Origin: Flavobacterium gilvum
GTDB lineage: Bacteria > Bacteroidota > Bacteroidia > Flavobacteriales > Flavobacteriaceae
Direction: 5' to 3'
Length of the DNA stretch: 64,000 nucleotides
Assembly (NCBI RefSeq): GCF_001761465.1
Contig: NZ_CP017479.1
Span: 186,001 to 250,000, forward strand
In this document: one piece after another, positions 1 through 64,000 of the stretch
Layout of the letters: each line of letters begins with the position of its first letter
Position numbering within the stretch: the stretch's first letter is position 1
The notes under the pieces: generated by a model
Told to the model about the DNA's origin: nothing
Seen by the model: the letters and a program-made list of their open reading frames with translations, nothing else
Databases searched by the model: none
Program-made: the position numbers and the translations under genes

Positions 1-157
1 AATAAGAAGGATCCGTAAAAATCTCTTGATAACCGGTCATACCAGTATTAAAACAAACTTCTCCAAAAGTTTTTCCACTAATTCCTATTGACTTTCCGTG
101 GAATATTGTTCCGTCACTTAATAATAGAATAGCGCTTTTTCGTGTTGTATATTTCAT
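1..157 (-). CDS. carA: Carbamoyl-phosphate synthase small subunit, N-terminal part (runs off the window)
   Basis: The first 52 codons of the glutamine-hydrolysing subunit, which feeds ammonia to CarB to make carbamoyl phosphate for pyrimidines and arginine in the cytoplasm. The visible residues carry the family N-terminal motif [15 protein letters not shown]; the glutaminase domain with its catalytic Cys lies beyond position 1. The ATG at 157 is chosen because it begins the conserved [17 protein letters not shown] stretch and lies 18 nt below a full promoter. The gene is separated from the ribosomal cluster by the rplQ terminator, so it is probably its own transcription unit. Confidence 0.95.
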
Positions 158-175
158 GTCTAATTTAATATTGTG

Positions 176-206
176 CAAATTTAGATTTTTAAAACAGTGA
201 ACGCAA
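176..206 (-). promoter_or_regulatory. carA promoter (Bacteroidetes -33/-7 type)
   Basis: On the minus strand TTG (204-206) is followed after 20 nt by TAAATTTG (176-183), an exact TAnnTTTG match. The predicted transcript would have a very short leader before the carA ATG at 157. Seen directly; activity is inferred. Confidence 0.7.
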
Positions 207-386
207 CGTTTTTCTACGAATAATTCTGTCCATTTGAAACTCAATTCAAAAGCATAACAAAATGACAACAAAATGTTTTAAAAACATCCCCTAATATATT
301 CTAGAAAGCGAACAACTATATCACTATTTCTATATCTGACAAATAGCTAAAAGAGCAATAATTGCCAGTTTATTTTATAAAAAAAT

Positions 387-424
387 CAAAAAAAAAAGGA
401 TAAACTATAAATAGCTTATCCTTT
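387..424 (-). terminator. Intrinsic terminator after rplQ, end of the ribosomal operon
   Basis: Perfect 9-bp stem (395-403 with 416-424, arm AAAGGATAA) with a 12-nt loop. On the minus strand it is followed by a run of ten T. It lies 28 nt past the rplQ stop. The rest of 207-386 shows nothing I recognise. Confidence 0.85.
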
Positions 425-451
425 ATTATTATCGAATGATTATTTTCATAA

Positions 452-940
452 TTATTCAGCAGCGTCTGCTGTTGGTTCAGCTTCAGCAGCTGGAGCTTCA
501 ACAACTCCTTCAGCTTTTTTAGCTTTTCCACCACGACGGCTTTTTGCTTTTTTAACTTCTTTTTTACCTCCGTTGTAAAGTTCATTGAAATCTACTAATT
601 CGATCATTGCCATATCAGCATTATCTCCTAAACGATTTCCAACTTTAATGATACGAGTGTATCCTCCTGGACGATCACCTACTTTAGCAGCTACATCTCT
701 GAACAAATCAGTAACAGCATATTTGCTACGTAAGTAAGAAAAAACGATACGACGATTATGTGTAGTATCAGATTTTGATTTTGTTATAAGCGGCTCAACA
801 AATTGTTTAAGCGCTTTAGCTTTAGCAACAGTAGTGTTAATACGTTTGTGCTCGATAAGAGAACAAGCCATATTAGCCAACATAGAACTTCTATGTGCAG
901 TCTGTCTGCTTAAGTGATTGAATTTTTTTCCGTGTCTCAT
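452..940 (-). CDS. rplQ: 50S ribosomal protein L17
   Basis: L17 sits on the outer face of the large subunit near the peptide exit. Residues 1 to about 120 form the conserved domain, starting [17 protein letters not shown] and ending near [10 protein letters not shown]. The last 40 residues are a tail that is first Lys/Arg-rich ([15 protein letters not shown]) and then Ala/Glu/Pro-rich. E. coli L17 lacks this tail; I believe such tails are usual in Bacteroidetes, and the tail is probably disordered. It is the last gene of the cluster, 38 nt after rpoA, and is followed by a strong terminator. Confidence 0.97.
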
Positions 941-978
941 TGCTTTATGAAATTTAACCCTGATTAAACAGGATTAGA

Positions 979-1971
979 TTATTCTTTATCTAGTTTGTAT
1001 TTTGCTAAATCCATACCGAAGGTCAAATTTTTAATTGCCACTAGTTCATCTAGTTCAGTTAAAGATTTTTTACCGAAATTACGGAATTTCATTAGGTCAT
1101 TTTTATTGAACGATACTAAATCACCAAGTGTATCAACTTCAGCCGCTTTCAAACAATTTAATGCTCTAACAGAAAGATCCATATCAACAAGCTTAGTTTT
1201 AAGCAATTGTCTCATATGTAATGACTCTTCGTCATAAGATTCTGTTTGTGCAATTTCATCAGCCTCAAGTGTAATTCTTTCATCAGAAAACAACATGAAA
1301 TGGTGAATTAGAACTTTAGCAGCCTCAGTAAGAGCGTCTTTAGGATTGATAGATCCGTCAGTTTTTATTTCAAAAACTAATTTTTCATAATCTGTTTTTT
1401 GCTCTACACGGAAGTTTTCAATAGCATATTTTACATTTTTTACCGGAGTAAAAATAGAATCTGTAAAAATTGTTCCAATTGCAGCATTCTGTTTTTTGTT
1501 CTCTTCAGCAGGAACATAACCTCTACCTTTTTCGATAGTTAAATCGAAATTCAGTTTGATTTTACTATCTAAATTACAGATAACAAGTTCTGGATTCAAA
1601 ACTTGGAAACCTGATATGAATTTTTGAAAATCTCCAGCTGTCAATTGATCTTTACCAGAAACAGAAATAGTAACTGATTCATTATCTATATCCTCAATCT
1701 GACGTTTGAAACGTACTTGTTTAAGATTAAGAATAATTTCGGTAACATCTTCAACAACTCCTGAAATAGTAGAAAACTCATGATCTACACCTTCTATACG
1801 AACTGATGTAATAGCATAACCTTCTAATGCTGAAAGCAAAACTCTTCTAAGTGCATTACCAACAGTCAATCCGTATCCAGGTTCTAAAGGTCTAAATTCA
1901 AATTTACCTTCAAAATCGGTTGAATCGATCATGATAACTTTATCGGGCTTCTGAAAATTAAATATTGCCAT
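979..1971 (-). CDS. rpoA: DNA-directed RNA polymerase alpha subunit
   Basis: Alpha dimerises to seed assembly of the core polymerase. The N-terminal domain (about 1-230) carries the dimer motif [14 protein letters not shown] near residue 40. After a linker, the C-terminal domain (about 255-325) has the helix-hairpin-helix residues SVRALNCLK and FGKKSLTEL used for DNA and activator contacts. At 330 residues it has the family's usual length. It lies 21 nt below rpsD and 38 nt above rplQ, the normal alpha-operon order, so polymerase and ribosome supply are co-transcribed. Confidence 0.98.
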
Positions 1972-1992
1972 AAATTTCGACTAAGTCAATTA

Positions 1993-2598
1993 TTATTTGT
2001 TGTACAACTCTACGATTAATTGTTCTTTAATGTTTTCTGGAATTTGAAGTCTTGCAGGTACAGAAACAAAAGTTCCCTCTTTAAGATCATTGTTCCAAGT
2101 AATCCATTCATAAACATGACTTGAATTAGATAAAGAACGTTCGATAGCTTCTAATGATTTAGATTTTTCACGAACTGCAACTTTATCACCAGGCTTAAGG
2201 TGGTAAGAAGGTATATTAACTACTTCACCATTTACGGTAATATGTCTGTGAGATACGATTTGACGAGCACCTCTTCTAGAAGGAGCTATACCCATTCTAA
2301 AAACAACATTGTCCAATCTTGCTTCACATAATTGTAATAATACCTCACCAGTAACTCCTTTAGTAGCTGATGCTTTTTCGAATAAATTTCTGAATTGTTT
2401 TTCTAAAATTCCATAAGAATATTTAGCTTTTTGCTTTTCCATTAACTGAACAGCATACTCAGATTTTTTTCCTCTTTTTTTAGCCATCCCGTGTTGTCCA
2501 GGTGGGTAATTTCTTTTTTCGAAAGCTTTGTCGTCTCCGAAAATTGCCTCGCCAAATTTACGAGCGATTTTGGTTTTTGGACCAGTATATCTTGCCAT
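1993..2598 (-). CDS. rpsD: 30S ribosomal protein S4
   Basis: S4 is a primary 16S-binding protein that nucleates assembly of the 5' domain and in other bacteria represses its own operon. The sequence begins [17 protein letters not shown], has the basic [18 protein letters not shown] segment near residue 35, and an S4 RNA-binding domain at about 90-155 ([13 protein letters not shown]). It lacks the N-terminal four-cysteine zinc site found in some S4 proteins. The 94-nt space upstream is the largest gap in this part of the cluster and holds a bulged hairpin. Confidence 0.98.
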
Positions 2599-2612
2599 TT
2601 TAAAAAAAATTT

Positions 2613-2666
2613 AAGGTAGAGATTATGAATTCAGGTCGTATCCTTCGATAATCTATGTTCTACCTT
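2613..2666 (-). promoter_or_regulatory. Bulged hairpin in the rpsD leader, possible S4 autoregulation site
   Basis: Two stacked helices: 2613-2620 pairs with 2659-2666 (AAGGTAGA/TCTACCTT) and 2621-2626 with 2648-2653 (GATTAT/ATAATC). A 5-nt bulge on one side separates them and the loop is 21 nt. It lies 15 nt in front of the rpsD start. The pairing is seen directly. A regulatory role is inferred from position, because S4 is the known repressor of alpha operons elsewhere. Confidence 0.5.
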
Positions 2667-2692
2667 TGTTATACTATAATAAATTTGAGTAA

Positions 2693-3076
2693 TTAAACTC
2701 TACGTCTTTTTGGAGGACGACATCCATTATGAGGCATTGGAGTAACATCAATAATTTCTGTAACTTCAATTCCTCCATTGTGCAAAGAACGTATAGCAGA
2801 CTCACGTCCGTTACCTGGTCCTTTAACATAAACTTTTACTTTTTTAAGTCCAGCTTCAAGAGCTACTTTACTACAATCTTCTGCTGCCATTTGAGCTGCA
2901 TATGGAGTATTCTTTTTAGAACCTCTAAAACCCATTTTACCAGCTGATGACCAAGAAATAACTTCACCTTTTTTATTTGTCAAAGAAATGATGATGTTAT
3001 TGAAGGTAGCAGAAATATGAGCCTCACCCGTTGATTCAACGATAACTTTACGTTTTTTTGTTGTTGCTTTAGCCAT
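2693..3076 (-). CDS. rpsK: 30S ribosomal protein S11
   Basis: S11 lies on the platform of the small subunit and contacts 16S rRNA and mRNA at the E site. Key stretches are [39 protein letters not shown] and the C-terminal [17 protein letters not shown]. Its 127 residues match the family. The stop of rpsM is 8 nt upstream, and 94 nt separate it from rpsD downstream. Confidence 0.98.
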
Positions 3077-3084
3077 ATTACTTA

Positions 3085-3459
3085 TTATTTAGTTGCTTTT
3101 TTCTTGTTAGCAACAGTTTTTCTTTTACCTTTTCTTGTTCTAGAGTTGTTTTTAGTTCTTTGCCCTCTTAAAGGAAGACCAGATCTGTGACGAATACCTC
3201 TATAACATCCAATATCCATTAAACGTTTGATGTTCAAAGAAATTTCTGAACGCAATTCACCTTCAATTTTGAAAGATGAAACTGCCTCACGAATCGCTCC
3301 GATTTCGTCATCATTCCATTCTTGAACTTTTTTATCTTGGCTAACTTGAGCTTTTTCTAAAATCTCAATAGCTCTACTTTTTCCTAATCCGAAGATGTAG
3401 GTAAGTGCAATAACACCTCTTTTGTTTTTTGGGATGTCTACCCCTGCTATTCTTGCCAT
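3085..3459 (-). CDS. rpsM: 30S ribosomal protein S13
   Basis: S13 is a head protein that forms the inter-subunit bridge with L5 and reaches P-site tRNA with its tail. [20 protein letters not shown] is the standard N-terminus. The helix-two-turn-helix ends in the [20 protein letters not shown] segment. The last 20 residues are almost wholly Lys, Arg, Thr and Ala. It begins 2 nt after the rpmJ stop. Confidence 0.98.
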
Positions 3460-3461
3460 AA

Positions 3462-3578
3462 TTATCCTTGTCTTTGTTTAAATCTAGGATTCTTTTTGTT
3501 GATTACGTATAATCTTCCTTTTCTACGTACGATAATGCACTCGGCACTTCTCTTTTTTACTGATGCTCTAACTTTCAT
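3462..3578 (-). CDS. rpmJ: 50S ribosomal protein L36, zinc-free form
   Basis: This short 38-codon gene fits between infA and rpsM, its normal place. It reads [19 protein letters not shown], then a basic part ending NPRFKQRQG. Zinc-binding L36 uses Cys11, Cys14, Cys27 and His33. Here the positions are Ser11, Cys14, Asn27 and Phe33, so zinc cannot be held. It starts 11 nt after infA and ends 2 nt before rpsM. Confidence 0.95.
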
Positions 3579-3589
3579 AGGAATATCCT

Positions 3590-3805
3590 TTAATATCTGT
3601 AAGTAATTCTTGCTTTTGACAAATCGTAAGGACTCATTTCCAGTTTCACTTTATCACCAGGTAATAATTTGATATAATGCATACGCATCTTACCAGAAAT
3701 ATGAGCAATTACAATATGTCCATTTTCTAACTCTACACGGAACATCGCATTTGACAATGCTTCAATGATGGATCCGTCTTGTTCTATTGCTGATTGTTTT
3801 GCCAT
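3590..3805 (-). CDS. infA: Translation initiation factor IF-1
   Basis: IF-1 is a single OB-fold protein that occupies the A site of the 30S subunit during initiation. All 71 residues fit the family: [17 protein letters not shown], then [20 protein letters not shown] and [15 protein letters not shown], ending RITYRY. It starts 3 nt after the secY stop and sits between secY and rpmJ, as in many Bacteroidetes and Gram-positive spc operons. Confidence 0.98.
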
Positions 3806-3808
3806 AAG

Positions 3809-5155
3809 TTAAGCTACTGCTTTTCTATTTTTACCACTTTTCATCAAACCATCATAATGTTTATTCAACAAATATGAATTAATCTGCTGGATAGTATCTA
3901 TTGCAACTCCAACCATAATTATCAATGAAGTCCCTCCAAAAAACATAGCCCAAGATTGTTGAACATCCATAAGACTTACAACAATGGCTGGGAACACAGC
4001 TATCAAAGCAAGAAATAAAGATCCTGGAAAAGTTATTAAAGACATCACTTTATCAAGATAATCAGAAGTTTCTACACCTGGTCTTATTCCAGGAATAAAA
4101 CCGCCACTTCTCTTTAAATCGTCAGACATCTTATTAGTAGGAACTGTAATTGCAGTATAGAAGAAAGTGAACACAACAATTAACGTTGCGAAAACAAAAT
4201 TATACCAAAACCCAAACATATTACTAAAAGCACCAACAATAGACTGAGAAGCATCTGATTTTGACAAACCAGCAACAGCTGCAGGAATAAACATAATTGC
4301 TTGTGCAAATATAATTGGCATTACACCAGCTGCATTAAGCTTCAATGGTATCCATTGTCTGTTACCTCCCATCATATCTTGTTCGAAATCACCAGAAGAA
4401 GTACGACGCGCATACTGAACTGGAATTTTTCTTATTGCCATTACCAGTAATACACAAGATATTATCACCAATAACCAAATAATGATTTCAACTACCAATA
4501 ACATTGGCCCACCATTATTATTAGTTACTCTTGTCGTGAATTCTTGAATAAAAGCTTGTGGCAACCTGGCCAAAATACCAACCATTATCAAAAGGGAAAT
4601 ACCGTTTCCAATTCCTTTATCAGTGATTTTTTCTCCTAACCACATGGCAAATATAGTACCCGTAACCAAGATAACAACTGAAGAAAATAAAAATTCAAAA
4701 GAGTTAAATCCCAAAATAAAAGCTGAACTAGGCAAAGTTCTGTAAAGGTTGTAGATATAAGTTGGTCCTTGAACTAAAGTAATAACGATAGTTAACCAAC
4801 GTGTAATTTGATTGATTTTCTTTCTACCACTCTCTCCGTCACTCTGAAGTTTTTGCAAATAAGGAATCGCAATTCCCATAAGTTGCACTACAATAGATGC
4901 AGAAATATAAGGCATAATCCCTAAAGCAAAAACTGAAGCCTTAGAAAATGCACCTCCGGTAAACATGTCCAGAATAGATCCTAGTCCGTTTTTGGTTTGC
5001 CCAGCCAATCCTGTCAATTGAGTTGCATCAATTCCAGGAAGCGTAACATGAGCTCCAAAACGATAAACAAGAAGCAAACCTAAAGTAATTAAAATTCTAT
5101 TTTTTAATTCTTCTATTTTCCAAACATTACTTATTGATTCAATAAATTTCTTCAT
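3809..5155 (-). CDS. secY: Protein translocase subunit SecY
   Basis: SecY is the channel of the inner-membrane SecYEG translocon. It has 448 residues and ten hydrophobic segments; the plug-region motif is FTGGAFSKASVFALGIMPYI (near 70-90). Cytoplasmic loops include RRTSSGDFEQDMMGGN and GFIPGIRPGVETSDYLDKV, the latter a SecA/ribosome docking loop. It lies 13 nt after rplO, so membrane insertion capacity is co-transcribed with ribosomal proteins. Confidence 0.98.
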   Translation of the reverse strand: MKKFIESISNVWKIEELKNRILITLGLLLVYRFGAHVTLPGIDATQLTGLAGQTKNGLGSILDMFTGGAFSKASVFALGIMPYISASIVVQLMGIAIPYLQKLQSDGESGRKKINQITRWLTIVITLVQGPTYIYNLYRTLPSSAFILGFNSFEFLFSSVVILVTGTIFAMWLGEKITDKGIGNGISLLIMVGILARLPQAFIQEFTTRVTNNNGGPMLLVVEIIIWLLVIISCVLLVMAIRKIPVQYARRTSSGDFEQDMMGGNRQWIPLKLNAAGVMPIIFAQAIMFIPAAVAGLSKSDASQSIVGAFSNMFGFWYNFVFATLIVVFTFFYTAITVPTNKMSDDLKRSGGFIPGIRPGVETSDYLDKVMSLITFPGSLFLALIAVFPAIVVSLMDVQQSWAMFFGGTSLIIMVGVAIDTIQQINSYLLNKHYDGLMKSGKNRKAVA

Positions 5156-5168
5156 CTTAATTGTAATA

Positions 5169-5621
5169 TTACATGATTACAGCTTCTCCACCAGCAGCTT
5201 CGATAGCAGCTTTTGCAGTAGCAGTGAATTTGTGAGCAGTTACTTTTAATTTTGCTTTCAATTCCCCTCTACCCAAAACCTTAACGATTTCATTTTTGGT
5301 AGCTAGACGATTTGCAACAAAAACTGTCATATCAACAGTATCAGTAATAACTCCATTATCAACTAATGATTGAAGAGTATCTAAATTCACACCTTCGTAT
5401 TCTTTACGATTGATGTTTTTAAAACCAAACTTAGGTACACGTCTTTGAAGTGGCATTTGCCCTCCCTCAAAACCAATCTTTTTAGAATAACCGGAACGAG
5501 ATTTGGCTCCTTTGTGTCCACGTGCTGCAGTACCACCTTTACCAGAACCTTCTCCTCTACCTAATCTTTTGTTTTGATTGTGCGTAGAACCCTCAGCAGG
5601 TTGTAAGTTACTTAAATTCAT
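5169..5621 (-). CDS. rplO: 50S ribosomal protein L15
   Basis: L15 threads a Gly/Arg/Lys-rich N-terminal extension into 23S rRNA. The extension (GRGEGSGKGGTAARGHKGAK, near 22-42) is followed by the conserved GFEGGQMPLQRRVPKFGF. The C-terminal half carries the usual L15/L18e globular fold, ending AAGGEAVIM. It has 150 residues. rpmD is 11 nt upstream and secY 13 nt downstream. Confidence 0.98.
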   Translation of the reverse strand: MNLSNLQPAEGSTHNQNKRLGRGEGSGKGGTAARGHKGAKSRSGYSKKIGFEGGQMPLQRRVPKFGFKNINRKEYEGVNLDTLQSLVDNGVITDTVDMTVFVANRLATKNEIVKVLGRGELKAKLKVTAHKFTATAKAAIEAAGGEAVIM

Positions 5622-5632
5622 AACAGTATTTG

Positions 5633-5815
5633 TTATTTAGCTTCTTCGACAGAAACTAAGTGTTTAACTTTATTTATCATCCCAAGGATAGCAGGATTTG
5701 ACTCATGCTCTACAACTTGTCCCATTTTACGTAGACCCAAAGCTTCTAAACCTCTTTTTTGTGTAAGAGGACAGTTGATTTTGCTTCGAACTTGTTTTAC
5801 TAATAATTTAGCCAT
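5633..5815 (-). CDS. rpmD: 50S ribosomal protein L30
   Basis: L30 is a small alpha-beta protein of the large subunit, dispensable in some bacteria but present here. Its 60 residues begin [20 protein letters not shown] and include [20 protein letters not shown], the family core. It sits 12 nt after rpsE and 11 nt before rplO. Confidence 0.97.
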
Positions 5816-5827
5816 AATTTCCTTGAA

Positions 5828-6349
5828 TTAACCTTTAAAAACTTTCTCTAAAGAAATACCTCTTTGTTTTGCAACAGTATGAGCACTTCTCATTTGTAAT
5901 AAAGCATCAAAAGTTGCTTTCACTACGTTATGCGGATTTGAAGATCCTTGAGATTTAGATAATACATCGTGAATACCAACTGATTCAAGAACTGAACGAA
6001 CAGCCCCACCAGCAATAACTCCCGTACCATGAGACGCAGGAATTAAGAATACACGTGCACCACCAAATTTACCTTTTTGTTCGTGAGGAACAGATTGTCC
6101 ATTCAAAGGAATTTTTACTAAATTTTTCTTAGCATCTTCTACTGCTTTCGCAATTGCTTCAGAAACATCTTTAGATTTTCCTAATCCGTGACCAACTACT
6201 CCATTTTCATCACCTACAACTACAATAGCAGAAAAACCAAAAGCTCTACCCCCTTTTGTAACCTTAGTAACACGATTTACACTCACCAAACGATCTTTCA
6301 ATTCAAGACCACTAGGTTTTACTATCTCGATATTTTTGTATTTAGACAT
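5828..6349 (-). CDS. rpsE: 30S ribosomal protein S5
   Basis: S5 helps unwind mRNA at the entry channel and guards decoding accuracy. Residues about 15-80 form the double-stranded RNA-binding fold ([39 protein letters not shown]). The C-terminal domain has the [20 protein letters not shown] segment. It has 173 residues. No change that suggests spectinomycin resistance is obvious, but I did not align it. It lies 6 nt after rplR. Confidence 0.98.
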
Positions 6350-6355
6350 AATATA

Positions 6356-6706
6356 TTAGAATTTAAGTCCAGCCGCTCTTGCGCCTTCCGCTAATGATTT
6401 AATACGACCATGGTATAAATAACCTCCTCTATCGAAAGTAACTTCACTTATTCCGGCTTTTAAAGCTTTCTCTGCCGCAAGTTTACCAACAGCAGTAGCA
6501 ACTTCAATGTTCGTACCTTTCCCTATTTCTTTTTCTCTTGAAGAAGCAGCTAATAAAGTAACTCCATTTACATCATCAATTAATTGAGCGTAAATTTCTT
6601 TGTTACTTCTAAAAACAGATAGTCTAGGCTTAGCAGCAGTACCACTAATCGTTTTTCTAATTCTGAATCTAATACGTTGTCTTCTTTCAGGTTTTGTTAA
6701 TGACAT
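6356..6706 (-). CDS. rplR: 50S ribosomal protein L18
   Basis: L18 binds 5S rRNA and ties it to the central protuberance. The 116-residue sequence shows [15 protein letters not shown], then [19 protein letters not shown] and the C-terminal [20 protein letters not shown] signature. It sits 11 nt after rplF and 6 nt before rpsE. Confidence 0.98.
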
Positions 6707-6717
6707 AATCTTATTTT

Positions 6718-7260
6718 TTAAGCTGATTTACCTGCTTTTCTTCTTAATACTTCACCTACAAATTTAACACCTTTTCCTTTATATGGTTCTGGTCTGCGGA
6801 AACCTCTAATTTTTGCAGCAACTTGACCTAAAAGTTGTTTATCAAATGATGTTAACTTTACAATTGGGTTTTTACCTTTTTCAGATATAGTTTCCAATTT
6901 TACTTCTGGAGCTACTTCTAAAATGATATTGTGTGAGAACCCAAGCGCTAAATCTAATTTTTGTCCTTGATTTGAAGCTCTATAACCAACCCCAACCAAT
7001 TCTAATTCCTTAGTAAATCCTTCTGTCACACCAGTAATCATATTATTGATTAAAGATCTGTACAAACCGTGTTTTGCTCTTTGATCTTTGTGATCAGAAG
7101 ATCTTTCTACCAAGACCTGATCTCCTTCAACCGTAACAGTAACGTCCGAAAACTCCTGTGTAAGCTGACCATTTTTTCCTTTTACTGTAATAACACCATC
7201 AGCAACTGAAACAGTTACTCCTGCTGGTATTGTTACTGGGCTTTTACCTATTCTTGACAT
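6718..7260 (-). CDS. rplF: 50S ribosomal protein L6
   Basis: L6 lies next to the sarcin-ricin loop, where elongation factors dock. It has two similar alpha-beta domains and the C-terminal signature [19 protein letters not shown]. An in-frame ATG 36 nt upstream exists, but the start at 7260 ([19 protein letters not shown]) is chosen because that is where all L6 proteins begin. It has 180 residues and lies 20 nt after rpsH. Confidence 0.97.
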
Positions 7261-7280
7261 CTTATTTTTAGTCTTTAAAA

Positions 7281-7679
7281 TTAGTATACGTAACAAATTA
7301 CTTCTCCACCTACATTTAATTGCTTGGCTTGTTTACCTGTCATCAACCCTTTTGAAGTTGAAACAATAGCAATTCCTAATCCGTTAAGGATTCTTGGTAA
7401 TTTTGAAGCACCTGCGTACTTACGTAAACCTGGTTTACTAATTCTTTGGATATCTTTGATTACTGGCTCCTTAGTATCTTTATCATACTTCAAAGCAATT
7501 TTAATCGAACCTTGAACTGTGTTCTGTTCAAATTTGTAACTTAAGATATAACCCTGATCAAATAAGATCTTTGTTATTTCTTTTTTAAGATTAGATGCCG
7601 GAATTTCAACAACTTTGTGGTTTGCAGCCACAGCGTTTCTAACTCGCGTCAAATAATCTGCAATTGGATCTGTATACAT
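7281..7679 (-). CDS. rpsH: 30S ribosomal protein S8
   Basis: S8 organises the central domain of 16S rRNA and is the translational repressor of the spc operon in E. coli. The 132 residues start MYTDPIADYLTRVRNAVAAN and end with the RNA-binding STSKGLMTGKQAKQLNVGGE core. Unlike the tight spacing around it, 159 nt separate it from rpsN, and that gap carries an inverted repeat and a good promoter. S8 and later genes can therefore probably be transcribed separately. Confidence 0.98.
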   Translation of the reverse strand: MYTDPIADYLTRVRNAVAANHKVVEIPASNLKKEITKILFDQGYILSYKFEQNTVQGSIKIALKYDKDTKEPVIKDIQRISKPGLRKYAGASKLPRILNGLGIAIVSTSKGLMTGKQAKQLNVGGEVICYVY

Positions 7680-7755
7680 ATGTATAAAATTGCGGTTTTG
7701 GTTTTCCTATCGGACCTTCCGAAAGAACCTGAAACCATTAAACTTACTTAATTAA

Positions 7756-7814
7756 TCAACAGATAGTCGTCAATTTACCGACAAAAATCCGGCAAACTTA
7801 CAACTATCTGTTGA
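7756..7814 (-). repeat. 12-bp inverted repeat in the rpsN-rpsH gap
   Basis: Perfect arms TCAACAGATAGT (7756-7767) and ACTATCTGTTGA (7803-7814) with a 35-nt loop. One arm lies inside the spacer of the rpsH promoter. It could fold as an RNA hairpin in read-through transcripts or act as a DNA operator. No T-run follows on the minus strand, so a simple terminator is unlikely. Confidence 0.6.
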
Positions 7815-7822
7815 CATATCAA
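7793..7822 (-). promoter_or_regulatory. Internal promoter before rpsH
   Basis: On the minus strand TTG (7820-7822), 19 nt, then TAAGTTTG (7793-7800), a full consensus match. It would give a leader of about 105 nt before rpsH that contains a small TCGGA-AGG-TCCGA hairpin. This would split the cluster into rpsL-to-rpsN and rpsH-to-rplQ units. Confidence 0.6.
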
Positions 7823-7838
7823 AATCGAAAATAATATT

Positions 7839-8108
7839 TTACCAGCTTGCTTTTTTCACACCTGGAATCAATCCATTATTAGCCATCTCACGGAATGTAA
7901 CACGTGAAATACCGAATTGACGCATATACCCTCTCGGTCTTCCTGTTAATTTGCAACGATTGTGCAAACGAACTGGAGAAGCATTTTTCGGTAATTTTTG
8001 TAAACCTTCGTAATCTCCAGCTTCCAACAAAGCTTTTCTTTTCTCAGCGTACTTAGCTACCGTTTTTTCTCTCTTAACCTCACGGGCTTTCATTGATTCT
8101 TTAGCCAT
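7839..8108 (-). CDS. rpsN: 30S ribosomal protein S14, long zinc-free type
   Basis: S14 is a head protein near the decoding side of the 30S subunit. At 89 residues it is the long form, with a helical N-terminal extension and no CxxC pairs; a single Cys at about residue 52 remains ([19 protein letters not shown]). The end [14 protein letters not shown] is typical. It starts 3 nt after the rplE stop. The following 159-nt gap separates it from rpsH. Confidence 0.98.
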
Positions 8109-8111
8109 ATC

Positions 8112-8663
8112 TTAATTCTTTTTAAAAGGTAAACCTAATTCAGCCAACAATGACTTTGCTTCTTTATCTGTTTTTGCAGTAGTAACAAATGTAATGTCCA
8201 TTCCAGATATTTTATTTACTTTATCAATATCAATTTCTGGGAAAATGATTTGTTCTAAAACACCTAAATTGTAATTTCCTCTACCGTCAAAACCAGTCGC
8301 TTTAATACCACCGAAATCTCTAACACGTGGCAACGCTGAAGTGATAAGTCTATCTAAAAACTCATACATTCTTTCACCTCGCAAAGTTACTTTTGCTCCA
8401 ATAGGCATTCCTTTTCTCAATTTAAAAGACGCAACGTCTTTCTTAGAAATAGTAGATACTGCTTTTTGTCCAGTTATCTTAGTCAATTCATCAACTGCAT
8501 AGTCGATTAATTTTTTATCAGATACTGCTGCACCAACTCCTTTACTCAAAACGATTTTTTCCAATTTTGGAACTTGCATTACATTTGAGTAACCGAACTC
8601 TTCTTTAAGAGCAGAGATAACTCTACTCTTATATTCTTCTTTTAGTCTAGGTATATATGCCAT
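8112..8663 (-). CDS. rplE: 50S ribosomal protein L5
   Basis: L5 binds 5S rRNA and touches P-site tRNA and S13. The 183 residues include [16 protein letters not shown] near 29, [20 protein letters not shown] (about 91-110) and the C-terminal [20 protein letters not shown]. Start and stop lie 2-3 nt from rplX and rpsN, which suggests translational coupling. Confidence 0.98.
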
Positions 8664-8665
8664 TA

Positions 8666-8980
8666 CTATAGTACTTGATTAGATTTTTTTGAAAATCTTA
8701 CTTTCTTATCTCCCTCAACTCTAATACCTACTCTCGTTGTATCCTTAGTTTTAGGATCAATTAAAGAGATATTTGATATTTGAATAGAAGCCTCTTTTTT
8801 TACAATACCACCTTGAGGGTTTTTTGCACTAGGTTTCGTGTGTTTTGAAACCATATTTACACCTTCAACAATTGCTTTGTTCTTCTCACGGTATACACGT
8901 AAAACTTTACCTTCAGCACCCTTATGGTCTCCAGCAATAACTCTTACGATATCTCCTGATTTTATTTTTAGCTTTATCAT
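8666..8980 (-). CDS. rplX: 50S ribosomal protein L24
   Basis: L24 is one of the two 23S assembly initiators. It has a KOW domain at the N-terminus ([20 protein letters not shown]) followed by the conserved [14 protein letters not shown] stretch. The 104 residues end [10 protein letters not shown]. It lies 12 nt after rplN and 2 nt before rplE. Confidence 0.98.
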
Positions 8981-8992
8981 CTTAAAAACGAA

Positions 8993-9361
8993 TTAAAGCA
9001 CTTCTGGTGCTAATGATACAATTTTCATGAATTGTTTTTCACGAAGTTCTCTTGCTACCGGACCAAAAACACGTGTTCCTCTCATCTCTCCAGCTGCATT
9101 CAAAAGAACACAAGCATTATCATCGAAACGGATATAAGAACCATCGGCTCTTCTCACTTCTTTTTTGGTACGTACAACAACTGCAGTCGAAACAGCACCT
9201 TTTTTAACGTTACCGTTAGGTGTTGCATCTTTTATAGATACTACAATCTTGTCTCCAACAGAGGCATACCTTCTTTTGGTACCTCCTAAAACACGGATAG
9301 TTAAAACTTCTTTAGCTCCTGTGTTATCTGCTACTTTTAGTCTTGATTCTTGTTGTACCAT
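8993..9361 (-). CDS. rplN: 50S ribosomal protein L14
   Basis: L14 forms inter-subunit bridges with 16S rRNA and is the docking site of the silencing factor RsfS. The 122 residues begin [20 protein letters not shown], include the signature [18 protein letters not shown], and end [10 protein letters not shown]. It starts 2 nt after the rpsQ stop. Confidence 0.98.
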
Positions 9362-9363
9362 AA

Positions 9364-9624
9364 TTATTTAGCTCTTTCTAGGATTTCAACTAATCTCCAA
9401 CATTTTGTTTTACTCAAAGGACGCGTTTCGCTAATTCTTACAGTATCTCCAATGTTACAGTCGTTTTTTTCGTCATGCGCAACAAATTTCTTTGTTTTCA
9501 ACACGAACTTACCGTATAATGGGTGTTTTACTCTCGTTACCTGAGCAACTACAATGGATTTATCCATTTTATTTGAAGTAACAACCCCAATTCTCTCTTT
9601 TCTTAAATTTCTTTTTTCTTCCAT
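9364..9624 (-). CDS. rpsQ: 30S ribosomal protein S17
   Basis: S17 is an OB-fold protein that binds the 5' domain of 16S rRNA early in assembly. The 86 residues show [19 protein letters not shown] and the C-terminal family motif [19 protein letters not shown]. It is 17 nt after rpmC and 2 nt before rplN. Confidence 0.98.
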
Positions 9625-9641
9625 CTTTCAGCAGAATACAA

Positions 9642-9833
9642 TTATTGTAACTCTCTTTTAGTAAGTTCTGTAGCTAATCTCGCAACTGTTCTTCTTACAC
9701 TTCTAATTTGAAGCGGATTCTCAATTGGAGAAATCGCGTGAGCCATTTTCAAGTCAGCATACACTTTCTTCGTTTGGCTAAGTTTTTCTTGCAACTCCGC
9801 TGCAGAAAGATCTTTTATTTCTGATTGTTTCAT
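9642..9833 (-). CDS. rpmC: 50S ribosomal protein L29
   Basis: L29 is a two-helix protein beside the exit tunnel, next to L23, where trigger factor and SRP dock. The start at 9833 (MKQSEIKDLSAAELQEKL) is chosen over an in-frame ATG 36 nt upstream, because L29 proteins begin there and the upstream ATG would overlap rplP. It has 63 residues, ending ARLATELTKRELQ. Confidence 0.96.
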   Translation of the reverse strand: MKQSEIKDLSAAELQEKLSQTKKVYADLKMAHAISPIENPLQIRSVRRTVARLATELTKRELQ

Positions 9834-9846
9834 AATATAATATAGA

Positions 9847-10272
9847 TTATGCTTCGAAATCTCTAGCAATAACGAATTTAGTTTTTACTGGAAGCTTTTG
9901 AGCTGCAAGACGTAACGCCTCTTTTGCAACTGACAAAGGAACTCCTCCAACCTCAAACATAATTCTTCCGGGTTTAACAACGGCAGCCCAATACTCAACG
10001 GCTCCCTTACCTTTACCCATACGTACCTCAAGAGGTTTCTTTGTGATAGGCTTGTCTGGAAATATTTTAATCCATAATTGTCCCTCTCTTTTCATATAAC
10101 GAGTTGCAGCAATACGTGCAGCTTCGATTTGACGAGAAGTTAAGAACATTCCATCTTCATGTACAGATTTGATACCAAACATCCCATTTGAAAGTTCATG
10201 CCCTCTTTGGGAATTTCCTTTCATTCTACCTTTTTGTACCTTACGGTATTTTGTTCTTTTAGGCTGTAACAT
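9847..10272 (-). CDS. rplP: 50S ribosomal protein L16
   Basis: L16 helps position A-site tRNA. The sequence begins [19 protein letters not shown] and contains [20 protein letters not shown] and [16 protein letters not shown], all standard. It has 141 residues. rpsC ends 19 nt upstream and rpmC begins 13 nt downstream. Confidence 0.98.
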
Positions 10273-10291
10273 TTTTCTTTAGTTTAAAAAT

Positions 10292-11044
10292 TTACTTTCT
10301 TTTACGAGCGTCTGGTTTCCCACCTTTATTAAAGTTAGATTTGCCACGAGGAGCATCTCCACCTTTACCACTGCTAGGTTGTTTCTTATCCATTCCTGCA
10401 AGTGGAGAAAGATCTCTCTTTCCATAAACTTCACCTTTCATGATCCATACTTTGATTCCCATTCTACCATAAGTAGTATGAGCTTCAGCCAAAGCATAAT
10501 CAATATCAGCTCTGAAAGTTGATAGAGGAATTCTACCTTCTTTGAAACCTTCTGAACGAGCCATCTCTGCGCCATTCAAACGACCAGAAATCAAAACTTT
10601 GACACCTTCAGCGTTCATACGCATAGAAGCGGCAATAGCCATTTTGATAGCACGTCTGTAAGAAATACGACTTTCGATTTGACGACAAATACTAGTAGCT
10701 ACTAAATAAGCGTCAAGCTCAGGTCTTTTAATTTCAAAGATGTTGATTTGAACCTCTTTGTCAGTAATTTTCTTAAGCTCTTCCTTCAACTTGTCTACCT
10801 CTTGCCCACCTTTTCCGATAATGATACCAGGTCTAGCAGTAGTGATAGTAACGGTTACAAGTTTCAAAGTTCTCTCGATGATTACTTTTGATACACTAGC
10901 TTTTGATAAACGAGCATGGATATACTTTCTGATTTTGTGATCTTCGGCTAATTTATCACCGTAATCATTTCCACCATACCAGTTTGAGTCCCATCCTCTG
11001 ATGATACCAAGTCTATTTCCAATTGGATTTGTCTTTTGTCCCAT
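10292..11044 (-). CDS. rpsC: 30S ribosomal protein S3
   Basis: S3 lines the mRNA entry tunnel and shares the ribosomal helicase activity with S4 and S5. It has an N-terminal KH-type domain (about 40-110) with the GxxG loop [14 protein letters not shown], and a C-terminal domain with [20 protein letters not shown]. The last 35 residues are a Gly/Lys/Asn tail ([19 protein letters not shown]) longer than in E. coli. It has 250 residues and lies 5 nt after rplV. Confidence 0.98.
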
Positions 11045-11049
11045 GCTGC

Positions 11050-11463
11050 TTAAGAATTGCTTTGTGTGTTATTGATAGCTCCTAACACGATTGTTACGTG
11101 ATTAGAACGTTTTCTTATTCTATGTGCTCTACCTTGTGGAGCTGGACGAAGTCTTTTCAACATCATTCCACCATCTACACGGATTTCTTTAACAAATAAT
11201 CCAGCTTCTTCAAGATTACCTTCACTGTTTTTTTGCTCCCAGTTATTGATAGCAGACAACAATAGTTTTTCTAATTTTCTTGAAGCTTCTTTTGAGCTGA
11301 ATCTTAAAATGTTAAGTGCTCTTTCTACCTTCTGACCTCTTACCAAGTCCGCTACTAAGCGCATTTTTCTAGGTGAAGTAGGGCAGTTATTCAATTTCGC
11401 GAAAGCAATAGACTTATTAGCCTCTTTTCTCGCATCTGCTGTTTCTCTTTTACGAACTCCCAT
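11050..11463 (-). CDS. rplV: 50S ribosomal protein L22
   Basis: L22 sends a beta-hairpin into the exit tunnel, where macrolide-resistance changes arise. The hairpin segment [20 protein letters not shown] is intact, with no deletion or insertion visible. Residues 24-60 hold [20 protein letters not shown]. It has 137 residues, with a 15-residue basic N-terminal extension before the usual start region. It lies 6 nt after rpsS. Confidence 0.98.
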
Positions 11464-11469
11464 TGCTTC

Positions 11470-11748
11470 TTATTTTTTACCTTTATTTTTTGCTCCAGCA
11501 TGACCTCTAAAAGATCTAGTTGGTGAAAATTCTCCTAATTTGTGTCCTACCATGTTTTCAGTAACGTAAACAGGTACAAATTGACGACCGTTATGAACTG
11601 CGATAGTTTGCCCAACAAAGTCTGGAGTAATCATAGAAGCTCTAGACCAAGTCTTAACCACTCCTTTATTTCCACCTGCAATGTTTTCTGCAACTTTCTT
11701 ATCTAACTTATAATGAACGAAAGGTCCTTTTTTTAATGAACGTGCCAT
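11470..11748 (-). CDS. rpsS: 30S ribosomal protein S19
   Basis: S19 pairs with S13 in the head and contacts L5. The 92 residues begin [19 protein letters not shown] and carry the family signature [18 protein letters not shown]. It sits 6 nt after rplB and 6 nt before rplV. Confidence 0.98.
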
Positions 11749-11754
11749 ATCTTA

Positions 11755-12579
11755 TTATTTCTTTCTACGTTCTACAATATACTTGTTACTTGGGTTTTGC
11801 TTAGCACGGGTTCTATAACCTTTAGCCGGCAATCCTTTTCTAGAACGTGGGTGACCTCCAGAAGAACGTCCTTCACCACCTCCCATTGGGTGATCAACAG
11901 GGTTCATCGCAACTGGTCTTGTTCTAGGTCTTCTTCCTAACCATCTTGTTCTACCTGCTTTACCAGATACAACCAATTGGTGATCAGAGTTTGAAACTGC
12001 TCCAATTGTTGCCGAACAGGTCAACAAGATTAATCTTGTCTCTCCAGAAGGCATTTTTATTGTTGCATATTTTCCATCTCTTGCCATCAATTGAGCAAAT
12101 GTACCAGCAGAACGAGCAATAACAGCTCCTTGACCAGGTCTTAACTCAATACAAGATATTACAGTTCCCAAAGGAATTTTACTCAATGGCAATGTGTTAC
12201 CAATTTCTGGTTGAGCATCAGCACCAGAAACAACTTTCTGACCAACTTTCAATCCATTTTGAGCAATAATATATGTTTTTTCTCCATCAGCATAAGCTAA
12301 TAAAGCAATAAAAGCAGTACGATTTGGATCATACTCAATTGATTTCACTGTAGCCGGAATTCCGTCTTTAGTTCTTTTGAAATCAATAATACGATATCTC
12401 TGCTTGTGACCACCACCCGTATAACGCATGGTCATCTTTCCTTGACTATTTCTACCTCCAGAGTTTTTTATCGGCGCTATCAAAGAGCGTTCCGGCTTAT
12501 CAGTTGTAATGGCGTCATAACCATTCACAACTCTAAATCGCTGACCTGCGGTAATAGGTTTTAATTTTCTTACTGACAT
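11755..12579 (-). CDS. rplB: 50S ribosomal protein L2
   Basis: L2 is needed for subunit joining and peptidyl-transferase activity. It has an OB-fold and an SH3-like domain. The C-terminal signature [18 protein letters not shown] contains the histidine known to be important near the catalytic centre. The 274 residues end [17 protein letters not shown]. It lies 16 nt after rplW. Confidence 0.98.
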
Positions 12580-12595
12580 TTTTCTATCTTAAATA

Positions 12596-12886
12596 TTAGA
12601 TATTGTTGTAAAAATCAATTGTTTCTCCTTCTTGTACTTGAACAATTGCTTTTTTGATTGCATTGGTCTTTCCACTGATTAAACCACTTTTAGTGTATTT
12701 TGTAGTTCTATCCGGTCTTACGTTAATTGTGTTAACACTCACAACATTTACTCCATAAGCAGCTTCAACAGCTTTCTTAATTTGCACTTTGTTTGCTTTT
12801 CTGTCAACAACAAATCCGAAGCGGTTTAAAACTTCACTTTCTTTGGTTACTTTTTCCGTTACTATAGGTTTAATTATGATACTCAT
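12596..12886 (-). CDS. rplW: 50S ribosomal protein L23
   Basis: L23 forms the chaperone docking site at the tunnel exit. The 96 residues begin MSIIIKPIVTEKVTKESEVL and hold VVDRKANKVQIKKAVEAAYG. It starts 6 nt after rplD and lies in the standard S10 position between rplD and rplB. Confidence 0.98.
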   Translation of the reverse strand: MSIIIKPIVTEKVTKESEVLNRFGFVVDRKANKVQIKKAVEAAYGVNVVSVNTINVRPDRTTKYTKSGLISGKTNAIKKAIVQVQEGETIDFYNNI

Positions 12887-12892
12887 ATCCTA

Positions 12893-13522
12893 TTATTTAC
12901 TTAAATTTTCTTCAATTACTTCCAAAGAACTCTCTAAAAGCACTAAATTATTAGCATTTAAAATATCATAAGTACTTAATTCCAAGCTACTTACAACATT
13001 TGAAGCCTTTAAATTTCGTGAGGACAAATATACATTTTTATTCGTACCACCCAACACAAATAGTGATTTTTTATTTTCTAACTCTAAAGCTTTCAAAACG
13101 TTAATGAAATTTTTAGTGTTTGGCGTTTCAAAATTAAAATCTTCAAGAACGATGATATTCGATTCTTTTGCTTTAATTGAAAATGCAGATTTTCTAGCAA
13201 GACGTTTTAAGCTTTTATTCAATTTGAATGAATAACTTCTTGGTCTTGGTCCAAAAACAGTACCCCCTCCTTTAAACAATGGATTTTTAGCACTTCCCGC
13301 ACGAGCAGTACCAGTACCTTTTTGTTTTTTAATCTTACGAGTACTTCCCGCAACTTCAGCTCTTTCTTTAGCTTTGTGCGTTCCTTGTCTTTGATTTGCC
13401 AAATATTGCTTTACATCAAGATATACAGCATGGTTATTTGGTTCGATTGCGAAAACTGAATCAGAAAGTTGAACTTTTCTTCCAGTATCTTTTCCGTTGA
13501 AATCTAATACTTTTACTTCCAT
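12893..13522 (-). CDS. rplD: 50S ribosomal protein L4
   Basis: L4 has a globular domain and a long loop that lines the exit tunnel. The loop segment KKQKGTGTARAGSAKNPLF is intact (about 64-85). In E. coli L4 represses the S10 operon. The start overlaps the rplC stop by one base (TAATG), which suggests translational coupling. It has 209 residues. Confidence 0.97.
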   Translation of the reverse strand: MEVKVLDFNGKDTGRKVQLSDSVFAIEPNNHAVYLDVKQYLANQRQGTHKAKERAEVAGSTRKIKKQKGTGTARAGSAKNPLFKGGGTVFGPRPRSYSFKLNKSLKRLARKSAFSIKAKESNIIVLEDFNFETPNTKNFINVLKALELENKKSLFVLGGTNKNVYLSSRNLKASNVVSSLELSTYDILNANNLVLLESSLEVIEENLSK

Positions 13523-14139
13523 TACTTCTGAATGATTACATAAGAGTCTTTATGACCAGGAACACATCCTTTAACAACAAGCAAATTCTTGTCAGCCACT
13601 ACTTTTAAAACTCTAAGGTTTTGAACTTTTACATTATCTCCTCCCATTCTTCCAGCCATACGCATTCCTTTGAACACTCTAGATGGATAAGAAGAAGCTC
13701 CCACAGAACCTGGCGCTCTTAAACGGTTATGCTGACCATGAGTTGCTTGTCCAACACCACCAAAACCGTGACGCTTCACAACCCCTTGAAAACCTTTACC
13801 TTTAGATACACCTTGTACATCTACAAATTCTCCTTCAGCAAAAATAGAAACATCAATAAGATCTCCTAATTTTTGTTCAGTTGCAAAATCATGGAATTCA
13901 ACGACTTTTTTCTTAGCAACAGTTCCAGCTTTCTTAAAGTGACCTAAAGCCGCTTTCGTGGAATGTTTCTCGTTTTTGTCATCGAAACCAAGTTGCAACG
14001 CTTCATACCCGTCAACCCCTTTGGTTCTGACTTGGGTAACAACACATGGTCCAGCCTCGATTACTGTACAAGGAATATTCTTCCCGTTTTCATCGAAAAT
14101 ACTAGTCATGCCGATTTTTCTACCAATTAACCCAGACAT
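13522..14139 (-). CDS. rplC: 50S ribosomal protein L3
   Basis: L3 starts large-subunit assembly and reaches the peptidyl-transferase centre with an extended loop. The loop and methylatable Gln region is [40 protein letters not shown] is the normal N-terminus. It has 205 residues. It is the first gene behind an internal promoter in the 156-nt gap after rpsJ. Confidence 0.98.
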
Positions 14140-14215
14140 AAATATTAATTATTAATTATTAAATATAAATATAGAACGCAGCTTTTAAGCAAAACTCTAT
14201 TTTTTTTACGAGGTG

Positions 14216-14246
14216 CAAATGTATAACTTATTTACACACAAACCAA
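14216..14246 (-). promoter_or_regulatory. Promoter before rplC (S10 operon)
   Basis: Minus strand: TTG (14244-14246), 20 nt, TACATTTG (14216-14223). The bases after the -7 box read GCACCTCGTAAAAA, nearly the same as at the rpsL promoter (GCAACCCCGTAAAAA). A 7-bp inverted pair AGAACGC/GCGTTCT (14173-14179, 14271-14277) flanks the promoter. The leader would be about 70 nt. Confidence 0.75.
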
Positions 14247-14295
14247 AAAAATATTTTTTACCTAAAAACAGCGTTCTGTTTTACTCTTAAAGTAC

Positions 14296-14601
14296 TTAAA
14301 CTTTGATTTCTACTTCAACACCACTTGGTAATTCAAGCTTCATTAAAGCATCAATAGTTTTTGAAGAAGATGAATAAATATCAATCAATCTCTTGTATGA
14401 CATTACTTCAAATTGCTCTCTAGCTTTTTTGTTTACGTGCGGAGAACGCAATACTGTAAAAAGTTTTTTGTGAGTTGGTAATGGAATTGGACCAGTTACA
14501 ACAGCACCTGTAGTTTTTACTGTTTTTACAATCTTTTCAGCAGATTTATCCACCAACATGTGATCGTAAGATTTTAGTTTTATTCTGATTTTTTGACTCA
14601 T
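14296..14601 (-). CDS. rpsJ: 30S ribosomal protein S10 (NusE)
   Basis: S10 is a head protein that also works in transcription antitermination with NusB. The 101 residues begin [20 protein letters not shown] and include [20 protein letters not shown] and [16 protein letters not shown]. It follows fusA after 10 nt, so here S10 belongs to the str transcript while rplC has its own promoter. Confidence 0.98.
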
Positions 14602-14611
14602 TTTCTTAAAA

Positions 14612-16768
14612 TTAAGCGTTTCCTTTTGCTTTTTTGATTACTGCTTCTGAAATATTAGAAGGCGTTTCTGCATAGTGCGAAAATTCCATTGTAGACGTTG
14701 CACGACCCGAAGATAGAGTTCTTAGAGTTGTTACATATCCAAACATTTCAGACAATGGCACATCTGCTTTAATAGTTTTAGCACCATTTCTATCACCCAT
14801 ATCATTAACTTGACCTCTACGACGATTAATATCACCTACGATATCTCCCATGTTTTCTTCTGGTGTAATAACTTCCATTTTCATGATTGGCTCAAGAATG
14901 ATTGCTCCAGCCGCTTTGGCAACTTCTCTATAACCCATTCTAGCCGCCAATTCAAATGAAAGTGCATCAGAATCCACAGGGTGAAAAGATCCATCTAACA
15001 AGGTAACTTTCAAACTATCCACTTGGTATCCAGCTAAAGGACCAGTTTTCATAGCTTCTCTGAAACCTTTTTCAACAGAAGGAATATATTCTTTAGGAAC
15101 ATTACCACCTTTTACCTCGTTAACAAACTGCAACCCTACAGGAACCTTACCATCCACTTCGTCAGCAGGCTCAACTCTAAATACGATGTCACCGAATTTA
15201 CCACGACCTCCAGATTGTTTTTTATAAGTTTCTCTGTGTTGAGCAGATTTTGTAAAAGCTTCTTTGTATTCAACTTGAGGCTCACCTTGGTTTACTTCAA
15301 CTTTGAATTCACGTTTCATTCTATCAACCAAGATATCCAAGTGAAGCTCACCCATACCCGAGATAATAGTTTGTCCCGAAGCCTCATCAGTTCTAACTGT
15401 AAATGTTGGATCTTCTTCAGCTAATTTAGCCAAAGCCATACCCATTTTATCAACATCAGCTTTTGTTTTAGGCTCAATTGCAATACCAATTACCGGCGCA
15501 GGAAATTTCATTGACTCAAGAATAATTGGATGTTTTTCATCACACAATGTATCTCCAGTTTTGATATCTTTAAATCCAACAGCAGCTCCAATATCTCCAG
15601 CCTCAATATATTCGATTGGATTTTGTTTGTTAGCATGCATTTGGTAGATACGAGAAATTCTTTCTTTGTTTCCAGAACGAGTATTCAAAACATAAGAACC
15701 AGCATCCAATCTTCCTGAATAAGCACGGAAGAAAGCCAAACGACCAACGAATGGATCAGTAGCGATCTTAAATGCTAAAGCAGCGAAAGGCTCTTTTACA
15801 TCTGGTTTGCGCAAAATTTGAGTTTGATCTTCTTCAAGCAATTCAGCATCATCTGGGTGAATTCCAGCAATACCTTCTTTATCCATTGGAGATGGCAAGT
15901 ATTTACACACCGCATCTAGCATGAATTGAACTCCTTTATTTTTGAAAGAAGAACCAGCAATCATAGGAATGATAGCCATATCAATAGTCGCAGCTCTTAA
16001 TGCTTTGTTAATTTCTTCTTCTGTGATAGAATCAGGATCTTCCATGTATTTATCAAGCAAGTTCTCATCATAATCAGCAACTGCTTCGATAAGGATATCT
16101 CTATATTCTTTCACTTCATCAACCATATCCGCAGGGATATCAATAATATCAAAAGTAGCTCCTTGCGTAGCATCATGCCAAACAATAGCTTGATTTTTAA
16201 CCAAATCAACAACACCTTTAAAATCATTTTCTTCACCAATTGGCAAAGTGATTGCAACAGCGTTTGATTTCAACATATCTCTAACTTGTTGACAAACTGC
16301 CAAAAAGTTAGAACCTTGACGGTCCATTTTATTAACGAATCCCATACGTGGCACACGATATTGATCTGCTAATCTCCAGTTAGTTTCAGATTGAGGCTCA
16401 ACACCATCAACTGCACTAAACAAGAAAACCAAACCATCAAGTACACGCAAAGAACGATTTACTTCAACTGTAAAGTCAACGTGTCCTGGGGTATCGATAA
16501 TATTAAAGTGATATGGTAATGTTTCAGGTAAAACTTTACCTTGTTCAGTTGGAAAATTCCATTCACAAGTTGTAGCAGCAGAAGTAATAGTAATACCTCT
16601 TTCTTGCTCTTGTGCCATCCAGTCCATTGTTGCAGCACCATCGTGCACCTCACCAATTTTGTGTGATTTTCCAGTATAGAATAATATACGCTCAGTTGTT
16701 GTTGTTTTACCAGCATCAATATGAGCAGCAATTCCTATGTTTCTTGTATATTTAAGATCTCTAGCCAT
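14612..16768 (-). CDS. fusA: Elongation factor G
   Basis: EF-G is the GTPase that drives translocation. The GTPase motifs are all present: AHIDAGKT (15-22), DTPGHVDF and NKMD. Domains II-V follow, including [17 protein letters not shown] and [19 protein letters not shown] near the end. It has 718 residues, slightly longer than E. coli (704). It lies 10 nt after rpsG and 10 nt before rpsJ. tuf does not follow, as is usual in Bacteroidetes. Confidence 0.98.
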
Positions 16769-16778
16769 TTCTTAAGAA

Positions 16779-17255
16779 TTAAAATCTAAAGTGAGAGAAA
16801 GCTTTATTAGCTTCTGCCATTTTGTGAGTATCCATTCTTTTCTTAACAGCCGCACCTTCTTCTTTAGCAGCTGCTAAACATTCTGAAGCCAATCTCTGAG
16901 CCATTGATTTTTCGTTTCTTCTTCTTGAATAAAGAATCAACCATTTCATAGCCATAGAAATTTTTCTGTCTGGTCTAATTTGCATTGGAATTTGAAATGT
17001 AGCTCCACCTACTCTACGGCTACGTACTTCTACGTGAGGCATAACGTTTGTTAAAGCATCTTTCCAAATTTCTAATGAAGATTTTTCTGAATCTTGCTTT
17101 TTAGTCTCTATAATGTCAATTGCATCATAAAAAACTTTAAAAGCTGTTGATTTCTTACCATCCCACATTAAGTTGTTTACAAAACGTGTTACCAATTGGT
17201 CATTAAACCTTGGATCTGGTAAAAGTGGTCTTTTCTTTGCCGCTCTTTTTCTCAT
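16779..17255 (-). CDS. rpsG: 30S ribosomal protein S7
   Basis: S7 starts assembly of the 30S head and contacts E-site tRNA. The 158 residues begin MRKRAAKKRPLLPDPRFNDQ and hold MPHVEVRSRRVGGATFQIPM and the C-terminal KKRMDTHKMAEANKAFSHFR. It lies 53 nt after rpsL and 10 nt before fusA. Confidence 0.98.
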   Translation of the reverse strand: MRKRAAKKRPLLPDPRFNDQLVTRFVNNLMWDGKKSTAFKVFYDAIDIIETKKQDSEKSSLEIWKDALTNVMPHVEVRSRRVGGATFQIPMQIRPDRKISMAMKWLILYSRRRNEKSMAQRLASECLAAAKEEGAAVKKRMDTHKMAEANKAFSHFRF

Positions 17256-17308
17256 GTCTTTTGTTTTTTTACGCAGTTGCGATAAATCGCATCTTTACGT
17301 GAGTTGAT

Positions 17309-17692
17309 TTACTTTTTAGCTTCTTTTGGACGTTTTGCACCGTATTTTGAACGACGTTGCGTTCTTCCTGCTACACCTGATGTATCAAGCGCACCACGAA
17401 CAATGTGATACCTAACTCCTGGTAAATCTTTTACTCTTCCGCCTCGCACTAATACTATCGAGTGCTCTTGTAGATTATGTCCTTCACCAGGGATGTAAGC
17501 ATTTACCTCATTTCCATTAGTCAAACGTACACGCGCTACTTTACGCATTGCAGAGTTTGGTTTTTTTGGAGTTGTTGTGTAAACACGAGTACATACACCA
17601 CGACGTTGTGGACAAGAATCTAAAGCAACCGATTTACTCTTCTTAGTGATTTGAGTTCTTCCTGTTCTTACTAATTGTTGAATAGTTGGCAT
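17309..17692 (-). CDS. rpsL: 30S ribosomal protein S12
   Basis: S12 shapes the decoding centre. Lys43 ([12 protein letters not shown]) and Lys88 ([13 protein letters not shown]), the two positions where streptomycin-resistance changes usually occur, are both wild type. Asp89, the methylthiolated residue in E. coli, is present. It has 127 residues. It is the first gene of the whole ribosomal cluster, with a strong promoter about 55 nt upstream. Confidence 0.98.
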
Positions 17693-17745
17693 AATTAAAT
17701 ACTAAAAATTACTTGTTTATAAATTTCCCGCTTTTTACGGGGTTG

Positions 17746-17776
17746 CAAATGTAGAAAATATTTTTCACTAAACAAA
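17746..17776 (-). promoter_or_regulatory. rpsL promoter, head of the str-S10-spc-alpha cluster
   Basis: Minus strand: TTTG (17773-17776), 19 nt, TACATTTG (17746-17753). The expected leader begins near CCCCGTAAAAAGCGGG, a short hairpin (CCCG/CGGG). The sequence from -7 into the leader is almost the same as at rplC. The divergent gene at 17962 shares the 269-nt gap. Confidence 0.8.
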
Positions 17777-17961
17777 CCGTAATTGATTAATTTTCACCAT
17801 AAGTAAATATTTGTTTATTAACAATATAGACATTGAACCAAATTAGCAACAATTAAAAGCAAATAAACACAATCAAGACAATAAACTTCACAAAGAGAAC
17901 ATTATGATTATTCCAACAAAGACCTGATATTTGCAATAGCTGTATTTAAAGAAATCAAAAA

Positions 17962-19659
17962 TTGAAGTCCAAAATTCTTATACTATTATTTTCATTCATC
18001 ACCATGGCTTCCATAAGCCAAACTTTGGAATTAAAAATAATTGGAAAAACAACAATCGAAACAAAAATTATTGATTCAATAGGATACATCACAAAACACA
18101 AAACCACAAAACAATTAGTTGACGAAATAAATTCAACAAGAAAAAAACTGTCCGACAGTGGCTATATCGAAAACCAAATACTCGACAAAACAAAAGAAAA
18201 CGATAGATGTTATTCCGTCACAATTTCACTCGGAAACAAAATAAAAAACACTCATATATATATAGGTATAAAAAACAACATCTTTCTCTCTACTTTATTC
18301 AAAACAAATCAGGACACAATAATTTTACCATATTCACAAACTGAATCTTTTTTGCATCAAACAACACAAAATTTAGAGCAAAATGGTTACGCTTTCGCAA
18401 AAGTAAAACTCATCAACATTCAAAAAAAAGGTCATGCTATTTATGCCGATTTAACAATCGAAACTGGCCAAAAAAGAACACTAAATACAATTGAAATAGT
18501 AAACACTAATCAAAAGCAAAAAAACCTATTCCCTGAAGGAGCAAAAAAGCAAATAGCCAAAAAATACCAAAACACCGTATTCAACCAAAAAACAATAGAG
18601 CAGCTTTATCATGATTTTGAAAAATTTGAATTCGTTCATCAAATCAAATTCCCAGAAGTTCTATTCACAAAAGACACTACCAAAGCATTTATTTATTTAG
18701 AAAAAAGGAAAGCTAATGTTTTTGACGGATTTTTAGGCTTCAACAACTCAGAAAACAAAAAAATCCAATTGAACGGATATTTAAACCTAACACTAGTCAA
18801 TGCTATTCGAAACGGAGAAACACTATCCATCTACTGGAAAAACGATGGAAACAATCAAAAGATTTTTGACGCCAACCTATCAATACCCTATCTATTCAAA
18901 ACACCAATAGGGATTAAAGGACAAATAAATATCTTTAAACAAGACAGTATTTTTCAAAACACAAAAACAGCATTACAGCTAGGCTACTCCATAGACCACA
19001 ACAAACGATTCTACCTCGGATTTGAATCAACAGAATCAAGTGATATTCAAAATTCAAACAGTCAAAACCTTAACGATTTTAAAAACACATTTTTTAATTC
19101 AACAATAGAGTATAAAATAAACAACTTAAAAAACAATCCATTCCCATTAAAATCATATTTCAACCTAACGCTCGGCACCGGAAACAGAAACTCAATATCA
19201 AACCCATCCTTAAAACAAAGTTTTCTAAATTTTAACATGATGAATGATTTTTATATTAATGAGAAAAATATTATAAATATAAAAAACCAAAATTATTACC
19301 TAAAAAGCAAAACATATATAACAAATGAACTATTCCGTTTTGGCGGAATCAATTCCGTAAGGGGGTTTTCGGAAAACAGCCTTCAAGCCAACCTAATGAT
19401 TGCCCTTATGACCGAGTACCGATATATCGTTTCTCCCAATTTATATTTCAATTCCATACTAGACTACTGCTACTATGAAGACCCAACAACCTTTACATTC
19501 ACAAAAAAAACCAAAAACCTTCTCGGAATAGGACTAGGATTGGGAGTACAAACCACAAATGGATTACTAAAGTTTTCGATAACCAATGGAAAAACCAACC
19601 AAGACGAAATCAAATTCTCAAACACCTCCATTTCAGTCAATTACTGTATAAATTTTTAA
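17962..19659 (+). CDS. Omp85/BamA-TamA-type outer-membrane barrel protein
   Basis: Predicted 565-residue outer-membrane protein. A signal peptide (MKSKILILLFSFITMASISQ) is followed by about 230 residues that look like POTRA-type alpha-beta repeats, then a beta-rich barrel that ends in Phe. VRGF at 466-469 in FRFGGINSVRGFSEN matches the Omp85 loop-6 motif. The start is TTG, the only in-frame start that keeps the signal peptide; a TAA stop lies just upstream. At 565 residues it is shorter than BamA, nearer to TamA-like or FhaC-like members. No partner gene is adjacent, so the substrate is unknown. Confidence 0.75.
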   Translation: MKSKILILLFSFITMASISQTLELKIIGKTTIETKIIDSIGYITKHKTTKQLVDEINSTRKKLSDSGYIENQILDKTKENDRCYSVTISLGNKIKNTHIYIGIKNNIFLSTLFKTNQDTIILPYSQTESFLHQTTQNLEQNGYAFAKVKLINIQKKGHAIYADLTIETGQKRTLNTIEIVNTNQKQKNLFPEGAKKQIAKKYQNTVFNQKTIEQLYHDFEKFEFVHQIKFPEVLFTKDTTKAFIYLEKRKANVFDGFLGFNNSENKKIQLNGYLNLTLVNAIRNGETLSIYWKNDGNNQKIFDANLSIPYLFKTPIGIKGQINIFKQDSIFQNTKTALQLGYSIDHNKRFYLGFESTESSDIQNSNSQNLNDFKNTFFNSTIEYKINNLKNNPFPLKSYFNLTLGTGNRNSISNPSLKQSFLNFNMMNDFYINEKNIINIKNQNYYLKSKTYITNELFRFGGINSVRGFSENSLQANLMIALMTEYRYIVSPNLYFNSILDYCYYEDPTTFTFTKKTKNLLGIGLGLGVQTTNGLLKFSITNGKTNQDEIKFSNTSISVNYCINF

Positions 19660-19848
19660 AAAATAAAAAATTGTTATGTATTAAACAAAAATACTGTTAT
19701 ATGTTATAAAATAAAAATTTAACATTTTCTTAATTCTAAAAAAATTTAACATTTATTTGTTTTTATGCAAAAAAACCAACAAATCGACAAAGTAATTAAC
19801 GTAATCACATTATATGATTTTAAAAAAAAGTTAAAAAACAAACATTAA

Positions 19849-19860
19849 TATGCATGCATA
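19849..19860. repeat. 12-bp palindrome upstream of the first susC
   Basis: Perfect palindrome TATGCATGCATA, 75 nt before the susC start, in an otherwise AT-rich gap that also holds a direct repeat of AAATTTAACATTT near 19715 and 19741. Possible regulator site; no other evidence. Confidence 0.35.
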
Positions 19861-19885
19861 AAAAATTTTGAATACTATAGGATGG

Positions 19886-19934
19886 TTAACAAATTATTGT
19901 GACTTTTGCCTCCACTAATTCAAAATATTTAAAA
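19886..19934 (+). promoter_or_regulatory. Promoter and short leader of the first susC
   Basis: TTAACAAATTATTGTGACTT begins a block that is nearly the same as the one before the second susC. GACTTTTG is a one-mismatch -7 box; no TTG lies at the usual -33 distance, so a regulated or alternative-sigma promoter is possible. ACTAATTCAAAA follows after 5 nt and probably marks the mRNA 5' end, giving a leader of about 20 nt. Confidence 0.5.
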
Positions 19935-22900
19935 ATGAGACTAAAGTTCAAAGGACTAGTAGTGCTTTTCCTAGCACTATTGGCGCAAATTTCTTTTGCG
20001 CAAGAAAGAACTGTTTCGGGTATTGTAAAAGACAATGCGAACTTACCCATCCCAGGTGTAAGCGTAATAATCAAAGGCACTCGAAATGGAACACAAACTG
20101 ATTTTGATGGTAAATACACTATCAAAGTAACCCCAGATCAAACATTGGTGTTTAGTTATGTTGGTATGAAATCACAAGAGCACAAAGCCAACTCAACATC
20201 TCTAAACGTTACCCTTACAAATTCTGCCACAGAACTAGAAGGTGTAACTGTAACAACAGCAATGGGGATCAAAAAACAAAAAAGATCCCTTGGTTACGCA
20301 ACTGCAAGTGTTGGTGCCAAAGATCTTACCGATGTTGCCAATGTAAACGTTTTTGAATCATTGTCGGGAAAAGTTGCCGGTGTAGATATCAGCACCCCTG
20401 CACAACCAGGTGCATCCTCAAAGGTAATTATTCGTGGTTTCAATTCATTGTCAAACAACAGCCCTTTGTACGTGGTTGACGGAACACCTATTAACAACAG
20501 CTCAAACAGTGGAACAACTAGCACAAGAAGCTATGACGCTGGAAATGGTGTTAGTGATTTGGATCCAAACAATATCGAAAGTATGTCTATCCTTAAAGGA
20601 GCGGCGGCTTCAGCTTTGTATGGTTCAAGAGCTGCGAATGGAGTAATTCTGATTACAACAAAATCAGCAAAAAACAAATCAAAAATATCTATTGATTTTT
20701 TAACTTCAACAGACTTTAATGAAGTTTCAAGAGTACCACATTTACAGGACGGATTTGGACAAGGATGGAATGGTCTTTCTTATTCTACTTGGCAAGGAGC
20801 TGCAAATGCAAACAATACTGTAAGTAACGAAAATGGATCTTGGGGAGCTAAATACAACGGCGAAGAAAGAGCTTGGGGTTCAATCGTCAATGGTGTACAA
20901 CAAGTAAAACCATATGTAGCACTTCCAAATAATATAAAAGATTTTTACGATACTGGAACAACATTCACAAATAGTCTTCGCTTGAGCGGTGGAGGAGAAA
21001 ACTCAAACTTCTCTCTTAATATGTCAACAGTTGATTCAGACGGAGTTTTCCCATCTGACGCCGATGCATACAAAAGACATACGTTTGGATTAAATGCAGG
21101 TATTTCATCAAATAAACTTACCGTTAGAACAAGTTTAAACTATATCTATAAAGATCAAAATGTAGTAAATACAGGACAAGGAAACACTCAAGAAGGGAGT
21201 ACTGTTCAACAAACTTTGCTACAAATTCCTTTGGACATAAGCATTGTAGACCTTAAAGATTACAAAAACAATCCTTTCAACACTCCAAGTAATTTTTTCT
21301 CTCCTTATGTTGATAACCCATATTGGAGTTTACAAGAAAACTCAACCAATATCATTGGAAATAGAGTTTTTGGAAATGTTAATTTGAGCTATAAAATCAC
21401 TGATAAATTGGTAGCAAACTACCAAATGGGTGGTGATTATAGAAATGAAAAAATCAAATCCTATGGTGCCATAATGAGTTTTCTCCCAGGATCAGCAAAT
21501 GCTGACGCTGGAAAAGCACCAGTTCTTGGAGGTGTTACAGAACGTATTAACGAGAACTTAGAAATGGATTCTAACTTCAGTATCAATTATAATACGGCCA
21601 TAAACGAAGATTTCAATCTTAACATTATGGCAGGATTCAATGCAAATCAAAGAGGAGGTTCTTCATTAAGAGCATCAGTAACCAACTTGGATATTCCGAA
21701 TTTCTACGAATTGTCGAATTCTGCTTTATCTCCAATAGTTGTACAAGATGACTTTATGAGACGCAGCTACGGTGTTTTTGCATCTGTTGAAGGTTCATAC
21801 AAAAACAAACTTTTCGCAACTTTGACAGGTAGAAATGACTGGACTTCAACACTTCCAAAAGGAAACAATTCATACTTCTATCCTTCCTTAAACATCAGTG
21901 GGGTGGTATTGGAAACTCCAGAGCACTTTATCAAATTAAGAGCTGGTGTTGCCCAAATTGGTAATGACACAGGTTTTTACCAAACCAACAACACTATGAT
22001 TCAAGGGAATGCTGCCTTAGGCTTTGGTAATATCTTCCTACCAATTGGGGGAGTAAATGGATATGAATTTGCTTCCAACTTAGGTAACAGCAACTTAAAA
22101 CCAGAAAGAACAACCGAGTTCGAATTAGGTTTTGAAAGTAATTTCTACGAAAAAAGAGTAAACTTGGATTTATCAGTTTATCAGAAAAAAACAACTGATT
22201 TATTGTTCTCAAGACCATTGGCTGCTTCGTCAGGATTTGCTTCTCAAACAGACAATATTTTAGATCTTCAAAACAAAGGTATAGAGATTGTTTTGAATAT
22301 TGTACCGGTTAGAGTAAAGGATTTCCAATGGGATTTCACAACAACCTTCACCAAAAACGAATCCAAAGTTCTTGATGTTGCCTATGGTTTGGACAAAATT
22401 ACTTTGGCCTCTATATACGGAGTGAATTTTGTTGCTGAAAAAGGACAACCTTTAGGAGTATTCAAAGCATACATGCCACAATACACTCCTGACGGCCGAC
22501 CAATCGCTACTTCAGCAGGTTATTACAAAATAGGAAGTGATCAAACTACGGTAGGAACATCACAAAGAGATTTTGTAATGGGATTGAAAAACAATTTTAG
22601 ATACAAAAACTTCACATTGGGTTGTAGCTTTGACTGGAAACAAGGTGGCGAAATGTATTCTTACACAAAAAGAGCTGCTAATTTCTCAGGAAGCGGTATA
22701 GAAACTACATTTAATGACAGAAACCCTTTCATCATCCCAAATTCTGTTGTCGAAACAGTTGTTGATTCAAATGGAAACATGCAATATGCTGAAAACACAA
22801 ATCCAGTGACGCTAGCTAACATAACAAACTTCTACAACACTTCTGCTAACCCTGGCATCGAAGCTACTCACGTAATAGACAAAACATTTGTAAGATTGAG

Positions 22901-23132
22901 AGATGTGGTAGTTTCATATAGCATTCCAAACACTTATGCTCAAAAATTAAAACTTACCAATGCAAGTATTAGCCTTTATGGAAAAAATCTATTTATGTGG
23001 ACACCTGCTGAGAACCCTTATATAGATCCAGAATTATCAACTTATGGAGATGGTTTATTGAGTGAAGCTGGAGAATTTGCAACCAATCCTTCTCAAAGAT
23101 CTTTTGGAGCAAGTCTTAAATTAACATTCTAA
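19935..23132 (+). CDS. SusC/RagA-type TonB-dependent outer-membrane transporter (locus 1)
   Basis: Imports nutrients across the outer membrane with TonB energy, as the barrel under its SusD lid. Order of parts: signal peptide to AQ (residues 1-22), carboxypeptidase-regulatory-like domain (ERTVSGIVKDNANLPIPGVS through FSYVGMKS), plug (LYVVDGTPINNSS; SALYGSRAANGVILITTK) and a 22-strand-type barrel ending FGASLKLTF. It has 1065 residues. The ATG at 19935 is chosen over one 36 nt upstream because it begins the signal peptide and matches the start of the second SusC. It is followed 14 nt later by its SusD. The substrate cannot be read from sequence; peptides are possible by analogy with four-gene loci. 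Confidence 0.9.
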   Translation: MRLKFKGLVVLFLALLAQISFAQERTVSGIVKDNANLPIPGVSVIIKGTRNGTQTDFDGKYTIKVTPDQTLVFSYVGMKSQEHKANSTSLNVTLTNSATELEGVTVTTAMGIKKQKRSLGYATASVGAKDLTDVANVNVFESLSGKVAGVDISTPAQPGASSKVIIRGFNSLSNNSPLYVVDGTPINNSSNSGTTSTRSYDAGNGVSDLDPNNIESMSILKGAAASALYGSRAANGVILITTKSAKNKSKISIDFLTSTDFNEVSRVPHLQDGFGQGWNGLSYSTWQGAANANNTVSNENGSWGAKYNGEERAWGSIVNGVQQVKPYVALPNNIKDFYDTGTTFTNSLRLSGGGENSNFSLNMSTVDSDGVFPSDADAYKRHTFGLNAGISSNKLTVRTSLNYIYKDQNVVNTGQGNTQEGSTVQQTLLQIPLDISIVDLKDYKNNPFNTPSNFFSPYVDNPYWSLQENSTNIIGNRVFGNVNLSYKITDKLVANYQMGGDYRNEKIKSYGAIMSFLPGSANADAGKAPVLGGVTERINENLEMDSNFSINYNTAINEDFNLNIMAGFNANQRGGSSLRASVTNLDIPNFYELSNSALSPIVVQDDFMRRSYGVFASVEGSYKNKLFATLTGRNDWTSTLPKGNNSYFYPSLNISGVVLETPEHFIKLRAGVAQIGNDTGFYQTNNTMIQGNAALGFGNIFLPIGGVNGYEFASNLGNSNLKPERTTEFELGFESNFYEKRVNLDLSVYQKKTTDLLFSRPLAASSGFASQTDNILDLQNKGIEIVLNIVPVRVKDFQWDFTTTFTKNESKVLDVAYGLDKITLASIYGVNFVAEKGQPLGVFKAYMPQYTPDGRPIATSAGYYKIGSDQTTVGTSQRDFVMGLKNNFRYKNFTLGCSFDWKQGGEMYSYTKRAANFSGSGIETTFNDRNPFIIPNSVVETVVDSNGNMQYAENTNPVTLANITNFYNTSANPGIEATHVIDKTFVRLRDVVVSYSIPNTYAQKLKLTNASISLYGKNLFMWTPAENPYIDPELSTYGDGLLSEAGEFATNPSQRSFGASLKLTF

Positions 23133-23146
23133 AAAGAAAGAAGAAA

Positions 23147-24649
23147 ATGAAAAAAATTATTATAGGCCTATTGGTGTTATCAACTACATTCATGGGATGT
23201 AGCACTGATTTAGATATAAACAAGGATCCAGACAACTTAGATCCTGACACAATCCCTATGGCATCACAACTTCCTGCCGGAATTATCGGAATCGTAGGAG
23301 CCGAAGGAGGGATATTTTCAATCATTGGAGGATTTTGGGCACAATATTACACCCAATCTTCTGCTGCAAATCAATTCAAAAACATAGATTCTTACACAGT
23401 TACAACAAATGATTATAACTATGCATGGAATTCAATGTATGATGGTCTTGCAGACATTAAAAATGTTCAAAGAAGAGCACTTGCTGAACAAAACTGGAAC
23501 TATTACTTAATTGCAACTACTTTGTATGTTCAAGCGCAACAAGTAATGACCGATTTTTATGGAGACATTCCTTATACAGAAGCATGTGACCCAAAAATTG
23601 CAACTCCAAAATTCAACAAAGGAGAAGAAGTTTATGACTTAATGATTGCAGATTTGGATGCAGCCTTGGCTAAAGACTTGACTACATCACAAGGAACTGC
23701 TCCTGGCAAAGATGATTTCATCTTTGGTGGAAAAATGCAAAACTGGAAAAATTTTGCAAATACACTAAAATTGAAAATTTACATGCGCCAAACTGCCAGT
23801 GCAACAAGGGGCACTATGGCATTAAATGGAATAAAAGCATTATTAAGCAGCGGAGTTCCATTCTTGGATACAGATGCGGCAATGGCTAACTTTACAGGAT
23901 TGCCAAACTACGAAAATCCATTGTATGAGTTTAACTTCAAATTGAATGTAAGAACCAACATGAGATTAAGTAAAACTCTTGGTTCATTCTTAGATGCTAA
24001 TGCAGATCCAAGAAAAGACGCTTATGTGTATGATGCTTATGCTGAAGACGATGCTGCAAAAACCACAAAACTGTATATCTGGCAAGACCAAGGTAACTAC
24101 GGTGCAAACACTTCACTAGGTTATTCAGATCCAGGGCCAAAAAATGCCTCTATAGCTGACGTTATCTACAATGGCGCAGTAAAACCAGTTTATTTACTAT
24201 CTAAGGAAGAAAGTTTATTCTTGCAAGCTGAAGCTTTAGAAAGAGCTGGACAAGATGGTTCAACAAAATATACGCAGGCAATAACTGCTAATTTTGCAAA
24301 ATATGGTCTAACTGCTGCAAACATTCCTCCTTCTTATGCATATCCTACAGGAGCTACAGCTGCAGTAAAGTTAGAGGCAATCATTACTCAGAAATGGGCA
24401 GCGAGTTTCCCTGAAAACGGATTTGAAGCCTTCTTTGAGCAAAACAGAACAGGTTTCCCTAAAATTTCTGCAGTAGCCCAAAACAATCCTGCATACGTTG
24501 CTGGACAGCTGGCTTTTACTGCCAGCCCAGATGTACAACAAAAGACTCTTTTCCCAAAAAGAATTCCTTATCCATTGTCTGAAAGAAATGCAAATCCAAA
24601 TGTTCCTGCTCTTAAAGCAATTACTGATAAAATTTGGTGGAATCAATAA
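23147..24649 (+). CDS. SusD/RagB-family nutrient-binding lipoprotein (locus 1)
   Basis: Surface lipoprotein that closes over the SusC barrel and binds the ligand. A lipoprotein signal (MKKIIIGLLVLSTTFMGC) places the lipid on Cys18. The N-terminal TPR-like helices include YYLIATTLYVQAQQVMTDFY and GDIPYTEA. The end, FPKRIPYPLSERNANPNV then KIWWNQ, is typical of the SusD_like-2 branch. It has 500 residues and starts 14 nt after susC. Confidence 0.9.
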   Translation: MKKIIIGLLVLSTTFMGCSTDLDINKDPDNLDPDTIPMASQLPAGIIGIVGAEGGIFSIIGGFWAQYYTQSSAANQFKNIDSYTVTTNDYNYAWNSMYDGLADIKNVQRRALAEQNWNYYLIATTLYVQAQQVMTDFYGDIPYTEACDPKIATPKFNKGEEVYDLMIADLDAALAKDLTTSQGTAPGKDDFIFGGKMQNWKNFANTLKLKIYMRQTASATRGTMALNGIKALLSSGVPFLDTDAAMANFTGLPNYENPLYEFNFKLNVRTNMRLSKTLGSFLDANADPRKDAYVYDAYAEDDAAKTTKLYIWQDQGNYGANTSLGYSDPGPKNASIADVIYNGAVKPVYLLSKEESLFLQAEALERAGQDGSTKYTQAITANFAKYGLTAANIPPSYAYPTGATAAVKLEAIITQKWAASFPENGFEAFFEQNRTGFPKISAVAQNNPAYVAGQLAFTASPDVQQKTLFPKRIPYPLSERNANPNVPALKAITDKIWWNQ

Positions 24650-24662
24650 AACTTAATTCACT

Positions 24663-25460
24663 ATGAAAAAATTTATAACACTACTATTAATCGCGGCTTC
24701 ACTCTTTGTGTCTTGCGATAATACAGATACCGACAATGTTTCCTCTCTTTTGGAAAAACCTACGGTAGCATTGAACGGCCCGTCCTCAGTTTTTGTACCA
24801 CTAAACGGAACCTATAACGAATTGGGAATGACTTCAACTGATAAAACAGGTAAGTCTTTAGAAGTTTTACCTTATTACAGTGGCAAATACAGAGTGGCAC
24901 AGAGCATTAATACTGCCCTAGCAGGTGAATACTTAGTTACTTACTGGACACAAAAACAACCTTCCCTAACACGAAAAGTTTTTGTGTATAAAAACGGAGA
25001 TTTGACTACCAGTATCGAAGGTATTTATATTGCTGCAGTTACAAGAACGGCAATAGCAACTACACCTCCATTTGCACCTATACCTGGATTAACACCAAAA
25101 CCATATACAAACCTTAAGTATGTACATGTATGGAAAAACGCCAACGGTACTTACCAAATATCCGATGCTTATGGCGGATTTTTTGAAATCGGTGGATCAA
25201 AAGGGGTTGCCCAATCATTGGTAAATGGTCAGTTTACAGGTGCTGCTGGTGTTTTTACCCCAGCCAAAACCAAGCTTTCTAATAGCACATTGGGTGGATC
25301 TGCATACATCAACAACGACCCAGATTTGTTAACTACAACATCTGCTCCACTTACTATTGACGCCGTTAATAAAACAATCAAATTCACAACGACTTGGAAA
25401 GAGAATGCTGCTACAAAATGGAAATTTGACGTAACATTAACTCAATATCAACCTCAATAA
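24663..25460 (+). CDS. Surface lipoprotein with Ig-like domain, DUF5012-like (locus 1)
   Basis: A 265-residue lipoprotein (MKKFITLLLIAASLFVSC, Cys18). Residues about 30-110 look like a bacterial Ig-like domain (VALNGPSSVFVPLNGTYNEL, ending EYLVTYWTQ), followed by a beta-rich part with VHVWKNANGTYQISDAYGGF. Its position after SusD suggests an accessory binding protein of the SusCD complex. The family name is from memory of similar four-gene loci and was not searched. It lies 13 nt after the SusD gene and 7 nt before the next gene. Confidence 0.65.
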   Translation: MKKFITLLLIAASLFVSCDNTDTDNVSSLLEKPTVALNGPSSVFVPLNGTYNELGMTSTDKTGKSLEVLPYYSGKYRVAQSINTALAGEYLVTYWTQKQPSLTRKVFVYKNGDLTTSIEGIYIAAVTRTAIATTPPFAPIPGLTPKPYTNLKYVHVWKNANGTYQISDAYGGFFEIGGSKGVAQSLVNGQFTGAAGVFTPAKTKLSNSTLGGSAYINNDPDLLTTTSAPLTIDAVNKTIKFTTTWKENAATKWKFDVTLTQYQPQ

Positions 25461-25467
25461 AAAGAAA

Positions 25468-25992
25468 ATGAAGAATATAAAAAACAACATCATAAAAATA
25501 CTTTTCAGTATTCTTATTTCGGTTTCTTTTGCATCCTGTGATGCAGGAGGAGATCCAGAAGCTGGTGGTACAACCACTCAAGATTTCGCCGGTGATTGGT
25601 TTATAAACATTAATGCCAAAGATGCAACTGGTACTGTAATTAATAAATATATCCGATTTACTACCTATAATGCTTCGGCAAATGACAATACCATGTTTAT
25701 TGATGACAATGGTCTTTCGCAAACTGTACCTACCTCACAAGTATTGAAAGCCAAATACACCATTAATATTGCTGACGGTAGTTTTACATCTGATGTAAAT
25801 ACCCCAAACTTGAGACAAACTGGAAAAACAGTAACTATTACAAATGGTAAAATTGAAAAATTGGGAGGAACATCAAGAGGTGGGCATACCGTTGACAAAA
25901 TTTCGTTTACTGTTGAATTTAGTACTGAACCAGGAATTAAATACACTTATGTAGGAACCAAAAGAACTGGTTTCAAAGAAGACGAATATTAA
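25468..25992 (+). CDS. Small surface lipoprotein, lipocalin-like/Lipid_bd type (locus 1)
   Basis: A 174-residue lipoprotein with the signal ending SVSFASC. The rest is mainly beta: DFAGDWFININAKDATG opens like a calycin barrel and strands repeat to the end. The first SusCD locus therefore codes for four exported proteins in a row with gaps of 7-14 nt, ending in a terminator. The role is unknown; it is probably a fourth subunit of the uptake complex. Confidence 0.6.
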   Translation: MKNIKNNIIKILFSILISVSFASCDAGGDPEAGGTTTQDFAGDWFININAKDATGTVINKYIRFTTYNASANDNTMFIDDNGLSQTVPTSQVLKAKYTINIADGSFTSDVNTPNLRQTGKTVTITNGKIEKLGGTSRGGHTVDKISFTVEFSTEPGIKYTYVGTKRTGFKEDEY

Positions 25993-26035
25993 AAATTGCG
26001 ACGTATTAAATACGTACAATTTATTAAATTCAAAA

Positions 26036-26064
26036 AACATCAACTTCGGTTGGTGTTTTTTTTT
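26036..26064 (+). terminator. Terminator of SusCD locus 1
   Basis: Nine-pair stem (26036-26044 with 26049-26057, one G-U) closed by a TTCG tetraloop and followed by a run of T to 26064. A 6-bp palindrome (ACGTAT-taa-ATACGT) lies just before it. Confidence 0.9.
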
Positions 26065-26065
26065 G

Positions 26066-26492
26066 AAAAAAAACCATTGAAAAAAATCGATTCTCATACA
26101 TTAATTTAAAACATAAATCAGATTATTTATTGTTTCAAAACAATACAAAATCTATTATTCATTGAAATGAATAAATGCAACACATATCATCCCCAAAAAA
26201 GAAATATTTCAACTAATTATTTGAGACTATTATTTTGTCTAATGCAATGTAAACTCAGTTAATGATTTTTCATTTATTTCTAAAATTCACATTCAAATAG
26301 TCTTAAATTCACACGTTATCTTCAAATTTTCAAAATCAAAAAACACCTGATAAATTAACAAATAGTTATTCATATTTTACATATTTGTTATTTAAAAAAT
26401 ACCATTTAAACAGTTATCTAAACAGAATCATCAGCAAAACGTTAAAATAAAGCAAAAATAATTTAAAAATAAACCATCACAAATTAGGTGAA
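26066..26492. other. Long AT-rich gap between the two SusCD loci
   Basis: About 430 nt after the locus 1 terminator with no open frame that looks real, no recognised RNA gene and no regulator site I can define. Its length is more than a promoter needs, so an undetected regulatory RNA or the remains of a lost gene are possible. Confidence 0.4.
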
Positions 26493-26540
26493 TTAACAAA
26501 TTATTATGATTTTTGCCAGACTAATTCAAAACATTTAAAA
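26493..26540 (+). promoter_or_regulatory. Promoter and short leader of the second susC
   Basis: TTAACAAATTATTATGATTT starts the block; GATTTTTG is the -7-like box, then CCAG, then ACTAATTCAAAACATTTAAA up to the ATG. Identity with the block before the first susC is very high with one 1-nt gap, and it runs on into the first codons. Confidence 0.5.
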
Positions 26541-29500
26541 ATGAAACTAAAGTTCAATGGATTCCTGGTACTCCTTGTGGTACTAGTAGCGCAACTTACT
26601 TTTGCGCAAGAAAGATCTGTTTCTGGAATTGTTTCCGACAATGCAGGCATGCCTTTACCAGGCGTAAGTGTATTAGTAAAAGGAACAAAAAATGGAACAC
26701 AATCAGATTTTGATGGTAAGTACACGATCAAAGCAGCCCCAAGCGACGTATTGGTGTTTAGCTATGTTGGTATGAAATCTTCAGAAAAATCTGCAAGCTC
26801 AACTAGTATTAATATCAAATTAACAAGTGACGCAACACAACTAGAGAATGTAGTTGTAACAGCAATGGGTGTTAAGAGAGAGAAAAAAGCATTAGGATAT
26901 GCTACTCAAGAAATTAAATCAGAAGAATTAACCAAAGGTGCAAATAATAGCCTTGCTGGAGCTCTACAAGGAAAATTATCTGGTGTAAATATCACGCCTT
27001 CAAGTGGTGCCCCTGGAGCTTCTTCCCAAATCGTAATCCGTGGAGCACGTTCATTCACTGGAAACAACACTCCTCTATATGTTGTCGACGGTATGCCAAT
27101 TGCATCAACAGCTGATTACACTACCGGAAACAGTGTAACTGGATCAGATAGTTCAAACAGAGCTATAGACATTGACCCAAATGATATTGAATCCATAAAC
27201 GTTTTAAAAGGACAAGCTGCATCAGCTCTTTATGGACTTAGAGCCTCAAACGGGGTAATTGTAATAACAACAAAAAGCGGTAAAGGTGCTTCTAAAAATG
27301 GAAAACCAACAATAAATTTCTCAAGCTCATTTACAGCTGATAATGTATCTAGAAAAATTGATTATCAAAATGAATATGCTCAAGGAACCGCTGGTAATTT
27401 TGTTCCAACAAACTCCTTAACTTGGGGACCTAAAATTTCTGAATTACCAAACAATCCAACTTACGGAGGTAACGTTTCAAACATTCTGAATGGAGGGGAC
27501 ACAAAAACTCATGCAGGTCAATATTATGTACCACAAAGAGCTCAAGCAGGCTTAGATCCATGGGTTAAGCCTCAGACTTATGACAATTTTGGTCAATTTT
27601 TCACAACAGGAATTACAATAAACAATTCTTTCAGTTTAACACAAGCTACTGACAAAACTAATTACGCATTTAACCTAGGTTCATCAAACCAAGACGGTTT
27701 TATACCAGGAACTGGTTTTGACCGTTATAATGCAAAAGGAGCGTTTAGCACAAAATTAAGCAATGAATGGAAAACAGGATTTGTAGGTAATTATGTTCAC
27801 TCTAAAATCGATAAGGCTACAGGAGCAAATGATTCATCCGTTGCGGGTGCATACGCAAGTCCAAGAAGCTACGACTTAAAAGGAAACGGATACCAAACTC
27901 CTACTGATCCTTACAAACAAATTTACTACAGAACGACAGGATTCAACAACCCTTATTGGGCAGCAGCGCACAATATATTTGATGAGCAAACCGATCGTTT
28001 TTATGGAAATAGTTATGTTGAATTTGCTCCAAAAATATCAACAGACGATAAGCATAAAATATCATTCCGTTACCAACTTGGAGCTGATTCTTATACTACA
28101 AATTACAGAGACATCCAGGAATACGGAAACGCTCAAACTACAGCTGGTCACTTAGAAATTTACGGAATCACATCTAGAACTGTAAATTCATTATTGACAG
28201 CCAATTATGAATATAAAATTTCAGATGATTTCAATTTGACAGCTATGGTTGGTAATGAAATCAATGATAAATATGAGAAATCATATAGCATGACTGGAAA
28301 TGATCTTAACTTTGGTGGTTGGGCTAATTTGAAAAACACACAACAAACTGTTGCATCAGATGATATTAGCAAAAACAGAACTTTTGGTCTTTTTGGAAAC
28401 TTAAACCTTTCCTACAAAAACTTTATTTTCTTGGGTTCAACAATACGAAAAGATATCGTATCGTCCATGCCAAGAAACAATCGTGATTTTGTGTACCCTT
28501 CTGTATCTTTAGGTGTGGTATTAACAGAATTGGAAGCACTAAAAGGAAACTCGACAATTTCTTTTGCTAAATTAAGAGGATCATGGGCTGAAGTAGGTCA
28601 AGCTGGAAGTTATCTTGCTAACTACTACACAGTACCTGACTATTCAGGTGGTTTCTGGACAAATATTCCTGTAAGCTACCCAATTGGTGGAGTAAACTCA
28701 TACATACCAAACAATGTAATGTATGATCCAAACTTAAAACCACAAAACACAAAATCGTATGAAGTGGGTGGTGAATTAAGATTATTTAAAGATCGCGTAA
28801 GTATTGATTACACATATGCAAGACAAGATGTAGTTGACCAAATTTTCCAAGTGCCTTTAGCGGGTTCAACAGGTGCTGCTACTTTAGTAATGAATGGAGG
28901 AAAAATCCATACGAACAGCCACGAATTATCAGTAAGCGTAATTCCGGTAAGAACAAACGATTTTGAATGGACTGTATCTGCAAATTATACACAAATAGAC
29001 AACTATGTGGATGAATTGAAAGAAGGAGTAAACAACATTTTCTTAGGAGGATTTACAACTCCACAAGTTAGAGCCAGCATAGGAGAACGTTTTCCTGTAA
29101 TTTACGGAACATCTTTTGCAAGAGATACTAAAGGAAACATTATAGTTGATTCAAACGGATTGGCTATGTCTGGAGAAACTAAATCTCTAGGTACAGCTGC
29201 TCCAAAGTATACCCTAGGAGGAACAACTACTTTCAGATATAAGAAATTAACTCTTGCTGCTACTTTCGACTGGAAAAATGGAGGTGTAATGTACAGCGGA
29301 ACAAATTCATTAATGGATACCTACGGATTAAGTACTAAAACAGGAAACCGTGACCAACTAATGGTTCAAGAAGGAGTAACTGAATCTGGAGCCGTAAACA
29401 CAAAAGGTGCCACGAAACAAGATACCTATACAAGATATTCAAATATTGCTGAAACTGCAATATATGATGCTTCTTTCGTAAAACTTAGAGAGTTATCTTT

Positions 29501-29702
29501 AGGATACACAATGCCACAATTTTCAAAAGCAATCGATATGCGTATTTCAGCATTTGCCAGAAATATCCTGTTATGGGCTGCTATGCCAAATTTAGACCCA
29601 GAATCATCACAAGGAAATAACAATATGGCTGGAGCTTTTGAAAGGTTATCTGTTCCACAAACCACAAGTATTGGGGTTGGAATCAATTTAACTATTAATT
29701 AA
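26541..29702 (+). CDS. SusC/RagA-type TonB-dependent outer-membrane transporter (locus 2)
   Basis: A paralogue of the SusC at 19935, closest over the signal peptide and regulatory domain: MKLKFNGFLVLLVVLVAQ, then ERSVSGIVSDNAGMPLPGVS and FSYVGMKS. The plug has LYVVDGMPIASTADYTTGN and SALYGLRASNGVIVITTKSG. The barrel diverges strongly, so the two systems probably take different substrates. It has 1053 residues and ends SIGVGINLTIN. It is followed 16 nt later by its SusD. No extra lipoproteins follow in this locus. Confidence 0.9.
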   Translation: MKLKFNGFLVLLVVLVAQLTFAQERSVSGIVSDNAGMPLPGVSVLVKGTKNGTQSDFDGKYTIKAAPSDVLVFSYVGMKSSEKSASSTSINIKLTSDATQLENVVVTAMGVKREKKALGYATQEIKSEELTKGANNSLAGALQGKLSGVNITPSSGAPGASSQIVIRGARSFTGNNTPLYVVDGMPIASTADYTTGNSVTGSDSSNRAIDIDPNDIESINVLKGQAASALYGLRASNGVIVITTKSGKGASKNGKPTINFSSSFTADNVSRKIDYQNEYAQGTAGNFVPTNSLTWGPKISELPNNPTYGGNVSNILNGGDTKTHAGQYYVPQRAQAGLDPWVKPQTYDNFGQFFTTGITINNSFSLTQATDKTNYAFNLGSSNQDGFIPGTGFDRYNAKGAFSTKLSNEWKTGFVGNYVHSKIDKATGANDSSVAGAYASPRSYDLKGNGYQTPTDPYKQIYYRTTGFNNPYWAAAHNIFDEQTDRFYGNSYVEFAPKISTDDKHKISFRYQLGADSYTTNYRDIQEYGNAQTTAGHLEIYGITSRTVNSLLTANYEYKISDDFNLTAMVGNEINDKYEKSYSMTGNDLNFGGWANLKNTQQTVASDDISKNRTFGLFGNLNLSYKNFIFLGSTIRKDIVSSMPRNNRDFVYPSVSLGVVLTELEALKGNSTISFAKLRGSWAEVGQAGSYLANYYTVPDYSGGFWTNIPVSYPIGGVNSYIPNNVMYDPNLKPQNTKSYEVGGELRLFKDRVSIDYTYARQDVVDQIFQVPLAGSTGAATLVMNGGKIHTNSHELSVSVIPVRTNDFEWTVSANYTQIDNYVDELKEGVNNIFLGGFTTPQVRASIGERFPVIYGTSFARDTKGNIIVDSNGLAMSGETKSLGTAAPKYTLGGTTTFRYKKLTLAATFDWKNGGVMYSGTNSLMDTYGLSTKTGNRDQLMVQEGVTESGAVNTKGATKQDTYTRYSNIAETAIYDASFVKLRELSLGYTMPQFSKAIDMRISAFARNILLWAAMPNLDPESSQGNNNMAGAFERLSVPQTTSIGVGINLTIN

Positions 29703-29718
29703 TATAATTCAGAAAATC

Positions 29719-31176
29719 ATGAAAAAATATAAAGTCATATTACTTTCGGTGATTGCGTCAATTTCATTTAATTCTTGTTCAGAGGATGTAATGGACGATA
29801 TCAACACCAATGTAAACGATCCACAAGATGTACCAACCCGTTTTGCTATCACTGATGCAATGACAAGTACTGCTTTTAGCAATACTGGTTCAGAAATAGC
29901 TTTCTATACAGGTGTCTATGTAGAATTAAACGCGGGTGGTTTTGGTCAAATGTACAACGCAGAGGTAAGAAATGCCGAGCCTCAAAATCAGACAACTTTT
30001 AACAACTCTTGGAACAGTATCTACCAAACGATGTACAACCTAAAGTTGATAATCGATAAATGTACAACTGGTGCCGAAAAAGGTAACTATACTACATTGG
30101 GAATTGCTCAAATCCTTTATGCATATAATTTAGCTTTGCTAACAGATATGTACGGAGATGTTCCTTTCTCTCAGTCTTTTCAACCTGGTGTAATATTCCA
30201 ACCTAAATTAGACCGTCAGCAAGACCTTTATAATATTGTTTTCACAAATCTGAATGATGCAATAGTTAATTTAGGAAAAACATCTTCTTATGCAGCTTTA
30301 GGAACTCAAGATTTAATTTATGGAGGAAATAAAGCGCTATGGATAAAAGCAGCCAATGGTTTGTTAGCTCGTTACACACTACATCTTTCTTTTAAAACTC
30401 CTGATTACGCTAAAGTATTAACTTATGTTAGTAAATCATTTGCTAGTAAAAGTGAAGAATTTAAGATGAAAAACGATGGTATTCCAAACCCTTATTACCA
30501 ATTCGATAATGACAGAGGATACTTATTTGCCAGTAAAAGTTTATACGACAAGTTAATCGCTAGAGCAAATGACCCTCGTGCCGATGGTTATTTCCAAAAA
30601 ATCAGAAAAACTTCTGGAGCTCCGCTTACATTAGAGCTTTTTACAAATGGAGTTAGCCCACAGAGTCAAAATTATTCTTACTCAGCATTAATAGATTCTA
30701 GCAATCCTATATTTATGATGAGCTACCACGAGTTATTGTTCATCAAAGCTGAAGCTGAAGCAAGAAACTCAGCTGCTGTAACAAGCACAGCTAGTTTGAC
30801 TGCCGCTGTAAATGCTGCTTTCAACAAAGACGAAGCTGTTAATTTCTCAACTACAAATGCAGCTACTTATGTTGCTGGATTAGGTATTACAACTAATGCT
30901 AGTTTGCTAAAAGAAATTTCAGTACAAAAATACTTGTCTTTCTACGAAAACGAAACAGCTGAAGCGTACAACGATTACAGACGTCTATTGGCTATATATG
31001 GATCTGCTGCAGCACATCCAATTCAATTGGCAAACCCTAAAAATGCAACTCAGTTCCCACTTAGATTGCCTTACGGAGATTCTGATGTATCAACAAATGA
31101 TAACGTTAAAGCAGCATTTGGCAACGGAACTTATGTCTATTCAGAAAAAGTTTGGTGGGCTGGAGGAACTCGTTAA
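29719..31176 (+). CDS. SusD/RagB-family nutrient-binding lipoprotein (locus 2)
   Basis: Partner lid of the second SusC. The lipoprotein signal is MKKYKVILLSVIASISFNSC (Cys20). Landmarks are NSWNSIYQTMYNLKLIIDKC, ILYAYNLALLTDMYGDVPFS and the end VWWAGGTR. It has 485 residues, the same SusD_like-2 branch as the SusD at 23147. The terminator 57 nt downstream closes the two-gene operon. Confidence 0.9.
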   Translation: MKKYKVILLSVIASISFNSCSEDVMDDINTNVNDPQDVPTRFAITDAMTSTAFSNTGSEIAFYTGVYVELNAGGFGQMYNAEVRNAEPQNQTTFNNSWNSIYQTMYNLKLIIDKCTTGAEKGNYTTLGIAQILYAYNLALLTDMYGDVPFSQSFQPGVIFQPKLDRQQDLYNIVFTNLNDAIVNLGKTSSYAALGTQDLIYGGNKALWIKAANGLLARYTLHLSFKTPDYAKVLTYVSKSFASKSEEFKMKNDGIPNPYYQFDNDRGYLFASKSLYDKLIARANDPRADGYFQKIRKTSGAPLTLELFTNGVSPQSQNYSYSALIDSSNPIFMMSYHELLFIKAEAEARNSAAVTSTASLTAAVNAAFNKDEAVNFSTTNAATYVAGLGITTNASLLKEISVQKYLSFYENETAEAYNDYRRLLAIYGSAAAHPIQLANPKNATQFPLRLPYGDSDVSTNDNVKAAFGNGTYVYSEKVWWAGGTR

Positions 31177-31233
31177 TGTTTTTCCGCAAACATCAACTTA
31201 AAAAATTTATTTAGATAAATTTTTAATATCTGG

Positions 31234-31266
31234 AAACCATCCCCTTTTTTGGGGTGGTTTTTTTTT
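31234..31266 (+). terminator. Terminator of SusCD locus 2
   Basis: Stem AAACCA-t-CCCC (31234-31244) with GGGG-TGGTTT (31251-31260), one bulged T, 6-nt T loop, and nine T to 31266. Confidence 0.9.
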
Positions 31267-31391
31267 GTATATAAAAACCTTGACCATGTAATTCTAAACT
31301 TAATAATAATCACGACTATTCTATTTTAAACTTCACAACCAAAACATAATAGAAATTTACTTAAGTCTATTTAAAACTTGAAACAAAAAAC

Positions 31392-31399
31392 TATCTTTG
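31392..31399 (+). promoter_or_regulatory. rlmB -7 box, probably a leaderless or near-leaderless mRNA
   Basis: TATCTTTG is an exact TAnnTTTG match only 4 nt before the ATG at 31404. With the usual distance from -7 box to start site, transcription would begin at or within a few bases of the start codon. No clear TTG at -33. Confidence 0.55.
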
Positions 31400-31403
31400 C
31401 CAA

Positions 31404-32138
31404 ATGGAAAAAGAACATCAAATTTTTGGGATTAGGGCAATAATTGAAGCCATACAAGCAGGTGCAACAGTTGATAAAGTTTATATTCAGAAGGAAGCAA
31501 GCGGCGAACTGATGAAAGACTTAATGAAAGTGATGAAACGTGGTAATATCAATTTTTCCTATGTTCCTGTTGAAAAATTAAACCGACTAACGCCCAACAA
31601 CCATCAAGGTGCTGTAGCTACGGTCTCTCCTATTTCATTTTATGATTTGGAATCCTTAATAGAAACCGTTATTGAAAACGGAAAAAAGCCTTTGTTTTTG
31701 ATTTTGGATCAAGTATCGGATGCTCGAAATTTTGGAGCCATTATCAGAACGGCAGAATGTACTGGTGTTAGCGGAATAATCGTCCAAAAAAGTGGCTCGG
31801 CTCCGGTAAATGGAGATACAGTAAAAACATCAGCTGGCGCTGTATTCAATATTCCAATCTGTAAAGTAGAACACATTAAAGACGCTATTTTCCTTTTGCA
31901 AGCCAGCGGCATAAAAACTGTTGCGGCCACCGAAAAAACAGATCAGAATATTTATGATATTTCTTTGAACGAACCTGTAGCAATTATCATGGGATCTGAA
32001 GACAGAGGTGTTAATCCTTCTGTTCTTAAAATAGTTGATGAAAAAGCAAAACTTCCTATGTTTGGTACAATTGGATCATTGAATGTTTCTGTTGCCTGTG
32101 GTGCCTTTTTATACGAAGCTGTGAGACAAAGAGGATAA
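31404..32138 (+). CDS. rlmB: 23S rRNA 2'-O-ribose methyltransferase, RlmB/TrmH (SPOUT) family
   Basis: SAM-dependent SPOUT-fold enzyme; RlmB methylates G2251 of 23S rRNA in the P loop. The N-terminal substrate-binding domain (1-80, IFGIRAIIEAIQAGATVDKV) and the C-terminal knot show the three motifs: VSDARNFGAIIRTAECTGV, IMGSEDRGVNPSVLK and GSLNVSVACGAFLYEA. It has 244 residues, the usual RlmB length. RlmB is the best fit, though other TrmH-family targets cannot be excluded. Confidence 0.85.
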   Translation: MEKEHQIFGIRAIIEAIQAGATVDKVYIQKEASGELMKDLMKVMKRGNINFSYVPVEKLNRLTPNNHQGAVATVSPISFYDLESLIETVIENGKKPLFLILDQVSDARNFGAIIRTAECTGVSGIIVQKSGSAPVNGDTVKTSAGAVFNIPICKVEHIKDAIFLLQASGIKTVAATEKTDQNIYDISLNEPVAIIMGSEDRGVNPSVLKIVDEKAKLPMFGTIGSLNVSVACGAFLYEAVRQRG

Positions 32139-32174
32139 GATTGCAGATTTTAGATTGGAGATTTTAGATTGGAG
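32138..32174 (+). repeat. GATTTTAGATT-type simple repeat, copy 1
   Basis: AGATTGCAGATTTTAGATTG followed by a second GATTTTAGATTGGAG unit, directly after the rlmB stop. The same word occurs after rarA (34821-34840) and, in reverse, inside purK. Confidence 0.6.
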
Positions 32175-32231
32175 AAGGCAGATTGAAGAATTCAGAATTT
32201 AGATGCTACTGAAATTGATATTAAAAATGAA

Positions 32232-33032
32232 TCAAGACTCGGGTTTTGGTTCATTTTTTTCATTTATATCCTCCTTTTTATTTTCAATGAAATCATAAGT
32301 TACATTAAAGTTTGATTGAAAATAAGAATTGATTTCCATTTGATTTTCTTCAACTATTTCGGGTTTTGGCGGATTGACAAAGTTGCCGTTTTCGTCAAAG
32401 CGCTGCATAAATTTATCTTCCGATGGGTCGTAATCTGGAAGTTCCCAATCGTATTTTATCACCTTCCTGAATTCTTGTTTTTTATAGAAAAAGGTAAGCA
32501 CAAAACCGGCAATGAGTCCTGACAAATGACCTTCCCAAGAAATGGTTTCGTCAACTTTTGGAAAAACATACCAAACCATTCCGCCATAAAGAACCACAAC
32601 TGTAAGCGACAACGCCACTAATCTATAATAGTGGGTTTGTAGCCCTTTGAAAAACATAAAAGAAACCAATACATAAATCAAACCACTGGCTCCAATATGA
32701 TAATTTTCTCTTCCGATAAGCCAGGTCAGGCTTCCCGAAAGCAGAATCCCATAGACCAATATTCCAACAGCTTCTTTTTGATAAAAAAAGAACAGTGCCG
32801 CCAAAAGCACTAATAACGGAATTGAATTATTATAAAGATGTTCAATATTTGAATGAATAAATGGACTGAAAATTATACCCTGTAATCCAGAAAAAGTTCT
32901 TGGTAAAATTCCGTTTTCATCAAAATCAAATCCAAAACGAATTTCTAACCAATAGACAAACCACAGGAACAGCACAAAAAAAAGTGGCACTCCTATTACA
33001 GCATTGGTAAATTTAAAATTATTGTCTTCCAT
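32232..33032 (-). CDS. Rhomboid-family intramembrane serine protease
   Basis: A 266-residue polytopic membrane protein. Six hydrophobic segments fill residues 12-190. The catalytic Ser is in HIGASGLIY (near 116) and the His in EGHLSGLIAGF (near 170), the rhomboid dyad; the conserved HSNIEHLYNNS loop precedes them. The last 75 residues are hydrophilic and acidic (ELPDYDPSEDKFMQRF) and probably cytoplasmic. The substrate is unknown. It lies convergent with rlmB and alone in its operon. Confidence 0.9.
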   Translation of the reverse strand: MEDNNFKFTNAVIGVPLFFVLFLWFVYWLEIRFGFDFDENGILPRTFSGLQGIIFSPFIHSNIEHLYNNSIPLLVLLAALFFFYQKEAVGILVYGILLSGSLTWLIGRENYHIGASGLIYVLVSFMFFKGLQTHYYRLVALSLTVVVLYGGMVWYVFPKVDETISWEGHLSGLIAGFVLTFFYKKQEFRKVIKYDWELPDYDPSEDKFMQRFDENGNFVNPPKPEIVEENQMEINSYFQSNFNVTYDFIENKKEDINEKNEPKPES

Positions 33033-33078
33033 TTTTTGAATTCAAATTGCTGTAAACATCCCCAAAGTAAATTTTTTT

Positions 33079-33218
33079 AACCACATAGGCACATAGAATT
33101 CATAGTTTTTGAAAAGAGTTTGATAGGCGTTTTACTTTCACATAGCAATCCATGTGAAAAACAGTCCTATTTCTACTCTATCTTTAATAAGTAGTCTTTC
33201 AACCTATGCTATGTGGTT
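33079..33218. repeat. 140-bp interspersed element with 10-bp inverted ends
   Basis: Ends AACCACATAG (33079-33088) and CTATGTGGTT (33209-33218) are perfect inverted copies. Inside is a smaller CACAT...ATGTG hairpin near 33139. It lies in the 504-nt gap between the rhomboid gene and rarA. It resembles a short intergenic repeat or MITE; no target duplication could be assigned. Confidence 0.5.
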
Positions 33219-33348
33219 TCTTTTTTCTTTATTTAAAGAAAGAAAGCTACATCTAACATGCTATAAACTAAATCAAAAATGTATCCAAAAGCAATTTAGT
33301 GCTAATTTGTCATATAAACCGAAATTTCTCTTATGAAAACAAATGCCC

Positions 33349-33497
33349 TAGCCCTGATGGAAATGGAAAGCCCGGAGTCCCGATGGCTTACATTTTTTGT
33401 GCAGGCAAAGCGACCAAAGGAAGCTCTTGCCGGCACTTAAAAATGTTGCCATCGGGACGAGGACTTGAAATGAACAGCAGGAAGAAGCTCCTGAAAA
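33349..33497 (+). ncRNA. Structured intergenic element, copy A (Flavo-1-like candidate)
   Basis: Opens TAGCCCTGATGGAAATGG, then an 11-bp perfect stem (GTCCCGATGGC 33377-33387 with 33448-33458), extended inside by ACATTTTT/AAAAATGT and GGCAA/TTGCC. It closes with GGACTTGAAATGAACAGCAG and a hairpin AGC-N8-GCT (33476-33489). Copies B and C share the opening and closing boxes. It ends 39 nt before the rarA ATG. Whether it is the Rfam Flavo-1 family could not be checked. Confidence 0.55.
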
Positions 33498-33536
33498 ATA
33501 TGATTATAAAAACTGAAAATTGTGTAATTTTACCTC

Positions 33537-34814
33537 ATGGAAGCACCACTGGCAGAACGCATACGCCCACAAAAACTAGAAGATTACATCAGTCAGTCTC
33601 ATTTGGTTGGACCAAATGGTTCGTTGACACAACAAATATCCAAAGGAATTATCCCGTCCTTAATTTTCTGGGGACCACCAGGAACGGGGAAAACGACTTT
33701 GGCGCAAATTATCGCCCAAGAATCCAAACGTCCTTTTTACATCCTAAGTGCTATAAACTCGGGAGTAAAAGATATTCGGGACGTTATTGAAAAAGCCAAA
33801 CAAAGCGGGGGTTTATTTACCGCCAAAAACCCTATTTTGTTTATTGACGAGATTCACCGTTTTAGCAAATCTCAGCAAGATTCCTTATTGGCAGCAGTAG
33901 AAAAAGGATGGATTACACTTATTGGCGCCACGACTGAAAATCCGAGTTTTGAAGTTATCCCTGCTTTATTATCACGTTGTCAGGTTTATATTCTGAACGC
34001 TTTTACAAAGGCAGATTTGGAACATTTATTGCAAAGAGCTATTAAAACAGATAGCTATTTGGCTTCAAAAAAAATAGAACTCCGTGAAACAGAGGCGCTA
34101 TTACGTCTTTCTGGTGGCGATGGACGTAAACTATTAAATATTTTTGAACTTGTTGTAAACGCTTCTGCTGAAAGCCAAATTTTGATTACCAATGAGCGCG
34201 TTTTTGAATTGGTGCAACAAAATACAGTTTTGTATGACAAAAGCGGCGAACAACATTATGACATTGTTTCAGCATTTATTAAATCGATTCGAGGGAGCGA
34301 TCCCAATGGAGCTGTTTATTGGCTGGCACGAATGATTGAAGGCGGTGAAGACGTAAAATTCATCGCAAGAAGAATGTTGATTTTGTCGAGTGAAGATATT
34401 GGAAATGCAAATCCAACCGCTTTTATTATGGCAAACAATGCTTTTCAGGCGGTATCGACAATTGGATATCCTGAAAGCCGAATCATTTTGAGTCAGTGCG
34501 CCATTTACCTTGCAACTTCACCCAAAAGTAATGCTTCGTATCTGGCTATCGGAACGGCGCAACAATTGGTTAAACAAACTGGAGACCTACCTGTTCCCTT
34601 GCATTTACGCAACGCTCCAACTAAATTAATGAAGGAATTGGGATACGGAGATGACTATAAATATTCGCACGATTATGCCAATAATTTTGCAGAACAGGAA
34701 TTCCTGCCTGAAGCGTTAAGCAATACTCCAATTTATATTCCGGGAGCCAATTCTAGAGAAAATACCACGAGGGAATTCCTAAGAAACAGATGGAAAGACA
34801 AATACGGGTATTGA
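33537..34814 (+). CDS. rarA: Replication-associated recombination protein A (AAA+ ATPase)
   Basis: RarA (MgsA) is a clamp-loader-like AAA+ protein acting at stalled forks. Walker [10 protein letters not shown] (near 47) and Walker [18 protein letters not shown] are present, then sensor 1 [20 protein letters not shown]. The C-terminal tetramerisation region holds [20 protein letters not shown] and [17 protein letters not shown]. It has 425 residues, the family's usual length. The start [20 protein letters not shown] fits the family. It is apparently monocistronic. Confidence 0.95.
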
Positions 34815-34820
34815 TTTTTG

Positions 34821-34840
34821 ATTGCAGATTTTAGATTTTA
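34821..34840 (+). repeat. GATTTTAGATT-type simple repeat, copy 2
   Basis: GATTGCAGATTTTAGATTTT, 6 nt after the rarA stop. It matches the word after the rlmB stop. Confidence 0.5.
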
Positions 34841-34886
34841 CGAATACTTAGAAATTTCAGAATATCATTGACATTGATATTATGAT

Positions 34887-34917
34887 AAAAAAAACCTCGG
34901 AGCAAAGCCACCGAGGT
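34887..34917 (-). terminator. Terminator between rarA and the 34947 gene
   Basis: Perfect stem ACCTCGG (34894-34900) with CCGAGGT (34911-34917) and a 10-nt loop. The minus strand runs into a T tract (34887-34893). It ends the minus-strand gene at 34947 and may also stop rarA read-through. Confidence 0.85.
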
Positions 34918-34946
34918 ATTTATAAGAACAATTTTATATTAAGAAA

Positions 34947-35741
34947 TTAAAACTTCACATTGATTTTCTCAGACATCAAGGTGTCATTTTGATAATATTC
35001 AAAAAACCATTGGTTATCTTTTAATGTCATCACTCCCTGAACACCCCCTTTAATAGCTTGATAAACAGAAGGATTTGTAGTTTTATAAACTTTCATAATC
35101 ACTTTTGGCGTGCTGTCAATTAATTGGAATCCATTTTTGATTGGCTGCGCAAACAATGTTGTTGCATCTGGTTCGGCATTGTTGTTCGGCACATTTACCG
35201 CAACAGTGGCGGCGGCCGTAGCGACAACAGCAGGAGCGGTAACTGATGTCGAAGATGTAGGTACTGCAGCCAAAGAAGCAGGCACCGCATTTTGAATAAC
35301 ACTAGCAGTTTTACCATTGTATTTATAATGCAATGCATAAACATATTCAAAGGCTTTATTCAATGCTTCAACATAAGCAACATCAAATTCCTTTTCTTTA
35401 CTTTTACCAACCTCCGACTTGTAAACAACTTTACCATAACAGTCTTTTAAAACGACATATAATTTTGTCACCAAAAAAGCACTTTCTTTTAACACATCTA
35501 CATTCAAAAGATTACATCTGTTATTCACATTTAATTCTTCTGGAATCATTTCATTGGTATAATAGGCTACAAATCCGGCTTTTTGCAAATTGAATTTGGT
35601 CAACGTATTTAATCTGTACTGATTATCACTTTTAAGAAAATCATAATTCAACGGAACCAATACAGCTGCGTAATCGTTAACAGATTGAGAAAAAACATAG
35701 CTTGAAACAAGCAAAAAAAGGAATAATAATCTCGACTTCAT
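34947..35741 (-). CDS. Secreted protein of unknown function
   Basis: A 264-residue protein with a signal peptide (MKSRLLFLFLLVSSYVFSQ). Residues 20-145 form an alpha-beta domain (VLVPLNYDFLKSDNQYRLNT; LYVVLKDCYGKVVYKSEVGK). A linker rich in Ala, Val, Thr and Pro (about 150-195) follows, and then a small C-terminal domain (KVIMKVYKTTNPSVYQAIKG). I do not recognise the family. Probably periplasmic or on the outer membrane. Starts 3 nt after the stop of the upstream phosphatase gene, so the two are likely co-transcribed. Confidence 0.7.
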   Translation of the reverse strand: MKSRLLFLFLLVSSYVFSQSVNDYAAVLVPLNYDFLKSDNQYRLNTLTKFNLQKAGFVAYYTNEMIPEELNVNNRCNLLNVDVLKESAFLVTKLYVVLKDCYGKVVYKSEVGKSKEKEFDVAYVEALNKAFEYVYALHYKYNGKTASVIQNAVPASLAAVPTSSTSVTAPAVVATAAATVAVNVPNNNAEPDATTLFAQPIKNGFQLIDSTPKVIMKVYKTTNPSVYQAIKGGVQGVMTLKDNQWFFEYYQNDTLMSEKINVKF

Positions 35742-35744
35742 AAC

Positions 35745-36434
35745 TTATAAATATTTTTTTAGTTCTAATAAATGTGTTACCTGTTTAATATCCTGATCGA
35801 CTTTAATTTTTTTGTCATTAAAAAAAATAGCATCCAACCCTGCATTTAACGCTCCCTGCACGTCTGCATCGAGACAATCACCAATCATGACACTATTTTC
35901 TTTTTTGGCTTGTGCCAAATTAAGAGCATGCTCAAAAATAGTAGGATTTGGTTTCTTCACTCCTGCCATTTCAGAATTGGTAATCGTCTTGAAAAATCCT
36001 GCAATATTGGAATTTTTTATTTTCTTGTATTGCACTTCGGCAAAACCGTTTGTAATAATGTGCAATTTATACTTTTTTTCGAGATATTCCAGTACTTCAA
36101 CAGCTCCTTCAAACAAATGATTATTTTCTGGCAAGAGTTGGATATATTCATGGGCCATACTTTCTATTTGGTCATCGGAAATAAAATACTCCAAAGCATC
36201 AAAAGTGTATTTGAGGCGATTATACCGTAATTCGTCGTGAGTAATTTTATCGTGCTGATATAATTTCCAGCATGCCTGATTGATGGGAATGTATTTTTCG
36301 ATAAAATCGGTTATTTCGATTGTAGGGTGGTCTTTCTTCAATATAGCCTCAAAAGCCAAGCCCGAGTTGACATCAAAATCCCAAAGAGTATGATCCAAAT
36401 CGAAGAAAACATCAGAAATAGTATTAGAAAACAT
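35745..36434 (-). CDS. HAD-family phosphatase, YjjG-like pyrimidine nucleotidase
   Basis: Haloacid-dehalogenase hydrolase of the YjjG type, which removes phosphate from (non-canonical) pyrimidine nucleotides. Motif I VFFDLDHTLWDF (9-20), motif II HIITNGF, motif III Lys in AGVKKPNPTIF and motif IV MIGDCLDADVQGALNAG are all intact. A helical cap occupies 25-95. It has 229 residues. It ends 3 nt before the secreted protein gene at 35741 and starts 8 nt below the RES toxin gene, so these genes may form one transcript. Confidence 0.85.
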   Translation of the reverse strand: MFSNTISDVFFDLDHTLWDFDVNSGLAFEAILKKDHPTIEITDFIEKYIPINQACWKLYQHDKITHDELRYNRLKYTFDALEYFISDDQIESMAHEYIQLLPENNHLFEGAVEVLEYLEKKYKLHIITNGFAEVQYKKIKNSNIAGFFKTITNSEMAGVKKPNPTIFEHALNLAQAKKENSVMIGDCLDADVQGALNAGLDAIFFNDKKIKVDQDIKQVTHLLELKKYL

Positions 36435-36442
36435 GTATGGTA

Positions 36443-36901
36443 TTATTTAAAAATTCGTTTATCAAAAGGAAAATCAACCTGCTCCGTAATTCTAATATTA
36501 TAAAAATCGGAATGATAAGGATTAATCAAAAAATTGTAATCACCTTTCACAACCGCCGACGGAACTTTCAAAACACAAGCTTCATTTCTTCTTATAAAAT
36601 CGTCTCCCAAAAGAGGTGTTTCAAAGGTACAAGGAAAAACATTCCAATCGACACTTAGTTTGCCGATATTTAACACTTCAACAAAAATAGCATCAGGAAT
36701 TTCAATAGTCAGCATTACAAAATCACTAGGCAATGTCGCCAATGACAAATGCACCAAGACTTCGGCCATTGCCAAAGCTCGGTTTTGCGCACAATATATA
36801 ATCTCTGTCCCCTTTGAATTCCAACGCGCACCAGAGACAGACGCACCTTTTCCGGATAATTCAATAGGATATTTTTTCCGTGCCAATCGAAAAACTTCCA
36901 T
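36443..36901 (-). CDS. RES-domain toxin of an Xre-RES toxin-antitoxin pair
   Basis: RES toxins fold like ADP-ribosyltransferases and in studied cases degrade NAD+. The 152 residues show MEVFRLARKKYPIELSGKGA, then GARWNSKGTEIIYCAQNRAL with the Arg and Tyr expected for NAD binding, and MAEVLVHL (the Glu). It starts on the last base of the antitoxin stop (TAATG), a coupled arrangement that lets antitoxin be made first. Confidence 0.85.
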   Translation of the reverse strand: MEVFRLARKKYPIELSGKGASVSGARWNSKGTEIIYCAQNRALAMAEVLVHLSLATLPSDFVMLTIEIPDAIFVEVLNIGKLSVDWNVFPCTFETPLLGDDFIRRNEACVLKVPSAVVKGDYNFLINPYHSDFYNIRITEQVDFPFDKRIFK

Positions 36902-37404
36902 TAGATAAAAATTCCTTGATCAATTTTATTCAATTCATTGACTACCATTTCTTTACCATAGGAGTCCTTAAGCAACTCTATTGGCTGCAAATTTCCAAGT
37001 GCAAACGAAGGCGTTTTCAACCACAGATAAAATTGAGCTTCGGTATCAAAAACAGTATTCCCCAAAGAAGTTACTTCGGCCAATTCTAATATTTTTTCGG
37101 ATTGCAAAGATTTAAAAATAAAATCTTCTTTAATTTTATTTCTCTGTAGTGATTTTGTGGAAATTCCTAAAAAAGAAGCCCAGTCCTCTTCATTAAAAGG
37201 CGTTATTTCTTTTATCAAACTGAACAAATCATAAGAAATTCCCTCGCGAATGGCATGAACAATTAACATTCGGTTTTTTAAAAACTCTTCATAAGTAATC
37301 TTCTTATTCAAAATTTTATAACCCCTTTCCTTCTCTATTCTATTGACCAAAACCCGAACCGCTTTATCAATAGCTTCACTGGATCTAAATTTTATTGCTT
37401 CCAT
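36901..37404 (-). CDS. Xre/MbcA/ParS-type antitoxin (DUF2384)
   Basis: Antitoxin that neutralises the RES toxin and represses the operon. Residues 55-95 look like the Xre-like helical DNA-binding part (PFNEEDWASFLGISTKSLQR). The C-terminal DUF2384 region (ILELAEVTSLGNTVFD through FYLWLKTPSFALGNLQPIEL) is the toxin-binding part that caps the active site. It has 167 residues. The promoter directly upstream is flanked by an 8-bp inverted repeat, fitting autoregulation. Confidence 0.85.
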   Translation of the reverse strand: MEAIKFRSSEAIDKAVRVLVNRIEKERGYKILNKKITYEEFLKNRMLIVHAIREGISYDLFSLIKEITPFNEEDWASFLGISTKSLQRNKIKEDFIFKSLQSEKILELAEVTSLGNTVFDTEAQFYLWLKTPSFALGNLQPIELLKDSYGKEMVVNELNKIDQGIFI

Positions 37405-37410
37405 AAAAAA

Positions 37411-37453
37411 GACATTTGACTACAAATATAAGACAAATGTCCTGTTTGGACAA
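37411..37453 (-). promoter_or_regulatory. Promoter and operator of the Xre-RES operon
   Basis: Minus strand: TTG (37451-37453), 20 nt, TATATTTG (37423-37430). Perfect inverted repeat GACATTTG (37411-37418)/CAAATGTC (37434-37441) brackets the -7 box, where repressor binding would block transcription. A second small pair, TGTCC/GGACA, lies at the -33 side. Confidence 0.75.
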
Positions 37454-37458
37454 CTTTT

Positions 37459-38181
37459 TTAAAAAATCCCTTCATCGGCAAAACTGTAATAGCCATTTTC
37501 TGTGATAATTAAATGATCCAAAACTGGAATATCCAATTGTTGTCCAGCTATTTTTAATTTTTTGGTTAACTGAATATCGGCATCACTTGGCTGCAATTTC
37601 CCCGAAGGATGATTATGCGCAAGAATAATAGCCGTTGCATTTTGTTCCAATGCAATTTTAAAAACAATCCGAACATCGACCATTGTCCCCGTCATCCCGC
37701 CTTTACTTAATTGAGATTTAAAAAGTACTTTATTGGAATTATTCAGGAACAAAACCCAAAATTCTTCATGTGCCAATTCCCCTATTATCGGTTGCATCAG
37801 TCCAAAAACTGCTTTGCTGGAAGTTATTTTTGTCAACTCAACCACATCTTCATTCTTTCGTCGTCTCCCCAACTCCATCGCAGCAATTATTGATATTGCT
37901 TTGGCTTCGCCAATTCCTTTAAAATTCATTAATTGGGCTATGGAAAGCTTTCCCAAAGCATTCAAATTATTATCCACACTGCCCAAAATCCGCTTGCTCA
38001 AATCCACCGCCGATTCATTCCGACTTCCAGAACCAATCAAAATTGCAATCAATTCGGCATCACTCAAAACGCTTTTCCCTTTGAGCATTAATTTCTCACG
38101 AGGCTTATCGTCTTCTGCCCAATTGGTAATCGGAAATCCCTCTTGTTCCCGAAAAGAGCCCTTTGAACCGTCTAAAATCAT
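37459..38181 (-). CDS. radC: RadC family protein (JAB1/MPN metalloprotease fold)
   Basis: RadC proteins carry an N-terminal helix-hairpin-helix part (SIAQLMNFKGIGEAKAISI) and a C-terminal JAB/MPN domain with the metal motif HNHPSGKLQPSDAD. The biochemical role is unsettled. The start at 38181 gives 240 residues with FPITNWAEDDKPREKLMLKG near the front, as usual. A longer frame to 38232 exists but would overlap the opposite-strand gene's upstream region; I cannot exclude it. Confidence 0.9.
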   Translation of the reverse strand: MILDGSKGSFREQEGFPITNWAEDDKPREKLMLKGKSVLSDAELIAILIGSGSRNESAVDLSKRILGSVDNNLNALGKLSIAQLMNFKGIGEAKAISIIAAMELGRRRKNEDVVELTKITSSKAVFGLMQPIIGELAHEEFWVLFLNNSNKVLFKSQLSKGGMTGTMVDVRIVFKIALEQNATAIILAHNHPSGKLQPSDADIQLTKKLKIAGQQLDIPVLDHLIITENGYYSFADEGIF

Positions 38182-38325
38182 ATTCTCTAAAATTAAGTCC
38201 AACAACGTTGATCTTTGAGTTCTCATATTCAAACTCTTAGTTTTGCTAATATATTAAAAAAAGAGAAAAATCAGACAATAAATTCTAATCGCATTTTGAA
38301 TATGATTATATTTAAGAAAAAAAAC

Positions 38326-38952
38326 ATGAAGCTAGTAGTCCTATTTCTAATTGCGTTTCTTTTTCTTGGCTGTAGCCAAAAAGAAAAAAACAAAACACAA
38401 TCCCTCCATTCGAGTTCTGTTACTAATACTTTTGAAGAAAAATTGGCTTTGGCAGCAATCGGCATCATTGACCCAACCATAGAATACGACCCGGCTTATT
38501 ATTCGATAAAATATCCAAATGGTGATATTCCCAAAAATAAAGGGGTTTGTACCGATGTAGTTATCAGAGCTTATCGAAAACTTGGAATTGATTTGCAAAA
38601 AGAAGTTCACGAGGATATGAAAGCGAATTTTAAGCTATATCCAAATTTAAAAAAATGGGGAATGACAAAACCAGACACCAATATCGACCATAGACGGGTT
38701 CCAAACTTGGAGACTTTCTTTGAACGAAAAGGAACAAAATTACCCGTTACCGAAAATGCAGCCGATTATAAAACCGGAGAAATAGTGACTTGGATGATTA
38801 ACGGAAAGTTGCCGCACATTGGCATCATCACCAATAAAAAATCACGAGATGGCGAACGAAATCTCATCGTTCATAATGTCGGACGAGGCCAGGTTCTCGA
38901 AGATTGTTTATTCGATTATGAAATTGTCGGGCATTTTAAGTATGTGAAATAA
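38326..38952 (+). CDS. DUF1287-family lipoprotein
   Basis: The 208-residue form starting MKLVVLFLIAFLFLGC is a lipoprotein (Cys16). The upstream in-frame starts (38215, 38302) add sequence before the signal and are not used. The body has DUF1287 landmarks: EYDPAYYSIKYPNGDIPKNK, GVCTDVVIRAYRKLGIDLQK (a Cys-containing motif like NlpC/P60 hydrolases), KPDTNIDHRRVPNLETFFER and the His of LPHIGIITNKKS. A periplasmic cysteine peptidase or amidase role is plausible but unproven. Confidence 0.75.
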   Translation: MKLVVLFLIAFLFLGCSQKEKNKTQSLHSSSVTNTFEEKLALAAIGIIDPTIEYDPAYYSIKYPNGDIPKNKGVCTDVVIRAYRKLGIDLQKEVHEDMKANFKLYPNLKKWGMTKPDTNIDHRRVPNLETFFERKGTKLPVTENAADYKTGEIVTWMINGKLPHIGIITNKKSRDGERNLIVHNVGRGQVLEDCLFDYEIVGHFKYVK

Positions 38953-38954
38953 AA

Positions 38955-38986
38955 AATGTGCCAACTGCAAAAACAATTGACACATT
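38955..38986. terminator. Bidirectional hairpin between convergent genes
   Basis: AATGTGCCAA (38955-38964) pairs with TTGACACATT (38977-38986) with one mismatch. It lies between the DUF1287 gene and mpl, which converge. A-tract on the left, but no long T-tract on the right, so moderate confidence. Confidence 0.5.
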
Positions 38987-39009
38987 ATCTGATTTCCTAA
39001 TTGACAAAT

Positions 39010-40365
39010 TTACTCAACCAAACCTTTTACCTCATCAAAATTCAGGCCTCCGTAATTTCCGGAACTCATCAATAATAAAGCTGAATTATCAAGATTCAGG
39101 TTAAACAAATATTCTTTGAAAGCCACCGGATTGGTGTAAATAATCAAATCTTCTCTGTTGAAAGCTTTAGCGATTTGCTCATAAGTTACTTCCTCTAATT
39201 GTTTGATTTTTACAGCATCGGGCGAGTAGAAAACTACAGCAACATCAGCATATTGTAATGCTCCTTCGTATTCTTTCAAAAACTCAGCATTCAAACTGCT
39301 ATAAGTATGCAATTCCAAACAGGCCACAACAGTGCGGTTTGGATATTGCTCTTTCACGGCTTTGGTCGTTGCAGAAACTTTACTTGGCGAATGGGCAAAA
39401 TCTTTATAAGCTACTTTGGTTTTGCTTTCGGCGATTTTTTCCAAACGCTTGGACGCTCCTTTGAAACTGGCAATTGCTTCATAAAAATCGGCTTCATCAA
39501 CTCCCATGTTTTGGCAAATCCATTTGGCTCCCGCCAAATTATTTAAATTGTGCGCACCAAAAACTTCAATAGGCATTGGCCCTTCTGGCGTTTCCAAAAG
39601 CGTCACACCATCCTTCACCTCGTATTTTGGCGTTGTATAAGGAATTTTACGAATTGGATTTGTCGCTTTTTCGGCTACTCGTTTTACTTCGGAATCGTCT
39701 TCATTGTAAACCAAAATCCCTCCGTTTGTAATTTTATCGATAAAAATTTCAAACTGCTCCACATAAAAATCATACGTTGGAAAAACATTAATATGATCCC
39801 ATGCAATTCCAGAAATCAAGGCGATATTGGGTTGGTACAAATGAAATTTAGGTCTTCTGTCTATTGGTGAAGACAAATATTCGTCGCCTTCCAAAACCAT
39901 AAAATCATTCTCTTCGGTAAGATGCACCATCGTGTCAAAGCCTTCCAATTGTGCTCCAACCATATAATCCACTTCGATATTATGATAATGCATCACGTGC
40001 AAAATCATTGATGTTATGGTCGTTTTTCCGTGAGAACCGCCAACAACGACACGGGTTTTGTTTTTGGATTGCTCGTATAAAAATTCGGGATAGGAATAAA
40101 TTTTGAGCCCCAATTCCTGTGCTTTCAAAAGTTCTGGATTATCAGCTTTGGCGTGCATTCCAAGGATTATGGCATCAATATCGGCAGTTATTTTCTCAGG
40201 AAACCAACCCAGCTCTGCGGGCATAATTCCTTTTTTTTCCAATCTTGATTTTGAAGGTTCAAAAATAGCGTCGTCGCTTCCCGTAACCTGATATCCTTTG
40301 TTGTGTAATGCCAATGCTAAGTTGTGCATTGCGCTTCCGCCTATAGCTATGAAATGTGTTTTCAT
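39010..40365 (-). CDS. mpl: UDP-MurNAc:tripeptide ligase (Mpl), peptidoglycan recycling
   Basis: Mur-ligase family enzyme that joins recycled murein tripeptide to UDP-MurNAc. MKTHFIAIGGSAMHNLALAL is the UDP-binding loop, VVVGGSHGKTTITSMI (near 107) the ATP P-loop, and FMVLEGDEYLSSPIDRR the middle motif. The C-terminal domain includes YKDFAHSPSKVSATTKAVKE. It has 451 residues. It differs from MurC by the SAMHNLA motif typical of Mpl. A TPR lipid-envelope-type protein gene lies upstream on the same strand. Confidence 0.9.
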   Translation of the reverse strand: MKTHFIAIGGSAMHNLALALHNKGYQVTGSDDAIFEPSKSRLEKKGIMPAELGWFPEKITADIDAIILGMHAKADNPELLKAQELGLKIYSYPEFLYEQSKNKTRVVVGGSHGKTTITSMILHVMHYHNIEVDYMVGAQLEGFDTMVHLTEENDFMVLEGDEYLSSPIDRRPKFHLYQPNIALISGIAWDHINVFPTYDFYVEQFEIFIDKITNGGILVYNEDDSEVKRVAEKATNPIRKIPYTTPKYEVKDGVTLLETPEGPMPIEVFGAHNLNNLAGAKWICQNMGVDEADFYEAIASFKGASKRLEKIAESKTKVAYKDFAHSPSKVSATTKAVKEQYPNRTVVACLELHTYSSLNAEFLKEYEGALQYADVAVVFYSPDAVKIKQLEEVTYEQIAKAFNREDLIIYTNPVAFKEYLFNLNLDNSALLLMSSGNYGGLNFDEVKGLVE

Positions 40366-40427
40366 ATTTGTTTATTCGTTTATTCGTTATTTAGGTTTAA
40401 TCGAAAGATACTATTATCGAACACCCA

Positions 40428-41117
40428 CTATTTTTTAATTTTAAACTCTTCCCAAACCTTATTTGCTTTATCGGGTTGTTTCATTTTATTCTTATACAAA
40501 TCGGCTAATTTTTGATAACAAACTTTGGATTTTCCAATCAAAATAGCTCTTTTATATTGCTCTTCGGCATTGGTATATCTTTTAAAATATTCTTCAATAT
40601 GGCCTCGAGACAAATACCCGTCAACAGGTGACAATTCACGTAATTCAGACGAATATTTGATGGCTTTGGATTCGCTTCCGCCAACAATTCCGGGCAATTC
40701 CAAATTCAGTTCGATGAGAGCCCATCTTGCTTCGATGTGTTTTGGATTTAAAGTAATAGTTTTTTCAAAAGAAGAACGCACTTCACCAACCATTCCCAAC
40801 GCTTTTATTTTGCTAATTTCTGAAGCTTTCATTGCCAAAGCTCCTCCATATTTGTAAAAATAATTAGCCTCTGTTGGTTTCAAAATTTTTAGCTTTTTAT
40901 AATACATAATCGCCTTATCCCAAACCTTATTGTACGAAGCTATATCTCCTAAGTATTCCAGGGTTTTAAGGTTTGATGGATTGTTTTTAAGGTAATTTTC
41001 AAGAATGGGCTGCGCTTGATTGTATTTCCCTTCAACGAATAACTTTTCCCCTTTTTCAAAAGATTGGGAAAGCAACAACAAAGGAAATAGTAAAAAAAAG
41101 CCTAGCAGTAATTTCAT
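40428..41117 (-). CDS. Exported TPR-repeat protein
   Basis: A 229-residue protein with a signal peptide (MKLLLGFFLLFPLLLLSQ) and tandem tetratricopeptide-like repeats: FEKGEKLFVEGKYNQAQPIL, TLEYLGDIASYNKVWDKAIM and the later EEYFKRYTNAEEQYKRAIL. The start at 41117 is chosen because the upstream in-frame ATG would put 20 extra hydrophobic residues before the signal. The function is unknown; TPRs bind proteins. It lies 62 nt above mpl and could be co-transcribed. Confidence 0.75.
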   Translation of the reverse strand: MKLLLGFFLLFPLLLLSQSFEKGEKLFVEGKYNQAQPILENYLKNNPSNLKTLEYLGDIASYNKVWDKAIMYYKKLKILKPTEANYFYKYGGALAMKASEISKIKALGMVGEVRSSFEKTITLNPKHIEARWALIELNLELPGIVGGSESKAIKYSSELRELSPVDGYLSRGHIEEYFKRYTNAEEQYKRAILIGKSKVCYQKLADLYKNKMKQPDKANKVWEEFKIKK

Positions 41118-41171
41118 CTTCCAAAAATAAAGATAAAAAAGAAAAAATAACAATATTTGAACTCTGATTAA

Positions 41172-41211
41172 CCACAAAAAAAGCGCAAAAGTTCTTGACT
41201 CCTGCGCTTTT
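41172..41211 (-). terminator. Terminator of the AhpD-like gene
   Basis: Perfect 9-bp stem AAAAGCGCA (41179-41187) with TGCGCTTTT (41203-41211). On the minus strand the second arm runs into a seven-T tract. Confidence 0.85.
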
Positions 41212-41236
41212 CTATTCTTACTGTTTATTATACTCT

Positions 41237-41677
41237 TTATTTTGCGGGCTCCATCAAAGTGCTTATCGCGATTCTGTTCCAGGCATTGATCGTCACAACA
41301 GCCATAATAATCTGAGCGATTGTATTTTTATCAAAAAACTGCTCCGCTTTTTTGTACGTTTCTGTAGATAAACCATGATTATGAATCAAAGTAATTTCTT
41401 CGGTAATTGCCAGGATTACTTTTTCTTCTTCAGTAAACAAACTGGTTTCGCGCCAAGCATTCAGTAAAAAAATACGTTGTGCGGTTTCTCCATATTTCAG
41501 CGCATCTTTTGTATGCATATCGATACAAAACGCACAGCCGTTTATTTGGGAAGCTCTAATTTTGATTAATTCCTTTTGTGTATGTGACAATTGAGTTGTT
41601 GCCAAATAACCCTCCAAAGCATACATCGCTTTATACGCCTGAGGTTCTATCTCGTTGATATCTATTCTCTTTTCCAT
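41237..41677 (-). CDS. Carboxymuconolactone decarboxylase/AhpD-like protein
   Basis: A 146-residue all-helical protein of the AhpD/CMD family. It carries the redox motif in INGCAFCIDMHTKDALKYGE (CxxC near 48-51, His three residues on), as in alkylhydroperoxidase AhpD. Such proteins reduce peroxides by way of the cysteine pair; the partner is unknown here. A Crp/Fnr-type regulator gene lies 67 nt upstream on the same strand. Confidence 0.85.
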   Translation of the reverse strand: MEKRIDINEIEPQAYKAMYALEGYLATTQLSHTQKELIKIRASQINGCAFCIDMHTKDALKYGETAQRIFLLNAWRETSLFTEEEKVILAITEEITLIHNHGLSTETYKKAEQFFDKNTIAQIIMAVVTINAWNRIAISTLMEPAK

Positions 41678-41744
41678 TTTTTTGTCTTATTTAAATTAAC
41701 AGGACAAAGTACGGAAATATATAATGGGAAAAACTTAAACCAGT

Positions 41745-42320
41745 TTAAGAACGCTTTTTATTTCGGATTTCGCTTAAATATTCTGGTGTAAAACCCAAAA
41801 AAGAAGCGATTAAATATTGTGGAATCCTTTGGACAAATTCAGGGTGTCCGTTGCAAAGGTGTTCGTAGAATTCTTCTTTGGAAAAGTCATACAAATACTT
41901 TAATCGCAATTGTGTCGCAGCATAAGCCCTTTGGTAAACAAATCTAAAATAGCGTTCCATTTTTGGAAATTCCAGCAACAATTTCTCTTGGGCATCTCGG
42001 TCAATAACCAGAATTTCGGATTTTTCGACCGCCTGAATATAAAATTCTGTTGACAATCCTCGCTCATAGGCAAGATTATCTGTAATCCACCAATTTTCTA
42101 TGGCAAATTCGGTGGTTTGTTCCATGCCTTTTCCGTTAATGAAAAATTTTCGAAGGCAACCGTTCAGAACAAAATAATGCGACTTACATATTTGCCCTTC
42201 AACTAACAAATTTTCTTTTTTCTTTACATTTTTAATCTCAAAAAAAGATAAAATAGCAGCGAATTCTTTTTCATCTATTTTGATGAATTTATCTAAATGG
42301 TTTTTAAATAATTGAGACAT
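41745..42320 (-). CDS. Crp/Fnr-family transcriptional regulator
   Basis: A 191-residue regulator with an N-terminal cyclic-nucleotide-binding-type beta-roll (KENLLVEGQICKSHYFVLNG; ENWWITDNLAYERGLSTEFY) and a short C-terminal helix-turn-helix (RIPQYLIASFLGFTPEYLSE). No Fnr-type cysteine cluster is present, so oxygen sensing through FeS is unlikely. It sits between a YdeI-like gene and the AhpD-like gene, which it may control. Confidence 0.85.
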   Translation of the reverse strand: MSQLFKNHLDKFIKIDEKEFAAILSFFEIKNVKKKENLLVEGQICKSHYFVLNGCLRKFFINGKGMEQTTEFAIENWWITDNLAYERGLSTEFYIQAVEKSEILVIDRDAQEKLLLEFPKMERYFRFVYQRAYAATQLRLKYLYDFSKEEFYEHLCNGHPEFVQRIPQYLIASFLGFTPEYLSEIRNKKRS

Positions 42321-42347
42321 GTTTCATTAAAGAATTAACCAAATTTA

Positions 42348-42926
42348 CTAATCATTTAACCCTTTGCCGCTAAGAATTTTCGGAATACATTTTTCGACTC
42401 TTGACTCTCGGGTTTTAGATTGTTTTGGTGAAGAAAAATGTAGTAAATAGGCTTTTTGTCGGCCAGGAGTTAAGGCTTCGAATGCTTTTTTCAAATCGGG
42501 TAATTCGTCCAATTTGATTTGAAATTCTTCGGCTACTGTGAATTCTTCGGTTTTTTTGAATTTTACTTCCAAACCTGCTTTTTCCACTTCGATGGCTTCA
42601 TAAATATAGGCTTTCAAAATAGACTGATTTTCTATTATTTCTTCGACATTGGTAAACCGAATTTGCCGTTGTGCCTGCATGTTCGCGGATTGCTGAATTA
42701 AAATACCGTCAGAATCATTCAGCAATACTCCTTTGAAAAACAAAAAAGCGCAGTATTCTTTAAAATCATGAATTAAAACAATATTTTTTTCTCCAAGTGT
42801 GTAACAAGGCGTGCCCCACTTTAATTCTTCGGTTAACTGACAATCGAGCGCAATCTTTCTTAATTGCTCTAATTCAGTTTTCCATTTTGATGATTTGGTG
42901 AAATAAAAATCAACTTTTGGGTTCAT
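42348..42926 (-). CDS. YdeI/OmpD-associated family protein (DUF1801 plus C-terminal motif)
   Basis: A 192-residue cytoplasmic protein. Residues 10-105 fit the DUF1801 fold (ELKWGTPCYTLGEKNIVLIH; AFLFFKGVLLNDSDGILIQQ). The C-terminus carries the YdeI-type end LTPGRQKAYLLHFSSPKQSK then SRVEKCIPKILSGKGLND. The molecular role is not known to me. It lies 27 nt above the Crp/Fnr gene. Confidence 0.75.
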   Translation of the reverse strand: MNPKVDFYFTKSSKWKTELEQLRKIALDCQLTEELKWGTPCYTLGEKNIVLIHDFKEYCAFLFFKGVLLNDSDGILIQQSANMQAQRQIRFTNVEEIIENQSILKAYIYEAIEVEKAGLEVKFKKTEEFTVAEEFQIKLDELPDLKKAFEALTPGRQKAYLLHFSSPKQSKTRESRVEKCIPKILSGKGLND

Positions 42927-42950
42927 AATTTATCATATCATTTTCGTCCT

Positions 42951-43107
42951 TTTTTTAAACCATATAAGGCATATAAGAACATTTAAGTTTGTTTTTGTGG
43001 TCATTGCAAAAACGCAAAATCAAAAAACTAATTCATTTTTTTTTAAACCATATAAGATATATAAGCCCATATAAGTTTGTTTTTGAATGTTTACAAAAAT
43101 GCGAAAA
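42951..43107. repeat. Two direct repeats with an 88-bp period
   Basis: TTTAAACCATATAAG at 42954 and again at 43042. Both are followed by a related ATATAAG...ATTTAAGTTTGTTTTTG stretch and a CAAAAA-CGCAAAAT-like end. They fill the first half of the 313-nt gap between the YdeI-like gene and the acyltransferase-like gene. Confidence 0.6.
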
Positions 43108-43118
43108 TATTTCCTTTT

Positions 43119-43206
43119 TAGCCCCGATAGAAGTGGAAATCCTTGTGGGCCGGGGTTCGGCACACAAGATTGTAGCGGATAGCGGGACCAATGCTTACTG
43201 AAAAAC
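43119..43206 (+). ncRNA. Structured intergenic element, copy C (short form)
   Basis: Opens TAGCCCCGATAGAAGTGG, with a central hairpin CTTGTG (43142-43147)/CACAAG (43163-43168) topped by GCCG/CGGC, then TGTAGCGGATAGCGGG and AGC-N9-GCT (43181-43195). Same ends as copies A and B but a much shorter central arm. Confidence 0.5.
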
Positions 43207-43239
43207 ACCTAATCTTTCTGCTCCAAAAAAAAAATCTAT

Positions 43240-44412
43240 TTACAAATAACTAAGCCACCATATTTCTTTGTGGGCTCGTTTATATTTATCAAATTTTTTG
43301 CATAACGGATAAAGCATTACGACAACTGCAATCCAAACGGCGTAAACGACCCAAAGGTCAAAACCGTAACCTTTCATGTCGGGCTCCAATCCTATCCATG
43401 TAGATAAGATGACTTTTTGCCAACCAAATCCAGAGAACTCGGCAAAAATCAATGCCAATATGTGAATTAAATAAAGATGCAGAATGTAATAAAAGAAAGG
43501 TGCTCTACCGAATGTCGTAATAATATCTACAAACTTTCCTTTGAATTTTTCTGAGTTTGCCAAAAACAAGAAAGCTCCTCCCAAAGTCATTAATAAATAC
43601 AAAAATGAAGGTGGATATTTATTTGGATTTAGAAAAGACATCAAGTCTTGCGAAAAAGTTGGGTAATGTGTAAATGGTGTTGAATCTCCGTAGAAATTTG
43701 TCAAGCGCAATACAACAAAAGTAGCAATGGCAATCGCTCCAATCCAATTGAATAGTTTTTTGCGCTTTTCGGCATCATAGGTTTTATCATAGAATCCACC
43801 AAAATAATATCCCAATGACATTACAGCAACCCACGGAACAAGCGGATATCCAATCACTAATTGAGTATCGGCAGTAACTTGATAAACTGCTTGTTCATGA
43901 ATAAGGTCCCACCAAATATTTCCCGGAAAATGCAAATTATCAAAAAGGTTGTGGCAACAAATAAGTACCAAACTAAAAAGAAGAATGCCGACCCGAGGCA
44001 AATAAATCAGACCCGCCAAAACAAACATGCTGATTCCTAAAGACCAAATCACACGTAAGCCAAAAGAGCTAAAGTGAACATCAAAAGACCATGCAAAACC
44101 TACGATCGTCAGCTCCACAAAAATCAGCCACAGCCCTCGCTTTAATAAAAAATCCATCAATTCAATCCGTGTTCGTCTTCTCCCGGCCATACAGGCAGAC
44201 AATCCCGCCAAAAAACTGAAAATAGGCGCACAGAAATGAGTTACCCATCGCGTAAAAAACAAAGGCAAAGTGGTATGGACCGGATCTGCCGGATCAAATA
44301 AAAAAGCCGAATAATGAAAATAATCCCTCACATGGTCGAGAGCCATCAAAATCATCACCAACCCTTTTAGTAAGTCAATGGATTCAATTCTTGTATTGAT
44401 AGGTGATGTCAT
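43240..44412 (-). CDS. Multi-pass membrane protein, DUF1624/HGSNAT-like acyltransferase
   Basis: A 390-residue integral membrane protein with about ten hydrophobic segments. The start RIESIDLLKGLVMILMALDH with DHVRDYFH is the mark of the heparan-alpha-glucosaminide N-acetyltransferase-like (DUF1624) group; the His there is thought to take part in acetyl transfer. FGRAPFFYYILHLYLIHILA near the end is also typical. The substrate is unknown, perhaps a cell-surface sugar. It is divergent from the large A2M gene, with 370 nt between. Confidence 0.8.
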   Translation of the reverse strand: MTSPINTRIESIDLLKGLVMILMALDHVRDYFHYSAFLFDPADPVHTTLPLFFTRWVTHFCAPIFSFLAGLSACMAGRRRTRIELMDFLLKRGLWLIFVELTIVGFAWSFDVHFSSFGLRVIWSLGISMFVLAGLIYLPRVGILLFSLVLICCHNLFDNLHFPGNIWWDLIHEQAVYQVTADTQLVIGYPLVPWVAVMSLGYYFGGFYDKTYDAEKRKKLFNWIGAIAIATFVVLRLTNFYGDSTPFTHYPTFSQDLMSFLNPNKYPPSFLYLLMTLGGAFLFLANSEKFKGKFVDIITTFGRAPFFYYILHLYLIHILALIFAEFSGFGWQKVILSTWIGLEPDMKGYGFDLWVVYAVWIAVVVMLYPLCKKFDKYKRAHKEIWWLSYL

Positions 44413-44782
44413 AAATTAGCTTGTTTAAATTGTGATTTCCAATAAAAATTTATGTTTTGTATTCCTTATTATTTAAACGCAGTAAAAAAACACAACATTC
44501 TTTTTACTAGATTTTTAACACTAATTTAATAATTTATTTTTGATTATCACTTAATACCTAAACATATTAAAATCTTTAATGTAAAAAGATGAAGTTTTGT
44601 GCTTTTGAGTTTTGGCAAAAACACATAATAACCAACTCGACAATCCCACTAAATATCAGAATAGCCTTAAACAACACTAGTAGTTTAAAAAATAAGAAAA
44701 CTCAACCAATATTACTATTTATAAGAAAAATTCCGTACTTTGTCAGGTGATTATTTTCGATACAACCCGAATTCTATTTATC
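44413..44782. other. AT-rich divergent gap before the A2M gene
   Basis: A 370-nt gap between divergent genes. CCGTACTTTGTCAGG at 44733 resembles a -7 box shortened by one base (TA-C-TTTG), 41 nt before the A2M ATG; a similar TTCCGTACTTTGTCCTG occurs on the minus strand before the AhpD-like gene. Otherwise I see no gene, repeat or RNA. Confidence 0.35.
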
Positions 44783-47700
44783 ATGAAGAAAATTTATTTG
44801 GCTCTCCTATTATTCTCAACTTCTCTGTTTGCTCAACAATACGAAAAGGATTGGAACAGGGTTATCACGAACGAAAATGAAGGCAAAATAAAAACCGCCA
44901 ATAAAATTGTTGCTGAAATCTACAAGAAAGCGGTTTCTAAAAAAGATGAAAATCAGATTATCAAATGTTTTTTTTATTCTTCCAAGTATTTACAAGTGGT
45001 CGATGAGAATGCACAAACCAAAATTTTGAATAATCTAAAAAAACAAATCAAACAAGTCAGCATTCCATCTCAAGCGATATTGAATTTTGTTTACGGAAAA
45101 TGTTTGGATGATTATTTTAGGGAAAAAAGCTACAATATACAAAGCAGAACCAACACCACCATTCTGGATGATAACTTCTTGACTTGGAGTCAAAATGAGT
45201 TTAATACCCAAACGAATATTGCATTTGAAAAAACGCTGGAAAACGAAGCTATTTTAAAAAACACACCATTAATCAATTATGAACTTGTATTTGATTTTGT
45301 CGCCTTGGAAAAATTTAAAAAAACAAATCTTTTAGATTATCTGCTGAGCGAAAACATTTCTTTTTATACCCAAAAGATAAATCAATGGCGTTTTCAACCG
45401 AAAGATTTTAAGGAATATAAAAAAACACTTTTGGGTAATTCTAATGAATTTACTTCTCTAAAATTAGATTTTGCAAAAGATACTATCCTCAAAAAAGTTC
45501 TTTCTTTATACCAAAAAAAAGAAACGATTAGTCCTACTGCCGAAAATCAACTGGATAGGATTACTTTTTGCAATGATTATCTTTTAAAATCAGATTCGGA
45601 GTTTTTACAAACTTTGAATGTTCTTCAAAAAACCATCAAAGATGAAATACTGTTACAAAAAATTCTGCTAGCCAAAGCCAACATTTATGCCAAAGAAGCA
45701 TCAAAAGAAACACATCCCGACTATAATATAAAGGCCATTAGCACAATTGACACTATTTTGTCATTTCAGAATCAATCGAATGCTTATAAATTAGCACAAC
45801 AAAAAAAACAAGAAATCAACTCCAAATCACTTACTGTTCAACTTCAAAAATACACTTACGACAAAGAAAACACCAGAGCTTTTATACGTTATAAAAACAT
45901 AGACAACCTGAAAATTTCATTTTTCAAAATCAATCAAGCAACCGTTTCGAACTTTAACAATGTTATAAAGGATTCGCTTGTCGGCAAAACAAAAGCAATC
46001 CAATCTGTCACTACGTCTTTAATTAACAAAAAAGATTATCTAGAACACACAACCGAAGTGTTATTACCTCAATTGGAAAAAGGGAGTTATTTGGTTTATT
46101 TTGAAAGTGAAATAGACTCCAAAGGCAAAAAGGGATTTGGGCATGAATTCATCACAGTTTCCAATTTATGTCTTTTGGCCAATTCAAAAGACCAAATTGA
46201 ATATTATCAGGTTTTGGATCGAAAAACAGGAAAACCATTGGAAAATATTGCGATTGAATCTCCTTCTTTTTCAATAAAAACCAATAATAAAGGAGTAGCC
46301 ACATTTGAAAGAAAAGGCAAAACAAATTATTACTATGGATATGAAACCTTCAAGGTAACTTCCGCAAATGATTCGATACAAATTGCAAAAAATTACATTA
46401 ATAATAGTGCTGATTATTCAGATGATAAAAACGATAAATTTGAAGGAAAAGTTCAGTTTTTTCTAGATCGTGCCATTTATCGTCCAGGACAAACCGTCTA
46501 TTATAAAGGAATAACTATTCAGAAAAAACAAGATACTATAACTGTTGTTCCAAAAACAAAATTCAAGATTACATTAAAAGATACCAACAATAAAAGCATT
46601 AAAACAATTGAAGTTACAACCAATGAATTCGGTTCTTTTTCGGGAGAATTTGTTTTACCTAAAACAGGTTTGACAGGAAATTTTAGCATCGAAGCTACTA
46701 AACCTGAAAACCCCGGAAATTATCTTATTGTCAACAAAAATAAAAACTCGTTTTCGGATAACGTAGTTTATGAATATTCTAGCATCCGATTCAAAGTCGA
46801 AGAATACAAGCGCCCAAAGTTTGAAATTACATTTGACCCAAACAAAGAAAGCTATCTAGTTAATCAAATAATTACCGTAAATGGAAATGCAAAAGCATTT
46901 TCAGGAAGTAACATAACAGATGCCAAAGTAAAATATCAAGTATTTAGGGAAACTTATACTTCAAATGGGCTGGGTTATGCTACATGGGGTAGTTGGACAA
47001 CTATAGATACAGGAGAAACGAAAACGGATGATTCTGGTAAATTCAGTATCAAATTTAATGCAGTACCAGATGACCAGGTGAGCAAAGAAAGTCTGCCAAT
47101 TTTTGTATATCGAGTAAAAGCAGCTGTTACTGATTTGAATGGAGAAACACGTTCCTCCGTTTTCGAAATTAACATAGGATATCACGCTTTGAAACTAAAA
47201 GCTTCAATACCTCGAAGAATTGAAACAAAAGACAAAAATGAAATCCAGCTCAATAGCTCTAATCTAAATGACCAATTTATAGCTGTAAATGGTGAAATAA
47301 AATTGTATCATCTTAAAGAAAATAGTTTAAAATTCAAGCCTAGAGTTTGGCAAATCCCTGAAATTAAAAGTATTTCCGATCAGGATTTTAATCGTTTTTT
47401 TCCATATGAAAATAACGAACAAACAGACTTACGATTAGCTCAAGGCAATTTGCTTTTTACAAAATCTGTAAATACAGAAAAAGACAAATCGATTCCTCTT
47501 GATTTCATTTCTGATTATAAATCCGGAAATTACAAAGTCGATTTTACAGCAAAGGACAAGTTTGACAACCCAATTACAGTCAGCACAATTTTTGAAGTCA
47601 TTCAAAGTAAAGATACCATAAACTCAAACAACCTTATCATTGCAAAACAACTCAATAATGACCCTAAAAAGGACGGATTTGTAATGGTGCAGTTACAATC

Positions 47701-50700
47701 TGCTATTCCCGAACTTTTCATTACCACAACCGGAAATTATGAAACAAAACAGTTTTTTGAGGAGAATACTATACTGAAAAACAATAAGGCTCTTGTAAAA
47801 ATACCGCTGAATCCATCATTTAAAAAAGCCATAAACATAGGATTTGAATGTATTTTCGAAAACCAAACCTTTACTCAAAATTTAGAGGTAGATTTAAAAG
47901 AGGATACACCCAAATTACAATTTGAGGTTGAAAGTTTCAGAAACAAAATAGAACCCGGAAGCACCGAAAATTGGTCTTTTAAATTGAATGCATCCAACAC
48001 TGTAAAAGAATCAGAAATACTGGCATCGATGTATGATAGCTCGCTGGATCAATTTACGAAGGAAAATTGGCAGAGTTTGGCTTTTAACAAATACAACTAT
48101 AATGGAATAAATTATAGCTCTTCTTTGGGATTTGATAGAACGTATTCGTCAATCCAAAATCTCAATCCTTTTCAAAAAGCATTGGAATTAAATAATGAAA
48201 ACATAAATTTAATGTGGTTTGGATTTGACTTCAATGAACCTTATTCCCTTCATAAGCAACAAGAATACTTAAAACAAATCTCCAAAAAAAGTAAAAAACC
48301 GCTTAATGCCAAATTAATTTCGGGTTATATTACAGACAAAGACCTACACCTCCTACCTGGAGTAAGTCTCTCAATAGGCGGAACACAAAGAGTCGCTTCC
48401 ACTGATTTTGAGGGTCATTATGAGATTGAAGCTGCAATTGGTGAAATTTTGAAAGTTTCCTACATAGGTCTTAAAACAAAAAACATTCGCATTAATTCCA
48501 AACGACAGGATATTCAGCTTGATCAAGAAGACAATTCCTTGAATGAAGTCACTGTTATAGGTTATGGGGCAATGAAAAAGAAAAGCTTCACAGGCACTAA
48601 TGAAGTAATTGAAGAAGACACATCTGTTCACAGCCTAGCCGGTATAGAAATGAATCTTGATGATAAACCCCCAGGAATTATGATCAGAGGATCCATTAAT
48701 GGAAAAACCGCCAATCCGCTGTACATTGTAGATGGAGAACCTATGGCTTTTGAACAAGTTCAATCAATCTCACCGTCTGATATCCTTTCAATGGATGTTT
48801 TAAAAGACGGAAAAGCCACCTCTTTATATGGAGAAAAAGGCAAAAATGGAGTCATCATAATCACAACAAAAAAATCTTTAGAAGCATTAACTCAAGTAAA
48901 AGCAAGAGCCAATTTATCTGAAACAGCTTTCTTTTTCCCAAATCTAAAAACAGATGCCAAAGGAAAAGTGAGTTTTAATTTCACTTCTCCGGAAGCATTG
49001 ACTGCATGGAAACTTCGTTTATTGGCACATAACAAAAATGCGGTTTCGGGTTATCTTGAAAAAAGCGTCATTACTCAAAAAGACCTGATGGTAACACCTA
49101 ATTTCCCGAGATTCTTTAGGGAAAAAGACAGTATTGTAATCACCACAAAAGTGGCAAATGTTACTAACGAAGCCAAAACCGGCATTGCGATACTGCAACT
49201 TTTTGACGCCACAACAATGCAGGCAATTGATGCCAAAATGAACAATACAAACACTACCAAAAACTTCACTATTCCTCCGCACGGCAATACTTCGGTAAGT
49301 TGGAAAATCTATATTCCCGAAGGTTTGCAAGGTGTTCAATACAAAGTTTTGGCCAAAGCAGGCAATTTCTCGGATGGGGAAGAAAATATCTTGCCTGTAC
49401 TAACAAACAATATGCTCGTTACCGAAAGTATTCCGATTTGGGTTAGAGAAAATTCAAAAAAGGAATACACTTTTGAAAATCTGAAAAACAATACTTCGAC
49501 CACTTTAAAAAACCATCAATTTACGTTGGAATACACTTCGAATCCTTCCTGGATTGCCATTCAGTCCTTACCTTATTTGATGGAGTACGAACACGAATGT
49601 GCGGAGCAGACTTTCGCAAGATTTTATGCCAATGCCTTGGCTACTGAAATCATTGCAAGTAATCCAAAAATAGCCGCTGTTTTTGAAACTTGGAGAAAAA
49701 ACGGAAAGTTGAATTCCAAACTCGAAGAAAACGAGGAATTAAAATCGATTATTCTTGCGGAAACACCTTGGCTGAATGATGCTCAAAGCGAAGACGAAAA
49801 GAAAAAGAATCTGGCTTTGCTTTTTGATTTGGAGAAAATGAAAACTTCGCAGGAAGCCACTTTTGATAAATTAAAACAAAAACAAAAACCGTCAGGAGGA
49901 TTTGCCTGGTTTGATGGAAGCGAGGAAAACGAATACATTACCCGACATATTCTTGCCGGTTTGGGTCATCTTTCCAAATTAAGTCCAACCGAAAATAACA
50001 ATGCTAAAATCAAAGAAATTGCTACGACCGGAATTCCGTTTTTAGACCAAAAGTTTTTGGAATACCTCAAAAGAAGAATTCAAAATTTAAAAACAACTGA
50101 TAAATTAATCTGGATAAACCCTTATTCTGATTTGCATTATTTATACACCCGAAGTTTTTATTTAGAAAATTATCCGCTTTCGGATACATTGAAAAAAGCA
50201 ACCAAATTATATCTCGAAACTGCCAAAAAAGATTGGCTCAACTATTCGTTGTATGAAAAAGGAATGACGGCTTTGGTATTGAATCGTTTTGGCGAAAAAG
50301 AAACTGCCAAAAAAATTATTGAAAGTCTGAAAGAAACCGCTTCCAACAACGAAGACTGGGGAATGTATTGGATTGCCAACAAATCGGGCTGGTATTGGTA
50401 TCAGGCGCCGATAGAAACTCAGGCACTGTTGATTGAAGCTTTTGCCGAAGTTTCCAACGACACCAAATCTGTAGACGCGATGAAAGTTTGGTTGTTAAAA
50501 AACAAGCAAACCAAAAACTGGCCCACCACAAAATCCACCACCGAAGCAATTTATGCGCTGCTGATGCAGGGAACCGATTGGATGAGTGTAAAAGACAATA
50601 CTGTTTTTAAAATTGGAGCTGAAAAAATCCTGACCAAAAAACTGTCTGAAAACGAAAAAGAAGCCGAAACCGGGTATCTAAAACTCAACTGGAAAGCCGA

Positions 50701-51241
50701 TGAAATCAAAAAAGAAATGGCAACAATCTCAGTCGAAAACAAATCGAAAGTTCCGGGTTTCGGAGGTATTTATTGGCAATATTTTGAGGATTTGGATAAA
50801 ATCAAAAGCAATTCGGGAGATAATTTATCCATTACAAAAGAATTGTATCTGAAGAAATCCACCAATAAAGGAGAAAACCTGGAAAAAATCTCTTCGAACA
50901 ATCCGCTGAAAACGGGAGATTTAGTGACCGTAAGAATTGTTATTTCTGCCAAGGAAGACATGGAATTTGTACACTTAAAAGATATGCGGGCAGCTTGTTT
51001 TGAACCTGTAGATGTGATTTCGTCCTATCAATATAAAGCGGGTCTGGGATTTTATAAAAGTACCAAAGACGTAGCAACCCATTTCTTCTTTGACCGGATA
51101 AACAAGGGAACTTATGTATTGGAATACGACATTCGGGTGAATAACACCGGGGATTTCTCCAACGGAATTTCAACGATTGAAAGTATGTATGCACCGGAAT
51201 TTTCGGGACATAGCAAAGGAATTCGATTAAAAGTTGAGTAA
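44783..51241 (+). CDS. Alpha-2-macroglobulin with inserted SusC-like regulatory domain and TonB plug
   Basis: A 2152-residue exported protein. The signal peptide MKKIYLALLLFSTSLFAQ sets the start at 44783 and looks like a type I signal, not a lipoprotein. The helical N-terminus is followed by an MG2 domain with DRAIYRPGQTVYYKG (from 562), further MG-type beta domains, then an inserted carboxypeptidase-regulatory-like domain (from 1178, LISGYITDKD...DFEGHYEIEA) and a plug (1253-1365, LNEVTVIGYG; NPLYIVDGEP; NGVIIITTKK). The A2M domain resumes at 1380 (ETAFFFPNLKTDAKG), followed by the thioester domain with CAEQ at 1606-1609. Known A2Ms trap proteases through a bait region and thioester. Here the plug module sits near the expected bait position. 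No barrel and no pbpC partner are present. Confidence 0.9.
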   Translation: MKKIYLALLLFSTSLFAQQYEKDWNRVITNENEGKIKTANKIVAEIYKKAVSKKDENQIIKCFFYSSKYLQVVDENAQTKILNNLKKQIKQVSIPSQAILNFVYGKCLDDYFREKSYNIQSRTNTTILDDNFLTWSQNEFNTQTNIAFEKTLENEAILKNTPLINYELVFDFVALEKFKKTNLLDYLLSENISFYTQKINQWRFQPKDFKEYKKTLLGNSNEFTSLKLDFAKDTILKKVLSLYQKKETISPTAENQLDRITFCNDYLLKSDSEFLQTLNVLQKTIKDEILLQKILLAKANIYAKEASKETHPDYNIKAISTIDTILSFQNQSNAYKLAQQKKQEINSKSLTVQLQKYTYDKENTRAFIRYKNIDNLKISFFKINQATVSNFNNVIKDSLVGKTKAIQSVTTSLINKKDYLEHTTEVLLPQLEKGSYLVYFESEIDSKGKKGFGHEFITVSNLCLLANSKDQIEYYQVLDRKTGKPLENIAIESPSFSIKTNNKGVATFERKGKTNYYYGYETFKVTSANDSIQIAKNYINNSADYSDDKNDKFEGKVQFFLDRAIYRPGQTVYYKGITIQKKQDTITVVPKTKFKITLKDTNNKSIKTIEVTTNEFGSFSGEFVLPKTGLTGNFSIEATKPENPGNYLIVNKNKNSFSDNVVYEYSSIRFKVEEYKRPKFEITFDPNKESYLVNQIITVNGNAKAFSGSNITDAKVKYQVFRETYTSNGLGYATWGSWTTIDTGETKTDDSGKFSIKFNAVPDDQVSKESLPIFVYRVKAAVTDLNGETRSSVFEINIGYHALKLKASIPRRIETKDKNEIQLNSSNLNDQFIAVNGEIKLYHLKENSLKFKPRVWQIPEIKSISDQDFNRFFPYENNEQTDLRLAQGNLLFTKSVNTEKDKSIPLDFISDYKSGNYKVDFTAKDKFDNPITVSTIFEVIQSKDTINSNNLIIAKQLNNDPKKDGFVMVQLQSAIPELFITTTGNYETKQFFEENTILKNNKALVKIPLNPSFKKAINIGFECIFENQTFTQNLEVDLKEDTPKLQFEVESFRNKIEPGSTENWSFKLNASNTVKESEILASMYDSSLDQFTKENWQSLAFNKYNYNGINYSSSLGFDRTYSSIQNLNPFQKALELNNENINLMWFGFDFNEPYSLHKQQEYLKQISKKSKKPLNAKLISGYITDKDLHLLPGVSLSIGGTQRVASTDFEGHYEIEAAIGEILKVSYIGLKTKNIRINSKRQDIQLDQEDNSLNEVTVIGYGAMKKKSFTGTNEVIEEDTSVHSLAGIEMNLDDKPPGIMIRGSINGKTANPLYIVDGEPMAFEQVQSISPSDILSMDVLKDGKATSLYGEKGKNGVIIITTKKSLEALTQVKARANLSETAFFFPNLKTDAKGKVSFNFTSPEALTAWKLRLLAHNKNAVSGYLEKSVITQKDLMVTPNFPRFFREKDSIVITTKVANVTNEAKTGIAILQLFDATTMQAIDAKMNNTNTTKNFTIPPHGNTSVSWKIYIPEGLQGVQYKVLAKAGNFSDGEENILPVLTNNMLVTESIPIWVRENSKKEYTFENLKNNTSTTLKNHQFTLEYTSNPSWIAIQSLPYLMEYEHECAEQTFARFYANALATEIIASNPKIAAVFETWRKNGKLNSKLEENEELKSIILAETPWLNDAQSEDEKKKNLALLFDLEKMKTSQEATFDKLKQKQKPSGGFAWFDGSEENEYITRHILAGLGHLSKLSPTENNNAKIKEIATTGIPFLDQKFLEYLKRRIQNLKTTDKLIWINPYSDLHYLYTRSFYLENYPLSDTLKKATKLYLETAKKDWLNYSLYEKGMTALVLNRFGEKETAKKIIESLKETASNNEDWGMYWIANKSGWYWYQAPIETQALLIEAFAEVSNDTKSVDAMKVWLLKNKQTKNWPTTKSTTEAIYALLMQGTDWMSVKDNTVFKIGAEKILTKKLSENEKEAETGYLKLNWKADEIKKEMATISVENKSKVPGFGGIYWQYFEDLDKIKSNSGDNLSITKELYLKKSTNKGENLEKISSNNPLKTGDLVTVRIVISAKEDMEFVHLKDMRAACFEPVDVISSYQYKAGLGFYKSTKDVATHFFFDRINKGTYVLEYDIRVNNTGDFSNGISTIESMYAPEFSGHSKGIRLKVE

Positions 51242-51253
51242 AAAAATCATACC

Positions 51254-51281
51254 ATAGCCGACAGTTTCAACCGTTGGCTAT
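51254..51281 (+). terminator. Hairpin after the A2M gene
   Basis: ATAGCCGAC (51254-51262) pairs with GTTGGCTAT (51273-51281), one G-U. No T-run follows, so it is a weak terminator or a 3'-end stabiliser. Confidence 0.4.
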
Positions 51282-51338
51282 TGAAATCACAGTTAACACG
51301 ACAAGCCCTTATAACCTGGATTCTGCATTTAATTTTCT

Positions 51339-51346
51339 TATATTTG
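51339..51346 (+). promoter_or_regulatory. -7 box of the Uma2-family gene
   Basis: TATATTTG, an exact TAnnTTTG match 12 nt before the ATG at 51359. No TTG at the usual distance is evident. Confidence 0.45.
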
Positions 51347-51358
51347 TAGTAAATAAAA

Positions 51359-51952
51359 ATGATTATGATAACGAATATCAATGAATTGGATTTTGACAAA
51401 ACCTATTCCTACGCCGATTATCTTACTTGGAAATTTCAGGAAAGGGTGGAGATCTTTAAGGGAAAACTTTTCAAAATGAGTCCTGCTCCAAGCACTTCTC
51501 ATCAAAAAGTGTCAATGAAGCTGACCAAATTTATATTGCAAAAATTCAGCAATCATCCCTGCAATTTATTTGCTGCTCCTTTTGATGTCCGATTATTAGA
51601 CAAAAAGAAAACCACAAATGACAGCGAAATTTTCACGGTGGTTCAACCCGATTTGTGTGTTATTTGTGATGAAAACAAGCTTGACCAGAGGGGTGCTTTT
51701 GGTGCTCCCGACTTGGTTATCGAAATACTTTCTCCGGGAAATTCAAAAAAAGAATTAAAATATAAGTTTGATTTATACGAAGAAGCAGGAGTTTTAGAAT
51801 ATTGGATAGTAAATCCCGAAGACAAAACATTTTTAATATATGTTTTGAAAGACAATCAATTCATAGGATTACATCCTTTAATCGAAGAAGACCAAATAAA
51901 AAGCCCATTATTTCCTCAATTGGATTTTGTTTTGGAAGAAATTTTCAAATAA
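51359..51952 (+). CDS. Uma2-family (DUF820) PD-(D/E)XK nuclease-fold protein
   Basis: A 197-residue protein with the restriction-endonuclease-like core: VVQPDLCVICDENK supplies the Asp and GAPDLVIEILSPGNSKKEL the Glu and following region of the PD-(D/E)XK site. YEEAGVLEYWIVNPEDKTFL is the usual end. Uma2 proteins are common in cyanobacteria and scattered elsewhere, often in multiple copies with no defined task. The stop codon TAA is also the left target duplication of a MITE. It may start 6 nt later at a second ATG. Confidence 0.85.
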   Translation: MIMITNINELDFDKTYSYADYLTWKFQERVEIFKGKLFKMSPAPSTSHQKVSMKLTKFILQKFSNHPCNLFAAPFDVRLLDKKKTTNDSEIFTVVQPDLCVICDENKLDQRGAFGAPDLVIEILSPGNSKKELKYKFDLYEEAGVLEYWIVNPEDKTFLIYVLKDNQFIGLHPLIEEDQIKSPLFPQLDFVLEEIFK

Positions 51953-52055
51953 TACCATTCACAAATATAAAATAGTCCTTTTGTTTAACCTCACCCCAGC
52001 CCTCTCCAAAAGGAGAGGGAGTAAAGATTGGATTATTTTATATTTGTGAATGGTA
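51953..52055. mobile_element. 103-bp MITE with long terminal inverted repeats
   Basis: Left end TACCATTCACAAATATAAAA is perfectly inverted at the right end (pairing at least 51953-51974 with 52034-52055, extending to 26 pairs with one G-U). TAA flanks both sides (51950-51952, 52056-52058). The interior holds CCTCACCCCAGCCCTCTCC with an 8-bp hairpin CCCTCTCC/GGAGAGGG. No open frame. The mobilising transposase is not in this window. Confidence 0.8.
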
Positions 52056-52098
52056 TAATATACCTGCAAGTTCAGTTTAAAAAATCAAATATTTATAC

Positions 52099-52132
52099 AA
52101 CCATCATGTTCTAGTAACTCGATGGTTTTTTT
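52099..52132 (+). terminator. Terminator of the Uma2-family gene, displaced by the MITE
   Basis: AACCATC (52099-52105) pairs with GATGGTT (52121-52127), followed by a T-run to 52132. Without the MITE it would lie about 45 nt after the stop codon. Confidence 0.75.
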
Positions 52133-52197
52133 ATACACAAATAATACTAACTAAACATTGAAATAACATAGCGTTTTTACCTTCGTAAAAACTAAAA

Positions 52198-53013
52198 ATG
52201 AAAAGAAAAAGAAAAATTCCTCTCGTTGTTTTAAGTGATGTTCACTTAGGTACTTATGGCTGCCACGCCAAAGAATTATTACAGTACTTAAAATCGATTC
52301 AGCCACAAACATTAGTTCTCAATGGTGACATTATAGACATTTGGAGTTTCTCCAAAAGTTATTTCCCTGCCGCCCACATGAATGTTTTGAGACAGATTAT
52401 TAAAATGTCGAATCTCGGGACTCGCGTCATCTACATTACCGGAAATCACGACGAAGCTTTACGCAAATATTCCGATTTTATTTTAGGAAATTTTGAATTG
52501 GTCGACAAGTTAACTTTGGACTTGGACGGCAAAAAAGCATGGATTTTTCATGGTGATATTTTCGATTCCTCAACTCAGGGATTTGCCAAAATACTAGCCA
52601 AAATTGGCGGAAAAAGCTACGATTTATTAATTTTAATAAACAGCTTCATCAATTGGTTTCTGACTATTTTGGGTAAAGAAAAAAGAAGCTATTCCAAAAT
52701 GATAAAAGACAGCGTCAAGAAAGCAGTTTCCTTTATCTCCAATTTTGAAACTACAGCTGCCGAAGTTGCTATTCAAAAAAAATACAGTTATGTAGTTTGC
52801 GGACACATTCACAAACCCCAAATAAAAGAAGTAAAAAACGAACACGGAACTGTTACGTACCTCAATAGCGGAGATTGGATTGAAAACCTCACTGCATTAG
52901 AATACAAAAAACAAAAATGGAGCCTTTATCAGTATAAAAAAGACCATTACAATGACGCCGACAATAATGAGGAAAAAGTAGTTAATGATATTGTCAACAA
53001 AATTCTCTCTTAA
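52198..53013 (+). CDS. LpxH-like metallophosphoesterase (UDP-2,3-diacylglucosamine hydrolase family)
   Basis: Calcineurin-like phosphoesterase with all metal motifs: VLSDVHLGTYG (12-22), LVLNGDIIDIW, ITGNHDEALRKY, VCGHIHKPQIK and LNSGDWIENLT. It has 271 residues. The long helical insert IGGKSYDLLILINSFINWFL near 140 could sit on a membrane. The closest known activity is removal of UMP from UDP-diacylglucosamine in lipid A synthesis, but this longer type may act on a related lipid. It lies 99 nt before a glycosyltransferase gene on the same strand. Confidence 0.8.
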   Translation: MKRKRKIPLVVLSDVHLGTYGCHAKELLQYLKSIQPQTLVLNGDIIDIWSFSKSYFPAAHMNVLRQIIKMSNLGTRVIYITGNHDEALRKYSDFILGNFELVDKLTLDLDGKKAWIFHGDIFDSSTQGFAKILAKIGGKSYDLLILINSFINWFLTILGKEKRSYSKMIKDSVKKAVSFISNFETTAAEVAIQKKYSYVVCGHIHKPQIKEVKNEHGTVTYLNSGDWIENLTALEYKKQKWSLYQYKKDHYNDADNNEEKVVNDIVNKILS

Positions 53014-53112
53014 AAAAGTAAAAAATGAAATGATCATAACCATAAATTGGCCAAAACCACTAATCTTTTTTATGTGAATTCCATATTTCAAAAAAACAAA
53101 TAGTATCTATAT

Positions 53113-54105
53113 ATGAAAATATTTTACGCTATACAGGCCACAGGCAACGGACACATCAGCAGGGCGGTGCAATTGTATCCTTATCTGCAAAAATTTGGTG
53201 AAATTGATTTTTTCTTAAGCGGCAACAATGCGACTCTGGATATTAATTTGCCTATAAAATTCAGAAGTGAAGGCTGTAGTCTGCATTACAGCAAATGTGG
53301 CGGTTTGAATTATTGGGACATTGCCAAAAACATAAAGCCCCGACAGATTTACAAAGACGCCGAATCGCTGCCTCTGAAAAACTACGATGTAATTATCAAT
53401 GATTTTGATTCGATTACTTCACTGGCCTGCAAAATGCAAAAAGTACATTCAATACAACTAGGACACCAAGCCAGTTTTATTTCTCCAAATACGCCAAGAC
53501 CCGAAAAGAAAAGTGTTATGGGCGAAATGATTCTCAAACATTATGCTCCTTCTCCTAAAAACATCGGACTGCATTTTGACAAATACGATGACTTTATTCT
53601 TCCTCCTATCATCAAAGACGAAATCGTAAACGCCGACCCAAAAAACTCAGAACACATCACTGTTTATCTGCCTTCCTTTCAGCAAGATTGCCTAGAGAAA
53701 GCCTTCAATAAACTTCCGAACATAAAATTTCACTGGTTTCTGAATGGCACAATTGCCAAACACACCGTTAAGAACATCACTTATTTTCCCGTAAATCAAG
53801 AATATTTCAACAAGAGCCTTATAAAATGCGAGGGGATTATTACCGGTGGTGGTTTTGAAACACCAGCCGAAGCTTTATATCTTGGAAAAAAATTGCTTTC
53901 AATCCCAATTCGTAAACATTACGAACAAGAATGCAATGCCGCTGCACTCAAAAAACTGGGTGTCCCCGTTTTGTACGATGTGGACAAAGATTTTCACTTA
54001 ACCATCGAAAACTGGCTGGATTCCCGAATAAAATATCCAACCATAAAAGCCAATAATATTCCCGAAACCCTGCAATTTTTATTTGACACCTATCACCAAA
54101 AATAA
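53113..54105 (+). CDS. Glycosyltransferase of the MJ1255/MurG-like (GT-B) type
   Basis: A 330-residue GT-B-fold protein. The N-terminal loop MKIFYAIQATGNGHISRAVQ resembles MurG and UDP-glycosyltransferases. The donor-binding part has IITGGGFETPAEALYLGKKL and IRKHYEQECNAAALKKLGVP. No signal peptide; probably membrane-associated at the cytoplasmic face. Next to the LpxH-like gene, it suggests a two-step glycolipid pathway; the sugar and the acceptor are unknown. Confidence 0.75.
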   Translation: MKIFYAIQATGNGHISRAVQLYPYLQKFGEIDFFLSGNNATLDINLPIKFRSEGCSLHYSKCGGLNYWDIAKNIKPRQIYKDAESLPLKNYDVIINDFDSITSLACKMQKVHSIQLGHQASFISPNTPRPEKKSVMGEMILKHYAPSPKNIGLHFDKYDDFILPPIIKDEIVNADPKNSEHITVYLPSFQQDCLEKAFNKLPNIKFHWFLNGTIAKHTVKNITYFPVNQEYFNKSLIKCEGIITGGGFETPAEALYLGKKLLSIPIRKHYEQECNAAALKKLGVPVLYDVDKDFHLTIENWLDSRIKYPTIKANNIPETLQFLFDTYHQK

Positions 54106-54187
54106 ACACGAATTTTCACGATTCTCCTTTTCAGGCTATTAAAAATTTGAGATAATCTACTTAAAAAAAAACTATAAAAAACAAAGC

Positions 54188-54212
54188 GAGGCTGTCCAAA
54201 AAAGACAGCCTC
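54188..54212 (-). terminator. Terminator after the S46 peptidase gene
   Basis: Perfect 9-bp stem GAGGCTGTC (54188-54196) with GACAGCCTC (54204-54212), loop CAAAAAA. The minus strand continues into a T-rich stretch. It may also serve the plus-strand glycosyltransferase gene. Confidence 0.75.
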
Positions 54213-54236
54213 ACTTGATTTAAAATCAAATTTCGA

Positions 54237-56381
54237 TTATTTTTTAATCGTCAATTCATCAATAATATTTTTGGCTCCGGCGTATTTATCGATTAACCAA
54301 AGTACATAACGAATGTCCACGTTGATTGTTCTTTGCAATTTAGGATCAAAAATAACGTCTCCTGCCATAGCTTCGATATTTCCGTCAAAAGCAATTCCGA
54401 TTAATTCTCCTTTTCCGTTAAGAACCGGTGAACCAGAATTTCCTCCCGTAATATCATTATCTGTCAGGAAATTTACTGGCATATAACCTGCTTTATCAGC
54501 ATATTGACCAAAATCTTTTGCTTTATTTAATTCAAGTAAACGAGCCGGTAAATCAAATTCCTGGTCTCCTGCTTTGTACTTTTTAACCATACTTTCCATA
54601 GAGGTATAGTTATTTATTTTGGCATCATTGCGTTTGTCCGCAGGCAAAGCACGAACTTTTCCGTAAGTAAGTCTTAAAGTTGAGTTTGCGTCTGGATACT
54701 TAATAGTATTCAATTTAGACTCTCTCAAACCTTCAACCAATAAGCGATAAGCTGTTGCAAAATTATCATCTGCTTTTGCCTGATCATCAGTTTTCGCTCT
54801 ATATTTTGCCAACAAATCATTCGAAATAATAAACAAAGGATCAGCTGCAATTAATTCTGCTTTTGGATTATTCATAAAAGCCGCAACCGATTCTTTCGAA
54901 GCAAAAATACTAGTGCCAATTGCCTTGTTTACATCTGCAGTAAAATCACCATTATTTGCTGATTTCATTTTAGCAATTTCAGGAGCCAAGCCGAATTCAA
55001 TGGCTTTAGAAGCATATAAATTCAATTGAGCAGTCAATACATCTTTTTCTAATGGCGCATAAAAACTACCATAAATAGTCCCAATCAATGCGTTAATCTT
55101 AGGAAGCATTTCGGCTTTTTTAGCGTCATTTTCTTTATAGTAAGAAAGTAAAGCATTTCCTAAATTGGTCGGTCCAACTGCATAATTTGAAGTACGCAAA
55201 AGCTGAGTCAGATAATTATCATGACGTGCTTTTAGATCCGTATTTTTATAATAATCATTAATTGTCGAAATTATATTTCCGTACTTACCTTTATTTTCCG
55301 GTTTTGCTGCCCACTGGCTAAATGCAACTTCCTGTTTAGTTTTGGTTGCCACTGTACCTGCTTTTGTTAAAGCATCAATCATCCCCTGTCGATTTTTCCA
55401 GTAATTTGCTGTTGAAGCATATTTAGATGCGTATTGCAAACGAACTGCAACATCTTTATCCATATACTTTTTCATTTGATCCATTCCGGTTTTTGCACCT
55501 TCAACCCAGGCAGGATAAGCATATTTTATGTTTTGCTCAATTCCGCCCGCCGGCATCCAACGGTTGGTACGCCCCGGATAACCAAGAATCATGGCAAAAT
55601 CATTTTCTTTTACCCCTTTGATACTTACAGGCAAATAATGTTTTGGCTGCAAAGGCACATTGTCTTTAGAATATTCGGCTGGATTTCCATTTTTATCCGC
55701 ATATACTCTAAACATTGAGAAATCTCCCGTTTGACGAGGCCATTCCCAGTTATCAGTGTCTCCACCAAATTTACCAACACTTTCCGGAGGTGTTCCTACT
55801 AAACGAACATCTGTATAATCCTGGTAAACAAAATAGTAATATTCATTTCCCTGAAAAAACGGACGAACAGAAACAGTGTATTTTCCACCTTCGCTATTTT
55901 CTTTTTCGATCAAAGCAATTTCTTGCTGAATTACTTTATTACGTTCTGTTTCGGTCATTTTATCATTCACTTTTGATAAAATTCGTTTCGAAACATCATC
56001 CATACGAACAAAGAAACGCACGTATAACGATTTTGGTTTCAATTCCTCCGAACGATTTTTGGCCCAAAAACCATCTCTCAAATGATTTTGTTCTGCTGTC
56101 GAAAGTTCAGCTATGGCACTATATCCACAATGGTGGTTTGTAAGTACCAAACCGCTATTTGAAACAATCTCGGCTGTACATCCACCATTGAATTGCACAA
56201 TTGCATCTTTTAAACTATGATGATTAATGCTGTAAATTTCTTCGGCTGTCAATTGAAGTCCCATTTTCTCCATATCCCTATGGTTGAGTCTTTCAATAAA
56301 CATTAAGAACCACATTCCTTCATCGGCTCTTACCGGGATTGCTAATAAGCAAACGGTTAAAAATAAAATTATCTTTTTCAT
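54237..56381 (-). CDS. S46-family dipeptidyl-peptidase, DPP7-like
   Basis: Exported serine exopeptidase that cuts dipeptides from peptide N-termini, feeding amino-acid uptake. The signal peptide (MKKIILFLTVCLLAIPVRA) sets the start at 56381; a longer frame to 56450 is ignored. The catalytic triad is visible: His in VLTNHHCGY (83-84), Asp in FGGDTDNWEWPRQTGDF, and Ser649 in TGGNSGSPVL. Eighteen residues after the Ser is Gly667 (AFDGN), the residue found in DPP7, which prefers hydrophobic P1, where DPP11 has Arg for Asp/Glu. It has 714 residues. Its leader shares a motif with the two susC genes. Confidence 0.92.
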   Translation of the reverse strand: MKKIILFLTVCLLAIPVRADEGMWFLMFIERLNHRDMEKMGLQLTAEEIYSINHHSLKDAIVQFNGGCTAEIVSNSGLVLTNHHCGYSAIAELSTAEQNHLRDGFWAKNRSEELKPKSLYVRFFVRMDDVSKRILSKVNDKMTETERNKVIQQEIALIEKENSEGGKYTVSVRPFFQGNEYYYFVYQDYTDVRLVGTPPESVGKFGGDTDNWEWPRQTGDFSMFRVYADKNGNPAEYSKDNVPLQPKHYLPVSIKGVKENDFAMILGYPGRTNRWMPAGGIEQNIKYAYPAWVEGAKTGMDQMKKYMDKDVAVRLQYASKYASTANYWKNRQGMIDALTKAGTVATKTKQEVAFSQWAAKPENKGKYGNIISTINDYYKNTDLKARHDNYLTQLLRTSNYAVGPTNLGNALLSYYKENDAKKAEMLPKINALIGTIYGSFYAPLEKDVLTAQLNLYASKAIEFGLAPEIAKMKSANNGDFTADVNKAIGTSIFASKESVAAFMNNPKAELIAADPLFIISNDLLAKYRAKTDDQAKADDNFATAYRLLVEGLRESKLNTIKYPDANSTLRLTYGKVRALPADKRNDAKINNYTSMESMVKKYKAGDQEFDLPARLLELNKAKDFGQYADKAGYMPVNFLTDNDITGGNSGSPVLNGKGELIGIAFDGNIEAMAGDVIFDPKLQRTINVDIRYVLWLIDKYAGAKNIIDELTIKK

Positions 56382-56387
56382 ATTATA

Positions 56388-56411
56388 TTTTGAATTAGTA
56401 ATGCGAATATA
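56388..56411 (-). promoter_or_regulatory. Promoter -7 box and leader of the S46 peptidase gene
   Basis: Minus strand: TATATTCG (56404-56411, one mismatch to TAnnTTTG), 4 nt, then ACTAATTCAAAA (56388-56399), then 6 nt to the ATG. The leader core is the same as in front of both susC genes. Confidence 0.5.
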
Positions 56412-56557
56412 ATTCATTTTCACAATTATAACCTCAAAAACACCTTTCAAAATAAATATACTTAATTATTTTAGACAGTTTATTATGAATTTAACATTAT
56501 TAATTAAAATTTCGCACTAAAAATTATAAACCCCAGAATTTTCTTTAACATAAACAA

Positions 56558-56589
56558 AAAAAGATGTCCCGTTACCAGAACATCTTTTT
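56558..56589 (-). terminator. Terminator of obgE
   Basis: Perfect 10-bp stem AAAAAGATGT (56558-56567) with ACATCTTTTT (56580-56589). On the minus strand the distal arm itself ends in a T-tract extended by further Ts. Confidence 0.8.
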
Positions 56590-56611
56590 GAAATATTTTT
56601 ATTGTCATTGC

Positions 56612-56641
56612 CGTAGAGACGCACTGCAGTGCGTCTCTACG
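56612..56641. repeat. 30-bp perfect palindrome, GTAGAGACGC type
   Basis: CGTAGAGACGCACTG followed by its exact reverse complement, with no loop. It lies between the obgE stop and the obgE terminator. Similar GTAGAGACGC palindromes are, as far as I know, scattered through many Bacteroidetes genomes as REP-like elements. Confidence 0.75.
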
Positions 56642-56658
56642 TACAGAAAAACATTTTT

Positions 56659-57660
56659 TTATTCATTCAGCATTTTCCACAATTTGTCTTTCAATTCGGT
56701 CAAGCCTTGCTGTGCAACCGAGGAAATAAACATATACGGAACACCTTTGAAAGAAACATCCAGTTCAGTTTTCAATTCGGCTTTCAATTCATCATCAAGC
56801 ATATCACATTTTGAAATCACAACCAAACGTTCTTTATCCAGCATTTCGGGATTGTATTTGGTCAATTCGTTTACCAAAATATCATATTCTTCCTTGATGT
56901 TTGGTGTATCCACAGGAACTAAAAACAATAAAGTCGAGTTACGCTCGATATGACGCAGGAAATAATGCCCCAAACCTTTACCTTCGGCGGCACCTTCAAT
57001 AATTCCAGGAATATCTGCAATTACAAATGACTGAAAATCTCTGTAAGCCACAATTCCAAGATTTGGTTTTAATGTGGTAAACGGATAATCGGCAATTTTT
57101 GGCTTCGCCGAAGTCAAAACCGACAATAAAGTTGATTTTCCTGCATTTGGAAAACCTACCAAACCTACATCGGCCAGAACTTTTAATTCCAAAATAACAT
57201 CCATTTCCAAACCTGGCAACCCTGGCTGTGCATATCTTGGTGTTTGATTCGTCGGACTTCTGAAATGCCAGTTTCCAAGACCTCCTTTACCTCCTTTGGC
57301 TAATATTTTTTTCTCTCCTTCTTCGGTAATTTCAAAAAGCGTTTCGCCTGTTTCTTTATCTTTTACGACAGTCCCCAACGGAACTTCGATATATTTATCC
57401 TCTCCATCGGCGCCGGTGCTTCGGTCTGAGCCTCCGTCTCCACCATGTCCTGCTTTGATATGTCGGGCAAATTTCAAGTGAAACAAAGTCCAGAGTCCTT
57501 TGCTGCCCACCAAATAAACGTGTCCTCCGCGACCACCGTCACCACCGTCTGGCCCACCTTTTTCAATAAATTTTTCTCTATGCAAATGCGTAGATCCTTT
57601 TCCTCCTTTTCCTGAAGAAACATAAATTTTTACGTAATCTACAAAATTCCCCTCTGTCAT
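56659..57660 (-). CDS. obgE: Obg/CgtA GTPase
   Basis: Essential GTPase for 50S assembly and stress control. The Gly-rich Obg fold (2-160) shows [20 protein letters not shown] and [18 protein letters not shown]. The GTPase domain has the P-loop [15 protein letters not shown] (near 166), DIPGIIEGA and SKCD. It has 333 residues and lacks the C-terminal OCT extension, as usual in Bacteroidetes. It lies 130 nt below the CorC-type gene. Confidence 0.96.
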
Positions 57661-57667
57661 ATTCTTT

Positions 57668-57790
57668 TGTTTAAAGTTTAAAGGTTTAAGAGTTTAAGGG
57701 TTTAAGAGTTTAAGGACTTAGCTGACTTCCAACTAACTTTAAACTATTTTAAACTTTTAAACCAACTTTTTAAACCTTTAAACCAATTTT
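57668..57790. repeat. TTTAAAG/GTTTAAG simple-repeat gap
   Basis: The gap between obgE and the CorC-type gene is made of GTTTAAAGGTTTAAGAG-type units on the left and their inverse (TTTAAACC) on the right, so it could fold back on itself. The pattern continues into the last codons of the downstream reading frame at 57791-57806. Confidence 0.6.
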
Positions 57791-59065
57791 TTAAACCTTT
57801 AAGGCCTTAACCAACACTTTATCAATCTTCACGCCATCCATATCGATGACCTCCAACTCAAATTTTTGCCAAATCAACTTTTCTCCTTCTTTTGGAATAC
57901 GAGACAATTCGGTCATTATCAACCCACTTACTGTGGTTACTTCATAATCATTTATCAAATCATCCAACTCGAAATACGTAAGGAAATCGTGCAACGAATA
58001 ATGTCCGTCTACCATCCAAGTTCCATCCTCTCTTTCTATTAACTGGAAATCGTCTTTATAAAAATCGGATGCGTTACCAACCAATGCTTCAAGAATATCA
58101 TTCAACGTAATTACTCCTTGAAAAACACCGTACTCATCCGAAACCAACGCATAATGAATCCCTGTTTCCTTGAATTGTTCCAATGCTTTGTAGGCAGTGG
58201 TTTGCTCCATCATGAAAGGGGCTTCGGTCATAATCTCCGCCAAATTGAAATTATCGTTATCAAAATGCGAGAATATATTTTTCAGATTTACAACCCCAAC
58301 AATATCATCGTGATTTTCGCCATAAACAGGATAAATAGAATGCAGCTCTTTTAGCATAAAATCCTTTACCGTACTCTTACCGGCATGTAAAGGCAATAGT
58401 ATAACCGACTTTCGGTGTGTCATCAACGAATTGATTTTTCGGTCTCCAATATGAAAAACACGCTCAACGATATCCTGCTCGATTTCCTGAACTTCTCCAA
58501 CCTCGGTTCCTTCCTTGATGATGGCTTTAATTTCTTCTTCTGTTACTTTTCCGTCAGCGGTAGGTTTTATTTGCAAAACGTCTAATAAAAATTCGGTCGA
58601 AGTTGTTAGCAACCAAATAAAAGGAGCTGTTATTATCGAAATAATTTTCATTGGCACAGCAACTGCCTTTGCAATTCCTTCGGGATGGTTCAGTCCTATT
58701 CGTTTGGGCAGCAATTCTCCTAAAACCAAAGAAAAAAACGTCAATATCACAACAACAATACCAACAGCGATGGAATGTGCAAACGGAATCAATACCTGAA
58801 AAGTTTTTACAAAAGCCTCTACATCGGCAGTAATTTTGTCACCGCTGTAAATACCTGTAAGTATCCCGATAAGCGTTATTCCGATTTGTACTGTTGACAG
58901 AAACTTATTTGGGGAATTGGCCAAATCCAAAGCCGTCTGGGCACTTTTGTTCCCTTTTTTGGCTGCGGTTTCCAATCTGTTTTTTCTGGCAGAAATCAAT
59001 GCGATTTCCGACATAGAGAAAACCCCATTTAAGAGTATCAGAAAAAATATAATTAATATCTCCAA
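57791..59065 (-). CDS. CorC/HlyC-family transporter with CNNM and CBS domains
   Basis: A 424-residue membrane protein. The N-terminal CNNM/DUF21 domain has about four hydrophobic segments (MEILIIFFLILLNGVFSMSE; ISARKNRLETAAKKGNKSAQ; LVLGELLPKRIGLNHPE). Two CBS domains span about 215-340, and the CorC_HlyC domain ends it (EREDGTWMVDGHYSLHDFLT). Family members export Mg2+ or Co2+; the haemolysin name is historical. It has its own 207-nt upstream gap that holds copy B of the structured element. Confidence 0.88.
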   Translation of the reverse strand: MEILIIFFLILLNGVFSMSEIALISARKNRLETAAKKGNKSAQTALDLANSPNKFLSTVQIGITLIGILTGIYSGDKITADVEAFVKTFQVLIPFAHSIAVGIVVVILTFFSLVLGELLPKRIGLNHPEGIAKAVAVPMKIISIITAPFIWLLTTSTEFLLDVLQIKPTADGKVTEEEIKAIIKEGTEVGEVQEIEQDIVERVFHIGDRKINSLMTHRKSVILLPLHAGKSTVKDFMLKELHSIYPVYGENHDDIVGVVNLKNIFSHFDNDNFNLAEIMTEAPFMMEQTTAYKALEQFKETGIHYALVSDEYGVFQGVITLNDILEALVGNASDFYKDDFQLIEREDGTWMVDGHYSLHDFLTYFELDDLINDYEVTTVSGLIMTELSRIPKEGEKLIWQKFELEVIDMDGVKIDKVLVKALKV

Positions 59066-59129
59066 TGTTTAGAAAATTCGTTTATGTTTTTGATTATTAG
59101 AACCTTGTTATTGCAACACCTCTTCTTCA

Positions 59130-59271
59130 TAGCCCAGATGGAAGTGAAAAGCCCACAGTCCCGTTGTTTAATTTTTATGAGTGACTCAAAAGCAACTGGA
59201 AGAAGCTTATGAGACGCTTTAGAAAAATAAACAACGGGGCGCGGACTTGAAACGTACAGCTGGAAATAGCT
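59130..59271 (+). ncRNA. Structured intergenic element, copy B
   Basis: Opens TAGCCCAGATGGAAGTG. The main stem CCCGTTGTTTA (59160-59170) pairs with TAAACAACGGG (59228-59238) and extends by a G-U and a G-C. It closes with GGACTTGAAACGTACAGC and the AGCT-N6-AGCT hairpin (59258-59271), ending within 2 nt of the adk stop on the other strand. Stem bases differ from copy A but keep pairing. Confidence 0.55.
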
Positions 59272-59272
59272 T

Positions 59273-59845
59273 CTATAAATTATCGATAACTGTCGTTAAT
59301 CTTTCCGTAATTTCCTGAATACTTCCTATTCCGTTTACGGCGTGAAATTTATTTTGATCTTTATAATATCCTACTAAAGGAGCTGTTTTTTCGTTGTATT
59401 CTTGGTAACGATTTCTGATTTTGTCTTCGTCCTGATCATCTGCTCTTCCGCTAGTTTTTCCTCTTTCTAATAATCGGGCTACCAAAATATTGTCATCAGC
59501 TTCCAATGCTATTGTTGCAGCCACATTTGAACCGATTGTTGGCAAAAATGCATCCAATGCTTCGGCTTGGGAAATTGTTCTTGGATATCCATCGAATAAA
59601 AATCCTTTGGAATCCAAATTTTTATTTACTTCATCGATAAGCATTTTGGTAGTCAACTCATCTGGAACCAAGTCGCCGGCATCCATATACACTCTAGCTT
59701 CTTTTCCCAATGGGGTATCGTTTTTCAGGTTGTAACGAAAAACATCTCCTGTTGAAATGTGAGTTAAATTATATTTTTCTTTTAAAAACTCTGCCTGAGT
59801 TCCTTTTCCTGCTCCTGGCTTACCAAATAAAACTATATTGATCAT
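59273..59845 (-). CDS. adk: Adenylate kinase
   Basis: Converts ATP + AMP to 2 ADP. P-loop LFGKPGAGKGTQAEFL (6-21), AMP-binding STGDVFRYNL and LFDGYPRTISQAEALD, lid region RLLERGKTSGRADDQDEDKI, all present. It has 190 residues, the short-lid type without zinc cysteines. It lies 28 nt below hpt on the same strand, so purine salvage and nucleotide balance are likely co-transcribed. Confidence 0.97.
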   Translation of the reverse strand: MINIVLFGKPGAGKGTQAEFLKEKYNLTHISTGDVFRYNLKNDTPLGKEARVYMDAGDLVPDELTTKMLIDEVNKNLDSKGFLFDGYPRTISQAEALDAFLPTIGSNVAATIALEADDNILVARLLERGKTSGRADDQDEDKIRNRYQEYNEKTAPLVGYYKDQNKFHAVNGIGSIQEITERLTTVIDNL

Positions 59846-59873
59846 TCCTTACTATATAATGGTTTTTAATTAA

Positions 59874-60407
59874 TTATTCTTCCTTCAACTGATATACTTC
59901 GGGTAAATTCCTTCCCAATCCATCGTAATCCAATCCATAACCAACGATAAATTTGTTTGGAATACGAATACCTATGTAATCAATTTTCAAATCTTTTTTG
60001 AAAGCATCAGGTTTAAAAAATAATGTTGCTATCTTAAAATGTTTGACATTTTGACTTTTGAACAATTTTTTCAATTCTTCCAAAGTGTTTCCCGTATCGA
60101 TGATATCTTCGAGAACAACTACGGTACGCCCGGTTAAATCCTGATTTAAACCTATTAACTGCTTAACCGATTCTGTTGAGGAAGTCCCTTCGTAGGAAGC
60201 CAATTTGATAAATGATACTTCACAGGGTTTCTTGTATAACTTCAAAAAATCGGAAACCACCATAAAAGAACCATTTAATACTCCAATAAAAATAGGAGTT
60301 TCGTCAAAAAAGTCGTCCTCTATCTGAGCAGCCATTTTTTCTAGGGCAAAGTTTATTTCTTTGGCCGAAATAAACGGAACAAATTGTTTATCGTGTAGTT
60401 GTATCAC
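59874..60407 (-). CDS. hpt: Hypoxanthine phosphoribosyltransferase
   Basis: Purine salvage enzyme that joins hypoxanthine or guanine to PRPP. The PRPP motif is VVVLEDIIDTGNTLEELKKL; the flexible loop KLASYEGTSSTESVKQL and C-terminal KFIVGYGLDYDGLGRNLPEV fit the family. It has 177 residues. It is the first gene before adk, with a promoter region shared with the divergent gene at 60497. Confidence 0.95.
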   Translation of the reverse strand: MIQLHDKQFVPFISAKEINFALEKMAAQIEDDFFDETPIFIGVLNGSFMVVSDFLKLYKKPCEVSFIKLASYEGTSSTESVKQLIGLNQDLTGRTVVVLEDIIDTGNTLEELKKLFKSQNVKHFKIATLFFKPDAFKKDLKIDYIGIRIPNKFIVGYGLDYDGLGRNLPEVYQLKEE

Positions 60408-60431
60408 AGCTTGATATTTTTAAATATTTGA

Positions 60432-60481
60432 CAAAGATAGGAATTTCACTTTTGACAATTGTCAATTGATTTGTACTTTTA
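60432..60481. promoter_or_regulatory. Divergent promoters of hpt and the 60497 gene with a shared palindrome
   Basis: Plus strand: TTG (60452-60454), 19 nt, TACTTTTA (60474-60481, one mismatch). Minus strand: TATCTTTG (60432-60439) with TTG at 16 or 23 nt. The perfect 14-bp palindrome TTGACAATTGTCAA (60452-60465) covers the -33 regions of both, a natural site for a dimeric regulator. Confidence 0.6.
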
Positions 60482-60496
60482 AATCAAAAAAAAAAA

Positions 60497-61045
60497 ATGA
60501 TAGCAGCCGAATTTCAAAAAAACTTAGATTATGTAAGCGCGTACAGAGCCAGCAGACAAAGATTTGCCGATGAAGTTCTGCATAATCACGATCTTTTTCC
60601 AGAGTTGGTTCGGCTTTGTTTTGAGACTTCAGACAAAAATCATCCTAAAGCCTGCTGGATTTTGGAATTTGTGTGTTACCAAAAATTGGAATGGATGAAA
60701 GAATATTTGGATTTTTTTTGTTCCCAAATAAAAAACATTAAAGAAGAAAGTGCTATTCGTCCCGTTGCAAAAATCTGCCAGCTTTTGATAAAATCACATT
60801 ATAAAAAAGGAGAAATACAGCTTTCAGAAAAACATTTAGAAGAAATAACAGAAACCGGTTTTGACTGGCTAATCAACGACACCAAAGTCGCTTCCAAAGC
60901 CTATTCGATACGAACTTTATATCTTTTGGGGAAACATTATGATTGGATTCATCCCGAATTAAAAACCATAATCACCAAAGATTTTCCAAATCATAGTGCG
61001 TCTTATAAGGCAGTCGCCAAAGAAGTTTTGAAGAAAATAAAATAG
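60497..61045 (+). CDS. Conserved helical protein of unknown function (HEAT-like)
   Basis: A 182-residue protein that looks almost wholly helical: DEVLHNHDLFPELVRLCFET, then HPKACWILEFVCYQKLEWMK and the end HSASYKAVAKEVLKKIK. Repeated helix pairs suggest HEAT/ARM-like stacking. I recall homologues beside purine genes in other Flavobacteria, sometimes labelled adenylosuccinate lyase, a label the sequence does not support. It has its own promoter, divergent from hpt, and ends in a hairpin before purK. Confidence 0.65.
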   Translation: MIAAEFQKNLDYVSAYRASRQRFADEVLHNHDLFPELVRLCFETSDKNHPKACWILEFVCYQKLEWMKEYLDFFCSQIKNIKEESAIRPVAKICQLLIKSHYKKGEIQLSEKHLEEITETGFDWLINDTKVASKAYSIRTLYLLGKHYDWIHPELKTIITKDFPNHSASYKAVAKEVLKKIK

Positions 61046-61048
61046 CAT

Positions 61049-61070
61049 TTTCCTATTCGATTAGGAAAAA
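61049..61070 (+). terminator. Hairpin between the 60497 gene and purK
   Basis: TTTTCCTA (61049-61056) pairs perfectly with TAGGAAAA (61063-61070), 6-nt loop, no T-run after it. It lies 3 nt after the stop of the upstream gene and just before the purK -7 box, so it overlaps the purK promoter. Confidence 0.5.
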
Positions 61071-61072
61071 GT

Positions 61073-61080
61073 ATCTTTGC
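61073..61080 (+). promoter_or_regulatory. purK -7 box
   Basis: TATCTTTG, exact TAnnTTTG match, followed by a leader of about 40 nt with a TTGC...GCAA pair. No clear TTG at -33; a hairpin arm occupies that region. Confidence 0.5.
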
Positions 61081-61126
61081 AAAGCCTTGGCAATATGCTA
61101 AAACGGCAAAGTAAACACAATCACAA

Positions 61127-62272
61127 ATGAATTATTTTTCGTCCTCTTTTAAATTAGGAATCCTCGGTGGCGGGCAATTAGGCAAAATGCTTTTGTTTGA
61201 CACCCGAAAATTTGACATCCAAACTTATGTTTTAGACCCAAGTGATGAAGCTCCTTGCAAAATCGCCTGCAACCATTTTGTTCAAGGTGATTTGATGGAT
61301 TTTGAAACCGTATATAATTTTGGTAAAAAAGTTGATGTATTAACTTTTGAAATCGAATTGGTGAATCTCGATGCTTTGGAAAAACTAGAAAACGAAGGAA
61401 AAAAAGTTTACCCTTCTCCAAAAACATTGAAACTTATTCAAAACAAAGGAGTTCAAAAAGAATTTTATACCAAGAACAACATTCCGACTGCGCCTTTTGA
61501 GAAATTTGAGAATCTCGATAATCTAAAATCTAAAATCCAAAATCTAAAATTACCGTTTGTCTGGAAATGCACCGAATTTGGATACGACGGAAACGGAGTA
61601 AAAATCATTCGTCAAACAGCTGATTTGGAAAATTTGCCAAATGTAGAATGTATTGCAGAAACGATGGTGCCTTTCAAAAATGAATTGGCTGTAATTGTTT
61701 GCCGCAATCCATCAGGCGAAATCAAAACCTATCCAGTGGTAGAAATGGAATTTCACCCCGAAGCCAATCAGGTGGAATATGTAATTTGTCCAGCGAGAAT
61801 TGACGAAAAGGTTGCCGAGAAAGCAAGAGCCATTGCACTGAATGTTTCGCAACAGTTCAACCATGTGGGACTTTTGGCGGTGGAGATGTTCCAAACCGAA
61901 GATGACGAAATCTTGGTAAACGAAGTAGCGCCGCGTCCTCACAATTCTGGTCATTACAGCATCGAAGCCAGTTATACTTCGCAATTTGAAAACCATTTGC
62001 GCGCCATTTTGGATTTGCCTCTTGGAAACACAGACAGCAAAGTTGCTGGAATTATGGTGAATCTTGTAGGAGCCGAAGGATTTTCGGGAGATGTTGTTTA
62101 CGAAAATATCGAAACCATTTTGGGCTGGAATGGTGTTACTCCGCACATTTACGGAAAAAAACAAACACGCCCTTTCCGAAAAATGGGACACGTGACTATT
62201 GTCAATGAAAATATGGCAGAGGCCAGACGTATTGCCGAGGAAGTTAAGAATACGATTAGAGTGATTTCATAA
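61127..62272 (+). CDS. purK: N5-carboxyaminoimidazole ribonucleotide synthase
   Basis: ATP-grasp enzyme of purine synthesis that makes N5-CAIR from AIR, bicarbonate and ATP; PurE then rearranges it. The start GILGGGQLGKMLLFD (11-25) binds the nucleotide. The ATP-grasp core has KCTEFGYDGNGVKIIRQ, VEMFQTEDDEILVNEVAPRP and HNSGHYSIEASYTSQFENHL. It has 381 residues. Residues about 132-142 (NLKSKIQNLKL) are encoded by a copy of the intergenic GATTTTAGATT repeat. purE follows after 87 nt. Confidence 0.95.
   Translation: MNYFSSSFKLGILGGGQLGKMLLFDTRKFDIQTYVLDPSDEAPCKIACNHFVQGDLMDFETVYNFGKKVDVLTFEIELVNLDALEKLENEGKKVYPSPKTLKLIQNKGVQKEFYTKNNIPTAPFEKFENLDNLKSKIQNLKLPFVWKCTEFGYDGNGVKIIRQTADLENLPNVECIAETMVPFKNELAVIVCRNPSGEIKTYPVVEMEFHPEANQVEYVICPARIDEKVAEKARAIALNVSQQFNHVGLLAVEMFQTEDDEILVNEVAPRPHNSGHYSIEASYTSQFENHLRAILDLPLGNTDSKVAGIMVNLVGAEGFSGDVVYENIETILGWNGVTPHIYGKKQTRPFRKMGHVTIVNENMAEARRIAEEVKNTIRVIS
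61520..61551 (-). repeat. GATTTTAGATT-type repeat inside purK coding sequence
   Basis: On the plus strand AATCTAAAATCTAAAATCC, then AAAATCTAAAATT; the reverse complement is the same GATTTTAGATT word found after rlmB and rarA. The reading frame stays open and the protein keeps normal family spacing. Confidence 0.5.
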
Positions 62273-62288
62273 TTAAAAAATTTAAAGC

Positions 62289-62333
62289 TTGAAAAATTTA
62301 AAAGATCGTGTTACCTATTTTTAAATTTTTCAA
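62289..62333. repeat. 15-bp inverted repeat between purK and purE
   Basis: TTGAAAAATTTAAAA (62289-62303) is exactly inverted at 62319-62333, with a 15-nt loop. It may act as an intercistronic hairpin that sets purK and purE levels, or be an AT-rich intergenic repeat. Confidence 0.55.
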
Positions 62334-62359
62334 TCATTTAATCTTTAAATAAAAAATAA

Positions 62360-62845
62360 ATGAGCAAAGTAGCAGTTATAATGGGAAGTATCTCAGACAT
62401 GCCGGTCATGCAGGATGCGATAGACATATTAAAACAATTCAGTATAGAAGTTGAAGTCGATATCGTTTCGGCGCACAGAACACCAGAAAAGTTATTTGAT
62501 TTTAGTAAAAATGCACACAATCGTGGTATTTCGGTAATCATTGCCGGAGCTGGTGGTGCTGCTCATTTGCCGGGAATGGTAGCATCGATGTCGCCTCTTC
62601 CTGTAATTGGAGTTCCTGTAAAATCAAGTAACTCTATTGACGGTTGGGATTCGGTATTATCGATTCTTCAAATGCCAGGTGGAGTTCCTGTAGCAACTGT
62701 AGCTTTGAACGGTGCTAAAAATGCCGGAATTCTTGCTGCACAAATTATAGGAAGCGCCGACAGAAATGTTTTGGACAGCATTATTTCTTATAAAGAAGGA
62801 CTCAAAGAAGCAGTTTATAAATCCTCTGAAAATTTGAATAAATAA
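62360..62845 (+). CDS. purE: N5-CAIR mutase, PurE
   Basis: Converts N5-CAIR to CAIR, the step after PurK. MGSISDMPVMQDAIDIL (9-25), VSAHRTPEKLFDF with the catalytic His, and AGAGGAAHLPGMVASMSPLP are the class I PurE motifs. GVPVKSSNSIDGWDSVLSIL follows. It has 161 residues. A terminator 3 nt after the stop ends the purK-purE unit. Confidence 0.96.
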   Translation: MSKVAVIMGSISDMPVMQDAIDILKQFSIEVEVDIVSAHRTPEKLFDFSKNAHNRGISVIIAGAGGAAHLPGMVASMSPLPVIGVPVKSSNSIDGWDSVLSILQMPGGVPVATVALNGAKNAGILAAQIIGSADRNVLDSIISYKEGLKEAVYKSSENLNK

Positions 62846-62847
62846 AG

Positions 62848-62876
62848 AAAAAGCTCCCTGAAAAAGGAGCTTTTTT
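62848..62876 (+). terminator. Terminator of purK-purE
   Basis: Perfect 10-bp stem AAAAAGCTCC (62848-62857) with GGAGCTTTTT (62866-62875), 8-nt loop, plus T. Confidence 0.92.
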
Positions 62877-63148
62877 GATATTGTTAAATCTAAACTTGGG
62901 GGAGATTAATTTTAACAATAATCTTTGTGGTATTTAATATAGTATCTTTTTTTTTGGGGCAAAAAGAGTTTATATTTTCGATGAACTAATTCGCTTTCTA
63001 ATTAATTTCTCGACTAAAGTACACAAATAATCGATAAAAAACATATATATTTTAAATTTTAACATATTTTTCCTCATTAATTTTTCTGTTAAAATTCAAA
63101 AAACAAGCCACAAGCAACCAATTATTTGCAACAAAACAGAATAAAATC
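62877..63148. other. AT-rich gap before the M3 peptidase gene
   Basis: The gap holds GTTAAATCTAAACTTGGGGG and a matching AATTTTAAC 25 nt on, a weak fold-back, and a separate GGGG run near 62957. No frame, repeat family or clear promoter could be assigned. Confidence 0.35.
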
Positions 63149-64000
63149 ATGAATATACTACTTCAAAAATTTGACACGAAGCTAGACACAGCGCCATTTT
63201 CTAAAATAAAAAACGATGATTACCTACCCGCTTTTCAAGAAGCAATTCTTTTAGCAAAAGCAGAAATTGACGTAATTGTAAAAAATACAGAAAATCCTAC
63301 TTTTAAGAACACGATTGAAGCTCTATCTTTTAGCGGAGACACACTTGACAGAATTTCAAATATCTTTTTCAATTTGAACTCGGCAGAAACGAGCGACGAA
63401 ATGCAAAAAATAGCTCAAGATGTTTCTCCATTGTTATCTGAATTTGGAAATGACATTCGTCTAAATGCCGATTTATTTGCCCGAGTAAAATCGGTTTATG
63501 ACCAGAGAGAGTCTTTGAATTTGAATCCTGAGCAAGAAACCCTTTTGGATAAACAATACAAAAGTTTTTCTAGAAATGGTGCTAATTTACCAGAAGACAA
63601 GAAAAATAAACTGCGTGAAATTGACAAAGAATTATCCTCGTTAAGTCTTAAATTCGGCGAAAATGTTTTGGCCGAAACCAATGCTTTCGAAATGCATCTT
63701 ACAGACTACAACCATTTGGCCGGTTTGCCTGAAGGAACTATCGAAGCCGCCCGCTCATTAGCGAAAGCGCAAGAAAAAGAAGGCTGGATTTTTACTTTGG
63801 ACCACCCGAGTTACCTTCCGTTTGTGACTTATGCGGACAACCGTGAATTACGCAAAAAAATTACAATTGCTTTTGGTGCCAAAGGCTTTCAAAATAACGA
63901 ATTTGACAATCAGGAAATTGTTTTAAAAATCGCCAAACTGCGTTTTGAAAGAGCCAATCTTTTGGGTTACAAAACCCACGCTCACTTTGTCCTTGAAGAA
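63149..64000 (+). CDS. M3-family metallopeptidase (oligopeptidase/peptidyl-dipeptidase), N-terminal part
   Basis: The first 284 codons, running off the right edge. The start MNILLQKFDTKLDTAPFSKI and the helical segments NIFFNLNSAETSDEMQKIAQ, LDKQYKSFSRNGANLPEDKK and TLDHPSYLPFVTYADNRELR are those of the Dcp/OpdA branch of M3. The HExxH zinc site lies beyond the window. No signal peptide is visible, so it is probably cytoplasmic, degrading imported or internal oligopeptides. Confidence 0.88.
   Translation, partial: MNILLQKFDTKLDTAPFSKIKNDDYLPAFQEAILLAKAEIDVIVKNTENPTFKNTIEALSFSGDTLDRISNIFFNLNSAETSDEMQKIAQDVSPLLSEFGNDIRLNADLFARVKSVYDQRESLNLNPEQETLLDKQYKSFSRNGANLPEDKKNKLREIDKELSSLSLKFGENVLAETNAFEMHLTDYNHLAGLPEGTIEAARSLAKAQEKEGWIFTLDHPSYLPFVTYADNRELRKKITIAFGAKGFQNNEFDNQEIVLKIAKLRFERANLLGYKTHAHFVLEE

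Follow-up and report, generated by a model that had tools for sequence, protein, structure and literature searches.

A thioester alpha-2-macroglobulin (A2M) of Flavobacterium gilvum carries, as placed by profile comparison, a SusC-type insert within its bait region, ahead of the A2M domain PF00207. With a probability of about 0.47, this bait is a mimic of TonB-dependent transporters as seen from the periplasm, so that a cut in it would spring the trap.

The protein is encoded in the window (the whole stretch of 64,000 nucleotides analysed) by one open frame of 2152 aa, with its ATG at 44783 and its stop at 51241. MG2, A2M and bMG10 domains were found in A2M-family order, each above its Pfam cut-off (64 bits against 33, 59 against 21 and 113 against 26, respectively). 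Pfam and the sequence thus confirmed the domains, the CAEQ thioester, their order and the interrupting insert given in a preliminary description of this DNA.

44783..51241, + strand: A2M family protein, 2152 aa, with SusC-type bait module (open frame; Pfam MG2, A2M, bMG10)
44783..44836, + strand: signal peptide, residues ~1-18, without lipobox (MKKIYLALLLFSTSLFAQ followed by Q, read by eye)
46457..46711, + strand: MG2 domain, residues 559-643 (Pfam PF01835)
48923..49177, + strand: A2M domain, residues 1381-1465 (Pfam PF00207)
49598..49609, + strand: thioester motif CAEQ, residues 1606-1609 (sequence)
50825..51199, + strand: bMG10 domain, residues 2015-2139 (Pfam PF17973)

The trap motif is kept among the relatives, 109 of 116 having CxEQ at a point beyond the bait. 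The ECAM-type lipobox anchor is absent, as the signal peptide read by eye has no Cys, and a rough lipobox pattern was found in 0 of 94 full-length relatives; the window A2M is apparently periplasmic and soluble. When a weak model of residues 960-2152 was compared by Foldseek, A2M, TEP1 and C5 ranked first, with a TM-score of only ~0.17; the AF2 models were poor overall (mean pLDDT 52 and 56).

The insert, residues 1179-1365, corresponds to the front end of a SusC: an NTE domain, a Ton box and a shortened plug are present, and the barrel is absent. The following features were located in and around this insert:

48050..48907, + strand: bait region, residues ~1090-1375, between 'ASMYDSSLD' and 'NLSETAFFFP' (flanking motifs; profile placement)
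48317..48532, + strand: NTE (CarbopepD_reg_2) of SusC type, residues ~1179-1250 (Pfam PF13715; AF2; Foldseek)
48539..48568, + strand: Ton-box-like stretch LNEVTVIGYG, residues 1253-1262 (own SusC Ton-box profile, 21.7 bits)
48635..48877, + strand: shortened plug, residues ~1285-1365, with NPLYIVDGEP and NGVIIITTKK (own SusC plug profile, TIGR04057)

A regulatory domain followed by a plug had been proposed for this part. The former was recovered as PF13715 at 1179-1258 (47 bits, cut-off 32); the latter matched the SusC signature TIGR04057 at 1333-1363 (46.8 bits, cut-off 46.2) and our own SusC plug profile (66.9 bits), whereas the Pfam Plug family PF07715, precomputed for many of the orthologues listed, gave no match in the window protein, whose plug is shortened in its middle. 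The SusC/RagA model TIGR04056 aligned over 1179-1379 (E 2.6e-45) and stopped at model position 220 of 981; with the barrel part missing, its 155 bits do not reach the whole-family cut-off of 368. This bears out the proposed SusC front end without a barrel, and solved SusC chains align to the same residues (8aa4, E 1.8e-22). In the AF2 models, the NTE reached pLDDT 77-89, and its best Foldseek matches (9hfj and 6ytc) were both SusC NTE structures; the second half of the plug was modelled at 56-75. The segment around the Ton-box-like stretch (~1251-1309; pLDDT 24-38 in a weak model) is predicted to be disordered, as expected of a bait.

The Ton-box stretch is nearly invariant at its key residues in 100 homologues, picked by their similarity to that region (L 100, E 95, V 98, V at 1258 95, Y 96), and the window protein has T at a position where 90 of them have V. 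The Ton box of the SusC Bt1763 is given as DEVVVTG in the available text of PMC7782687.

The profile of the segment that follows the insert matched TEP1 (3e-7), CD109, C5 (5e-4), human A2M (0.0016) and ECAM (0.003), at or just after the bait or anaphylatoxin region of each structure and with weak E-values. The earlier link between the module and the bait was therefore upheld, except that the module lies not beside the bait but inside the stretch (~1090-1375) that corresponds to it. A join in the assembly was also considered for this part and rejected, since PF13715 is present in all of the best 120 of 1785 matching proteins of A2M-like length (query, residues 1150-1480, including ~100 aa of the A2M domain). 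The listed matches include a homologue from Flavobacterium johnsoniae.

Two of the genes nearby often accompany this A2M:

39010..41177, - strand: Mur ligase and TPR gene (Pfam)

Relatives of the window's Mur ligase were found at 49 of 73 flanked A2M loci and relatives of the TPR protein at 30; no functional operon was seen beyond them.

Bait regions are usually viewed as fast-changing filler. When the baits of 116 relatives were surveyed for the insertion, 75 had at least one SusC-type piece, and 41 had none at the thresholds used, which were chosen after the controls had been seen. The NTE profile (at least 15 bits) matched 37 baits, 0 of 2320 shuffled baits and 0 of 1005 other segments of the same proteins; the plug profile (at least 10 bits) matched 35, 1 and 0, respectively; and the Ton-box profile (at least 5 bits), built from 28 true SusC and only 28 positions long, matched 54, 0 and 0, as well as 0 of 115 reversed baits. 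At 5 bits, the NTE profile also matched 83 of the 1005 other segments. At an equal 15 bits, the counts were 37 for the NTE, 36 for the Ton box and 33 for the plug. The profiles left out 4 of 32 SusC, which lacked the signature pattern. By BLAST against 33 SusC, 56 baits matched N-terminal parts and none matched barrels, though the barrels are 2.7 times longer in total. The pieces are thus restricted to the bait and to transporter N-termini; among relatives they are patchily spread and have been exchanged.

These 116 loci are not independent (the cores of L052 and L133, for example, are identical), and the 80 named ones were the top-scoring matches of an alignment whose first member is the window protein. 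In an even sample of 114 loci, 33 had no match to the window A2M segment and 36 passed the 80-bit subfamily limit; taken on its own, this sample had a piece in 22 of 36 baits. The baits of 43 other A2Ms were delimited by a fixed distance from the thioester, and the L019 bait, wrongly cut to 16 aa, was scored as empty.

Capture of transporter pieces looks repeated. Two near-identical A2Ms, L136 and L140, show 91.1% DNA identity outside the bait, but 38-62% or gaps within it, and the L136 bait shares 56% identity across 117 aa with a SusC from the same genome. The L007 bait agrees at 27/32 with a resident SusC of another subtype, and the L032 bait resembles resident NTE-plug receptors that do not pass the SusC cut-off. 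Of the three chosen baits, among which L007 and L032 were selected for their transporter-like look, two resemble SusC, each of a different subtype, and the third resembles another kind of TonB-dependent receptor. The hypothesis that all plug pieces have one origin survived the test (p-AU 0.246, 107 columns, in a tree that omits L194 and L015, with no usable plug, and L186, too short); the resemblance of the L007 and L032 baits to other resident transporter types speaks against a single capture followed by loss. The core tree was built by a quick method and left 41 of its 112 branches open. For the window bait, a recent copy from a SusC of its own genome was not seen, the best full-length resident matches being only 40-45% identical.

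As differing transporter pieces occupy the same place in many relatives, a bait that imitates the cell's own outer-membrane transporters is suggested. On this view, the front end of a TonB-dependent transporter, with NTE, Ton box and plug, would have served to remodel the bait region of the A2M. Proteases reaching the periplasm may cut transporter N-termini exposed there, and the equivalent cut in the disordered Ton-box segment of the A2M would release the bait from its tether, uncover the CAEQ thioester and lead to covalent capture of the protease, as in ECAM. A bait copied from resident transporters could tune the trap to the proteases that attack them, and bait exchange could track changes in the attackers. 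PMC7782687 (available text) describes a crystal in which proteolysis had removed the plug of a SusC, and its authors consider spontaneous plug expulsion likely non-physiological. In a bolder version, the bait would be a decoy transporter that also responds to location or force. Its Ton box would bind TonB where transporters are at work, the A2M would patrol the entry route of foreign proteins, and lineages would go on re-copying bait from transporters of their own, racing against the proteases or protein antibiotics that use or attack these. This version seems to us distinctly unlikely.

It is also possible, if doubtful, that a long, flexible and cuttable bait is all that is needed, and that the N-termini of common SusC-type donors land there by chance recombination and decay, without mimicry. 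Donors abound (47 plug matches in the window's genome alone), the pieces are patchy and decaying, and three baits with no profile match (L003, L014 and L021, the first in list order after L016 and the wrongly cut L019 were skipped, and not chosen by look) had no convincing resident source, so that there is no need to invoke mimicry. A soluble protein might not tolerate parts of a barrel, and their absence would then be explicable in the same terms. The restriction to N-termini and the 21 baits in which the Ton box is the sole piece are harder to accommodate, as is the comparison of L007 with its resident SusC (pN 0.08, pS 0.90), where the protein is held while synonymous sites are near saturation. 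Where a pair allowed dN/dS to be computed both for the cassette and for the part after the bait, the cassette had the higher value. Cassette dN/dS was 0.10-0.12 in L184/L177, L121/L120 and L174/L135, against chance reuse, but reached 0.61 at most, and the piece-less pair L143/L145 (0.39) falls within the range of piece-bearing pairs; constraint is therefore not special to the pieces.

Binding of the bait's Ton box to the C-terminal domain of TonB, by which the trap would be held at working transporters or the bait pulled, would fit the Bt1763-like motif, its conserved residues and the frequency of the Ton box, alone or not; yet the box is absent at 7 of 13 Flavobacterium-clade loci, is not commoner than the NTE at 15 bits and has the T noted above in the window, and we hold this reading to be unlikely. 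Two cuts might instead free the NTE-plug module as a diffusible signalling fragment, like C3a/C5a. The insert does lie at the anaphylatoxin's place in the fold (the C5 place, by profile) and the NTE is a compact fold by AF2 and Foldseek, but the 12 commonest neighbour clusters include no obvious receptor or regulator by eye, and 21 baits have a Ton box but neither NTE nor plug; such release appears improbable. The preliminary description had raised a plug by which the protein might engage SusC barrels. That the A2M enters or seals such barrels in this way we consider very improbable indeed: the TIGR04057 signature is present and plugs can exit barrels, at least in vitro (PMC7782687, available text), whereas the window plug is shortened and without a Pfam Plug match, and the plug scores below 10 bits in 81 of 116 relatives. 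Moreover, 34 of the 116 have a Ton box and no plug above 10 bits (21 with the Ton box alone, 13 with NTE and Ton box), contrary to what barrel docking predicts. Of its bait-or-docking guess, the bait was the better half.

The proposed mimic bait can be set beside known systems. Complement C3, C4 and C5 have a folded anaphylatoxin domain inserted at the bait position; the window insert occupies that position of the same fold in C5 (place by profile), although its own fold is unrelated to anaphylatoxin. The window protein resembles ECAM/YfhM (5a42, 4rtd) and Salmonella A2M (4u48) in its MG domains, bait before PF00207, CxEQ thioester and C-terminal MG10, by weak profile and fold matches. Unlike ECAM, a named lipoprotein whose bait is described as largely disordered (PMC4498604, available text), it shows no lipobox and its bait holds NTE, Ton box and plug. 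These stand in the same order in SusC/RagA transporters (8aa4, 6sli, 5t3r), with the SusC signature; the window module differs in having no barrel, a shortened plug and a place midway in another protein. A barrel-less NTE, Ton box and plug is likewise attached to VWA/YfbK proteins (L226, L260), where it precedes the VWA domain and there is no thioester trap. In Oar of Myxococcus, the NTE and plug with the Ton box bind TonB without the barrel, and Oar is tied to the protease PopC; unlike the window A2M, it is a full transporter, needed for protease secretion and not for trapping (PMC6434023, available text).

The wider pattern of SusC-type pieces in A2M baits appears new, as judged by a literature search with literal words (which misses other name forms, subscription papers and preprints). 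Unlabelled fusions of this kind had been anticipated in databases, and several such A2Ms are indeed named as SusC receptors, these listed orthologues appearing as 'SusC/RagA outer membrane receptor' or 'TonB-dependent receptor plug', a warning for annotation. In one Bacteroidota A2M subfamily, the N-termini of transporters can be recognised repeatedly in the baits; they represent more than one type of transporter, and the Ton box is often the sole remnant. If the mimicry is true, one could read from the bait which periplasmic target is being guarded, and it would become possible to test which proteases bacterial A2Ms are directed against.

The genes of the window considered here are the following:
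44783-51241, forward strand: A2M protein gene, an open reading frame for a protein of 2152 aa, whose signal peptide lacks a lipobox
54237-56450, reverse strand: S46 peptidase, encoded 3 kb downstream of the gene above
19899-24649 and 26541-31176: two SusC-like genes that both contributed to the profiles; the frame after each is as long as a SusD gene (judged by length alone)

Pfam matched MG2, CarbopepD_reg_2, A2M and bMG10 in the A2M protein, and the thioester motif CAEQ was located at residues 1606-1609. Residues 1179-1379 matched the first 220 of the 981 positions of the NCBIfam SusC model, with a SusC signature at 1333-1363, and were also matched by solved SusC chains. This gene gave the only A2M match in the 4.40-Mb genome, and none of the genome's 47 Plug matches fell in it. 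When residues 1150-1480 were used as query against proteins of 0.55-1.75 times the length of the A2M protein, 1785 were matched; among the best 120 of these, PF13715 was present in all 120, and nearly all the named organisms were Flavobacterium.

In an AF2 model of residues 1040-1475 (mean pLDDT 52), the NTE was modelled at pLDDT 77-89, its nearest structures being 9hfj and 6ytc, both SusC NTE. It was followed by about 60 residues at pLDDT 24-38, containing the Ton-box-like LNEVTVIGYG, and then by half a plug at pLDDT 56-75. According to PMC7782687, the Ton box of the SusC Bt1763 is DEVVVTG, and its deletion or replacement by alanine impaired growth in much the way that deleting SusD does.

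The module was placed against known structures with a profile of the segment after the insert (A1), which matched TEP1 622-853, C5 785-900, human A2M 746-918 and residues 941-1018 of the ECAM chain, with E-values from 3e-7 to 0.003. These matches either coincide with the bait (the anaphylatoxin in C5) or lie immediately behind it, and so the module fills the bait region of the window's A2M. The bait location used for comparison was taken from PMC4498604; according to PMC13069473, MG6 holds the human A2M bait domain between its strands 4 and 5. TEP1, A2M and C5 also ranked first for residues 960-2152 in Foldseek, with a weak model (mean pLDDT 55.6, TM about 0.17).

Baits were then surveyed with NTE, Ton box and plug profiles made from 28 true SusC (thresholds 15, 5 and 10 bits). 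Among 198 evenly drawn Bacteroidota genomes, 85 carried A2M at 114 places, all of which were fetched; 36 belonged to the window's subfamily and, with 80 loci from named genomes, made up a set of 116. Baits above threshold numbered 37 for NTE, 54 for Ton box and 35 for plug. The corresponding counts were 0, 0 and 1 of 2320 shuffled baits, 0, 0 and 0 of 1005 non-bait segments of the same A2Ms, 0, 0 and 1 of 115 reversed baits (at 5 bits), and 2, 1 and 1 in 43 A2Ms outside the subfamily. All three pieces were found in 16 baits, NTE plus Ton box in 13, Ton box plus plug in 4 and NTE plus plug in 2; 21 had only a Ton box, 13 only a plug and 6 only an NTE, which may be generic domains rather than SusC pieces, and 41 had none at these thresholds. 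In the even sample alone, 22 of 36 had at least one piece and 17 a Ton box or plug. By BLAST, 56 baits matched the N-terminal parts of 33 SusC, cut after the plug, and none matched their barrels, despite 26072 barrel residues against 9568 N-terminal ones. The pieces are restricted to the bait; they derive from the N-termini of transporters, not from barrels, and the transporters concerned are of at least two types.

The NCBIfam SusC model, independent of our profiles, detected the Ton-box-only baits of relatives L140 (E 1.4e-5) and L192 (1.2e-6) but not that of L190; it matched the L007 bait weakly (0.12) and gave no signal for the L032 bait. Ahead of the A2M domain, an NTE and a plug also occur in two A2Ms of other subfamilies, L053 (47/81 bits with our profiles) and L054 (48/71 bits). 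Seven of the 116 (L015, L029, L030, L039, L044, L046 and L122) may form no thioester, because CxEQ is absent after the bait.

A quick tree, built from the A2M core after removal of the bait, required 19 changes for NTE, 34 for Ton box and 17 for plug. An eight-state piece label required 49 changes versus a shuffled mean of 67.7; therefore, the pieces are clustered as well as patchy. Relatives L136 and L140 shared 91.1% DNA identity outside the bait versus 38-62%, or gaps, inside it; this contrast was less sharp between L192 and L194, and L184 and L177 retained the entire module at 87-98%. Among 73 flanked loci, 49 have a Mur ligase beside the A2M gene and 30 have a TPR gene there.

Candidate donors were compared in three chosen examples. 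The L136 bait resembled a SusC of the same genome (56% over 117 aa; the SusC scored 718 bits versus a cut-off of 368), and both share an odd GAGGV ending. The L007 bait was identical at 27 of 32 residues (DNA 68/96) to a SusC that is encoded in the same genome, belongs to another subtype and scored 416 bits on a partial frame; their pN was 0.08 and pS 0.90, and two non-A2M proteins compared similarly (0.07 and 0.83). In L032, the Ton box and RGGR plug resembled resident NTE-plug receptors, with the middle absent; the receptor scored (L253, partial frame) was far below the SusC cut-off. No convincing resident source was found for the baits of L003, L014 and L021. Among 35 usable plug modules, which include two from other A2M subfamilies, 11 were closer to SusC or a VWA protein than to other A2M modules, suggesting separate sources; against this, a single clade for all A2M plugs was not rejected (p-AU 0.246). 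The window's own module, at 40-45% identity to the best resident SusCs, is old.

The transporter pieces are read as a mimic bait, and the main rival is their neutral reuse in the bait. Mean column entropy was 0.71 in the Ton box, 1.40 in the NTE, 1.63 after the box and 0.43 in the A2M domain, in 100 homologues selected by similarity to the module region; the box is conserved in SusC as well. In the cassette (bait from residue 76 onward), dN/dS by NG86 was 0.10-0.61 in 12 of 13 pairs, with synonymous sites often near saturation and one pair not computable, and was mostly higher than in the remainder of the protein. A piece was absent from two of these 13 pairs, of which the computable one gave 0.39.

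The domain architecture per se is already present, precomputed, in databases. A literature search by literal-word matching found no paper linking macroglobulin with SusC, TonB plug, TonB box, CarboxypepD_reg or Bacteroidetes bait. In two genomes, VWA/YfbK proteins (L226, 2626-4737; L260, 1-2442, reverse strand) have a SusC-type NTE, Ton box and plug without a barrel (Pfam, NCBIfam). M56/BlaR1 peptidases, one in the window's genome (L228, C1 3148076-3149824) and another at L227 (764-3100), carry half-plug repeats at the C-terminal end, with Plug scores of 22-23 bits, slightly below the cut-off of 23.9. With the module on VWA/YfbK proteins and half plugs ending M56 peptidases, plugs without a barrel are thus a wider habit of these genomes.
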